The notes beneath the pieces are model-generated. The model had not been told where the DNA came from, made no database searches, and saw only the letters and a program-made list of their open reading frames with translations. A stretch of 41,662 nucleotides of DNA from a virus: positions 1 through 41,662 of IMG/VR virus record IMGVR_UViG_3300027782_005501. One strand, given 5' to 3'. Both the position numbers and the translations under genes were made by a program. Position 1 is the first letter of the stretch, and every line of letters begins with the position of its first letter. Below are positions 1 to 41,662 of this stretch, piece after piece.

Positions 1-368
1 ATCCATTAATTGCAGACGAAGATAGAAAAGTATCAACACTGTATGATATGATAAACGAGAATGCCAGTGATACCATGACTGTGAGAACCGTTTATGTAAT
101 TGGTCCTGATAAAAAAGTAAAACTTAAGATGGATTATCCTGCCAGTGCTGGTAGAAACTTTAATGAAATATTAAGAGTGGTTGACTCATTACAATTAACT
201 TACAAACACAAAGTTGCAACACCGGCTAATTGGAAAGTGGGAGATGATCTTATACTTACTGCTGCGGTCACAGATGCAGAAGCAACATACAAATATATAA
301 GTTTTACAAAACATAAACCATACTTGAGAACTATCAAATACACTCAAGTTCAAGGACACGATAATTAA
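1..368 (+). CDS. 1-Cys peroxiredoxin (Prx6-like), C-terminal part, 5' end outside window
   Basis: The frame is open from the window edge (codons start at base 3), so this is the C-terminal ~121 residues of a longer protein. PLIADEDRKVSTLYDMI, RTVYVIGPDKK, YPASAGRNFNEILRVVDSLQ and HKVATPANWKVGDD are hallmark blocks of the 1-Cys Prx6/AhpC-TSA family, which reduces hydrogen and lipid peroxides. The peroxidatic cysteine lies upstream and cannot be checked. The internal ATG at 48 is not the real start, because homology continues before it. A phage-borne peroxiredoxin would protect the infected cell from oxidative damage (inference). Confidence 0.9.
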   Translation, partial: PLIADEDRKVSTLYDMINENASDTMTVRTVYVIGPDKKVKLKMDYPASAGRNFNEILRVVDSLQLTYKHKVATPANWKVGDDLILTAAVTDAEATYKYISFTKHKPYLRTIKYTQVQGHDN

Positions 369-370
369 AA

Positions 371-631
371 ATGACTAGCACGTATGGAAAAACCTGGGAT
401 GGCAAATCACGTCCTGTAGATGACACATACAGACAAAACTACGACGATATATTTGGTCCTAAAAAAGAAGACACAGGAGATCCTGAACAAGACATGTTGC
501 TGATGGACGAACAGATACAAGAGATCAAAAGACTGCGAGCACACATAGGCAACATGCAGGTACAGATAGCAGACTATCAACAGATAGTCAATGAGCTTAC
601 TGCTCGTTTAGAAAAATTAAAGATTTCTTAA
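371..631 (+). CDS. Small coiled-coil protein of unknown function
   Basis: An 86-residue product with a polar N-terminus (about 1-35) followed by a heptad-rich helix (about 40-86, DEQIQEIKRLRAHIGNMQVQ onward) that should form a coiled coil. It starts 2 bases after the peroxiredoxin stop and is probably translated from the same message. No enzyme motif is visible. Its 3' end overlaps the convergent membrane-protein gene by 15 bases. Small coiled-coil proteins of this kind are common in T4-like marine phages, where they can be chaperones or virion accessory proteins, but I do not recognise a family. Confidence 0.65.
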   Translation: MTSTYGKTWDGKSRPVDDTYRQNYDDIFGPKKEDTGDPEQDMLLMDEQIQEIKRLRAHIGNMQVQIADYQQIVNELTARLEKLKIS

Positions 632-1075
632 AGAATAGATCACAGCATCTTTGCGAGTGCGAAACTTGATGTATAAATCTTCATTGCTGTCCGTACCACA
701 ATACACATTCGTTCTGCCGCCGTTGTTCTGCACAAACTCCTCATCATCAAAATCCACGTAAAATTCTACATCTCGAGCAATCACAACCTTGGTCCCCCAA
801 AACATAGGCCACCAGTAGATAGGGTTAGCACCATACTTGTCTATTATCATGGCAAAGAATCCCATTATAGGCAGAGTGACGAACAGTGTCAAAGGCTCCA
901 CCCACCACACCATGAGATTGCCCACTGCCCAATCTATCCAATGCACCACCAACCAATACACTCCCCACAGTGCCAGCAGTATGCCCAACAGCAGTGTTGT
1001 TTCTCCCTCGTCAGTTTCAAACTGGTCACGATAGTATCCGCGATGTTTTCTTCTACCAAATTGTGGAGGCAGCAT
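617..1075 (-). CDS. Predicted membrane protein, two or more TM segments
   Basis: A 152-residue product with a basic N-terminus (MLPPQFGRRKHRGYYRDQF) and Trp-rich hydrophobic stretches at about 27-52 and 60-78 (ILLALWGVYWLVVHWIDW; LTLFVTLPIMGFFAMII). The C-terminal ~75 residues are soluble, acidic and probably cytoplasmic. The ATG follows the stop of the upstream PP-loop gene by one base, so the two are likely co-transcribed and coupled. The family is not recognised. The Trp/Phe-rich segments suggest an inner-membrane location in the infected cell. Confidence 0.6.
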   Translation of the reverse strand: MLPPQFGRRKHRGYYRDQFETDEGETTLLLGILLALWGVYWLVVHWIDWAVGNLMVWWVEPLTLFVTLPIMGFFAMIIDKYGANPIYWWPMFWGTKVVIARDVEFYVDFDDEEFVQNNGGRTNVYCGTDSNEDLYIKFRTRKDAVIYSLRNL

Positions 1076-1076
1076 A

Positions 1077-2150
1077 TTAATTTAATTTATATTCTTTTGT
1101 TAATTTTACTAACCCATTCATGAAAAAATTATTACCTACAATCCATTTATTATCAACATTTTTATTTACATAATCTATGAATGTATGCCAACGGTCACGA
1201 TTTTGATTAATCCAGTTCCAATCTCGAGAACCCATTGCAAAATAATTTACATTAGTACTCATATAAAATTGGTGTTTAAGAGAAGGATATATTAGGTCAT
1301 GAAAATGATCTGGATTCAGTGTTCTCATTACATTATTTTCTTTTTTATTTTTATAAAAATTCATAATAACGTGACTTTGTTTTATAGGAATTAATGGAGC
1401 ATCAGGAGACCAATAAAATCCTTCTATACCTTTGTTGTAATCTGATTCTAATTGATAGCTACCATTTAAATAAGCATGGAAATCAGAAAAGAAAAAAATC
1501 CATTTTCCATTTTGAACTTTTATATTTGGTTTGTTTACCCCAAATATAGTACCAACGTTCTTACCTAATTTTAATAATGAATCGTATTCTTTGATATATT
1601 TGTGTGATTCAATTTCAAATCTATTACTAGGACTCAACCATTTCATTAACATTTTGTATAGATAATCTTGATCATTATAAAATGTATTTTGATACGACGA
1701 TAACCATTCTTTAATATCAATAACTCTAACTTTAATTTTAGGATAATTTTCTTGTATTTTTTTTAATTCAAATCTTGCAGATAGATTGTATTCATAATGT
1801 ATATTACTTTTAGTTTCGCCAGAATTATAAAAAGAAAAAACTTCATCTGGATATATGTCTTGTTTAACAAAACTTTCTAACATATTATGACTATCTCTAC
1901 CACCACTATAAGATAAGATTAGATAATCGTATTTTTGCCTTAATTGTTTTGCTCTTGAGTAATATAATTCTTGTAAACTGTTAGATGGTTCTAGAGTCCA
2001 ATCAAAAGCACTATAGATATCATCATTATAATGCCATTCTAATTCTTGTTTATATCTTTGGCTCCATTCTATTGCTTCTAATTTAGAATACGTTTTTTTT
2101 TGACCAATAGTATAATAACCAAAAATATCAGGATGTACACAAGGTGTCAT
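1077..2150 (-). CDS. PP-loop ATPase, asparagine-synthase/N-type superfamily
   Basis: The 357-residue product has a clear PP-loop, SGGRDS at residues 82-87 after strand YDYLILSY. This is the ATP-pyrophosphatase signature of asparagine synthase, QueC and PAPS-reductase-like enzymes, which adenylate a carboxyl or carbonyl substrate. There is no N-terminal Cys2 glutaminase domain, so it is not a full AsnB. It is a paralog of the gene at 27653-28750: both open with a short aromatic region (SKLEAIEWSQRYK / SKIEALELAQRYK) and share a C-terminal FYWSPD motif followed by K-Q and a hydrophobic helix. It is more AT-rich than neighbouring genes. The substrate is unknown. Confidence 0.75.
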   Translation of the reverse strand: MTPCVHPDIFGYYTIGQKKTYSKLEAIEWSQRYKQELEWHYNDDIYSAFDWTLEPSNSLQELYYSRAKQLRQKYDYLILSYSGGRDSHNMLESFVKQDIYPDEVFSFYNSGETKSNIHYEYNLSARFELKKIQENYPKIKVRVIDIKEWLSSYQNTFYNDQDYLYKMLMKWLSPSNRFEIESHKYIKEYDSLLKLGKNVGTIFGVNKPNIKVQNGKWIFFFSDFHAYLNGSYQLESDYNKGIEGFYWSPDAPLIPIKQSHVIMNFYKNKKENNVMRTLNPDHFHDLIYPSLKHQFYMSTNVNYFAMGSRDWNWINQNRDRWHTFIDYVNKNVDNKWIVGNNFFMNGLVKLTKEYKLN

Positions 2151-2231
2151 ACTGTTAATTATAAAGTATTTTTAAATATAATTAATTTTGTGGATATTCC
2201 TCACCACTAACGTTTTATCGATATTAGACGC

Positions 2232-2636
2232 TTAGGGTGCAGTCTTAATAGGGTAATCGCCTTCGGGTTTGGCAGATTTATCACCAAATAATCTCACAGC
2301 ATGATAGGTATACCATGCTCTGAACCAGCCCATACCATCTTCTAGACATAATTTTCTCATAGTAGCATCTGCTACCTTGCGGTATTTGTTAGCGTCCAGT
2401 TTGCCCATTCTCATAGATTGATACAGTGCGTCATGCACCAAAGCACCACGCATGAAATCCTTGGTGTCTATTGTGGGTCCACTGGGACCATCCCAACAAT
2501 AGCCATCGTAGATGATCAGTGTGCCGTCCGTTTTGAGATCGATGTAATCCGTGTCCACTGTCTCTCCTATAATATCCACTACAACTGTGTAGTCTTTTTC
2601 TAATTGATATTTGTAGCCTTCGCTGTATGTGATCAT
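2232..2636 (-). CDS. DUF1353-like phage protein
   Basis: The 134-residue product has the core of the DUF1353 family, CWDGPSGPTIDTKDFMRGALVHDALYQ (about residues 47-73), then an alpha-helical part ending in YHAVRLFG. DUF1353 proteins are frequent in tailed phages; the conserved D, H and D residues suggest a hydrolase-like pocket, but no activity is established. The ATG is preceded by AGGAG 6 bases upstream and by a minus-strand late-promoter-like GGTTAAATAC at 2660-2669, so expression is probably late. In other phages the family often lies near tail or lysis genes. Confidence 0.75.
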   Translation of the reverse strand: MITYSEGYKYQLEKDYTVVVDIIGETVDTDYIDLKTDGTLIIYDGYCWDGPSGPTIDTKDFMRGALVHDALYQSMRMGKLDANKYRKVADATMRKLCLEDGMGWFRAWYTYHAVRLFGDKSAKPEGDYPIKTAP

Positions 2637-2659
2637 GTGTGCTCCTACTGGTTATAACA

Positions 2660-2669
2660 GTATTTAACC
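2660..2669 (-). promoter_or_regulatory. Late-promoter-like motif
   Basis: On the minus strand this reads GGTTAAATAC. It shares the AAATAC core of the late promoters seen elsewhere in this window and lies 24 bases upstream of the DUF1353-like start codon, with a Shine-Dalgarno sequence in between. Confidence 0.55.
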
Positions 2670-2691
2670 GTTGTAAGGGTATTTTTAAGCA

Positions 2692-2731
2692 TAGACAACC
2701 CGTATTATTGTGCTATACTATAAGTTAAATA
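2692..2731 (+). promoter_or_regulatory. Tandem sigma-70-like and late promoter
   Basis: TAGACA (2692-2697), a 16-base spacer and TATACT (2714-2719) form a host-type promoter. A late core TTAAATAC (2725-2732) follows directly. The late core is followed by five bases and then ATG (2737), the same spacing as at 17152 and 31975, so late transcripts would begin at or next to the start codon. Confidence 0.55.
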
Positions 2732-2736
2732 CTCAT

Positions 2737-3039
2737 ATGCAAAAGAAAACTCGCAGCATCCTGGAAGAATTAAGCTCAGTTAGGGGTAATAAAGATCCTG
2801 AAAACTTTGTTGAAAGCAGAGCGAGCCATATTATTGATTCAGCAATTAATCTCGTGAATTATATCCGAGAAAATTTTGATAACGAAACTGCATACCTATT
2901 GGAGAAAAGATTCAATGCAGCCATAAAAAATTTAGATCCAGACAAATTCAGCAGAGGAGTTACCAAAATTAAAGAACTCAAAGATGTCAAAAACAGTCTA
3001 TCGTTAAAAGAGGGTGAACTCCGCGACGAGGATGAATAA
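2737..3039 (+). CDS. Small phage protein, helical, unknown
   Basis: I chose the ATG at 2737 (MQKKTRSILEELSSV) rather than the GTG at 2710, because the GTG would lie upstream of the late-promoter core at 2725. The product is 100 residues, charged and mostly helical, with no transmembrane segment or catalytic motif. It ends in an acidic tail (EGELRDEDE). Its stop overlaps the next start (TAATG), so it is probably translationally coupled to the KxDG protein that follows. The family is not recognised. Confidence 0.65.
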   Translation: MQKKTRSILEELSSVRGNKDPENFVESRASHIIDSAINLVNYIRENFDNETAYLLEKRFNAAIKNLDPDKFSRGVTKIKELKDVKNSLSLKEGELRDEDE

Positions 3040-4259
3040 TGCTGATAGAAGAAGTAATAAACGAGTTTAAAAGAACTCATCTGCAACACATAGAAGATAT
3101 TATTCTAACTGATGGTCACTCTGGTGGACAGGGTGTGATAGATTACTTCCAAGGCATACTGCAAACACTGCAGGGGTCAGCTGATCAACCCATCAACGTG
3201 TCAGTTAAATGGGATGGAGCTCCAGCCATAGTGTGTGGTATCAATCCTGAGAACGGCAAATGGTTTGTGGGTACTAAAGGTATATTTGCTAAAACACCCA
3301 AATTGAATTACACCAAAGAAGACATTGCTCGTAACCACGGCACAGATGATCTAGGACAAAAATTATTAAAATGTTTGGTGCATCTACAAAAATTAAACAT
3401 CACGGGCATAGTGCAGGGTGACTTTATGTTTGACCGAGATACACTAACAAGACAGAACATTAGTGGAGAAAATTGTATAACTTTTAAACCCAATACCATC
3501 ACATACGCAGTGCCTGAGAACAGTGACTTGGGCAAACAGATGTCTGCAGCACAGGTGGGAATCATATTCCATACCACCTACACAGGAGATACCATAGCCA
3601 ATTTAAAAGCTCAGTATGGTGCTGATGTGGCTGCATTCACTCGCACATCAGATGTGTGGTTTGACAATGCCACATATAAAAATGTCAGTGGCACTGCTAA
3701 TTTTACAAAAGAAGAACAACAGCAATTCACCACAGGCATAGAGCAGTTAAAATCCCTGTTGAACAGTGTGCCAAACAATCTATCAGCGATGCTGGGAGTG
3801 AACAAAGACTTCCTACCTTTCTTTATGCTATTCATCAATGATCAAATAAGACAAGGCAAAATACCCACAGATACCAACCAGTATCTAAAAGACTTTGCAC
3901 AATTCTATCAAGGCAGAATGCAACAGCAGGCAGCAGGATTGAAAGCACAGAAAGCTCTGCAACTGAGACAGCAGAAGATCAAAGACATGCCTCTATTTCT
4001 AAAACAGATGCAGAAGCCATTGGCTGCCATGATGGCATTCTATAAAGAAGTTATTGCACTTAAAAATTTAACACTGGCAAAATTAAACAAAGCCACAGCT
4101 ATTGGCACATTTGCACAGACAGATGCAGGATTAGAAGTGACTGATCCAGAAGGATTTGTAGCAGTGGGCACAGCAGGAGATGCAGTTAAATTGGTGGATC
4201 GATTGGGATTCAGCAGAAAGAATCTAACTGCGATCAATAAGTTTCAAAAAGAGGTTTAA
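3039..4259 (+). CDS. Nucleotidyltransferase/ligase-like protein (KxDG motif), phage conserved
   Basis: The 406-residue product carries VSVKWDGAPAIVCG (about residues 54-67), which fits motif I (KxDG) of the covalent nucleotidyltransferase superfamily (DNA/RNA ligases, capping enzymes). GTKGIFAK follows. IVQGDFMF (about 125-132) resembles motif III, and FKPN (about 149-152) may correspond to a later motif. The C-terminal half is helical and Gln-rich (LRQQKIKDMPLFLKQMQKPL). Similar proteins of unknown role occur in T4-like marine phages (possibly the DUF6267 group, from memory). It could seal or modify nucleic acid ends, but activity is unproven. Its 3' end overlaps the convergent glycosyltransferase gene by 26 bases. 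Confidence 0.65.
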   Translation: MLIEEVINEFKRTHLQHIEDIILTDGHSGGQGVIDYFQGILQTLQGSADQPINVSVKWDGAPAIVCGINPENGKWFVGTKGIFAKTPKLNYTKEDIARNHGTDDLGQKLLKCLVHLQKLNITGIVQGDFMFDRDTLTRQNISGENCITFKPNTITYAVPENSDLGKQMSAAQVGIIFHTTYTGDTIANLKAQYGADVAAFTRTSDVWFDNATYKNVSGTANFTKEEQQQFTTGIEQLKSLLNSVPNNLSAMLGVNKDFLPFFMLFINDQIRQGKIPTDTNQYLKDFAQFYQGRMQQQAAGLKAQKALQLRQQKIKDMPLFLKQMQKPLAAMMAFYKEVIALKNLTLAKLNKATAIGTFAQTDAGLEVTDPEGFVAVGTAGDAVKLVDRLGFSRKNLTAINKFQKEV

Positions 4260-5286
4260 AAAACTCGTCATTAATTGAATTACTTAGAGCACCTTTATTA
4301 AAAAACAAATCATAATTGTGCTGTCTAATATCCGCTGTCTCTTGATATATTTTAGATTTGTCCACCGTGCGAAGATGCTGACACAAAGACACTATCTTCT
4401 CTATTCTTTTATTTGGATTCTGTTCTAGATCATAGCTCTCATCAAACACAGAGTCAAATGTACGAAACCCCATCTCTCGTAATTTTTTTAAATATCCAAG
4501 ATTACCATGCACCACAAATATCTGCTGTGCTATGATAGGTTTCCACAATTTCTCTGTGATGAATACATCATGATTATTGTCATTGGTCTCTGACACTAGA
4601 TTAAAAGCACAGTCATTGAACTGTGGTTCATGTATGTCTTGATCACTGCCATATCTGGGATAATTGCTGGTATTCACCCACGGTAACTCATATGCTTGAT
4701 TCAATTTAATACTGTAGGGAGGATCTAGAAAACTGATTAGACTATTGTCCAACAGAGATTGTTTTTGTAGAGCATCAAACAGTTGTTTTCTGTGTGTTCT
4801 AGACTGTTTATTTAGATAAAGAAAGTCGTATTTTTTATTGGAGTGATCGAAGTTGTATTTTTTATCTTTGTGTTTTTCATACATCAAGAACCAAAACCAA
4901 TTGACACCACCGCTCCATGTGCAGTATTTCGTATCTCGAAGAAATGGTTTGTGGTATTGTATTTTTTGCAAATTTTCTTCTGACTCCCAAGGTTGTGCAA
5001 TGATAAATTGAAAATCCTTTTGTTTTAAAATTTTTATCCTGCGGCTGAATTCTTCCCAATATTCTGTGCTGTTATACAGGTCTTTGTTGTTTAAACGATG
5101 ATCTATCACAGCATAGAGTCTATCATACTTTGAAAGATCCATTGCGTTTAGTGTGTAATATTCTCCAGTATATGTTATACTTTCATTAGGCAAGGTGCAG
5201 AGATTAAAGAATCGCTCCACTCGAGGATGATCTCCGGTTTTCATTAGATCAGTGAGAACAAAAGTATTTTTAATTAACGATTTCAT
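4234..5286 (-). CDS. Glycosyltransferase, fucosyltransferase (GT10)-like
   Basis: The ~350-residue product has a C-terminal block typical of GT10-like enzymes: FNLVSETN...FITEKLWKPIIAQQIFVVHG followed by GYLKKLREMGFRTF. The central region YDFLYLNKQSRTHRKQLFDAL also fits marine-phage glycosyltransferases. GT10 enzymes transfer fucose or a related sugar from a nucleotide donor. Likely acceptors are host lipopolysaccharide or a virion component. I chose the ATG at 5286 (MKSLIKNTF) over the upstream one at 5313, because both a late core (5299-5306) and a TATAAT (5290-5295) lie between them on the minus strand. Confidence 0.7.
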   Translation of the reverse strand: MKSLIKNTFVLTDLMKTGDHPRVERFFNLCTLPNESITYTGEYYTLNAMDLSKYDRLYAVIDHRLNNKDLYNSTEYWEEFSRRIKILKQKDFQFIIAQPWESEENLQKIQYHKPFLRDTKYCTWSGGVNWFWFLMYEKHKDKKYNFDHSNKKYDFLYLNKQSRTHRKQLFDALQKQSLLDNSLISFLDPPYSIKLNQAYELPWVNTSNYPRYGSDQDIHEPQFNDCAFNLVSETNDNNHDVFITEKLWKPIIAQQIFVVHGNLGYLKKLREMGFRTFDSVFDESYDLEQNPNKRIEKIVSLCQHLRTVDKSKIYQETADIRQHNYDLFFNKGALSNSINDEFFKPLFETY

Positions 5287-5289
5287 TGT

Positions 5290-5308
5290 ATTATATGCGT
5301 ATTTAATC
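5290..5308 (-). promoter_or_regulatory. Promoter elements upstream of the glycosyltransferase
   Basis: On the minus strand, GGATTAAATACGCATATAAT contains a late-type TTAAATAC and a perfect TATAAT three bases before the ATG at 5286. No convincing -35 box is present. TATAAT is slightly too close to the ATG for start at +1, so the late element may be the active one. Confidence 0.45.
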
Positions 5309-5331
5309 CACACAACACAGTAATTAAAAAA

Positions 5332-5441
5332 TCATTATAAGACAGCAGAATTTTACCAATATTGCTAATAAATACTTGCAACATGTCACCTGAGCGGTGA
5401 TATGCCATTTAACAAGAGAAAACAGGAGAAAATAAAATGGC
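5332..5441 (+). repeat. 110-bp perfect direct repeat, copy 1 (late promoter, 5' UTR hairpin, RBS, start codon)
   Basis: Identical over 110 bases to 5852-5961; the flanking bases on both sides differ. It holds the late promoter TAATAAATAC (5366-5375), a 5' UTR hairpin CATGTCACC-TGAGC-GGTGATATG (9-bp stem with one G-U pair, 5-base loop), a strong ribosome site AACAGGAG and the ATG plus the next base. The unit is a complete late expression leader. Confidence 0.95.
5366..5375 (+). promoter_or_regulatory. T4-type late promoter
   Basis: TAATAAATAC matches the T4-like late consensus (TATAAATA) with the extra C seen in the other late promoters here. It is 62 bases upstream of the first cassette gene and lies inside the direct repeat. 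Known T4 late promoters lack a -35 box and use a phage sigma and sliding clamp. Confidence 0.75.
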
Positions 5442-5775
5442 GTCAATAACAAGAACAACTGGATTAGGGCACGCACACGCGACTCTATATTCAACAGCAA
5501 ACCTAGGGTTTTACTTTACAGATGCAGATGGATCAGCATCTACATTAGCAACTCAAGGTGGAATCGGTGGAGCAATAGAAGCAATAGCACAAAGATTACA
5601 ACCTTTGGCTATGGATTCTGAAGGCACAGCAGGAAAAGTTAACCTAGTAGTTGACAATTCACAAAACAATGCTGCTTCATTACAAGTTAGACTAAGAGAA
5701 ATGGGCACAGTGAACGGTTACAACTTCTCAGCCGGAACAGTTACAGCGGGTGGTGAGTTTATCGTATCTGCTTAA
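5437..5775 (+). CDS. Small abundant virion-type protein, cassette gene 1
   Basis: The 112-residue product is rich in Ala, Gly, Thr and Ser with alternating beta-type segments (ATLYSTANLGFYFTDADGSA; GKVNLVVDNSQNNAASLQV). There is no Cys, no signal peptide and no membrane segment. Composition and the strong late leader suggest a high-copy virion component such as a capsid decoration protein (inference). It shares the 110-bp leader and a near-identical terminator with the next gene, but the two proteins have little clear similarity beyond short motifs (TADGSA/DADGSA). Confidence 0.65.
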   Translation: MASITRTTGLGHAHATLYSTANLGFYFTDADGSASTLATQGGIGGAIEAIAQRLQPLAMDSEGTAGKVNLVVDNSQNNAASLQVRLREMGTVNGYNFSAGTVTAGGEFIVSA

Positions 5776-5804
5776 TTAGAAATAGTTAAGTACGTTATCA
5801 AAAC

Positions 5805-5838
5805 AAAAAGGGTGGACATTGTTTGTTCACCCTTTTTC
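5805..5838 (+). terminator. Rho-independent terminator, cassette 1
   Basis: AAAGGGTG and CACCCTTT form an 8-bp stem with a ~13-base loop, followed by T-rich sequence. It lies 30 bases after the stop codon and closely resembles the terminator of the second cassette (6292-6330), including the AATTAGAAATA sequence that follows both stop codons. Confidence 0.85.
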
Positions 5839-5851
5839 TACGAATACACTT

Positions 5852-5961
5852 TCATTATAAGACAGCAGAATTTTACCAATATTGCTAATAAATACTTGCA
5901 ACATGTCACCTGAGCGGTGATATGCCATTTAACAAGAGAAAACAGGAGAAAATAAAATGGC
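5852..5961 (+). repeat. 110-bp perfect direct repeat, copy 2
   Basis: The second identical copy, exactly 520 bases downstream of the first, with the same late promoter (5886-5895), UTR hairpin, ribosome site and ATG (5957). Perfect identity in a non-coding stretch, next to diverged coding sequences, points to recent duplication or gene conversion of the leader. Confidence 0.95.
5886..5895 (+). promoter_or_regulatory. T4-type late promoter
   Basis: TAATAAATAC within repeat copy 2, 62 bases before the second cassette gene. Identical in sequence and spacing to the promoter at 5366. Confidence 0.75.
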
Positions 5962-6262
5962 TACAGTAACAAATAACCAACCTAAGATTTCTTTAAATCA
6001 AGGTATTGGACCAAGAACCACAATCGTTAACCTAGCATTAACCAATATGACCAATGCTAACGTTGATACTGTGTTAAAAGCAATCGCTCAAGATGGTTTC
6101 ACCATCGCCGGCGTTACAACTGCTGATGGATCAGCATTCGTATCTGGCACAACTGACAACATCCAAATCGCAGTACAAGGTACAGAAACCTTCTCAGCTG
6201 ATGGTTCAGATGCTTACGGCGTAACAGGTGCAGCGACTACAGTGTTAGCAATATTTGCTTAA
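5957..6262 (+). CDS. Small abundant virion-type protein, cassette gene 2
   Basis: The 101-residue product is rich in Thr, Ala, Asn and Gly (MATVTNNQPKISLNQGIGPR; IAGVTTADGSAFVSGTTDN), predicted beta-rich, with no Cys, signal peptide or membrane segment. It is driven by the second copy of the 110-bp late leader and followed by its own terminator. It is probably a structural partner or alternative form of cassette protein 1. Family not recognised. Confidence 0.65.
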   Translation: MATVTNNQPKISLNQGIGPRTTIVNLALTNMTNANVDTVLKAIAQDGFTIAGVTTADGSAFVSGTTDNIQIAVQGTETFSADGSDAYGVTGAATTVLAIFA

Positions 6263-6291
6263 TTAGAAATAATCAAGTAAGTTATTAAAGC

Positions 6292-6330
6292 AAAGGGTGG
6301 GCATTAGTTTGTTCACCCTTTCTTGTTTTG
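6292..6330 (+). terminator. Rho-independent terminator, cassette 2
   Basis: AAAGGGTG pairs with CACCCTTT around a ~14-base loop and is followed by TCTTGTTTTG. It is homologous to the terminator at 5805, so the duplication spans promoter to terminator. Confidence 0.8.
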
Positions 6331-6349
6331 TGATTAAATAGTTTATTAT

Positions 6350-6811
6350 ATGCACACATATTGTATTACCACATTGGTAGACATCACAGAGAATGGAGTA
6401 CTGCGCAATCAATTCCCATTCAAGACCAAGAGTGGAGAACTGGTACACGATGGTGCCACTTTAATCATTGCTCGCAATCAACAGGCCAATTTTACCACAC
6501 TATTACAATTACTACAGATGAGAAGTAACATCGCTTGGGAAGACACTCCTAGAAAACAAATTGACTCTGTGGCCAACTGGCGCTTTGGATCTGTGTTTGA
6601 AGGTCGTCATACCATATGGCAGTTCGAATGGCAGGCAGAACAATCTGAAGTGTATGCATTCGATGGCGATCCTGTGGGCGGATTAATACAAGATTTTGAT
6701 CAGATACCCATAATAAATTTCTGCAAAGAAACAGCCGCATTTCCTCGCAATGTTTTCAACACACACGACCCACGTTATATAAACACCTACTTTACAAAAG
6801 CAACGGTTTAG
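6350..6811 (+). CDS. Conserved-type phage protein of unknown function
   Basis: The 153-residue soluble product has a beta-rich N-terminus (YCITTLVDITENGVLRNQFP) and a Trp/Phe-rich middle (GRHTIWQFEWQAEQSEVYAF). No catalytic motif is visible. It resembles hypothetical proteins that accompany structural genes in T4-like marine phages, but I cannot name a family. It stands alone between the cassette-2 terminator and the next late-type promoter, with no strong ribosome site visible in front of its ATG. Confidence 0.6.
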   Translation: MHTYCITTLVDITENGVLRNQFPFKTKSGELVHDGATLIIARNQQANFTTLLQLLQMRSNIAWEDTPRKQIDSVANWRFGSVFEGRHTIWQFEWQAEQSEVYAFDGDPVGGLIQDFDQIPIINFCKETAAFPRNVFNTHDPRYINTYFTKATV

Positions 6812-6820
6812 AATAAATAA
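6812..6820 (+). promoter_or_regulatory. Possible late promoter
   Basis: GAATAAATA lies about 45 bases upstream of the XhlA-like gene. It matches the TAAATA core but lacks the following C found in the better late promoters here. Confidence 0.4.
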
Positions 6821-6865
6821 TGTTACTCAAGGCACATACAGCATTAATAGGCTCCACAGGAAGAA

Positions 6866-7168
6866 ATGGCAAATATACAGGCTCGGTTAAGAGAAATACG
6901 TACACAGGTAACGGAAATAAAACGAGAGTTGAGAATATTAATGAGTGATTTAGAAAAGACCAATTTAGAAGCACACGTGGACCTTTGCGCAGAACGCTAT
7001 AAAGGTTTACACGATCGTCTTTCTGCCATTGAAACCAGTCTTAAACGACTGAGTGACGATGTGCTTGAAGGACAGAAGAGCCAGAGCAAAACTCTTATAA
7101 TGACTGCTGGCACTGTGGTAGCAGGTTTACTCAGCACCATAGTAGTGGTATTAATGAAAATCAGTTAA
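6866..7168 (+). CDS. Coiled-coil protein with C-terminal membrane anchor (XhlA-like)
   Basis: The 100-residue product has a long coiled coil (about 5-75, IQARLREIRTQVTEIKREL then LHDRLSAIETSLKRLSDDV) and one C-terminal transmembrane helix (about 78-97, LIMTAGTVVAGLLSTIVVVL) ending in KIS. This layout is that of hemolysin XhlA and other phage lysis-associated membrane proteins. A role with a holin is an inference. The ATG is preceded by AGGAAG. Another reading is a membrane-tethered virion-assembly factor. Confidence 0.65.
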   Translation: MANIQARLREIRTQVTEIKRELRILMSDLEKTNLEAHVDLCAERYKGLHDRLSAIETSLKRLSDDVLEGQKSQSKTLIMTAGTVVAGLLSTIVVVLMKIS

Positions 7169-7178
7169 TCTATATAGA

Positions 7179-7403
7179 ATGTACATACACATATCTCGCC
7201 ATGTGCGAGTATTCATCACTGAAAAACAACAAGAGTTTATAAACCAGTGGAAGAATCACGAACATTTCCTACAGAGCGAATTACCAATAGAACAAGCCAT
7301 GGTTGCTAAGACACTGAGCGACAAAGGCATACTGGTAAGAAAAAAACTTGACAACGACACACAATACGCATTAAATAAACATATAAAATTCACAACAGAA
7401 TAA
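7179..7403 (+). CDS. Small protein, possible winged-helix fold
   Basis: The 74-residue basic product contains IEQAMVAKTLSDKGILVRKKLDNDTQYAL, which looks like a recognition helix followed by a beta wing. That makes a small DNA-binding or ribosome-binding protein possible, but the match is weak. It lies 10 bases after the XhlA-like gene and 1 base before the next gene, so it is probably part of one transcript. Confidence 0.5.
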   Translation: MYIHISRHVRVFITEKQQEFINQWKNHEHFLQSELPIEQAMVAKTLSDKGILVRKKLDNDTQYALNKHIKFTTE

Positions 7404-7404
7404 T

Positions 7405-7899
7405 ATGCGTGACCGCAATGAATTAATAAGGCAAATCAAAGCCTATAAACTGGACGATAAGTTGCAGGAGTTGGCTCGCAAAAATGAACAGCAGCGACCG
7501 TTTCACCACCTGCCCAAACAATTCAGCAAAGGCATCCTCATTGGCAACGTGGCCATTGTACCACGCAGAGCCGATGAAACTCGTTTTGTGTACGTGATAG
7601 CGGACATGGTACAGGCCAAAATATTGCACGAAGACATACATCTTAAACAGAGTGCCATACTGATAGCTCATTACATAGCAGATGGTAAAGACATACCCAA
7701 CAATATACTAGATCTAGATTCACAGTTTGCCAGTAAAATATTTGAAATAAAAAGTTTTAAAATGAAGTGGAGAGCAGCTGAAAAAGCAAAACAAGAGCAA
7801 CAGTCCTTTATATACGAAAACAAGTATGTAGAAGCCAACCGCAAAGCCGACGAGATCAAAAAAAGGATTCAAACGCTGTTTGACAGTACTTTTAAATAA
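7405..7899 (+). CDS. Conserved-type phage protein of unknown function
   Basis: The 164-residue charged product has an N-terminal helix, a central beta segment (GILIGNVAIVPRRADETRFVYVI) and a long C-terminal amphipathic helix (MKWRAAEKAKQEQQSFIYEN onward). No catalytic or membrane motif is visible. It follows the small gene at 7179 with a single-base gap and ends a co-directional run before a new late promoter. Family not recognised. Confidence 0.6.
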   Translation: MRDRNELIRQIKAYKLDDKLQELARKNEQQRPFHHLPKQFSKGILIGNVAIVPRRADETRFVYVIADMVQAKILHEDIHLKQSAILIAHYIADGKDIPNNILDLDSQFASKIFEIKSFKMKWRAAEKAKQEQQSFIYENKYVEANRKADEIKKRIQTLFDSTFK

Positions 7900-7965
7900 A
7901 AAACACGTATTTTTACACTTTAAAACAATATCCACAAACACTAGAGCATAATTTAAAGTAAATGA

Positions 7966-7974
7966 AATAAATAC
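7966..7974 (+). promoter_or_regulatory. T4-type late promoter
   Basis: AATAAATAC, 26 bases before the ATG at 8001, with a GGAG ribosome site between. It probably drives the tandem paralogs and the genes through 9845. Confidence 0.7.
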
Positions 7975-8000
7975 TGTAATAAATAGCTTTGGAGTAAAAA

Positions 8001-8303
8001 ATGCCAAAAATTAGAACAGTAGAAATTGCTAAATTGCCCGCAGGTAAAATTAGATTTAGTGAAACTCAGCCAGCAATAAAAGAAAGAATCGATTCGGCAA
8101 GAACCCAAGGCAAACTAACAAATTCACCACAAGAATTTAGTAATGAAGGCGATCTACAAGTTGTTAAAACTATAACCATATGGAATAACAAGAGCGACTA
8201 TGATGAGTTCACTGCATGGTATGGTGAAAGATATATTGCATTACACAAAGAGTATAATTTAGCAAACGGTATTACAATCACTAGAACTATTACACAAGAA
8301 TAA
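8001..8303 (+). CDS. Small phage protein, tandem paralog A
   Basis: The 100-residue product is a paralog of the following gene. Both begin MPK, have an R-F-W/S segment near residue 20, an NK/NG-rich middle, and a conserved W-N-x3-DY-x-E(F/W)-x-x-WY block (IWNNKSDYDEFTAWYGERY), then an NGI(T/V)I-R ending. No enzymatic motif is seen. The tandem pair under a late promoter suggests small virion or assembly proteins. Confidence 0.65.
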   Translation: MPKIRTVEIAKLPAGKIRFSETQPAIKERIDSARTQGKLTNSPQEFSNEGDLQVVKTITIWNNKSDYDEFTAWYGERYIALHKEYNLANGITITRTITQE

Positions 8304-8312
8304 GGAGAAATT

Positions 8313-8624
8313 ATGCCTAAAGTAACAGTAGATATAACACAAACAATTCCATCAGGTGCTAACAGATTTTGGAGCAACGATGATGTTGATGGAAAAGCAA
8401 TAAGAACCAAATGGGATTCTTATGTCAACAGCAATAAAGTTACTCTTACTAAAAATGTATCTGTCCTTGAAAATGGAAATATACAAACAGTGACGAAAGC
8501 AGTTTGGAATGATCAAACAGATTATAATGAATGGATGACTTGGTATGCTCAATATGATGCTAAAAGAACAGCTCACAATGAAGCTAATGGCATTGTAATA
8601 AACAGAAGCGAAACTATAGGATAA
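8313..8624 (+). CDS. Small phage protein, tandem paralog B
   Basis: The 103-residue product is a paralog of the gene at 8001, sharing WNDQTDYNEWMTWYAQYD with its WNNKSDYDEFTAWYGERY, and the HNEANGIVINR ending. It has its own AAGGAG ribosome site. It probably arose by tandem duplication and divergence. Function unknown; late expression is likely. Confidence 0.65.
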   Translation: MPKVTVDITQTIPSGANRFWSNDDVDGKAIRTKWDSYVNSNKVTLTKNVSVLENGNIQTVTKAVWNDQTDYNEWMTWYAQYDAKRTAHNEANGIVINRSETIG

Positions 8625-8626
8625 TA

Positions 8627-9481
8627 ATGAAAGCAACTGACTTAACAAAAAATATTACCACAGAAGGCCTACTGGCTCAATTCGAATCAAGATTTGGGCA
8701 AACAATGAACCTACAAGGTTTAGCACAAGAGCAATTAGAAGACATGGCCAACGTGGTTAGAACTAAGATTCATGAAATCACAAACAATCAACATTTTGGA
8801 CAAGAATTAAAAGATGACAACTATCACAAACATCAAATGATGTTGGATATTTTAAATCAAGCGGTGAAAGAAGCGGCTGGTGGAATCAACACACAGGTAT
8901 CTCCACAACAACAAGCACTAGCTAAAAAAATTCAAACAGTTCCAGGTCTAAAACCACAAGACAAAGATTCTATAATTGGAGCAATGGTTCAAAAAGAAAC
9001 TGCAGTTAAAGAAGGCATTGAAAATCAATCAGAATTAATACTGGCTGCCAAAGACATAATGGACAAAGTGACAGCATTCTTAGAAGATCTAGCAAAAATG
9101 AAAACAGAGAGCATGCTGGAATTGTCAGACAGAATCCGAGATGAAATGGGAGCAGACAAAGCAGATGCTTTTGCACAAAAAGTTAAACCAGCTTTAGAAT
9201 CAGCAGAACAAACACTGACTTCCACAAGAACAGAATTAGATCAAGCAGTGAGAATATTAACAGGCGAAGAACTTGCCAGCACAGAACCAATGGGTGCATT
9301 GGATGAGCCTCTAGACTCTACAGGTGATGAGTTAGATTCTTTAAACGCTCCAGCTGGAGATGAATTTGCATCCGCAGATGCTAATGCAGGTGGTACAGAA
9401 CCAGAAGGCAGACAGAAGAGAGAAAGCCGAGAAGTGTTCGAAGCCAGCACAAGAATTTATTCAAGACTAGCTGGGAAGTAA
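8627..9481 (+). CDS. Helical virion or scaffold-like protein
   Basis: The 284-residue product is mostly helical and rich in Gln, Glu, Ala and Lys, with an acidic, Ser/Gly-rich low-complexity segment at about 220-265 (LDEPLDSTGDELDSLNAPAG) before a short basic tail (RQKRESREVFEASTRIYSRL). Such a profile fits phage scaffolding/prohead-core proteins, which are helical and acidic and are often cleaved by the prohead protease, but no cleavage site was confirmed. It sits in the late run and follows the paralog pair by two bases. Confidence 0.55.
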   Translation: MKATDLTKNITTEGLLAQFESRFGQTMNLQGLAQEQLEDMANVVRTKIHEITNNQHFGQELKDDNYHKHQMMLDILNQAVKEAAGGINTQVSPQQQALAKKIQTVPGLKPQDKDSIIGAMVQKETAVKEGIENQSELILAAKDIMDKVTAFLEDLAKMKTESMLELSDRIRDEMGADKADAFAQKVKPALESAEQTLTSTRTELDQAVRILTGEELASTEPMGALDEPLDSTGDELDSLNAPAGDEFASADANAGGTEPEGRQKRESREVFEASTRIYSRLAGK

Positions 9482-9485
9482 TCCC

Positions 9486-9845
9486 ATGCGTTTCTCAGAG
9501 TTTCTCAACAGCACTAATAATGAATTAGAATCAGTGATTGTCAACACTCTACAAAATTTAAGAGGTGATGCTGACGAGCAAGGACAAACAGCAGAGATTA
9601 GTTTTGATGCTCTACAACAAATAATTAAAAACACAGGGTATGCCACTTTCAATTACAATCTATTCAAAAGCATACACGACAAAGGCACAGCTCTAAAGAA
9701 TGTTGTGGATGATTTTAATCAAGAAAAAATTGTGCTTAAAACAGAGAAGCAGGCAGAAAAAGATCCCGCAATGAACAAAGACAATATTGGCAGCACCGAC
9801 ACTGTAAAGAAAATGGCTCAAGCAGCCATGAAGAGAAGAAGTTAA
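9486..9845 (+). CDS. Small helical phage protein of unknown function
   Basis: The 119-residue product is polar and helical (MRFSEFLNSTNNELESVIVN) with a basic C-terminus (KKMAQAAMKRRS). It shares the RFSEFL-type start seen in many small T4-like marine-phage proteins encoded near structural genes. It has no cysteines and no catalytic motif. It ends with a 4-base overlap with the convergent radical SAM gene, so the late transcript ends near here, though no clear terminator is visible. Confidence 0.55.
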   Translation: MRFSEFLNSTNNELESVIVNTLQNLRGDADEQGQTAEISFDALQQIIKNTGYATFNYNLFKSIHDKGTALKNVVDDFNQEKIVLKTEKQAEKDPAMNKDNIGSTDTVKKMAQAAMKRRS

Positions 9846-11140
9846 ACGTTATCCAACCACTCAGCCACAAGAGGAAATAATTTTTTATAATCTGTTCCGC
9901 GTCTACGATCCAACTCTTCTAAATAGATTTTTAATTGTTTTTGTCTAGTAATGTTAGGTTGAGCCGTTGCCATTTCCATTGCTATACCATTCATATATAC
10001 TTTATATTGTTCTTTTACAGAATCTTTATAACCCGCAGCCATGGGATCAAATATGTCCACAGCTTGTTTTAATCCCAAAGATAACACCTTGTCCCCAAAT
10101 ATACCTGGATACATATAAGGTCTCCCTGGCATTTCTTTTTGATTACATTTCATCATACTCCAATACACCTGTTTGGTTTTGCTCCACTGATTAATTTGCT
10201 CAGCCAGTTCCGGCATGGTTTGAGCGCTGAGCAGTGAGAATGCACTGTTGATGTTGTTAGTAAAATCAGTATTATACACCATCCAATCAAAGTTTTTTTT
10301 GAATAACTCTAATTTTAGTCCGTTCCTGATGTATTCTGCTTGCGGCCCCCAACAATCTATACTGCCTATAACATTAATTTTATCCAAACGTTTTTGTTCT
10401 ACTAATTTTTGCAATCTCAACATCCAAGTTTTAAAACGTTCATGTTCCACAGTAAGATTAGAAAAAAAGACCAATGTTAAATTGGGCAAAGTTCTTTGTT
10501 CTAAAAATTCAATCATACGGAATGTTTCTTTTTGTAGAAACGGTTCTCCACCCAGTATCATCAATTTGTGTAAATCTTGTATATTGTTTTCAAACCACCT
10601 AAAAAGTTTTTCTGTAACTTCGTCGATCTTATCATACAATTTAAAATTGTCACCTATTCTAACACCATTTTGATCAAATAACCCAAAACGTTTTTCTTCA
10701 GCGTCGATACTAGAACTAAAATGTGCTGCACAATAGATACATTTTAAATTACAAGTGTTGCCCCAGTACACTTCCAATTGTCTAGGAGTAACTGAAACAG
10801 CAGTTAGGTCTGTATCTAACTCCGGAGGAGCAGTGGTACCTTCTAAATTTAAATGTATCATTCTGTCACTGGTTCCACCGGAATCTTCAATGTGTTTACA
10901 ATGCTCACACCCACGACCGGGCCATTTGCCCTCCAACATTTGTTGTCTTGCTAAAATTTTTGCAGGTAAATTATGAAAATTAAAATCATTTCCCTCCATT
11001 TCTATAGGGTCAAATTGTACTCGGTGACAAGAAGCAGAAGCACCCTCAGTCAAATACAGTGTAGAATGAGTCCATTTTAACTGACAAGGTAACCCCTTTT
11101 TAATAGGAAAAGGTTTAGGTGGTTGCTGTGATATTCCCAT
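9842..11140 (-). CDS. Radical SAM protein, phage twitch-domain type
   Basis: The 432-residue product has the radical SAM cluster motif CNLKCIYC (CxxxCxxC, about residues 132-139) in YWGNTCNLKCIYCAAHF, followed by LMILGGEPFL, the GGEP motif for SAM. The N-terminal part has a conserved Cys-His patch (SCHRVQF and RGCEHCKHIEDSGGTSDR), typical of the twitch-domain radical SAM proteins of marine phages and metagenomes. Such enzymes modify peptides or other substrates through a 5'-deoxyadenosyl radical; the substrate is unknown. It is transcribed divergently from the exonuclease gene, with a 16-bp palindrome between them. Confidence 0.85.
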   Translation of the reverse strand: MGISQQPPKPFPIKKGLPCQLKWTHSTLYLTEGASASCHRVQFDPIEMEGNDFNFHNLPAKILARQQMLEGKWPGRGCEHCKHIEDSGGTSDRMIHLNLEGTTAPPELDTDLTAVSVTPRQLEVYWGNTCNLKCIYCAAHFSSSIDAEEKRFGLFDQNGVRIGDNFKLYDKIDEVTEKLFRWFENNIQDLHKLMILGGEPFLQKETFRMIEFLEQRTLPNLTLVFFSNLTVEHERFKTWMLRLQKLVEQKRLDKINVIGSIDCWGPQAEYIRNGLKLELFKKNFDWMVYNTDFTNNINSAFSLLSAQTMPELAEQINQWSKTKQVYWSMMKCNQKEMPGRPYMYPGIFGDKVLSLGLKQAVDIFDPMAAGYKDSVKEQYKVYMNGIAMEMATAQPNITRQKQLKIYLEELDRRRGTDYKKLFPLVAEWLDNV

Positions 11141-11176
11141 TTGATTAAATTCCGTTTCTATAGTATAATTATACTA
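11141..11176 (+). promoter_or_regulatory. Sigma-70-like promoter with 16-bp palindrome; predicted leaderless start
   Basis: TTGATT (11141-11146), a 17-base spacer and TATAAT (11164-11169) are followed by 7 bases and the ATG at 11177, so transcription should begin at the start codon. TAGTATAATTATACTA (11161-11176) is a perfect palindrome and places a second TATAAT on the minus strand (11168-11173) facing the radical SAM gene, although no minus -35 is evident. It may act as an operator. Confidence 0.6.
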
Positions 11177-11881
11177 ATGAAATTTACCAATGATACTCTC
11201 CTGGCACAAGGCATAGCTTATGTGGCCAAATATCCGTATAATGAATTGAATCGCACATCGCCAGAGGGTAAGAGACACTATACCACGCCAGATGGTCGCA
11301 CAGTGCCTTCTGTTACCACAATATTATCACAGACCAAAGATATGACTCATCTCATAGCATGGAAGAAACGAGTAGGAGAACGAGAAGCACAAAGAATTGC
11401 TACAGAATCAGCCAACATCGGCACAGTGATGCACAAGAGTTTAGAGAAACACGTTAAGGGAGAATCTCGAATTCCTGGTTCTAATCTTATACAACAACAG
11501 GCACATGCCATGGCCAATGTGATCATTGAGAATGGTTTAAAAAATGTATCAGAAGTATGGGGATCAGAAATCAATCTTTATTATCCTGAATTGTATGCAG
11601 GTACTACAGATCTAATAGGAGTGTACAAAGGTGCCCCTGCTATAATGGATTTTAAACAAAGCCGCAAATTAAAAAAAGCAGAGTGGGTAGAAGATTACTA
11701 TCTACAATTAGTAGCCTATGCAGAAGCACACAACAAGTTATTTGACACACAAATACGTCATGGTCGTATATTCATTTGCACACAGAATAATGAGTATCAA
11801 ACCTTTGAAATTGACAATTACGACCAATGGGTAGGCAAGTGGTTCAACAGAGTAGAACAGTATTACAAGTCCATCTTATAA
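11177..11881 (+). CDS. PD-(D/E)XK exonuclease, MGME1/Cas4-like
   Basis: The 234-residue product matches phage exonucleases related to MGME1. It has PSVTTIL (44-50), GTVMHKSLE with His86, then EINLYYPELYAGTTDLIGVY with the catalytic D145, AIMDFK with D158 and K160 (the D-x-K element), and QLVAYAEAHN (the Q-Y motif IV). It probably degrades single-strand or end-exposed DNA during replication or recombination. I chose ATG 11177 rather than the upstream ATG at 11141, since the promoter's -35 box lies at 11141-11146. Confidence 0.85.
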   Translation: MKFTNDTLLAQGIAYVAKYPYNELNRTSPEGKRHYTTPDGRTVPSVTTILSQTKDMTHLIAWKKRVGEREAQRIATESANIGTVMHKSLEKHVKGESRIPGSNLIQQQAHAMANVIIENGLKNVSEVWGSEINLYYPELYAGTTDLIGVYKGAPAIMDFKQSRKLKKAEWVEDYYLQLVAYAEAHNKLFDTQIRHGRIFICTQNNEYQTFEIDNYDQWVGKWFNRVEQYYKSIL

Positions 11882-11890
11882 CATAAATAC
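11882..11890 (+). promoter_or_regulatory. T4-type late promoter
   Basis: CATAAATAC, 24 bases before the GTG start of the tail spike, with AAGGAG in the short leader. It overlaps the stop codon of the exonuclease gene. Confidence 0.75.
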
Positions 11891-11914
11891 TGTAAATTTA
11901 AGGAGCAATTTACA

Positions 11915-13504
11915 GTGCCAATAGTACAAATTAGCCGCATACAACATCGACGAGGCAAATCCACGGATCTACCGCAATTAGCAGCCGGAGAGTTGGGTTG
12001 GGTAATTGATGAACAGAGATTATATATAGGTAATGGCACAGTGGCAGATGGTGCTCCTGCAGTGGGCAACACAGAAATTCTAACAGCAAACAGCACATCA
12101 TTTTCTGATGCTGTGGCTTATGTTTATAAAGGATATCTTGGAGATGCCACTCCAATTATCACTGGTGACGGTATTGATCTAGTAAGAACTCTACAACAGA
12201 GACTGGATGATTATGTTTCTGTCAAAGCATTTGGTGCTGTGGGTAATGGTTCTACCAACGACACTGATGCAATTCAAAGAGCTCTAGATGAATTATATTG
12301 CGATATAGATAAAACAGATGCTAGATCTAGAAGATTACTATTTTTTCCAGCTGGACAATACAATATTAGTGGCTCAATTTACATTCCACCCCATGCACAG
12401 TTAATGGGAGAAGGCATAGACAAAACTGTGATTTATCAATCAGGTGGCAACACTGCTGTGGCCAAGATGCAAGACAGTTTAAAACAGCAAGGAGCCAACA
12501 TAGGTAATGCCAGCGCCACTGTGCCCACAAATATCAATATTGAAAATATCACATTTAAAAATGGGGAAGCCTACGCAGGTGTTGAAATAGAGCGAGCATC
12601 TAACATAAGATTTAATAATTGTAAATTCCTAGGTACATACGCAGCAGGTGGAGCAGATGTTGCCAACAGCAAAGCAGTCACAATAAAAAGCACCACAGCA
12701 TTGCCTTGTTCTAATATAATTTTTGACAGCTGTCAATTCACTAAGTTTGCAAGACTGGTTGATTTCAGTCATGATCTAACCAGTGCTAAATTTATCAATT
12801 GTGATTTTTCCACAGCATACTATGGTGTGATCCTAGGAGAAAGCACAGACGGTTCTACCAACGGATTAACACTGGGTCCTAAAGATATCAAAATACTATC
12901 CAGTCAATTTGCCACAATCAAAGCCAATGGTATAAAAGTTACATCAGCAGGCACAAATGAAATAAGAAATATTGTGAGTTTCAATAACTTCTTTGCTAAA
13001 ACCGTAGGAACCAATAATGAAGGCGTGGACAGTCTTAACACATATCCTGTAATAAATTTTGAATTGGATGAGTGTGTTAGTGAATTAGATTATTTTGAAA
13101 TTTCTCAAAAGAGAAGTTCTTCACTCAATCCAATACCAGAAGTACAAGGTATTGGTATTAATACCAGATCCGTTAGACAGATCACACTGGCTGATGCCAA
13201 CACTTCAGCAATCACTACAGGAATAACATTACCAGCTCTACAAGGTAAATCAATCAAAATAGAATATAAAATTGAAAGAGGAGTACAATTTAGAGTAGGA
13301 GTATTAACAGTAAATGCAAGTACCAATTATGTTTCTTACAATGATGATTATGAAGAAAGTAACGGAGATTTGGGAGTGACACTATCAGCAGTTGTAGAAA
13401 ATTTAGATAGTACTGCAGGAAATGAATCTGTCACAATAAAATATACTGCTACGAGCATCAGCACAAATGCCACAATGGATTATAGAGTTATCGAAATAGT
13501 ATAA
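11915..13504 (+). CDS. Tail spike/fiber protein with pectate-lyase-type beta-helix
   Basis: The 529-residue product starts at GTG (11915), set by the AAGGAG 8 bases upstream. The N-terminus, IQHRRGKSTDLPQLAAGELG to YIGNGTVADG, is the repeat typical of phage tail-fibre virion-attachment domains. VSVKAFGAVGNGSTNDTDAI (about 100-120) opens a Pectate_lyase_3 beta-helix, with many short beta repeats to about residue 380 (FKNGEAYAGVEIE; FNNCKFLG; FDSCQFTKF). The C-terminal ~130 residues probably form the receptor-binding part. The role is host recognition and possibly polysaccharide cleavage; catalytic residues were not identified. Confidence 0.85.
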   Translation: MPIVQISRIQHRRGKSTDLPQLAAGELGWVIDEQRLYIGNGTVADGAPAVGNTEILTANSTSFSDAVAYVYKGYLGDATPIITGDGIDLVRTLQQRLDDYVSVKAFGAVGNGSTNDTDAIQRALDELYCDIDKTDARSRRLLFFPAGQYNISGSIYIPPHAQLMGEGIDKTVIYQSGGNTAVAKMQDSLKQQGANIGNASATVPTNINIENITFKNGEAYAGVEIERASNIRFNNCKFLGTYAAGGADVANSKAVTIKSTTALPCSNIIFDSCQFTKFARLVDFSHDLTSAKFINCDFSTAYYGVILGESTDGSTNGLTLGPKDIKILSSQFATIKANGIKVTSAGTNEIRNIVSFNNFFAKTVGTNNEGVDSLNTYPVINFELDECVSELDYFEISQKRSSSLNPIPEVQGIGINTRSVRQITLADANTSAITTGITLPALQGKSIKIEYKIERGVQFRVGVLTVNASTNYVSYNDDYEESNGDLGVTLSAVVENLDSTAGNESVTIKYTATSISTNATMDYRVIEIV

Positions 13505-13626
13505 TCATAATTTTTTATCTAAAAAAATCTAAAAAACAAGTTTTCTTACCAATAGACAACACCGTCTTTTGACGTTATAATTGAAGAAAAACTTAATAAT
13601 ATCCTTTAATAAATTTCTAGCTAAAT

Positions 13627-16029
13627 ATGCATAGTCAACCAAGAACAAAATCAGAAACAAAAACGAAAACAGTCATGCCAGGCACACCTTCCACCATCCG
13701 AGTTAAGAAAAGAGACGGTCAATTAGAACCACTGGACATTAATAAGATACATTTCGTTGTGGAAGAAGCCTGTGAAGAATTACCAGGAGTATCTGCATCA
13801 CTGATTGAGATGCATGCCAACATACAATTCTATGATGGTATGAGCAGCAAAGACATTCAACACATTCTTGTGAGATCAGCGAACGATCTTATCACTCTAG
13901 AAAATCCCAATTATCAGTATGCGGCAGCAAGATTATTGAGTTATGACATTCGCAAAGAAGCCCACGGACAGTATGAGTACATACCTCTGTTAAAATTAAT
14001 CATGAGAAACATTCGTCAAGGAGTATATGACAAAGAGATAGTAGACAAATACAATATGACAGAGATCAAGAAACTCAACACCTGGATAAGAAGAGACCGA
14101 GACCTTAACTTTACCTACGCAGGACTGAGACAGATAGTGGACAAGTATCTAGTGCAGGACAGGAGCACTGGACAGTTGTATGAAACACCACAAGACATGT
14201 ACATGATGATTGCCGCTACCCTGTTTGCGGATTACCCAAAAAACCGAAGGATGACCTATGTTAAAAAATATTATGATGCGATTTCAACACACAAGATCAA
14301 TATTCCAACACCTGTTATGTCAGGCGTCAGAACTCCTATTCGTCAGTTTGCTAGTTGTGTGCTTGTTGACAGCGACGATACTCTTTCTAGTATTTTCAGC
14401 AGTGATATGGCTATTGGACTTTATGTGGCAAGGCGTGCGGGCATTGGCATCAACTCGGGCAGGATCAGAGGGATCAACTCAAAAATAAGAGGTGGTGAAG
14501 TACAGCACACAGGAGTGATTCCATTCCTTAAGAAATTTGAAAGCACAGTGAGATGTTGCACACAGAATGGCGTGAGAGGTGGCAATGCCACTGGACACTT
14601 CCCTATCTGGCACTCAGAGATCGAAGACATACTAGTATTAAAAAATAACAAAGGCACAGAAGACAATCGTGTGCGAAGACTGGATTACTCTATACAGATA
14701 TCTAAATTGTTCTATGAAAGATTTATTCGAGAAGAAGATATCACTCTGTTCTCTCCGCACGATGTGCCTGGATTGTATGATGCATTCGGAACAGATAGAT
14801 TTGATGAACTGTATAAAAAATATGAAAACGACAAAGAAGTTCATAAGAAGACCATCCCAGCACAGGAATTATTTTTTGATCTTCTAAAAGAGCGAGCAGA
14901 GACAGGCAGAATCTACATAATGAATATCGATCACTGCAATTCTCACTCGTCATTTAAAGATAAAATTTCCATGAGTAATCTCTGCCAAGAGATCACACTG
15001 CCCACTAAACCTATACAGCACATCGATGATGTCAATGGAGAAATTGCTCTGTGCATATTGAGTGCTATTAATGTGGGTTCTATTAATGATTTGAGTGAAT
15101 TAGAATCTGTGTGTGATCTAGCAGTGAGAGCATTGGATGAAATCATAGATTATCAACAATATCCAGTCAAAGCCGCAGAAGTATCTACCAAAGCAAGACG
15201 TTCACTGGGCATAGGTTATATCGGATTGGCACACTATCTTGCCAAGATGGATTTAAAATACAGTGATCCCAAAGCATGGGAAGCAGTGGACAGGTTATCA
15301 GAAGCATTCCAATACTATCTATTGAGAGCGAGCTGTAATCTGGCAGAAGAAAAAGGTAAATGTTCAGCATTTGACAGGACCAAATATGCAGATGGATTGC
15401 TGCCTATAGATCACTACAAGAAAGAAGTGGATGAAATAGTGCCGCACAAAACAAGAATGGCATGGGAATCATTAAGAAAAGACATTGCCAAACACGGATT
15501 GAGACACTCCACACTGTCAGCACAGATGCCATCAGAGAGTTCTTCTGTAGTATCCAACGAAACCAACGGTATTGAACCTCCCAGAGCGATATTATCTATT
15601 AAGAAAAGTAAAAAAGGACCACTGAAACAGATAGTGCCTGGATTCCCCAAACTAAAAAATTCCTACACACTGCTGTGGGATATGAAGAGCAATGACGGTT
15701 ATATCAAAATTGTGGCTGTGATGCAGAAATATTTTGATCAAGCCATATCGGGCAACTGGAGTTACAATCCATTAAACTATGAAAACAATGAAGTGCCTCT
15801 GTCAGAGATGGCTAAAGACATGCTGACTGCTTACAAGTATGGTTGGAAAACATCTTATTATCAAAACACTTATGATTTTAAAGGCGAAGAAGAAGATCTA
15901 CAACCATCAGGCATAGCACCCATCCATGCTAAGGATGATGGAGAAGACGTGGAATTGACAAATAGTGAAACCAGTGTTAAAATAAATACAGCAGCAGATG
16001 ATGAAGCATGTGATGCTTGTACAATTTAA
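13627..16029 (+). CDS. nrdA: Ribonucleoside-diphosphate reductase class I, alpha subunit
   Basis: The 800-residue product is a full-length class Ia NrdA that reduces ribonucleotides to deoxyribonucleotides for phage DNA synthesis. An ATP-cone (about 23-110, VKKRDGQLEPLDINKIHFVV) precedes the catalytic barrel. Visible catalytic residues are C244 (RQFASC), the N451/C453/E455 triad in SNLCQEI, and the Y744-Y745 radical-transfer pair. The tail ends CDACTI, the redox-active CxxC. ATG 13627 has no obvious Shine-Dalgarno; a later ATG at 13675 would still keep the cone. nrdB follows after 3 bases. Confidence 0.96.
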   Translation: MHSQPRTKSETKTKTVMPGTPSTIRVKKRDGQLEPLDINKIHFVVEEACEELPGVSASLIEMHANIQFYDGMSSKDIQHILVRSANDLITLENPNYQYAAARLLSYDIRKEAHGQYEYIPLLKLIMRNIRQGVYDKEIVDKYNMTEIKKLNTWIRRDRDLNFTYAGLRQIVDKYLVQDRSTGQLYETPQDMYMMIAATLFADYPKNRRMTYVKKYYDAISTHKINIPTPVMSGVRTPIRQFASCVLVDSDDTLSSIFSSDMAIGLYVARRAGIGINSGRIRGINSKIRGGEVQHTGVIPFLKKFESTVRCCTQNGVRGGNATGHFPIWHSEIEDILVLKNNKGTEDNRVRRLDYSIQISKLFYERFIREEDITLFSPHDVPGLYDAFGTDRFDELYKKYENDKEVHKKTIPAQELFFDLLKERAETGRIYIMNIDHCNSHSSFKDKISMSNLCQEITLPTKPIQHIDDVNGEIALCILSAINVGSINDLSELESVCDLAVRALDEIIDYQQYPVKAAEVSTKARRSLGIGYIGLAHYLAKMDLKYSDPKAWEAVDRLSEAFQYYLLRASCNLAEEKGKCSAFDRTKYADGLLPIDHYKKEVDEIVPHKTRMAWESLRKDIAKHGLRHSTLSAQMPSESSSVVSNETNGIEPPRAILSIKKSKKGPLKQIVPGFPKLKNSYTLLWDMKSNDGYIKIVAVMQKYFDQAISGNWSYNPLNYENNEVPLSEMAKDMLTAYKYGWKTSYYQNTYDFKGEEEDLQPSGIAPIHAKDDGEDVELTNSETSVKINTAADDEACDACTI

Positions 16030-16032
16030 ACT

Positions 16033-17133
16033 ATGACAAAAACAGTATTCAATAGAAATGCAGTGGATTGGTCTAAGGAACCCATGTTCTTTGGAGAAGA
16101 TCAAGCCATTCAAAGATATGATGTGTTCAAATATCCACAGTTCGATAAACTGAATCAAACCATGCTGGGTTATTTCTGGAGACCCGAAGAAGTATCATTG
16201 CAAAAAGATCGCTCAGACTATGCTAACTTTCGTCCAGAGCAGAAACACATATTCACTAGCAATTTAAAATATCAAACACTGTTGGATTCTGTGCAAGGCA
16301 GAGGACCATGTCTTAACTTCCTACCTTATTGTTCTAACTCAGAACTAGAAGGTTGTATTGTGACTTGGGATTTCTTTGAAACCATACACTCAAGAGCCTA
16401 CACACACATCATGAAGAACATATATTCAGATCCATCGGAAGTGTTTGACACTATATTGAATGACAAAGAGATTTTAAAAAGAGCAGTGTCAGTTACAGAG
16501 AACTATGACTCATTTGGAGAAATGGCTCTGCAATACACAGTGAATGGCAAAGGTGATGTGGAAGAATTAAAGAAACAACTGTATTTGGCCATGATCAATG
16601 TGAATCTACTAGAAGGTTTAAGATTCTATATATCATTCGCTTGTACATTCGCATTTGGAGAATTAAAACTAATGGAAGGATCTGCTAAACTACTTTCTTT
16701 GATTGCCAGAGACGAAGCCACACATTTAAATTTAACTACACACGTTATCAAAGCATGGCAAAAAGGTGATGATCGAGACATGCTGAAAGTAATGAAAGGA
16801 CAGGATAAAAAAGTTATTGAGATGTTCCATGCTTGTGTAGAAGAAGAGAAGGCTTGGGCAAAACATCTATTCAAAGATGGTTCTATCATAGGATTGAATG
16901 AGAAGTTGTTGGGACAGTATGTGGAATACACTGCCAATAAAAGATTAAAAGCACTGGGATTTGACCCAGAGTTTGACATACCCGGAAACCAAAATCCCCT
17001 ACCATGGACCTCACACTGGTTAAGTTCTAAAGGCATGCAAGTGGCTCCCCAAGAGACAGAAATAGAAAGTTACATCATCGGCGGAATCAAACAAGATATT
17101 AAAAAAGACGAGTTTAAGAAGTTCAAATTATAG
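16033..17133 (+). CDS. nrdB: Ribonucleoside-diphosphate reductase class I, beta subunit
   Basis: The 366-residue product is a class Ia R2 with the diiron/tyrosyl site: D85 (LLDSVQGRGP), E116, H119 and Y123 in FFETIHSRAYTHIMKNI, then NLLEGLRFY and ARDEATHLNLTTHVI with the remaining Glu and His ligands. Y123 aligns with E. coli Y122, so the radical form should be intact. It generates the radical passed to NrdA; the C-terminal KDEFKKFKL probably docks on NrdA. It is coupled to nrdA by a 3-base gap. Confidence 0.96.
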   Translation: MTKTVFNRNAVDWSKEPMFFGEDQAIQRYDVFKYPQFDKLNQTMLGYFWRPEEVSLQKDRSDYANFRPEQKHIFTSNLKYQTLLDSVQGRGPCLNFLPYCSNSELEGCIVTWDFFETIHSRAYTHIMKNIYSDPSEVFDTILNDKEILKRAVSVTENYDSFGEMALQYTVNGKGDVEELKKQLYLAMINVNLLEGLRFYISFACTFAFGELKLMEGSAKLLSLIARDEATHLNLTTHVIKAWQKGDDRDMLKVMKGQDKKVIEMFHACVEEEKAWAKHLFKDGSIIGLNEKLLGQYVEYTANKRLKALGFDPEFDIPGNQNPLPWTSHWLSSKGMQVAPQETEIESYIIGGIKQDIKKDEFKKFKL

Positions 17134-17151
17134 TAGCACATAATTACTATC

Positions 17152-17160
17152 CATAAATAC
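17152..17160 (+). promoter_or_regulatory. T4-type late promoter, predicted leaderless
   Basis: CATAAATAC, with the ATG at 17165 only 4 bases after the C. This gives the same TAAATA-N5-ATG layout as at 2725 and 31975, so the transcript would start at or beside the start codon. Confidence 0.7.
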
Positions 17161-17164
17161 TGGT

Positions 17165-17452
17165 ATGCCAGCAGTAGCAAGATTAGGAGATAGAGAAAAG
17201 GTCCATTGTTCTACACCGTTTAGAGCAGGACATGTAGCATCAGTATTCGCAAATGGTCTACCACTGAGCTGTGCAGGACACAGTAATACTGTACATTTAA
17301 GGCCAGCTGGAAGAATATGTGTTCCTCATACCGCTCGTCTTTCTAGGGGTTCCCCAAATGTATTTGCAGAGGGATTAAACCTAGGACGAGTAGGAGACCC
17401 AACCTGTACAATGGTTATACAAGGTAGTCCTAATGTATTTGCCAACGGATAG
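17165..17452 (+). CDS. PAAR-repeat spike tip protein
   Basis: The 95-residue product has PAAR features: MPAVARLGDREKVHC at the start, repeated VFANG/VFAEG turns, and a final VGDPTCTMVIQGSPNVFANG. PAAR proteins form the sharpened metal-binding tip of contractile-tail spikes; the T4 counterpart is gp5.4. This supports a myovirus with a contractile tail. Conserved His and Cys residues would bind the zinc or iron ion. It is expressed from a late promoter directly in front, followed after two bases by a large virion-type protein. Confidence 0.9.
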   Translation: MPAVARLGDREKVHCSTPFRAGHVASVFANGLPLSCAGHSNTVHLRPAGRICVPHTARLSRGSPNVFAEGLNLGRVGDPTCTMVIQGSPNVFANG

Positions 17453-17454
17453 AT

Positions 17455-18813
17455 ATGACTGTACATCAAGGATTAACATCAATAACTAACGCTCAACCTA
17501 ATTTTACTAACAAATTGGTGCAGGATAATATTGATGCTGCCAATATTGGATTTGTTACTAAAACAAAAACATTATCTAACAAAACGGATACCAGCACAGT
17601 ACTGACAGACACGCAGAAAGATTCTTTAAAAGCTTCTATGAATGTTCAACCACATCTTAGCATAGGCAGATATCTACAAGATTTAGAAAATCACACAACA
17701 AATATGTTGAATGGAACTTTATTTTTAGAAGAAACTGCTGCTCTTACAGGAACAGTTACTAGTACAGGAGGTGTGGGCGGAGCAAATCTATTGATATTAG
17801 ATTCGTCGGGAACAGAGTTAAAAACCATATACGGAAATGATCCTACAGCAACATCACAAGTTACTATAGACCCAGGTTCCCACTCGGGTAACATGCCGCT
17901 GTCATTTTTTGAATATCTAGGACAAGTGCAAGCAACACAAGATCTACATTTTACTTTGTATGGTACCGAAGCAGGTTCTAATGGTAAAGGTGTAGATGAT
18001 CATTTTGGTACATTAAGAGGAACAATGAATAATCATTTGACTAATATAACAGCTTCTGTTCAAACCATAACTAACAACTCTTTAGCAACCGATACTGCAT
18101 ATCAAACTGCTACACAAAATTTAATTAATTTTATAGATTCGTTAGATGACAGTACCTATTATGATGAAAGTACATTTAATAGTTTGCTCAGTGCTTTTGA
18201 AACAGCAGCTAATAATTTTAATACAACACTATCGGCATCAGTATATTCAAATATAAAATCTTTATTAGTAGAAGCACAGACAACAATAGCACAACAAATA
18301 ACATCAGAATACAACAATTTAATTTCCATTCAAACTTACAATGAATCATTAACAAATATTTTATCATACACAAGTTTTACTACTAATAGTAAAATAAATG
18401 ATATAATTGTAAAATCGGCGCAGAACGCTGCATGGAAAGATTATTTTAGCAACTACGAAACAAGATTCAATCAATTAAATCCGTTGTATAACATAGCAGC
18501 CGACAGCAGTGAAGAAGATGCAATCAATTCAGCTCTTAAATTAAAAAACTTGCCAGATGTTAAAAATTATTTAGATACAGAGTCAGTTGCTAAGAAAGCC
18601 CTAAGAGACACAAGAATCAAAACTAGATTGGGAGATAGTGGCAAGACCATTGAACAGATCATTGAGGGAAGCTGTGTGTTATTGGGTATTAATGTAACTG
18701 GCCGAGATGTTTACGCACAGAGCAAAAGTCTATTAGAGAACATGAACAATTTTGATAGAGAAACAGTGAAATACGAGATATCACTACACAGGCTTGCAAG
18801 TACCAGTTCTTAA
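17455..18813 (+). CDS. Virion structural-type protein downstream of PAAR
   Basis: The 452-residue product is rich in Thr, Asn and Ser. An N-terminal part (TKTKTLSNKTDTSTVLTDTQ) leads to a Gly/Thr beta domain (about 95-150, LTGTVTSTGGVGGANLLILD). The middle and C-terminal parts are helical (about 190-450). No catalytic motif or signal peptide is visible. Its place two bases after the PAAR gene suggests a tail, baseplate or fibre component translated with it. I do not recognise a specific T4 homolog. Confidence 0.6.
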   Translation: MTVHQGLTSITNAQPNFTNKLVQDNIDAANIGFVTKTKTLSNKTDTSTVLTDTQKDSLKASMNVQPHLSIGRYLQDLENHTTNMLNGTLFLEETAALTGTVTSTGGVGGANLLILDSSGTELKTIYGNDPTATSQVTIDPGSHSGNMPLSFFEYLGQVQATQDLHFTLYGTEAGSNGKGVDDHFGTLRGTMNNHLTNITASVQTITNNSLATDTAYQTATQNLINFIDSLDDSTYYDESTFNSLLSAFETAANNFNTTLSASVYSNIKSLLVEAQTTIAQQITSEYNNLISIQTYNESLTNILSYTSFTTNSKINDIIVKSAQNAAWKDYFSNYETRFNQLNPLYNIAADSSEEDAINSALKLKNLPDVKNYLDTESVAKKALRDTRIKTRLGDSGKTIEQIIEGSCVLLGINVTGRDVYAQSKSLLENMNNFDRETVKYEISLHRLASTSS

Positions 18814-18846
18814 GAGCATTTTATTTTAGAAACATAATTAAGTTAA

Positions 18847-20046
18847 ATGCTTGATAATAAAAATCCTTATTTTAAAAAGATCACATCTAGTGTACTAATC
18901 GATAGACAGATGATCGATTGGATAAAAATATACAAAAATCCTTATGCAAATTATTGGCAAGCTATATCAACGTTATTAGTAGGAGTAACAGATTTTAGAG
19001 CACGTAGCGGAAAATTTACTACTCCTTGGAATGCTACTAGTAATAAATTTTATGCTATGCCAAAATTTAAATTTATAAATGATAAATTTTCTAACCTAAT
19101 GGATCAAAGAGCTTTAGAGCTTTTTTTAAAGGCTAAAAGTCAAAATAAAAGAATAGCAATACTCTGGAGTGGAGGCATTGATTCGACTTGTGTACTAATT
19201 TCTTTTTTAAAAAATTTAAAAAAAGTAGATTATGAAAATCTTTCTGTTGTTTGTAATACCAGTTCTGTTCTAGAAAATTACAATTTTTATAAAAAATTTT
19301 TATCTAATAAAATTCATTGTATTCATTACAATCAATTGAATGTTAATAATGAATTTTTAGATGAATATATACTTTTACATGGCGATCCGGGTGATTGTTT
19401 ATTTGGTCCTAGCAGTTCAATGTACAAATATTTTATTAACAGAGGTGAACAGCTAAATCCATGGCGTAATCATTTAGTCAAAATGGCAGAATTATTAGAG
19501 CCTAGTTCGGTACATGGAATACACGCACCAGGGTTTGGTTCTTGGTTTACGAATAAAATTACACGCAATCTAGAAGAAAGTGGTCAAGCAGACTATATTA
19601 GCACCATTGCCGATTGGTGGTGGTGGACTTATTACAATTTTAAATGGGAATTTAGTTGTCAACGTCCTTTTTTCTATACTGAAAGAGATTTTAGTAAAAG
19701 TATTTCTACGGATAGGTTAGAAGAGTATTCTAAAAATGTTTTTTTTAATACTGAAAATTTTCAGCTATGGACTTATTCTAATTTAAAAAATCATATAAAC
19801 AAAGAATTTACTTTTCATAAAAAACCAGCAAAAGATTATATATTTGAATTTACAAAAGATGATGTATACAATAAAAATAAAACAAAGGTTAATGCATATT
19901 CTGGTAATTTTGATTATAAGATTAATTTTAGGTTTCCAATAGTCTATGATCAAAACTGGGTTGGTTATGGTCTCGATAGGCAATCTGCAGATTCTCGTTT
20001 ATTATCAAAAACTATAACTGTATTTTTAGAAAAGTATAAAGGGTAA
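18847..20046 (+). CDS. PP-loop ATPase, asparagine-synthase-like
   Basis: The 399-residue product contains SGGIDS at 108-113 (RIAILWSGGIDSTCVLISFL), the PP-loop of asparagine-synthase-type enzymes that activate a substrate as an acyl-adenylate. LHGDPGDCLFGP (about 180) resembles the second conserved region of AsnB domains. There is no glutaminase domain. The gene is very AT-rich and opens a three-gene run with a Rieske oxygenase (1-base gap) and a double methyltransferase (3-base gap), which suggests a small biosynthetic or modification pathway. Confidence 0.75.
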   Translation: MLDNKNPYFKKITSSVLIDRQMIDWIKIYKNPYANYWQAISTLLVGVTDFRARSGKFTTPWNATSNKFYAMPKFKFINDKFSNLMDQRALELFLKAKSQNKRIAILWSGGIDSTCVLISFLKNLKKVDYENLSVVCNTSSVLENYNFYKKFLSNKIHCIHYNQLNVNNEFLDEYILLHGDPGDCLFGPSSSMYKYFINRGEQLNPWRNHLVKMAELLEPSSVHGIHAPGFGSWFTNKITRNLEESGQADYISTIADWWWWTYYNFKWEFSCQRPFFYTERDFSKSISTDRLEEYSKNVFFNTENFQLWTYSNLKNHINKEFTFHKKPAKDYIFEFTKDDVYNKNKTKVNAYSGNFDYKINFRFPIVYDQNWVGYGLDRQSADSRLLSKTITVFLEKYKG

Positions 20047-20047
20047 T

Positions 20048-21091
20048 ATGTCGTATATTAATTTAAGCTGGAATCAAAGAACTCCTGAACAAGACAATTA
20101 TTTTTTTATTAACAGTACAAAATGTTTGGGATTAATTACAGATATTCAATCTAATCGACATTATGTACCTTATCCCCCAAATAATAGCATGTTTATTAAT
20201 AATAATTTTAAGGCATTTGTTAATTCTTGTCCCCATAAACACGCAAAATTATTAGAAGATAGTTGTAATACAAATAAAAAACTTGTGTGCCCAGTTCATA
20301 AATGGTCTTTTGACGAAGAAGGAAATTTTATAACAGGTCGAGGTTTTGAAAAATGCAAAGATAAAAACCTAATTTCCGCAGATATATTTCAGTGGCAAGG
20401 ATTTTTAATGTCGGGAAACAATTCATGGACTAACGAAATAAATGAAAAATTAAAAAATGATTTAAAATATTTTAAAAATAAAAATTACATTAATTGGAAA
20501 AGAGAAACAATAATAGCTAACTTCGATTGGAAAATATTTTACGAAACATTTTTAGATCTTTATCATATTCGTTCATATCATCCAGGATTAAGAAACATTG
20601 TTGATATAAATCAGTATGACTATGCATTTGGGGACGGATGGAGTTGTCAATACGCTCATCTTAATTTAATAAGAACAGAAAATTCTAGTAAAAAAACAGA
20701 TGCGTGGTTAAATGAGTGTAAAAAATTAGGATTATTAGATGATGATAGTTTTAAAATATTATGGTTAGGAATATACCCAAATGTAATGTTAGAATCATAT
20801 CCAGGCTGTACAATTATAAGTCAGGTATATCCTTATGCTCCAGGCAAACATGCTAATACATTAGAGTTTTATTTTGATCAAGAAGTATTAGATCGCAGCC
20901 CCCAATATGCTCAATTAACTTATGATTGTTGGATGGAAACAGCCCAAGAAGACGAAGTAATAGGAATATTAATGCAACAAGGTAGAAACAATTTAATTCA
21001 ATATAAAAAAGAAGTGCCCCAATTTGATCATCCTACAGAGGAGACAGCTAACACTCATTGGTTTGAATGGATGAAGAAAAAAAGTTTTTAA
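20048..21091 (+). CDS. Rieske non-heme iron oxygenase, alpha subunit type
   Basis: The 347-residue product has a complete Rieske [2Fe-2S] site, C61-x-H63 (CPHKH) and C81-x2-H84 (CPVHKW). It also has the mononuclear iron motif E-x3-D-x2-H-x4-H with E166, D170, H173 and H178 (ETFLDLYHIRSYH). This is the layout of ring-hydroxylating dioxygenases and related demethylases, which hydroxylate or demethylate small molecules with electrons from a reductase. No reductase gene is present, so host ferredoxin would be needed. The substrate is unknown; the PP-loop and methyltransferase neighbours suggest a tailoring role. Confidence 0.88.
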   Translation: MSYINLSWNQRTPEQDNYFFINSTKCLGLITDIQSNRHYVPYPPNNSMFINNNFKAFVNSCPHKHAKLLEDSCNTNKKLVCPVHKWSFDEEGNFITGRGFEKCKDKNLISADIFQWQGFLMSGNNSWTNEINEKLKNDLKYFKNKNYINWKRETIIANFDWKIFYETFLDLYHIRSYHPGLRNIVDINQYDYAFGDGWSCQYAHLNLIRTENSSKKTDAWLNECKKLGLLDDDSFKILWLGIYPNVMLESYPGCTIISQVYPYAPGKHANTLEFYFDQEVLDRSPQYAQLTYDCWMETAQEDEVIGILMQQGRNNLIQYKKEVPQFDHPTEETANTHWFEWMKKKSF

Positions 21092-21094
21092 TCT

Positions 21095-22558
21095 ATGAAT
21101 ATTTTTGAATCAGCAAGAGAGTTTGTCGACTTAGATAATAGAAAATTTCGAGATTTTAATATTTGTTCTGCTAGGAGTTTAACTAATAAATTACAAGTTC
21201 AATTAGATCCAGATTTAATTAAAAATAAAACCATTTTAGATTTAGGAAGTTGTTTAGGAGCAGCCGGACATTGGGCATTGCACCACGGAGCATCACACTA
21301 TACGGGTGTTGAATTACAAGATTATTATGCTGATACATCTCGTAAATTACTGAACAAATATTGGCCAACAAGTGTATTTGATATTATTAAAACTGATATT
21401 GAAAGTTTTTTAGATATTTGTATAAAAAATAATCAAAAATATGATTATGTTCTTATTGCTGGAGTCTTACAAGTATTTTTTAATACAATTGATATCTTAA
21501 AAAAAATAGCTAGTGTTACTAAAGAAATATTAGTAATTGATGCTATTAATCTTAAAGAAACTGATCCTAGATGGGGATTTATTCAATTTAAAAATATTTC
21601 AATGGTTAAAGCTGATGCAAATGTAACGGATAGTTATTACGGTCTTACAGCTACTATCAATTTAACTGCACTTGATATGATTATGTCTGTTAATTCGTTT
21701 CATCGTAAAGAAAATAAATTGCAACCTGCACATCACGGAGATGGATTAGATCCATATAATGATTTTGTACGTTTGGTCGACGGAACAATGGGAGCTCAAC
21801 GATACATTGTCAGATATACAAGAACTGATGTCTCAAAAACTATTTTGCAAGAAATGGTACTGAATGACGATACAACATCAATAATTAATTTTAAGGAGAC
21901 TCTGGATAGTTATTTTGAAAGTGCAGCAGAAAAAAAGATTTCAAGATGGGCCTTTGATTCTACTGTAGCTGACAGATTTCAACAGGAAGCAATGTATCAT
22001 ATACCAGATTATAGACGTGTAATAAACTTGTGTGTTGATATTGCTAAACACGAATTATCTAAAACAGATCCAATTATTGATGTTGGTAGTGCTTTAGGAT
22101 ATACACTTAATATTTTACATCATAGCGGATTTACAAATATTACAGGAGTAGAACAAAGTAAGGAAATGATTGCTAAAGGAACACAGTCTGATAAAGTTAT
22201 TTGTAGTGATAAATTCCCAAATAAAATATTTCAATTAGTTTTAATAAACTGGACTCTACATTTTATAGAAGATAAAGAATCTTACCTTAAAGATGTTTAT
22301 AATCATTTAAATAACAAAGGCATATTAATAATGACAGATAAAACAATACAATCAGAACTTATTAAAAATTTATATTATCAATTCAAAAGAAATAACGGCA
22401 TTGATCAAACCTACATTGAACATAAAGAAAAACAACTGGCAGGATATATGCATTTAAAGTCGGTTGATTGGTATATAAATTTTCTAAAGACTTTATTCTC
22501 TTCTGTTGAAATTATAAATTCTAATTTAGGATTTGTTACTTTTCTTTGTAGGAAATAA
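21095..22558 (+). CDS. Two-domain SAM-dependent methyltransferase
   Basis: The 487-residue product has two class I methyltransferase domains. Motif I of the first is TILDLGSCLGAAGH (47-59) followed by YTGVELQ. The second begins near 320 with PIIDVGSALGYTLNIL (326-341) and ITGVEQSKEMI. Between them is a linker of about 60 residues. Tandem domains suggest two methylation steps or one catalytic and one structural half. It ends the AT-rich plus-strand run and converges with the minus-strand hydrolase gene. Acceptor unknown. Confidence 0.8.
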   Translation: MNIFESAREFVDLDNRKFRDFNICSARSLTNKLQVQLDPDLIKNKTILDLGSCLGAAGHWALHHGASHYTGVELQDYYADTSRKLLNKYWPTSVFDIIKTDIESFLDICIKNNQKYDYVLIAGVLQVFFNTIDILKKIASVTKEILVIDAINLKETDPRWGFIQFKNISMVKADANVTDSYYGLTATINLTALDMIMSVNSFHRKENKLQPAHHGDGLDPYNDFVRLVDGTMGAQRYIVRYTRTDVSKTILQEMVLNDDTTSIINFKETLDSYFESAAEKKISRWAFDSTVADRFQQEAMYHIPDYRRVINLCVDIAKHELSKTDPIIDVGSALGYTLNILHHSGFTNITGVEQSKEMIAKGTQSDKVICSDKFPNKIFQLVLINWTLHFIEDKESYLKDVYNHLNNKGILIMTDKTIQSELIKNLYYQFKRNNGIDQTYIEHKEKQLAGYMHLKSVDWYINFLKTLFSSVEIINSNLGFVTFLCRK

Positions 22559-22568
22559 TTAATAAATT

Positions 22569-23300
22569 TTATTTGTGCTGCAATATAAAATTATTTATAT
22601 CTGCGGCTAAATCTTTTCTATATTCTTCTAACAAAATCCAATGACTAGCATTTGGATAAAATTTAACCACATTTTCTAGAAATTTAGAACGATGTTCTAA
22701 ATTAGAATTTTTTGTAAAAAAAATTTGTTTGGGCAAGGTTGATGACAACATTGTTGTTTTTCTTGCTAATCTTGGATATGATGCTGTGACAATAGTATCA
22801 CCAGCACATAATTCCTGTAGATGTTTTTTGAGTATGCTATCATCGATAGTGGCTTGATATTGTATTATTGATTGTGATATATTATCTTTAGATAGTTGTA
22901 TTTTGTCGTCGTTGTCTATTGATTCAGTTTTTATTTCTATTTTAACTAACGGATCTAGAAGTATTGCTGCCTTTAGATTAACATTTTTGATTACATCTTC
23001 AACAACTTTGCATCCATAACTATAACCCATAATAAAATCAATATCATACTGTTTTATTAGTTCTTCGGCTATTCTAACATTATCTTCGTGTTTATCTCCT
23101 ATAAATTCTGTCTTAGGTTGAGGACCTGATCCAACAATGTTAAAAGAATATGTTTCAATTCCATAATTATTCAATATTGTAGAAAAGTTATTTTCTATAT
23201 CTAAATCAAACATGCATTGGTTATGCCAAGTGGCACCCATAATGTATAATAACCGTGCTTTAGGGATTTTTGATACTGTATTGTTTTTAATATACACCAT
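22569..23300 (-). CDS. Alpha/beta hydrolase
   Basis: The 243-residue product has the nucleophile elbow GYSYG (92-96, Ser94), a likely acid within LLDPLVK (about 135) and a C-terminal His in NASHWILLEEYR (about 220). It lacks a signal peptide, so it acts in the cytoplasm. It is the last gene of the minus-strand TTT operon, 22 bases after the TctC-like gene. It could be an esterase or thioesterase that processes the imported or synthesised compound (inference). Confidence 0.75.
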   Translation of the reverse strand: MVYIKNNTVSKIPKARLLYIMGATWHNQCMFDLDIENNFSTILNNYGIETYSFNIVGSGPQPKTEFIGDKHEDNVRIAEELIKQYDIDFIMGYSYGCKVVEDVIKNVNLKAAILLDPLVKIEIKTESIDNDDKIQLSKDNISQSIIQYQATIDDSILKKHLQELCAGDTIVTASYPRLARKTTMLSSTLPKQIFFTKNSNLEHRSKFLENVVKFYPNASHWILLEEYRKDLAADINNFILQHK

Positions 23301-23321
23301 AGTTGATAATTTTAGAAATTA

Positions 23322-24170
23322 TTAATTATATGTTACGTAAAGTTTGGCAGTAGCTATAAATTGATCTATATCTGTTTTATTGGGAGCAATCTTACTACCA
23401 ACCATATCCTGTTGATTCATTGCAGTTGCAAAATCTTTTTGCAGTGATTTTTGTAATCGATCAATCTGCTCTGCAGATAAATTTTTAACGAATACCATCA
23501 TACCTAATTTATAATCATTCAATTGACTTTTTTCTGTAAATTCACTCAACAGTTTTTGACCATATTTGGTAGCACCGGTTGTGTAAAGACACTCTATAGA
23601 GCCAGACTTAATAGCACTGCCGACATTGCCTGTTGCTGTATAACCCACTTCTATTTCTCTGTTGATCAAGCCTGTTACCACAGCCCCCGAACTGTCGTAG
23701 GTTACATCTGTAAATTTAATTCCAAATTTATTGGTGTTGAGATGTTGTAGAATAGAGCCTTTGGGATTGAATTTATTGTTGCCTAATTTATAGGTTTTAT
23801 TTGGTTCTAATTTTGTACCCTTTAATACACACACGTCATATGGTGCATAGGTGACTGCTACCGCAGAAGCTTTTTCAAAATTGATAATACAGTTCTGTTT
23901 GGTAACTTCTGTATTTTTTATCATACTGTCGGACCATACAATCGCAACCGGTCCTTTGGCATTTTCAAAATAATCCACAGCTTCACCGCAACTGTTTTTT
24001 TGAACAGCAGTAATTTCAAATCCTGCCGATTTAGACAAATCTATCACAGCATTGGCAACCACACCTTGTGGTCCTTTAAGTGTTGATGTCGGCACAATTT
24101 CGATTTTTTGTGCCATGGCCACACTAGCCATTAACATCAATAAAAACGTGATTATTATTATTTTTTTCAT
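23322..24170 (-). CDS. TctC-like periplasmic substrate-binding protein 1 (TTT family)
   Basis: The 282-residue product has a clean Sec signal peptide (MKKIIIITFLLMLMASVAMA, cleavage after AMA). The fold-level pattern is that of TctC/Bug proteins: TYDSSGAVVTGLINREIEVGYTA (counterpart of the substrate loop), AIKSGSIECLYTTGATKYGQ (counterpart of the IKAG-LRALA block), then a C-terminal helical pair. It is shorter than usual (~320) and diverged. A TctA-like permease gene sits 14 bases upstream in the operon. It is a paralog of 25502-26347 (shared KSGSI, YTTG/YSTG, KNLS). The ligand is likely an organic acid. Confidence 0.75.
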   Translation of the reverse strand: MKKIIIITFLLMLMASVAMAQKIEIVPTSTLKGPQGVVANAVIDLSKSAGFEITAVQKNSCGEAVDYFENAKGPVAIVWSDSMIKNTEVTKQNCIINFEKASAVAVTYAPYDVCVLKGTKLEPNKTYKLGNNKFNPKGSILQHLNTNKFGIKFTDVTYDSSGAVVTGLINREIEVGYTATGNVGSAIKSGSIECLYTTGATKYGQKLLSEFTEKSQLNDYKLGMMVFVKNLSAEQIDRLQKSLQKDFATAMNQQDMVGSKIAPNKTDIDQFIATAKLYVTYN

Positions 24171-24184
24171 AGTTTCCCCTTTTG

Positions 24185-25462
24185 TTAAAAATAAATTTGT
24201 ATTGCTCTGTAAGTAGTATAGTATATTTCATCGGTTAAAAGCAAGCCTATTACCACTGCTAAAAGGTCTGTCCTAAAAAAATGCAATAGATAACCGATGG
24301 GCATAAAAATTACTAGATGTATTAGCAAATATTTTAAATCATAAGAGTTGATTAGATAAAAACATAGTAAACTGAATAAAAATAAAAGATAAGAAAACCA
24401 TTTTTTAGACATCAACTTACCGAATAACACATAATATTTTTGATTTAACATAGTAGCTATTAAAAAATAAATTAATCCTGATAAAAGAAGACATAAAATT
24501 ATTATAGTACTAACCCCATACGCCTGTAAGAATTCAAAATTTAAATTAAATTTTTGAAAATGTTGAATCAGCACAATTTCCGAAGCACTGATAGGTATAC
24601 CGAACAATAGCAAAGGCAACCACCCTGTTATGGCAGCACTGTTATTAGCAGTTTCACTGGCCGTAATTTTATCTAATGCTGTGTTCTTTCTAAGTCGTTC
24701 AAAAGTATAAGAAGCATAACTGCTGATCGTTGCACCTATCTGAGGCAATAGTCCTAATACACAACCAAATAAGCTGTGCAATGAAATTTTCCCTATATAT
24801 TTTTTTAGTTCTAATTTTGTTTTGTCTCGAGATAAAGATTGAGCCGAAGCTGCAGGGATTTTTTGCCACAATAATTGAGATACAAAAATTATTATCAAAA
24901 TCAATTGAGTGTTGAAATAATAAATGGGAATAGATTGTGCATGAGTTTTTCCTATAGCTGCGAACTCGGGATAAAAGTTTATGAAAGTTGCAGTCGTTAA
25001 TACACAAATATTTGTTAGTATTTTTCTATTTGAAAAGATTGCAATTATTACTAATAACCAAAAGATTGAGAGTTTGAGCAGTATAGGAAAATAGATATTT
25101 TTTGAAAAATTATAAAATAGAACTATAAACAGAATTATAGATGATATAACAGTGGCAACAAGACTACCAATGTTGGTCAACATGACTGCTCTAAACGTAT
25201 CTTTACCTTTTAAATTTTTTAATTCCATTAATACAGGATAAGAACTGGCTTCCCCTGGGATCTTTAGATATAAGACGGCCATACTGCCAAAAAATTGTGA
25301 TCCTATTCTAGCAATGATGCCATACAATACTATACATAACGGATCTAAAGGAACAAAGGGTAGGAATAACATGAATCCTAGCAGTATATTGATACCGGGC
25401 ATTAGCCCAGTTAATAAACCAGACAGAATACCCAAACAGAATGTAAAAAATATATCAATCAT
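24185..25462 (-). CDS. TctA-like large permease subunit 1 (TTT family)
   Basis: The 425-residue polytopic membrane protein has both TctA half-signatures. The first is GILSGLLTGLMPGINILLGF (11-30) followed by GSQFFGS and IPGEASSYP. The second is SLFGCVLGLLPQIGATISSY (around 225-245) followed by ASETANNSAAITGWLPLLLFGIP. Known TctA proteins form the transport channel of tripartite tricarboxylate transporters, usually ~500 residues and paired with small TctB. No tctB is present here, so the host would supply it or it is not needed. It is a paralog of 26379-27656. Confidence 0.85.
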   Translation of the reverse strand: MIDIFFTFCLGILSGLLTGLMPGINILLGFMLFLPFVPLDPLCIVLYGIIARIGSQFFGSMAVLYLKIPGEASSYPVLMELKNLKGKDTFRAVMLTNIGSLVATVISSIILFIVLFYNFSKNIYFPILLKLSIFWLLVIIAIFSNRKILTNICVLTTATFINFYPEFAAIGKTHAQSIPIYYFNTQLILIIIFVSQLLWQKIPAASAQSLSRDKTKLELKKYIGKISLHSLFGCVLGLLPQIGATISSYASYTFERLRKNTALDKITASETANNSAAITGWLPLLLFGIPISASEIVLIQHFQKFNLNFEFLQAYGVSTIIILCLLLSGLIYFLIATMLNQKYYVLFGKLMSKKWFSYLLFLFSLLCFYLINSYDLKYLLIHLVIFMPIGYLLHFFRTDLLAVVIGLLLTDEIYYTTYRAIQIYF

Positions 25463-25501
25463 ACAATATAATCGCAGCTCATGGCATTCTTTATTCCACT
25501 G

Positions 25502-26347
25502 TCAATCAAGATATTCTGCAGACTTAGATCTCTTAATGAAACCAGTCACCGCTTCTTTGGACGGTGACATTATCGTCTCATCAATATGTTGTAGAGATAA
25601 CTTAGTTGACAAAGACCGGATTGACTGCATAAGTTTTTGTTCATCCGTAACTGATAAATTTTTAACAACGAACATGAAAGAAACACTTTCATGATTTACA
25701 AACGAATCTCTACCTGTAAATTCTTTGAGTGGGTTTTGCTGGAATTTAGAAGAACCGGTGCTGTATGGACAATTGATCGATCCGCTCTTGATTGCTTCTG
25801 CCGCCACGCTCAAAGACATCAATCCTACATCGATATCTTTATTGACCAGTGCCTGTAATATCTCATCGCTGCTGCTGAAAAGAACATGTTTGAATCTTGC
25901 ATCTAACACATTCTTGTTCATTTCTTCTGTAATGGAATTGTAAGGACTGAACTTAACTATGCCCAATGTGGCAATTCTGTTGATGGGTATGCTGTTATTT
26001 TTTTTCGTGCAGACTTCTTGTGTGGCATGAGCAATGAAAAGTATTTTGGCAGAATCAAAATCGTCTACCACACAGTCTTGATTACTAGTCCTAGACAGTC
26101 GATATTGATTATGAGATATCAAGATAGCAGACGGTGTTCGAGCATTCTTAAATTTCTGCACGGCACTGCCACAATTCACACTTTGTATGGGATTGATCTT
26201 GATATTGCTCGACTGTGCCAACGCCGCCACTTGATTCGTGATAATCACAGCAGGTCCTTTGCTGGTTAGATACGTTTGAATTTCTGTAGCTCTCAATAGT
26301 GAAGATAGAGACATCAAACACAGAATAAAGATTATAAGTTTTGGCAT
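25502..26347 (-). CDS. TctC-like periplasmic substrate-binding protein 2
   Basis: The 281-residue product has an N-terminal signal sequence (MPKLIIFILCLMSLSSLLRA). It is a paralog of the TctC-like protein at 23322: CGSAVQKFKNA matches CGEAVDYFENA, AIKSGSINCPYSTGSSKFQQ matches AIKSGSIECLYTTGATKYGQ, and VVKNLS matches FVKNLS. It lies between the two TctA-like genes, 31 bases after TctA 2, so each permease is followed by its own binding protein. Shared cysteine positions suggest a conserved disulfide. Ligand unknown. Confidence 0.72.
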   Translation of the reverse strand: MPKLIIFILCLMSLSSLLRATEIQTYLTSKGPAVIITNQVAALAQSSNIKINPIQSVNCGSAVQKFKNARTPSAILISHNQYRLSRTSNQDCVVDDFDSAKILFIAHATQEVCTKKNNSIPINRIATLGIVKFSPYNSITEEMNKNVLDARFKHVLFSSSDEILQALVNKDIDVGLMSLSVAAEAIKSGSINCPYSTGSSKFQQNPLKEFTGRDSFVNHESVSFMFVVKNLSVTDEQKLMQSIRSLSTKLSLQHIDETIMSPSKEAVTGFIKRSKSAEYLD

Positions 26348-26378
26348 AATTTTAAATATTTAATATAGTTTATTTCCT

Positions 26379-27656
26379 TTAAAAATAAATTTGATATAGT
26401 TGCATGAATGTGAAGAATATTTGATTGCTTAATAACAAGGCCACAGTGATTACCAGCATGTTGGTGCCTAACTTGTAGAACAACCAACCTAGGGGAACAA
26501 ATACTAGTAAATGCACGAACACTATATCCCAACCAAAGTTATTCATGGTTGCATATGTAAAGAGACTCAATAATATCACAAGCATGCTGAACAGAGGATT
26601 AGTGATAAATCTACTCAACCCAATGTAAAATGCACGATTTGTTTTTAAAGCAATTAAAAAATAACACACAGCGGATAACAAGCACAACACCATGACCACA
26701 AGAATAGCTTCTGTCTTTGACAATGATTGTATGCTGAACCCATACTGATTAAAGTGTTGCAAAAAAACAATCTCTATCGAAGTGATCGGCATGCCGAACA
26801 CCAGTAACGGCAACCAGTTCGCTACCACAGCAGAGTTGTTTGACGTCTCCGAAGCTGCTACTCTTGATAATGCTCTACTGCCACGCAACTTCTCAACACC
26901 ATAACTGACATAACTAGCCACTGTGGCTCCTATCACAGGAATGAGACCAAGACACATGCCCAACAAACTGTGACCTATAAATTTTTTGTACCATTTGCTG
27001 AGCAAGAATGTTTTGATCTTGTTCACAGACGAGGTGTTTATCTTCTTTAGAGATAATGCATCAATAAGGAAATATGAAGAAAATAAAACGATCAATGAAT
27101 ACAATGGATCAAAATAATATATGGTTAGACCAAACTTAATATTGGCAGCAATGTCACTGTAATTGGCGAAGAACATCACAATAACAAAGCCTAACAAGTT
27201 GGACAATGTTTTTTTGAAAGGGTAGAAAAGTGCCATTCCCAGCAACAGGGCGAAAATCGTTGCTTTGACATAGATAGGTAATACCACGTGATTAAACAAT
27301 CCTGTGTACAACAATACCATCATGGCGGCCAAAGCCAACACTGTGGCGAACAGACTGCCATGAGCGGTGATCTCTACAGCCTGATAGATTTTTTTTGGTG
27401 TGTCAAAATTCTTAGATTCCATCAAAACAGGAAAGCTGCTGGTCTCCCCGGACATGCGATAGTAAAATGCTGCTTGGCTGCCAAAGAATTGAGAGCCTAT
27501 ACACACTGTCATTGCAAAGATCAACAGGCTAACAGGGTCATTAGAAACCAATGGCAACAACAGCAGAAATCCCAGCGTGGGAGTGATACTGGGCATCAGG
27601 CCCACAAAAATCCCTCCAATCAATCCCATCAACATGGCACAGATATATGCTATCAT
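26379..27656 (-). CDS. TctA-like large permease subunit 2
   Basis: The 425-residue product is the same length as, and clearly homologous to, the protein at 24185. It has GLIGGIFVGLMPSITPTLGF (PG replaced by PS), GSQFFGS, SGETSSFPVLMESKNF, then LLGMCLGLIPVIGATVASYV, AASETSNNSAVVANWLPLLV and FGMPITSIEIVFLQHF. Its ATG overlaps the PP-loop stop (ATGA, 27653-27656), which couples translation of the two. G-to-S in the first half-motif and the different second loop suggest a different substrate from TctA 1 (inference). Confidence 0.85.
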   Translation of the reverse strand: MIAYICAMLMGLIGGIFVGLMPSITPTLGFLLLLPLVSNDPVSLLIFAMTVCIGSQFFGSQAAFYYRMSGETSSFPVLMESKNFDTPKKIYQAVEITAHGSLFATVLALAAMMVLLYTGLFNHVVLPIYVKATIFALLLGMALFYPFKKTLSNLLGFVIVMFFANYSDIAANIKFGLTIYYFDPLYSLIVLFSSYFLIDALSLKKINTSSVNKIKTFLLSKWYKKFIGHSLLGMCLGLIPVIGATVASYVSYGVEKLRGSRALSRVAASETSNNSAVVANWLPLLVFGMPITSIEIVFLQHFNQYGFSIQSLSKTEAILVVMVLCLLSAVCYFLIALKTNRAFYIGLSRFITNPLFSMLVILLSLFTYATMNNFGWDIVFVHLLVFVPLGWLFYKLGTNMLVITVALLLSNQIFFTFMQLYQIYF

Positions 27657-28750
27657 AAGATATAATCCTTGGACAAAGAACCCACCAATCCTTGATCGTG
27701 TGTGTCGTTGTTGAACCAGTTTTTTGGCAGTTTGCGAAGTGACTCGTATATCTTCATTATCTTTTTCTTGCTGTCAGTGTTGCTGTCATAAAGCCATTGA
27801 TCCCTGCGACCAAACACATTGGATTGAGGACGCCATGTGTAATACAGGTTTTCATCACACTGGGGGTAGATCATCCTTTGCGCAGGCAAGTAATCGTGAT
27901 CCAACACGATGCCTAGGTCTTGGTTCTTGCGATTCTTGGAATGCGTGTCTATCAGATCCTTGTTGGAAAGCCAAAAGTTTTTGATAATCTGTGCCTGCTT
28001 GATCACTAGTTCGGGACAGTCCGGGCTCCAATAGAACCATTCTACACCGCTGTCTTGGATAATTGGCCTGTTAGTATTGCCAATATCTGAAAAATTAAAA
28101 ATAAACTCATCGTTTTTGAAACGTAGGCGGGGTTTCTCATGACCATACATAATTCCTACATCAGACTCTCTATATTTTTTTGGTAGTTTTGATTTAATAA
28201 AAGACCTGCTGAGAGAATTGGGAGCAATGTATCCAGGTATATAATACAAATATTCATCATATAGCTGTTCAATGACATTGAGAGACAAGTCGGTTAGATC
28301 TAATCTAATTAATTCTGTTTGTGGTATTAATGGCAATAGTTTTTGTAATCGCGGCCATGTCTGTAATCGCCATTCTTGATTGATATCCGATTCATTGTTA
28401 TCGTGATCTACAGAGTAATAGAAACACACAACTGCGTCAAGATGTATGTTGTTGTTTACAAAAGTTTTTAAGATGTTGTTTGAATCAAATCCACCGCTAT
28501 ATAACAATACGAGATATTTGTGTTGTGACCGTAATTGCTCTGCTCTTTTTTTATACAAACTATCTATATTCTCTTTTATCTCCTTTTTCCAGTCATATGA
28601 TGAGAATACTTCATCGTGGAAATGATAAGAAGGCCAACCTTTGTATCTCTGTGCTAATTCTAGTGCTTCAATCTTGCTAAAAGTTTCAACGATCTGTTGA
28701 TTATGATTTACTCTATAGAACCCGTATTTTTTATCTACGTAAAACATCAT
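27653..28750 (-). CDS. PP-loop ATPase, first gene of the TTT operon
   Basis: The 365-residue product has SGGFDS at 85-90 after HKYLVLLY, the PP-loop of the asparagine-synthase/PAPS-reductase superfamily. It is a paralog of the gene at 1077-2150: SKIEALELAQRYKG vs SKLEAIEWSQRYK, and VEWFYWSPDCPELVIKQAQIIKNF vs IEGFYWSPDAPLIPIKQSHVIMNF. It is less AT-rich than that copy. It is the first gene behind the promoter at 28807-28835, with a 4-base overlap to TctA 2. It probably activates a carboxylate, perhaps one moved by the transporter; this link is inference. Confidence 0.75.
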   Translation of the reverse strand: MMFYVDKKYGFYRVNHNQQIVETFSKIEALELAQRYKGWPSYHFHDEVFSSYDWKKEIKENIDSLYKKRAEQLRSQHKYLVLLYSGGFDSNNILKTFVNNNIHLDAVVCFYYSVDHDNNESDINQEWRLQTWPRLQKLLPLIPQTELIRLDLTDLSLNVIEQLYDEYLYYIPGYIAPNSLSRSFIKSKLPKKYRESDVGIMYGHEKPRLRFKNDEFIFNFSDIGNTNRPIIQDSGVEWFYWSPDCPELVIKQAQIIKNFWLSNKDLIDTHSKNRKNQDLGIVLDHDYLPAQRMIYPQCDENLYYTWRPQSNVFGRRDQWLYDSNTDSKKKIMKIYESLRKLPKNWFNNDTHDQGLVGSLSKDYIL

Positions 28751-28806
28751 GTTAGTCCATGGTATTAGTGCTTGTGTCTACACACTCACGGACGGCGTTC
28801 TGTAGT

Positions 28807-28835
28807 ATACTACAGTAAAGACATGATACTGTCAA
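28807..28835 (-). promoter_or_regulatory. Sigma-70-like promoter of the TTT operon
   Basis: On the minus strand: TTGACA (28835-28830), a 17-base spacer, TAGTAT (28812-28807). Transcription should start near 28800, leaving a leader of about 50 bases before the PP-loop ATG. It is host-type rather than late, so the operon is probably expressed early. Confidence 0.7.
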
Positions 28836-28948
28836 GCGTCGATAAAATCCGACGTCGCATGAAGCGGCGTTGCAAATGTATTTAATTGATGTTTACCCAG
28901 TCTAAATATTTTATAGACTTTTTACCATTCCGTGTTATACTAACACAT
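28836..28948. other. Intergenic region between TTT operon promoter and tRNA
   Basis: The stretch has no coding sequence. It contains CGACGTCG, an 8-base palindrome (about 28849), an AT-rich part, and the tRNA promoter at its right end. No terminator or repeat was identified. Confidence 0.5.
28914..28941 (+). promoter_or_regulatory. Promoter of tRNA-Arg
   Basis: TAGACT (28914-28919), a 16-base spacer and TATACT (28936-28941). The tRNA begins 7 bases after the -10 box, so transcription would start at or next to base 1 of the tRNA, giving little or no 5' leader. Confidence 0.6.
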
Positions 28949-29025
28949 GCACCCATAGCTCAACTGGATAGAGTGCTGGTCTTCGAAACCAGAGGTTGAA
29001 GGTTCAACTCCTTCTGGGTGCACCA
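28949..29025 (+). tRNA. tRNA-Arg (anticodon UCG)
   Basis: A complete cloverleaf of 77 bases: 7-bp acceptor GCACCCA/TGGGTGC, D-arm GCTC/GAGT, anticodon stem CTGGT/ACCAG with loop CTTCGAA (anticodon TCG), T-arm GAAGG-TTCAACT-CCTTC, discriminator A and encoded CCA. It would read CGA and CGG arginine codons. CGA appears often in several phage genes here (for example the deacetylase), which a host tRNA relying on inosine reads poorly; this is an inference to be tested by codon counts. Confidence 0.95.
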
Positions 29026-29038
29026 AATAAGTAGTAGT

Positions 29039-29245
29039 ATGAAATATCTATTTTTATTATTATTAATTTCTTGCAGTGTTAAGGATTGTCGAGTAGGTCC
29101 CAACGCTACTGTACAAACAAAAACGGAAACCAAAACAGATTCAAAAATGATAGACTCTAAATCAGAGTCAAAGAGTATTGCAGACCAAGTTCGTGACTTT
29201 CGAGATAATCTACAGCCTGGCGCTCAGTTAAAATGTAATTTTTAA
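29039..29245 (+). CDS. Small predicted lipoprotein
   Basis: The 68-residue product begins [13 protein letters not shown], a short lipoprotein signal with lipobox LISC; Cys13 would be lipidated. The rest is polar and rich in Lys, Ser and Thr ([20 protein letters not shown]). I chose ATG 29039 because the upstream ATG at 29018 lies inside the tRNA. Short lipoproteins of this layout include phage outer-membrane spanins and entry-exclusion proteins; no i-spanin was found beside it, so the role is open. It is likely co-transcribed with the tRNA. Confidence 0.65.
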
Positions 29246-29439
29246 TCCCAAGGAATAGAACGAAAATGCATCGGTTTGCCATTTTCATCACAGATCAATT
29301 CGTTGTTCACTGCTGCTGACATGTATGTGCCTTGTCCCACAGCCTTGCCCACATACAAAGATGCTCGCACTTCTTGTCCTTTGTAGAAACGTTTCTTGTG
29401 TTCTTGTCTTGTTCCAGGATTGTTTTTTGATACACCCAT
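29242..29439 (-). CDS. Small basic protein of unknown function, predicted leaderless
   Basis: The 65-residue product (MGVSKNNPGTRQEHKKRF..) is basic with a beta-rich core (GQEVRASLYVGKAVGQGTYM). I chose ATG 29439, which lies 6 bases after a consensus -10; the upstream ATG at 29508 would place the promoter inside the gene. No known family is recognised. It is strongly expressed on promoter grounds, probably early in infection. Confidence 0.65.
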   Translation of the reverse strand: MGVSKNNPGTRQEHKKRFYKGQEVRASLYVGKAVGQGTYMSAAVNNELICDENGKPMHFRSIPWD

Positions 29440-29445
29440 AATTGT

Positions 29446-29474
29446 ATTATATAGTATCTTTAAGAGATTGTCAA
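29446..29474 (-). promoter_or_regulatory. Consensus sigma-70 promoter, minus strand
   Basis: On the minus strand: TTGACA (29474-29469), exactly 17 bases, TATAAT (29451-29446), then 6 bases and ATG at 29439. Both boxes are perfect consensus and the spacing predicts a leaderless message. Confidence 0.85.
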
Positions 29475-29475
29475 G

Positions 29476-29504
29476 TTGACAGAGCTGCGAAATAATGTTT
29501 AAAT
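29476..29504 (+). promoter_or_regulatory. Sigma-70-like promoter of the tmRNA gene
   Basis: TTGACA (29476-29481), 17 bases, TTAAAT (29499-29504). Its -35 is one base from the minus-strand -35, forming the palindrome TGTCAAGTTGACA (29469-29481). A late-type AAATAC overlaps the -10 region, so early and late transcription are both possible. Confidence 0.65.
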
Positions 29505-29510
29505 ACACAC

Positions 29511-29835
29511 ATAGGCGATGATGCGTTTGTAATAAACAATACGGACCGGGCTCGATGCCCGCACCTCCACCAAAGTTATTATTGGTGGCTTATGTAATCC
29601 CTACCGGGGGTGACATGTTTCGACGTATGTCTAAAGAATCGTGGAGTTTATCAGTTAGGTACCCTGTAAAGGTCCAAAACTATAAATGCTACTAAAAAAG
29701 CATTTGGATTCGCTGACTTAACAGTTGGTAGATCTAAAATGAGATTAGCTGCTTAATAACCAGCTACCTCGGCGGTGATGACTTCCGTGGCAACAGAAAA
29801 GTCACAACCGTGGGGCTCGCAAGAGCCCTATGGGA
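29511..29835 (+). ncRNA. ssrA: tmRNA, circularly permuted two-piece form
   Basis: The acceptor piece comes first: a T-arm region (GGGCTCGATGCCC) and CACCTCC-A-CCA ending at 29572. After an intervening segment, the 5' end of the coding piece, GGGGGTGACATGTTTCGACG (29606 on), pairs its GGGGGTG with CACCTCC as a 7-bp acceptor stem with one G-U. The tag frame reads ..KAFGFADLTVGRSKMRLAA followed by TAA TAA, a ClpXP-type LAA end; the resume codon is uncertain. TAGCTG/CAGCTA (helix 5) flanks the stops and a GNRA hairpin GGGCTC-GCAA-GAGCCC closes the 3' part. Outer ends are approximate. Confidence 0.88.
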
Positions 29836-29885
29836 ATATTTCAAAATAATTTCAACGCACATAATCATTGACATAGCATTTAATT

Positions 29886-29908
29886 TTTAAATACGCCAAT
29901 GTAAATAC
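29886..29908 (+). promoter_or_regulatory. Two overlapping late-promoter motifs
   Basis: TTTAAATAC (29886-29894) and TGTAAATAC (29900-29908) lie 36 and 22 bases before the ATG at 29930, with GGAG in the short leader. Confidence 0.6.
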
Positions 29909-29929
29909 TTGCACAAAGCAGGAGCGAGC

Positions 29930-30244
29930 ATGGCAAGAAGGCGCCCAAAGAGTTTACCCAAATACGAGCAGATGTGGCGTAAGATTCGCAAGAAAGCTCC
30001 GCGAGTGCCTGACATCACTTGTCCATCTATTGATGATGTTATATCTCGATTAGACACACTCAGCAATACCACTAAACGACTCACCACAGCACAGAACAAA
30101 TTATTAACCAAGAAAATGGAGAAGTTGCGTGAGGCCAATTCATCGCTCAGAGACAGCGGTCAGTACTGGCATGATGCCTGCAGAGACGTTATTGATGATT
30201 TCTATAAATTTAAAAATCACAAACGTCCAAAATATCCCAAATAG
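29930..30244 (+). CDS. Small basic phage protein, unknown
   Basis: The 104-residue product is strongly basic at the N-terminus (MARRRPKSLPKYEQMWRKIR) and C-terminus (KNHKRPKYPK), with a central helical region. I chose ATG 29930, which has GGAG 6 bases upstream and follows the late motif; the ATG at 29909 would touch the promoter. The charge suggests binding to nucleic acid. No family is recognised. It is a late gene that converges with the fourth PP-loop gene. Confidence 0.6.
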   Translation: MARRRPKSLPKYEQMWRKIRKKAPRVPDITCPSIDDVISRLDTLSNTTKRLTTAQNKLLTKKMEKLREANSSLRDSGQYWHDACRDVIDDFYKFKNHKRPKYPK

Positions 30245-30250
30245 TATTTC

Positions 30251-31498
30251 TTACAAAAAATAATTTATATATTTTAATCCTAAAAGACAACGAGGTTCTA
30301 TGTGACCATCAATTTTAGCTCTATCAATTTTATGTTTCATATGAATTAATCCTTTAGTTTCTATTCTTTTTTTAAAATCGATACCTAACATACTGTTGTC
30401 TATATCTTTTATTTGTAGATTTTTAGAACTATCACATATCCCCCAATTAAAATTTTCTGTAGTTATAAGAGGATCTAATTCGTGTTTAACGTTGTCATAA
30501 ATCATAGAGCGTATTAGTTCAGCATCTCCCACAAAGTTGGGATCCATATCTCTAATATCAACAAACGGCAACATCTGCATGAGAGAAATATCTGAAATAG
30601 GAGACAACATATGAGAAAAAACTTTGTTATTCCAAGATCTACTGTAAGGCTCTATAAAAGAAATAGTGTTGTGATCTAAATCTATAGGAGTATTCCAATC
30701 AATACTATTATGACAGCTAGTCACGTAAATATTTTTTCTTGTGGCAGGTTTACCCAAACGTTTGAGACACTCCCATTTATGAAAGAGTACAGAATTCCCT
30801 TCATTGCCGATTAATATTGTTTTATCTTTAAATTTTTCAGCTACCCAATGACTTTGATAATTACGAAACTTAAAAGGATTGGATTGGTTAGCATAATCTA
30901 TTAATGCTTGTTTTGAAACATTTATAGATTCTATATTCAATCCTAGACTTTTTTCTAAATCAAATCGTTTTTGTTGAATAATATTATCGGTATTTTCATT
31001 ATAACAATAAATCAGTGGTGTATCTTTTAATCTGTTGTATTTGATCAAATAACTTATGAGTAATATAGAATCAATTCCTCCACTATAGAGTAATATCATA
31101 TTTTTAGAATTGTCAAAAAGATTTTTAACATTATTTTCTATTCTATTTTTAGCTGTTTGAATATACTGTTCTAAAGGTATGGTATGTTGAGGTAACGTCT
31201 CTATTATTATAGATCCCTGTGACTCTTTAAAATTTAGATAGAAAGAAGGAGCCTCCCAATCTTTAAAAACTGTATGCTTTAAATGAGTGTTATTAATCCA
31301 TGGAAATATATCTGGAGAATGACAGATCGTATGATCCACCTTGCAATTAGAATCTTGCATCAGTTGTTCCAATGTTCTAGCAGTGATCTTATCATTGTCT
31401 ATCTTGATTAAAACATCATAGTTTCTGCCGTTGGTGACTGTGTGGTTGTTCAACAATTCTTTGGTAATATTATCTGTAGGGATAAAACTTTTTTGCAT
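30251..31498 (-). CDS. PP-loop ATPase, asparagine-synthase-like
   Basis: From ATG 31498 the product is 415 residues, with SGGIDS at 139-144 (NMILLYSGGIDSILLISYLI), the PP-loop of the asparagine-synthase superfamily. The N-terminal 120 residues are unlike the other three PP-loop proteins in this window. DILRD-like acidic motifs occur later (DIRDMDPNFVGDAELIRSMI). I chose 31498 because the ATG at 31585 would cross a plus-strand late promoter and gene. The gene is AT-rich. Substrate unknown. Confidence 0.7.
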   Translation of the reverse strand: MQKSFIPTDNITKELLNNHTVTNGRNYDVLIKIDNDKITARTLEQLMQDSNCKVDHTICHSPDIFPWINNTHLKHTVFKDWEAPSFYLNFKESQGSIIIETLPQHTIPLEQYIQTAKNRIENNVKNLFDNSKNMILLYSGGIDSILLISYLIKYNRLKDTPLIYCYNENTDNIIQQKRFDLEKSLGLNIESINVSKQALIDYANQSNPFKFRNYQSHWVAEKFKDKTILIGNEGNSVLFHKWECLKRLGKPATRKNIYVTSCHNSIDWNTPIDLDHNTISFIEPYSRSWNNKVFSHMLSPISDISLMQMLPFVDIRDMDPNFVGDAELIRSMIYDNVKHELDPLITTENFNWGICDSSKNLQIKDIDNSMLGIDFKKRIETKGLIHMKHKIDRAKIDGHIEPRCLLGLKYINYFL

Positions 31499-31550
31499 TA
31501 TATGAATATTTAATAGCGTTATATGGTTAGATATAATTTTATTAGTCATA

Positions 31551-31558
31551 CTTAAATA
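31551..31558 (+). promoter_or_regulatory. Possible late promoter
   Basis: CTTAAATA lies 27 bases upstream of the ATG at 31585, with CAGGAG in the leader. It matches the AAATA core but has T instead of C afterwards. Confidence 0.5.
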
Positions 31559-31584
31559 TTGCGCCAAACAACCAGGAGCGTGCA

Positions 31585-31773
31585 ATGGAAGACAATAAAA
31601 ACATCATAGAACAACTGCAAGAAAAAATAGAGAAGTTGGAGTCTGAAATGGACAACATCAAATCCGTGTTAGAAATACAGGATGAAGATGAGTTCGATTA
31701 TGATTCTGATGAGGATGATATTGAAGACCTTGAAGACGGCGACGAAGTGGACGAAGATGAAGACAAAGACTAA
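31585..31773 (+). CDS. Small acidic coiled-coil protein
   Basis: The 62-residue product has an N-terminal coiled coil (IIEQLQEKIEKLESEMDNIK) and an extremely acidic C-terminal half with about 20 Asp/Glu residues (DYDSDEDDIEDLEDGDEVDE). Such tails often mimic DNA or bind basic proteins; a small scaffold or inhibitor role is possible but unproven. The stop is followed by a triple GACTAA repeat. Confidence 0.65.
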   Translation: MEDNKNIIEQLQEKIEKLESEMDNIKSVLEIQDEDEFDYDSDEDDIEDLEDGDEVDEDEDKD

Positions 31774-31785
31774 GACTAAGACTAA
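31767..31785 (+). repeat. Short tandem repeat (GACTAA)3
   Basis: Three copies of GACTAA at 31768-31785, the first ending in the acidic-protein stop codon, then GTAA. Repeated TAA in one frame gives several stop codons in a row. Confidence 0.7.
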
Positions 31786-31795
31786 GTAATTGCGA

Positions 31796-31813
31796 GGGTG
31801 ACTCCGGGCACCC
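31796..31813 (+). other. 5' UTR hairpin before the small membrane protein gene
   Basis: GGGTG and CACCC form a 5-bp GC-rich stem around ACTCCGGG, 19 bases before the ATG and just upstream of CAGGAG. The placement resembles the UTR hairpin in the duplicated late leader. Confidence 0.5.
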
Positions 31814-31831
31814 AAACAACAGGAGACACAG

Positions 31832-31969
31832 ATGAGAGAGATGATTGCTGCTGTACTACTGCTTGTTATCCTAGGCGGCTTGATCTATATCTACTTCGAT
31901 GTGCGCCTACACCCAGGTTCCTACACTAAGAAACCACGCAAGAATAAAAAAAATCGCAAATCCAAATAG
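31832..31969 (+). CDS. Small single-span membrane protein
   Basis: A 45-residue ORF, MREMIAAVLLLVILGGLIYI followed by YFDVRLHPGSYTKKPRKNKK. One transmembrane helix (about 4-22) is followed by a strongly basic tail (KKPRKNKKNRKSK). A CAGGAG ribosome site sits 10 bases upstream of the ATG and the frame ends in TAG. Small proteins of this shape include lysis accessory or superinfection-exclusion factors, but no family is recognised. Confidence 0.65.
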   Translation: MREMIAAVLLLVILGGLIYIYFDVRLHPGSYTKKPRKNKKNRKSK

Positions 31970-31974
31970 CAGTA

Positions 31975-31983
31975 TATAAATAC
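31975..31983 (+). promoter_or_regulatory. T4-type late promoter, consensus, predicted leaderless
   Basis: TATAAATAC is a perfect T4 late consensus. The ATG at 31988 is five bases after TATAAATA, the same spacing as at 2725 and 17152. Confidence 0.85.
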
Positions 31984-31987
31984 TGTC

Positions 31988-32770
31988 ATGCTACGAATTA
32001 TCACAATCATATCAGCATTATTAATAGCCAATGCTGCATGGGCAAATCCCATAGATGACCAGTGTCCACAGCATGTGTTGCTGGGAGCGCCTATCAGTAA
32101 GATCAAGCAAAATACACAGTACATCTGCAAGATAAACTATGCTATACACTACAGATACGATACCAAGACAGCAGAGTATGTGGTAGAGCATGTGACCATA
32201 GAAGGCACCACAGGCACATCCAAACGCAAAGATGACTTTCGACCAGATCCTGCCATACCCGCACAGCATCAAAGCACACTGAAAGATTATGCAGGCAATC
32301 CCTATGACCGAGGACATCTTGCTCCAGCAGGCAACAACACACAGAATGAAGAAGTGATGAGTGAGAGTTTCTTCCTATCCAACATGGTTCCACAGGTGCC
32401 CAATCACAACAGAGGCATATGGAAACAGTTGGAAACATTTGTGAGAGAATGGGTGGTAGACAATGGCATGGATCTATATGTGATCAGTGGCACAGTGTAC
32501 AACAAAGAATTCAAGACCATAGGTGAAGGCAAAGTGGGAGTGCCTGATACTCTATGGAAAGTGATTATTGATAGAAAAGAAGGCAAAGCTATAGCATTCA
32601 TATTTCCCAACACAGCTCTACCCGTGGAAGATCTTCCCAAATATGCTACCACAGTGGAAGCAGTGGAAAAAATTACAGGTATAAACTTCATGCCTAAGTT
32701 ACCTAAAGAAAAAACCAAAATAGAAAAGACCAAACCTGATCTAAGCAAATGGCCCAAGTTGGTTAATTAG
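31988..32770 (+). CDS. Secreted DNA/RNA non-specific endonuclease (NUC1/NucA type)
   Basis: The 260-residue product has a signal peptide (MLRIITIISALLIANAAWAN) and the DRGH beta-beta-alpha-metal motif at 107-110 (NPYDRGHLAPAGNN), followed by FFLSNMVPQVPNHNRGIWKQ with the metal-binding Asn and the Glu-containing helix. These are the catalytic marks of the NucA/Serratia nuclease family. It should act in the periplasm or outside the cell, for example degrading host or competing DNA. It is a late gene; the C-terminal Lys/Pro tail (about 233-260) is unusual. Confidence 0.9.
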   Translation: MLRIITIISALLIANAAWANPIDDQCPQHVLLGAPISKIKQNTQYICKINYAIHYRYDTKTAEYVVEHVTIEGTTGTSKRKDDFRPDPAIPAQHQSTLKDYAGNPYDRGHLAPAGNNTQNEEVMSESFFLSNMVPQVPNHNRGIWKQLETFVREWVVDNGMDLYVISGTVYNKEFKTIGEGKVGVPDTLWKVIIDRKEGKAIAFIFPNTALPVEDLPKYATTVEAVEKITGINFMPKLPKEKTKIEKTKPDLSKWPKLVN

Positions 32771-32783
32771 TTGTATTTTTAAA

Positions 32784-34868
32784 ATGAAGATTATAACACC
32801 CGATTGTGATTATATTCAGGACATAGAAAAATATAAAAAAAATCTTAAGCATTTAAAACCGGGTAGTAGAGTATTAATTTTTAGATCTGATCCTGCAGGT
32901 ATTTCAGAAGCGTTGATAGGTAATTGGGAATTAAATTTAATATCTATTCCTGTTGAACCTTACTTAACTCCACAAGCTACAATAGAATTTATAAAAAAAG
33001 AGTGCTCTCCTCATGTAATAGTACATTGTACAGATACAAAAAATATTTTTGAATTTTTAGATGGAGGAGAGTTATCACCGGTAGAAGATTATGCAATATT
33101 CTATACGTCAGGAACCACAAGCAATCCAAAAGGAGTGGTACAAACAAGAGAAGCAATGAAATACAATGCAATAGCAGTAGCAGAATTACACGAATTTAAT
33201 AAAAATTCTGTACATCTAACAGCATTACCTTTGTATCATTGCAATGCTGCAGCAATGAGTTTGTTTGGCAATTATTTCATGAATGGCACAGCAGTATTTC
33301 TTAAAAAATTTAAACCAGAAACATATTTCGAATATTGTGAAAAATATCAAGCAGGCACAGCCAATCTAGTACCAACAATGATAGCAGATTTATTAGAAGC
33401 TAAATTAAAATGGCCCACTCAACTTAGATATGTATTAACAGCAGCCACAGCATTAAGTCAAGAAATTTGTAAAAAATTTTATAATCTATATGGATCAAAA
33501 TTAAGACAAGGCTACGGATTAAGTGAAGCAATTAATTTTTCATTCACAATGCCTTTACTCAATGACATAGAATTTAAAAAACACATGGTAGACAATTATC
33601 CTGCAGTTGGTCTACCTATACCAGGAACAGAATTTAAAATAGAGAATGGAGAAGTATTTGTTCGAGGACCAAACAATATGAGATGTTATTGGAATAATAA
33701 AATAGCTACAGAAGAAACTATAATCAATGGTTGGATAAAGACCGGCGACAAAGGAGAACTTCGAGATGGATTTTTAGTGCTTACTGGTCGTTTTAAAGAA
33801 ATTATTATAAAAGGTGGCGACAACTATAGTCCTGTAATGATAGAAGACGAATTTAGACGATCAGGAATAACAGGAGATATTGTTGTGGTAGGATGTAAAG
33901 ATAATAGACTTGGAGAAGATATTGCACTAGTAGCAAACAAATATCAAAAAATAAACATAGACAATAAAAAGTTACAACCTGCTTCTGTGCGTTATGGAAA
34001 TATACAGAGAACACAAACAAAAAAACCTCAAAGAAAATTAATGTCTAAAGGTATGGTGTCTATGTCTTTGCCCACAGAAGAATATAATAATACTCTTAAA
34101 TCAGCCGGAAGAATTGCGGAAAAAATTATTCTTAAAACTCCCACAACACCACAACAAAAATATCTTTATAACATATCTAAAAAATTAATAAAAAATGCCG
34201 GAGAAGAAAACTGTTATAACTCTGTTAAACCTTTTTTTAACGCAATAGAATCTAAACTTGATGTTTTTTGGAATGGAGATTTAAAAGAACACATATTTAA
34301 AGGCATGACCAAAGAATGGGAATCTTTAATGAATGACACACCTATGGGAGGTTTTCCTAAATTAGCACATCAGTTTTGTTTAGAAAATAATTTGTATCAA
34401 GGAAAAATTTTAGAAGTTGGGGCAGGCGTTGGAAACTTTAGCAAATATATTCCTGCAGGAGTTGATTATATTCGCAGCGATTTAAAAAGCAGTTTTTTAA
34501 AAGGAGATTATAAAAATGAAATAATATTAAACATAGATGATCCTTATACTATAGACAACGCTTTTAATATGATTGTTGGAATTAATGTTTTTCATTGTGC
34601 AAAAAATAAACAAAAAGCCATACAAAATGCTTATAATAACTTGCTACCAGGAGGATATCTACTGTTAGGAGAAGGACAAGCCCCTGGAGATGTATGGGCA
34701 TTAGATATATTGTTTGGTTTTATCGATGGCTGGTGGAATCGGGGTGGATTTATAGATAGATATAAATGGTTAGATATGTTTAATGTTTTATCGCCGTCAG
34801 AAATAGGATATTCTGTTTATCGTGAAGGTAAGTATGATTTGGGAGGCATACTCTGGTTAAAAAAATAA
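32784..34868 (+). CDS. Fusion of ANL adenylation enzyme and methyltransferase
   Basis: The 694-residue product has an acyl-CoA-synthetase/NRPS-type adenylation domain (about 1-400), with YTSGTTSNPKGV (107-118), QGYGLSEAINFSF, TGDKGELRDGFLVLTGR and IIIKGGDNYSP. The AMP-forming C-terminal subdomain is shortened. A methyltransferase domain follows (about 500-694): motif I ILEVGAGVGNFSKY (542-555) and LLPGGYLLLGEG. No carrier-protein serine motif was found. The combination resembles parts of NRPS/PKS-type assembly lines; it would activate an acid and methylate it or a partner. It is followed after one base by a 2OG oxygenase. AT-rich. Confidence 0.85.
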   Translation: MKIITPDCDYIQDIEKYKKNLKHLKPGSRVLIFRSDPAGISEALIGNWELNLISIPVEPYLTPQATIEFIKKECSPHVIVHCTDTKNIFEFLDGGELSPVEDYAIFYTSGTTSNPKGVVQTREAMKYNAIAVAELHEFNKNSVHLTALPLYHCNAAAMSLFGNYFMNGTAVFLKKFKPETYFEYCEKYQAGTANLVPTMIADLLEAKLKWPTQLRYVLTAATALSQEICKKFYNLYGSKLRQGYGLSEAINFSFTMPLLNDIEFKKHMVDNYPAVGLPIPGTEFKIENGEVFVRGPNNMRCYWNNKIATEETIINGWIKTGDKGELRDGFLVLTGRFKEIIIKGGDNYSPVMIEDEFRRSGITGDIVVVGCKDNRLGEDIALVANKYQKINIDNKKLQPASVRYGNIQRTQTKKPQRKLMSKGMVSMSLPTEEYNNTLKSAGRIAEKIILKTPTTPQQKYLYNISKKLIKNAGEENCYNSVKPFFNAIESKLDVFWNGDLKEHIFKGMTKEWESLMNDTPMGGFPKLAHQFCLENNLYQGKILEVGAGVGNFSKYIPAGVDYIRSDLKSSFLKGDYKNEIILNIDDPYTIDNAFNMIVGINVFHCAKNKQKAIQNAYNNLLPGGYLLLGEGQAPGDVWALDILFGFIDGWWNRGGFIDRYKWLDMFNVLSPSEIGYSVYREGKYDLGGILWLKK

Positions 34869-34869
34869 T

Positions 34870-35544
34870 ATGAAACAGTGGTTTGAGTGGCAATTTAAAA
34901 ATCAACGTAAGAATAATCAATGGGATCAGTGGACTGTTCCTTTAATTAATCTTAAAAAAGATTTAGATTGGTTTTTTCAAGAAGTAAAAACAAAAGTAAA
35001 AACAAAAGAAATTCCTACATGGTTTGAAAATGTTTTCTATAGAAAAGACTGGACTGACAGAACTGCGTCCGGCACAGAAGGATCTGTAACTAGCGAAGAG
35101 TTATGGACTTGGACACACGAAGAATCCTATAAAGATTTAATGGACAAAGCAGGTATTACTAAAATAACAGAATTCCCACAAAATATAAAAAATCGATTAA
35201 TTCCTATATTAGCAGAAAAACTTTCTTTACAAGAAGATACTATTAATTTTTACTGTCATAATGAAGGACCTGGACATCATTTTCCTATGCATTTTGATAG
35301 AAATCGATGGGGTAAATTTTCTTTAAATGAAGACACTTCTTATAATAAAAATTATGGATTGTTTCTTATATTTTTTGATGATTGGCAACACGGACAGGCA
35401 TTCCAACAAGGCACTAAATTTTTAACATGGAAATCTGGAGATGTTTTTACTTGGGATCATGAGAGTACACCACACGGTAGTTGCAATTTTGGATATGAAG
35501 ATAGATATACTTTATTAGTAAATGGTGAATTTAAAAAAGATTAA
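34870..35544 (+). CDS. 2OG-Fe(II) oxygenase-like (double-stranded beta-helix)
   Basis: The 224-residue product has HFPMHFDRNRW with H141 and D143 (HxD), and a distal His202 in ESTPHGSCNFG with Arg212 (EDRYTLLVNG) that can bind 2-oxoglutarate. This layout fits aspartyl-beta-hydroxylase/JmjC-like or phytanoyl-type dioxygenases. It starts one base after the ANL-methyltransferase fusion, so it probably acts in the same pathway. The substrate is unknown; hydroxylation of the product is an inference. Confidence 0.75.
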   Translation: MKQWFEWQFKNQRKNNQWDQWTVPLINLKKDLDWFFQEVKTKVKTKEIPTWFENVFYRKDWTDRTASGTEGSVTSEELWTWTHEESYKDLMDKAGITKITEFPQNIKNRLIPILAEKLSLQEDTINFYCHNEGPGHHFPMHFDRNRWGKFSLNEDTSYNKNYGLFLIFFDDWQHGQAFQQGTKFLTWKSGDVFTWDHESTPHGSCNFGYEDRYTLLVNGEFKKD

Positions 35545-35555
35545 TAGAATTATCT

Positions 35556-35583
35556 TTGACTTTTAAAGAAAATAAACTATAAT
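35556..35583 (+). promoter_or_regulatory. Sigma-70 promoter, predicted leaderless
   Basis: TTGACT (35556-35561), 16 bases, TATAAT (35578-35583), then six bases and ATG at 35590. The start site should coincide with the ATG. Confidence 0.8.
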
Positions 35584-35589
35584 ACAAGT

Positions 35590-36636
35590 ATGAGAACGCT
35601 GTTATTATTGTTATTTTTTACAATCAATAGTATTGCCGTGTCTATGGAACCGCACCAAGAATTAGGTGTGATTGGATTGATGTATCATCGTTTTGATGAG
35701 AACAAATATCCTTCAACCAACGTACGAATGCGAGACTTTGAGAATCAACTCAAGATGATTCGCAAGATGAAATTAGATTTCATCTCTATTGAAGAGTTTG
35801 ATGATTATGTGCATGGACACAGAGAACTTTATAATAAAAGAGTATTGCTGACCATCGATGATGCCTATGCCAGTTTCTACAAAAATGCTTGGCCTATACT
35901 GAAAAAAGAAGGCATACCTTTTGTGTTGTTCTTAAACACCAGAGAAATCAATCAAAAGAATCGAAATTACATGACCTGGGCACAGGTGCGAGAGATACAC
36001 GAATCAGGAATAGGAGTGATAGGACATCACAGTTACTCACACGATTATCTAATGAACAAAAGTCGAGATGATATACAGAATGATCTGTGGCAAGCCAACA
36101 AAGACTTTCAGAGAGAGTTAGGATCCATACCCGAGTACTTCTCATATCCATTTGGAGAGTACGGCCTAGAGTTCAAGGAGATGGTCAAAGACATGGGATT
36201 CAGATTGGCATTTGGACAGCATTCAGGAGTGATAGACAGTGTCAAGGATAGATACGAGCTGCCACGATTCCCCATCAATGAGAATTGGGGCAAAGCTGAT
36301 CGATTTGAAATGGTGTTGAACACACTGCCCATGCCCTACATAAACTTCTTGCCCGCAGACAAGAAAGTGTCAGAGTTTAATAATCCACCACAACTAGAGA
36401 TAGAGTTTGTGCCAGGGTTGAAGAATCTTAAGAACATAGTGTGTACTACTAATGATGGAGACAGCTGGCCCACTGTACCTATTAGATTCATAACAGAAAA
36501 TAGAATAGTCATAGAACCGCTGAATCCTTATAGAGTAAGAACTGCTAGAATCAATTGCAGTTTTGCTGACACTGCTAAAAAGTATCGTTGGTTGGGCATA
36601 CAGTTCGTCTTACCACACATAGCCTCCGACAAATAA
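35590..36636 (+). CDS. Secreted polysaccharide deacetylase (NodB domain)
   Basis: The 348-residue product has a signal peptide (MRTLLLLLFFTINSIAVS) and the NodB motifs: LLTIDDAYAS (motif 1, D90-D91), GHHSYSHDY (motif 2, H147 and H151) and YPFGEYGLEF (motif 3). CE4 enzymes remove N-acetyl groups from peptidoglycan, chitin or poly-N-acetylglucosamine. The C-terminal ~100 residues form a beta-rich extra domain (EIEFVPGLKNLKNIVCTTND). It has its own early-type promoter and no leader. It could alter the host envelope against other phages or lysozyme (inference). Confidence 0.85.
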   Translation: MRTLLLLLFFTINSIAVSMEPHQELGVIGLMYHRFDENKYPSTNVRMRDFENQLKMIRKMKLDFISIEEFDDYVHGHRELYNKRVLLTIDDAYASFYKNAWPILKKEGIPFVLFLNTREINQKNRNYMTWAQVREIHESGIGVIGHHSYSHDYLMNKSRDDIQNDLWQANKDFQRELGSIPEYFSYPFGEYGLEFKEMVKDMGFRLAFGQHSGVIDSVKDRYELPRFPINENWGKADRFEMVLNTLPMPYINFLPADKKVSEFNNPPQLEIEFVPGLKNLKNIVCTTNDGDSWPTVPIRFITENRIVIEPLNPYRVRTARINCSFADTAKKYRWLGIQFVLPHIASDK

Positions 36637-36645
36637 AGATAGCAA

Positions 36646-36674
36646 TTGACACGAAGCACAAAGCCATATATTAT
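36646..36674 (+). promoter_or_regulatory. Sigma-70 promoter, predicted leaderless
   Basis: TTGACA (36646-36651), 17 bases, TATTAT (36669-36674), then six bases and ATG at 36681. It overlaps only the intergenic gap after the deacetylase gene. Confidence 0.75.
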
Positions 36675-36680
36675 ACAATT

Positions 36681-36983
36681 ATGAAAATACCAGAAAATGA
36701 TAAAATTGTAACAATCAAAATGACCACTGGCGAAGAAGTGGTTGCTAAGATCAAAGACCAAGATGATCTTACTATAACATTAGACAGACCTGTGGTGATA
36801 ATGATCAGCCAACAAGGATTAGCATTTGGAGCATTTATTCCCACTATGGAAAGTGTTAATGGAGTTCCTATTAATAAATCAGCCATAGTAGCTATAGGAC
36901 CTTGTTTAGACAAAGTATGTACAGAATATTCTAACGCAGTAAGTCCAATTAAGACTGTAGCAAAAAGTTCATTAATTGTTTAA
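36681..36983 (+). CDS. Small Sm/LSm-like beta-barrel protein
   Basis: The 100-residue product begins IVTIKMTTGEEVVAKIKDQD, then DLTITLDRPVVIMI, the Sm1-like pattern of a short bent beta-sheet. Similar small Sm-like proteins occur in marine phages. Members of the fold bind RNA (Hfq, LSm), so RNA handling is plausible but unproven. I chose ATG 36681, which sits at the promoter's predicted start site; the upstream ATG at 36588 lies inside the deacetylase gene. The remainder is hydrophobic and Ser/Thr-rich. Confidence 0.65.
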   Translation: MKIPENDKIVTIKMTTGEEVVAKIKDQDDLTITLDRPVVIMISQQGLAFGAFIPTMESVNGVPINKSAIVAIGPCLDKVCTEYSNAVSPIKTVAKSSLIV

Positions 36984-36991
36984 TTGACCAA

Positions 36992-37019
36992 TTGACTTAC
37001 AGCATGACAGTGTTATAAT
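36992..37019 (+). promoter_or_regulatory. Sigma-70 promoter, predicted leaderless
   Basis: TTGACT (36992-36997), 16 bases, TATAAT (37014-37019), then eight bases and ATG at 37028. It leads the overlapping operon through 41476. Confidence 0.78.
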
Positions 37020-37027
37020 ACTGTAAT

Positions 37028-38110
37028 ATGAATATTTGGTTAGTAGATCTAGAAGCAGTAGAAACAAGATACACTAAACAGTGGAAGATAGAACTACCTA
37101 AAATTTTAAAAAAGAATAATCACACTGTTAAAACAATATCCGGAGGCGAATCTCCTCAAGCAACAACTCCAGGCGCTTTCCTCAATTTTGGAGGAACCAA
37201 TGTTTACAAGAGTAAACAATTGGAAATTATAGGCACAGCATTCTGTAACGGAGAAGTACAAGATGGTGATTATTTCTTATACACTGATGCTTGGAATCCC
37301 ACAGTGATTCAACTCAAATACATGGCAGAATTATTAAACGTAAAAATTAAGATAGGTGGCATGTGGCACGCAGGATCCTATGACCCGCAAGACTTTCTAG
37401 GCAGACTGATAGGTGATAAACCTTGGGTGCGTATGGCTGAACGCAGCATGTTTGAGTGTTTTGACCACAATTACTTTGCTACTGATTTCCATATTGATAT
37501 GTTCTTACATAATTTAATGGATCTAGGTAGATTGGCTGACAAAGAAACTGTGGATCAAATGTTCCAGTTAGGTAAGATAGTGAGATCGGGATGGCCCATG
37601 GAATATCTCGAAGACACATTACTAAATTATAAAAATATATCCAAAGAAAATATTATATTATTCCCTCATAGATTAGCCCCTGAAAAACAATTAGATATAT
37701 TTTTAGATCTTAAAAAGTCTATGCCACAATATGAATTTGTAGTGTGCCAAGAAAAACAACTGGATAAAAATCAATATCATACCCTATTAGGCAAAAGTAA
37801 AATGGTATTCAGTGCTAATTTACAAGAGACCCTAGGTATTAGCTGGTATGAAGGTGCTCTTGTTGACTGCATTCCTATGATACCAGATCGATTGAGTTAT
37901 AAAGAAATGGCTTTGGAAGAATTTAAATACCCTTCTCAGTGGACTGAATCTTTAGAATCTTATTATAAACATAAAAATTTAATAATAGAAAAAATAAAAA
38001 ACTACATGGAAAACTATCAAAATTATCTACCATTGTTAGGTACTCAAAAAGAAATATTAAGTAAAGAATATTTTTCTGCAACAGATTTATATAATAATTT
38101 ATCAGCATGA
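37028..38110 (+). CDS. GT-B type glycosyltransferase
   Basis: The 360-residue product shows a GT4-like C-terminal domain: ILFPHRLAPEKQLDIFLDLK, then SANLQETLGISWYEGALVDC with the Glu pair that binds the nucleotide-sugar, and IPMIPDRLSYKEMA. Family members transfer sugar from a UDP/GDP donor. In T4-like phages such enzymes modify DNA bases or capsid/host glycans; which applies here is open. It leads a tightly overlapping operon and overlaps the CTP-synthase-like gene by 4 bases. Confidence 0.8.
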   Translation: MNIWLVDLEAVETRYTKQWKIELPKILKKNNHTVKTISGGESPQATTPGAFLNFGGTNVYKSKQLEIIGTAFCNGEVQDGDYFLYTDAWNPTVIQLKYMAELLNVKIKIGGMWHAGSYDPQDFLGRLIGDKPWVRMAERSMFECFDHNYFATDFHIDMFLHNLMDLGRLADKETVDQMFQLGKIVRSGWPMEYLEDTLLNYKNISKENIILFPHRLAPEKQLDIFLDLKKSMPQYEFVVCQEKQLDKNQYHTLLGKSKMVFSANLQETLGISWYEGALVDCIPMIPDRLSYKEMALEEFKYPSQWTESLESYYKHKNLIIEKIKNYMENYQNYLPLLGTQKEILSKEYFSATDLYNNLSA

Positions 38111-38751
38111 CACACACAATTATATTGAATGGAGTACATTCCGCAGTGGACAAAGTGGAATTAGCAAGAGCTATACAGAAATCTGTCAAAGGCAACATAG
38201 ATTACAAATATCTAGATCCTTGTTTAAATGTATCTAAAAAAGTCACAGCAGAATATAAAACTGTGGGACATATGATTGCTGAAGTATTAGAAAAAGAGCG
38301 AATGGGAGATTACAAAGGCAGCACTGTGCAGGTTACTCCGCATATCACAGAAGAGATTCGTAAATGGATAGTAAAGACTGAAGCCAAGAACACTGTCACA
38401 GTGATAGGTGGTAACGTGGGCGACTTAGAAAACCAATTGGCCATAGAAGCAGTGAGAGAGATGACACTGAAAGAAGATGTGAGAATTGTGCTGTATGTAC
38501 CAGTACCATATCTAAAAGCCGCAGGAGAGATCAAAACCAAACCTGTGCAACACTCTGTGAAAGAATTGATGCGTATGGGTATCATGCCCTATGCACTGTG
38601 TCTAAAGAGTGATATGGACCTACGAGATAACGAGTTAAAAAAAATAGCCATGTTCACAGGTGTGCCACAGGATAGAATAGTATGGCATACCAACGGATTA
38701 GGTGATTGTGGTAAGAAATTAGCAAGAACAATATACGGAAATAAAAAATGA
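38107..38751 (+). CDS. CTP synthase amidoligase-domain homolog, degenerate
   Basis: The 214-residue product aligns along its length with the N-terminal domain of PyrG: LDPCLNV (37-43), VLEKERMGDYKGSTVQVTPHI (60-80), IGGNVGDLENQ (100-110) and YLKAAGEIKTKPVQHSVKEL (135-154), and then KIAMFTGVPQDRIV. It has no glutaminase domain. The ATP loop is changed (GVHSAVDKVE where PyrG has a GKG-type loop), the ~45-residue segment with the Mg-binding Asp is missing, and the Glu before GGTVGD is Val. It is therefore unlikely to make CTP; a modifier of host PyrG or a new nucleotide enzyme is possible. Confidence 0.85.
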   Translation: MTHTIILNGVHSAVDKVELARAIQKSVKGNIDYKYLDPCLNVSKKVTAEYKTVGHMIAEVLEKERMGDYKGSTVQVTPHITEEIRKWIVKTEAKNTVTVIGGNVGDLENQLAIEAVREMTLKEDVRIVLYVPVPYLKAAGEIKTKPVQHSVKELMRMGIMPYALCLKSDMDLRDNELKKIAMFTGVPQDRIVWHTNGLGDCGKKLARTIYGNKK

Positions 38752-38957
38752 TTGTACAATTGAATCCAGCTCTGCCTATAATAACCCCCAAAGGAGAAGC
38801 CTATGCTCATTTCTTAATTGATTATGGCATGGAAGAACATCTACTATGGGTATGCTTTATTAATGAAACTGGAGAATGTTGGACATTTAGAAATCCACAA
38901 ATAAGATTAAAACCTAATGAGACTTTCAACAGATCAAAAACATCCAATATAAAATGA
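38748..38957 (+). CDS. Small conserved-type phage protein
   Basis: The 69-residue product (PKGEAYAHFLIDYGMEEHLL, WVCFINETGECWTFRNPQIR) looks like a small beta-rich protein also known as a hypothetical in T4-like marine phages. No catalytic motif is visible. It overlaps its neighbours by 4 bases on each side (ATGA type), linking the CTP-synthase-like gene to the ligase. Confidence 0.65.
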   Translation: MIVQLNPALPIITPKGEAYAHFLIDYGMEEHLLWVCFINETGECWTFRNPQIRLKPNETFNRSKTSNIK

Positions 38958-40234
38958 AACCATACGAAATTATAAAAGAATTAGAGAGTGATAACTCACG
39001 CAAGTTCAAAGAGTCCGTGATTGCTCGTGAAGACTCAGCTGATAATATTCAGTTTTTTGAAGGTGTTAGTATGGCTATGGATAAACTGAGAACATTTGGT
39101 TTAAAACAAGTTCCGGAATCACAACAAGATGGTCGAGGCATAGACTGGGGAGATTTTAAAGAAATAGCTCGACAATTAGAAGAAAGAGAAACTACAGGTA
39201 ATACTGCAAGACAAGCAGTACAAAAATTATGTGATGATAGTCTGCAAGACGAATGGAATTACTGGTATCGTAGAATACTAATCAAAGATCTAAGATGTGG
39301 AGTTACAGAAAAAACAATTAATAAATTTTCTAAAATTAAAGTACCAGTGTTTGAATGTATGCTGGCAGATGACAGCAAGAAACATGAGAGCAAATTAAAA
39401 GGACAGGTGTTTGTGGAACCTAAACTAGATGGTGTAAGAGTTATAGCGATCTGTGATACAAAAAAAGATGAAGTGGTGCTAATGAGCAGGAATGGCAAAG
39501 AGCTGGTAAACTTCCCTCATATTAATACTCAACTGTATCATTTATTAGGAGAGTTGGATCGTAGTTGGGTGTTTGACGGAGAGATAATGAGTGCAGATTT
39601 TCAAAGCCTAATGAAACAGATACACAGAAAAGGTGATGCACAAACCGATGATGCGATATTAAATCTATTTGATTGTATGCCTTTACACATGTTTCAACAG
39701 GGTGAATGCATTGAGCCACTTACAAAAAGAAAAGAATGGTTAGAGTCTTTTCAGTTTGGTACAAACATTAGAACGATTGAGAGTGTGAGATTTGACCTAG
39801 ATGAAGACCACGATAAGTTTATAGATTACAATAGACTGTGCATAGACAAGGGTTATGAAGGCATTATGATTAAACCTGTTAATGGTGTATACGAGTGTAA
39901 GAGATCTTCACTGTGGTTGAAAGTAAAACCCTTTATAGAAGTAAGTCTTAAAGTAGTAGATGTGGAAGAAGGCACAGGCAGGAATCAGGGCAAACTGGGT
40001 GCTCTTATTGTGGAAGGCACCGACGATGGCAAGTTTATACGAACCAACGTGGGATCAGGACTAACAGATGAGGATCGTGAGACTTTTTGGAAAGACACTG
40101 AAAAACTAATAGGACAGATTGTGGAAGTGAGAGCAGATGCTGTCACGCAGAATCAAGATGCTGTGGATGAGTATTCACTGCGTTTTCCTCGATTCCTAAG
40201 ATTCCGAGGATTTGAAAAGAATGAAAAACTTTAA
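38954..40234 (+). CDS. ATP-dependent DNA ligase
   Basis: The 426-residue product has the ligase motif I KLDG with the adenylated Lys157 (VFVEPKLDGVR), motif Ia-like SRNGKELVNFP, motif III WVFDGEIMS, motif IV YEGIMIKP and motif V SLWLKVKPF. The C-terminal part is an OB-fold (LGALIVEGTDDGKFIRTNVG). It joins nicks during phage replication and recombination, like T4 gp30. The length fits a T4/T7-type ligase. It overlaps the next gene by ~14 bases. Confidence 0.93.
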   Translation: MKPYEIIKELESDNSRKFKESVIAREDSADNIQFFEGVSMAMDKLRTFGLKQVPESQQDGRGIDWGDFKEIARQLEERETTGNTARQAVQKLCDDSLQDEWNYWYRRILIKDLRCGVTEKTINKFSKIKVPVFECMLADDSKKHESKLKGQVFVEPKLDGVRVIAICDTKKDEVVLMSRNGKELVNFPHINTQLYHLLGELDRSWVFDGEIMSADFQSLMKQIHRKGDAQTDDAILNLFDCMPLHMFQQGECIEPLTKRKEWLESFQFGTNIRTIESVRFDLDEDHDKFIDYNRLCIDKGYEGIMIKPVNGVYECKRSSLWLKVKPFIEVSLKVVDVEEGTGRNQGKLGALIVEGTDDGKFIRTNVGSGLTDEDRETFWKDTEKLIGQIVEVRADAVTQNQDAVDEYSLRFPRFLRFRGFEKNEKL

Positions 40235-40436
40235 AATAGAAATAAATGTGGGAGACACTGTGGAAGTGGGCAGATTCCGCAATGTAATCGCCAAGATCAA
40301 AGATATTTCAATTGACGATAATGGACAACCTGTTATTATTACAAATAAAGGACCAAAGAAATTGTTCAGTTGCAGATTGAGTAAATTAACACCGGGTACA
40401 AAAACACCCCGACAGATATTGAAGGAAAAACAATGA
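40221..40436 (+). CDS. Small SH3-like phage protein
   Basis: The 71-residue product from ATG 40221 (MKNFKIEINVGDTVEVGRFR; an ATG three codons earlier is possible) has a beta-barrel pattern with alternating hydrophobic strands (VIAKIKDISIDDNGQPVIIT) and a Lys-rich end. Similar SH3/KOW-like small proteins occur in marine phages. It lies in the overlapping operon with a 4-base overlap to the membrane protein. Function unknown; nucleic-acid binding is possible. Confidence 0.6.
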   Translation: MKNFKIEINVGDTVEVGRFRNVIAKIKDISIDDNGQPVIITNKGPKKLFSCRLSKLTPGTKTPRQILKEKQ

Positions 40437-40633
40437 GCTCTGATGCGGCTTTGATATTAGGCATTGTGATGCTGCTGTGGCTGGGTGGAGTCATAGGTTG
40501 GTGGTTGAGCTCTAAGTTTTATGAATCCAGATACAAAGAACTGCTAGATGCCAGCATAGAAGTAAATAAAGTAACTCTAAGCTCATTAGCACAAAGCATG
40601 AAAGATATTAAAGCAAGAAAAGAGAATGATTAA
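40433..40633 (+). CDS. Small membrane protein with one TM helix
   Basis: The 66-residue product has one transmembrane segment (about 5-27, AALILGIVMLLWLGGVIGWWL) followed by a cytoplasmic or periplasmic helical tail (YESRYKELLDASIEVNKVTL). A role as a small lysis or membrane factor is possible. No family is recognised. It overlaps both neighbours in the operon. Confidence 0.6.
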   Translation: MSSDAALILGIVMLLWLGGVIGWWLSSKFYESRYKELLDASIEVNKVTLSSLAQSMKDIKARKEND

Positions 40634-40805
40634 CAACAACGATCTAGATTTTTTTACTCGTAATGCACAACAGGATAAACGAGCAAGACAGATACAGGAT
40701 AGAATTATAGCGGAAAGAAAGATTGAAATGAATAAAATATCTATAGAAATTCTACACGAAATAATCAAAGAAGCTCAACAGAGAGCAGAACGAGAGAATG
40801 GCTAA
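40626..40805 (+). CDS. Small helical protein, overlapping frame chain
   Basis: A 59-residue ORF ([20 protein letters not shown]..) that overlaps the preceding gene by 8 bases and the IF-1 gene by 8 bases. It is highly charged and helical ([20 protein letters not shown]). It fills the gap between two genes in the operon in the same direction, which supports coding. Function unknown. Confidence 0.6.
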
Positions 40806-41016
40806 AGAAGAAGTATTAAAATTTCCAGGTGTGGTAGAAGAAGTACTGCCCAACCAGATGTTCAGAATAAAATTAGAGAATGGTCATACTGTACTGGGTT
40901 ATGCCAGCGGTAAGATGAAGCAGAACAAGATTAAGATACTCGTAGGGGATAAAATTGAAGTTGAAGTTAGCCCTTATGATTTGTCCAAGGGCCGAGTAAC
41001 CTACAGATTCAAGTAA
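40798..41016 (+). CDS. infA: Translation initiation factor IF-1
   Basis: The 72-residue product is full-length bacterial IF-1: [67 protein letters not shown]. The FPGVV start and RVTYRFK end match alphaproteobacterial IF-1. IF-1 binds the ribosomal A site on the 30S subunit and works with IF-2 and IF-3. The gene overlaps the upstream small gene by 8 bases inside a phage operon, so it is not a stray host fragment. Changes such as GYAS for the usual AHTS/AHIS suggest divergence from the host copy. Confidence 0.95.
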
Positions 41017-41036
41017 TGGGGATAGGTCATTGTAAA

Positions 41037-41138
41037 ATGTTATATGCAAGAGACCCATTAGGTCGTAGCACCAGGGCCTTAATTGGCCGATCTACCTTGT
41101 GCTTGAATGCGGTTACTGGCTCTAGGATAATTCTATGA
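41037..41138 (+). CDS. Possible 33-residue ORF linking IF-1 and the next gene
   Basis: MLYARDPLGRSTRALIGRST and LCLNAVTGSRIIL in frame between the IF-1 stop and the next gene, ending with an ATGA overlap (41135-41138) as elsewhere in the operon. There is no clear ribosome site. The same bases can fold: GACC-CATTA-GGTC (41051-41063) and a longer AGCAC..GTGCT arm enclosing GGCC-TTAATT-GGCC. Coding or structured RNA are both possible. Confidence 0.35.
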   Translation: MLYARDPLGRSTRALIGRSTLCLNAVTGSRIIL

Positions 41139-41476
41139 ACTCCACTGTTAATACACCCAGTATACCAGCACCAACGAGCACTCGCACAGTAATTGAGAGC
41201 AATTACATGGGCGGTCGATGGATTGATAGACTATATCAATTAGGAGTAACAGATGCTGTGGAATTAATCAATAAAGACTCTAGCAAATACCGAGGACGAG
41301 TATATCGTAGAAGAATCACTTTACAAAATGCAGAAGGACAAAACTTTTTTGCTGTAGCATATGAATCAGCAGATGGTCGTTGGTTTGACAACTGCGGTAT
41401 GCCTATAAAGAAACCCACTAATATAACCAAAGAGTTGGAAGAAGAATCTTTAGATACAGATATTCTAGACAATTAA
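41135..41476 (+). CDS. Phage protein of unknown function
   Basis: The 113-residue product begins with a Pro/Ser/Thr-rich segment (MNSTVNTPSIPAPTSTRTVI) and then a compact region (RVYRRRITLQNAEGQNFFAV, ADGRWFDNCGMPI), ending in an acidic tail (EEESLDTDILDN). No motif is recognised. It is the last gene of the overlapping operon. Confidence 0.6.
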   Translation: MNSTVNTPSIPAPTSTRTVIESNYMGGRWIDRLYQLGVTDAVELINKDSSKYRGRVYRRRITLQNAEGQNFFAVAYESADGRWFDNCGMPIKKPTNITKELEEESLDTDILDN

Positions 41477-41503
41477 GTCAATAAAATCAACACGAATTAG
41501 CAG

Positions 41504-41531
41504 TTGACAAAATACCAAAATCTGTTACAAT
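41504..41531 (+). promoter_or_regulatory. Sigma-70-like promoter with a normal leader
   Basis: TTGACA (41504-41509), 16 bases, TACAAT (41526-41531). A Shine-Dalgarno AGGAGG at about 41543 and ATG at 41553 follow, so this gene, unlike several others here, has a standard leader. Confidence 0.65.
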
Positions 41532-41552
41532 AATGGTAACTTAGGAGGAAAT

Positions 41553-41662
41553 ATGAACTACAAATGTTCAGCACAAGCAAGACTGGTTTTAGATCAAGTG
41601 GCAGCGAGATGTCAGAAGGATACTAAGACTAATAATAAGTGGTCTGGAAATTCTGGCAGCTA
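41553..41662 (+). CDS. Partial small gene running off the window
   Basis: ATG 41553 with AGGAGG 4 to 10 bases upstream opens MNYKCSAQARLVLDQVAARC followed by QKDTKTNNKWSGNSGS, with no stop before the window ends. Only 36 residues are visible, which is too few to identify a family. Confidence 0.5.
   Translation, partial: MNYKCSAQARLVLDQVAARCQKDTKTNNKWSGNSGS

Follow-up and report, generated by a model that had tools for sequence, protein, structure and literature searches.

Behind a structured, covarying leader RNA, the window, by which we mean the whole 41,662-nucleotide stretch of viral DNA analysed here (IMG/VR record IMGVR_UViG_3300027782_005501), carries a six-gene operon with two pairs of transporter genes and a gene for a PP-loop enzyme. 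We lean towards reading it as a late phage operon in which a candidate riboswitch governs the uptake of one kind of small molecule and its modification by the PP-loop enzyme. A preliminary description of the same DNA had listed six minus-strand genes, and the open reading frames are found in the order it gave:

22569-28750, minus strand: operon of six open reading frames, encoding PP-loop ATPase, TctA 2, TctC 2, TctA 1, TctC 1 and hydrolase
28879-28886, minus strand: T4-type late promoter-like octamer ATTAAATA, ending 4 nt before the RNA, two mismatches
28769-28874, minus strand: structured leader RNA of ~110 nt, 95 bits with our covariance model R1, covarying, no Rfam match
27653-28750, minus strand: PP-loop ATPase, 365 aa, with the invariant SGGxDS motif, starting 18 nt after the RNA
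26379-27656, minus strand: TctA 2, permease, 425 aa, Pfam TctA (E 7.5e-37), in a phage clade with 100/100 support
25502-26347, minus strand: TctC 2, periplasmic binding protein, 281 aa, 33% identical to TctC 1, aligned family A5
24185-25462, minus strand: TctA 1, permease, 425 aa, Pfam TctA (E 2.1e-34), 38% identical to TctA 2
23322-24170, minus strand: TctC 1, periplasmic binding protein, 282 aa, AlphaFold2 pLDDT 87.6, best Foldseek match Bug27/TctC
22569-23300, minus strand: putative alpha/beta hydrolase (GYSYG), PHROG esterase match (1.7e-4)

The leader RNA folds as a closing helix with six hairpins and bears the conserved letters GCAACGCC...GACGUCGG...GACGC...UUUAC...AACGCC...CCGU...AGC; other phages conserve this region, likewise ahead of these genes. 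When 19 distinct copies were aligned with MAFFT, without guidance from the structure, 92.7% of the cells were paired, where shuffling left 76% and sliding of the partner strand 25-43%, and 80 double changes were counted against 24±4 in shuffles, with 16 of the 25 pairs showing such changes. For the non-redundant copies known from uncultured phages, at least 43, in an alignment that was fitted to the structure, 95% of the cells are paired and 240 double changes stand against 79 in shuffles. Single-sequence folds are not clearly more stable than those of shuffled sequences (z -1.5 to +0.1), which is common for riboswitches. A contact between two hairpin loops, GG with CC, is weakly supported, and neither a terminator nor a ribosome-binding-site switch was obvious in the leader. 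We rejected a DNA operator as the explanation of the 16-bp palindrome at 28800-28815, which belongs to the RNA because homologues replace its sequence while keeping the pairing and because it is part of the set of seven helices.

On whole phage contigs of up to 349 kb, R1 finds one copy per matching contig, always at a PP-loop/receptor locus, and it has no match in 1.06 Mb of bacterial TctA loci. Two copies are seen in L269, one before TctC and one before DctP. No family of Rfam 15 exceeded its gathering threshold, and for two copies nothing relevant appeared up to E 10. Under strict filters and without a positive control, the RNA had no match in 754 proteobacterial genomes of two classes, and the PP-loop profile none in 369 genomes of the Pseudomonas class. 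Cultured phages gave no match to the PP-loop enzyme, TctC or the RNA (the last searched by blastn), and for TctA only weak matches in unannotated or bacterial records. Weak, shortened variants with a different middle precede porin-like genes in L218 (2684-2773) and L234 (6061-6145) and perhaps form a related subclass.

The preliminary description had placed the operon behind a single sigma-70-like promoter, and this claim did not hold. The window does contain the hexamers TTGACA (28835) and TAGTAT, but these belong to the 5' strands of two hairpins of the RNA, P2 and P3, and both are replaced in sequence in homologues; the number of sigma-70-like sites in the scan (39) is within the range of shuffles (31±7). 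Directly upstream of the RNA stands another kind of signal. An octamer similar to the late-motif consensus TATAAATA ends 4-5 nt before the RNA in 38 of 43 copies (at least 43 are known), and 28 of the 43 have at most one mismatch to it, as do 2.3% of background stretches. We take this octamer to be a T4-type late promoter, with a start a few bases downstream. Since the motif lies 4-5 nt before it, the RNA is the expected 5' end of a late transcript, and the operon is probably expressed from a T4-type late promoter, presumably late in infection.

Downstream, the start codon mostly follows within 10-70 nt of the RNA. The loci of the first 20 copies had been fetched by PP-loop or TctA/TctC, so that their association with the PP-loop gene is partly circular; a scan by the 5' sequence of the RNA alone added at least 23 further non-redundant copies. 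Behind these, the first gene encodes TctC in seven cases, DctP in six, the PP-loop enzyme in three and TctA in one, that is, one of these four types in 17 of 23 copies (at least 23 being known), while DUF2061 followed by PP-loop occurs in two and another gene in four. Among 40 first genes, Pfam assigns ten to TctC, nine to DctP, three to DUF2061, two to TctA and one each to Porin_4, MFS and NMT1 (ABC). The MFS transporter, the porin and the ABC receptor with its permease are single cases, each with a PP-loop gene within four genes after, and a few copies precede a TauD dioxygenase, a fatty acid desaturase or an unknown gene. The core that stays constant consists of the RNA and the PP-loop enzyme, with transporters that can be exchanged. 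Because unrelated families of organic-acid receptors stand behind one RNA, we argue that they share a ligand class. As read from the genes, porin, receptor, permease and enzyme would form a route of uptake and modification. Two marks by which riboswitches are recognized are found together here, a conserved covarying structure in a 5' leader and downstream genes of one metabolic theme.

Other RNA and translation genes were seen nearby. Permuted tmRNAs are already known from phages, and a two-piece one, which ARAGORN missed, lies in the window at 29517-29756 (plus strand; 86.7 bits with tmRNA_permuted of Rfam). Some 650 nt separate it from the leader RNA, and a tRNA-Arg(TCG) lies between the two. 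Permuted tmRNAs also lie right behind RNA-controlled receptor genes in L142, L152 and L269, and those of L152 and L269 score as the betaproteobacterial type. Just upstream of the leader RNA of L010, a gene resembling ribosomal protein L7/L12 was noticed by eye (2670-3182); ribosomal proteins of phages are known.

The PP-loop protein has no Pfam match, its SGGxDS signature is invariant in nine homologues, and Foldseek recovers, as a weak match, the fold core of NAD synthetase, beta-lactam synthetase and LarE. It thus shares motif and fold core with the PP-loop ATP pyrophosphatases (NadE, beta-lactam synthetase, LarE, TtuA), whereas it forms a family of its own with an N-terminal extension and a structural match that is weak outside the core. 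Relatives are encoded by 373 viral stretches in a family scan, 80 of which were kept. In half of the loci a TctC gene lies within three genes of the PP-loop gene, often overlapping, and in some a DctP gene does. With near copies removed, it is directly adjoined by 22 TctC genes, compared with 4.0 in shuffled gene orders, in a test whose TctC profile had been trained on PP-loop neighbours. For this reason we ran it again on whole contigs with the TctC profile of Pfam; about half of 49 virus contigs have a TctC above the cut-off, and the PP-loop gene adjoins 3 of ~11 TctC genes outside the seed windows (on three contigs); it is found beside TctC both inside and outside these windows. TctA is present in a minority of cases. 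Since TctC also occurs without PP-loop beside other enzymes in the same phages, for instance, by eye, a ring-hydroxylating dioxygenase-like one, the link is strong, not exclusive. The ATGA overlap of 4 nt with TctA 2, from which the preliminary description had linked the ATPase to the transported compound, is present at 27653/27656, and the adjacency to TctC is a much stronger tie.

Of the alpha/beta hydrolase that had also been named, the gene stands, but its identity rests on the weak PHROG match and it is absent from the sister operon of L004. It is probably on the same transcript and lies outside the conserved module.

Several further enzymes of these phages caught our attention. The window contains another full PP-loop paralogue (1077-2150, minus strand), and an SGGIDS motif occurs in two other proteins (18847-20046, plus strand; 30251-31585, minus strand), so that the phage may carry four PP-loop proteins. 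It also encodes an AMP-binding ligase fused to a methyltransferase (32784-34868, plus strand), a Rieske ring-hydroxylating oxygenase (20048-21091), a radical SAM protein (9842-11140) and a double methyltransferase (21095-22558), which look like a small-molecule pathway in the phage. In the RNA-controlled operons of L136 (8423-10000) and L218 (3274-4932, judged by the start of its sequence), a tryptophan halogenase-like gene directly follows the PP-loop gene.

Both 425-aa proteins match PF01970 with 127 and 119 bits at a cut-off of 28.9, in agreement with their description as TctA. The 281- and 282-aa proteins have no significant match in Pfam or NCBIfam, PF03401 included, but the AlphaFold2 model of TctC 1 has Bug27 (E 6e-12) and a Polaromonas TctC (3e-11) as its top Foldseek matches, with TM values of 0.66-0.68. 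TctC 1 by its predicted fold and TctC 2 by its identity to TctC 1 would thus qualify as TctC receptors, as had been proposed, and both start with a hydrophobic, signal-like segment, read from the sequence, where signal peptides had been claimed. The reported absence of TctB is likewise borne out, PF07331 having no match in the window or in 10 related phage records even at E≤1, and we therefore speak of a TctA-TctC system, not of a full TctABC. With TctABC and Bug systems it has in common the permease family, the receptor fold and the pairing of receptor and permease; it differs in that TctB is missing, the receptors are beyond detection by Pfam and NCBIfam, the system is phage-borne, its permeases fall in a clade of phage sequences only, and two tandem pairs accompany a PP-loop enzyme.

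Other phage TctC genes also encode signal-like N termini, whereas phage DctP proteins have none. Since they have no signal peptide, the DctP-type receptors of L152, L118 and L144, whose genes adjoin PP-loop genes, are probably cytoplasmic. In several large phages (L193, L196-L200), TctC lies beside small P-loop-like proteins starting with GxPGSxW, without PP-loop. In L025 (7484-9971) and L028 (9250-10916), two divergent TctA-TctC pairs flank genes for two or three proteins that resemble fatty acid desaturases and one that resembles dCMP deaminase, as judged by eye.

As the families of TctA and TctC are bacterial, one might suspect bacterial DNA or a chimeric contig. We find this barely credible. 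The contig is that of a T4-like phage and encodes NrdA, NrdB, DNA ligase and exonuclease, and a protein with 39% identity to its counterpart in HTVC008M and cyanophages. The same operon is present on L004, a contig of a second metagenome, where the proteins are 61-88% identical to those of the window, and L010 has a smaller module of PP-loop, TctA and TctC near NrdB. Between the window and L004, dN/dS is 0.06-0.08 in genes with unsaturated synonymous sites (0.06 for TctC 1), between the window and L009 it is 0.13, and raw pN/pS is 0.15-0.31 where synonymous sites are saturated. The operon is under purifying selection, including the two paralogous TctA-TctC pairs, whose active use the preliminary description had argued for, there on two substrates where our reading has one kind of compound. 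In a tree with several long branches elsewhere, the window TctAs fall into an all-phage clade of eight members (support 100/100), and in a pattern scan covering 84,980 species, each by one genome, the best bacterial TctAs share 20-28% identity with the window TctA, with one short segment at 33%. L015, L018 and L019, picked up by a TctA pattern scan, proved to be chance matches. Given the copies in L004 and L010, the selection, the all-phage clade and the distance of the bacterial TctAs, we regard the operon as a property of the phage and reject a chimeric contig.

Genes, RNA structure, position relative to the late motif, gene association and purifying selection are computed results; from here on we infer late timing, ligand binding, transport direction, substrate class and the reaction of the PP-loop enzyme. 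An RNA polymerase bearing the phage's late factor would start at the T4-type late promoter just before 28874, and the messenger would open with the folded RNA, which most likely binds a small molecule or its product and sets downstream expression in a riboswitch-like manner. The TctC proteins would bind the compound in the periplasm, TctA would import it without TctB, and the PP-loop enzyme would use ATP to activate it, most probably at a carboxylate, in preparation for amide or thio chemistry. In other phages the same RNA stands before TctC alone, a probably cytoplasmic DctP, or an MFS, ABC or porin gene. Organic acids are the ligands of most TTT and TRAP receptors, and a carboxyl or carbonyl group is what a PP-loop enzyme usually adenylates; a carboxylate is thus our best guess for the compound, based on knowledge of the families.

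The RNA might instead be a leader bound by a phage or host protein, or a stabilizer of the messenger, that coordinates late expression of uptake genes without any ligand. A role in stability or translation would agree with its link to a late promoter, its place at the 5' end and the lack of a recognized expression platform. However, most of the genes downstream encode importers of small molecules or a metabolic enzyme and are not late genes in general, the structural genes of the window have similar late-motif sites upstream and no RNA copy, and L235 has two RNA copies in tandem. We consider this account unlikely, though worth keeping in mind.

Rather less probable, in our judgement, is that the transporters are ordinary auxiliary genes feeding host carbon metabolism, with an unrelated PP-loop enzyme that is merely co-operonic. 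Nutrient transporter genes of phages are known, and tctA domain hits occur on SUP05 virus contigs (PMC4164917); yet PP-loop and TctC/TctA occur together in several gene orders in divergent phages, and other transporter types stand behind the same RNA leader. The binding proteins could also act outside transport altogether, as decoys, as parts of the virion, or in chemical signalling among infected cells, with the PP-loop enzyme making the signal and the RNA sensing it. Many copies indeed have receptors without a permease, the DctP proteins lack signal peptides, and late expression would fit a role in the virion or in signalling, but both receptors of the window come with matching permeases under selection, and we think this quite improbable. 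We retain the reading as a late operon for uptake and modification under a candidate riboswitch.

No description of the RNA or the module was found in the open-access literature searched, subscription papers and preprints lying outside it, and the statement that no phage system with this gene set had been described agrees with this. The SUP05 report shares with ours a TctA on a virus contig; there, it is a 'domain hit only' (PMC4164917), cited by one review, and no receptor pair, PP-loop enzyme or RNA is described. A glutamine riboswitch with a permuted tmRNA has been reported from Melnitz-like phages and pelagimyophages (PMC9004378), and in a pelagimyophage study standard tools found no riboswitches. 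The glutamine riboswitch and our leader are both regulatory RNAs of T4-like phages that infect aquatic bacteria, and a permuted tmRNA is also present in our window. In contrast to the glutamine riboswitch, which is tied to the tmRNA gene (PMC9004378), our leader RNA precedes importers, differs in sequence and structure, and matches no Rfam family, those of glutamine riboswitches included. Bacterial uptake and salvage operons under riboswitch control likewise have a 5' leader with a conserved core and covarying helices before unrelated transporter families, whereas the RNA described here is without an Rfam match, has so far been seen only in uncultured phages and starts at a T4-type late promoter.

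In summary, transport genes of phages are usually read as borrowed host genes, their control not being known. Here, a strongly covarying RNA marks a common regulon across uncultured phages, whichever transporter is used. Tentatively, and as slightly less likely than not, we propose a new, phage-confined class of riboswitches, late leaders that would sense a compound which is imported by interchangeable transporters, modified by a dedicated PP-loop enzyme and possibly also a chemical signal among infected cells. The RNA is thereby a handle on which compound phages need late in infection, and since RNA, receptors and enzyme can share one ligand test, one positive result would answer for the others.
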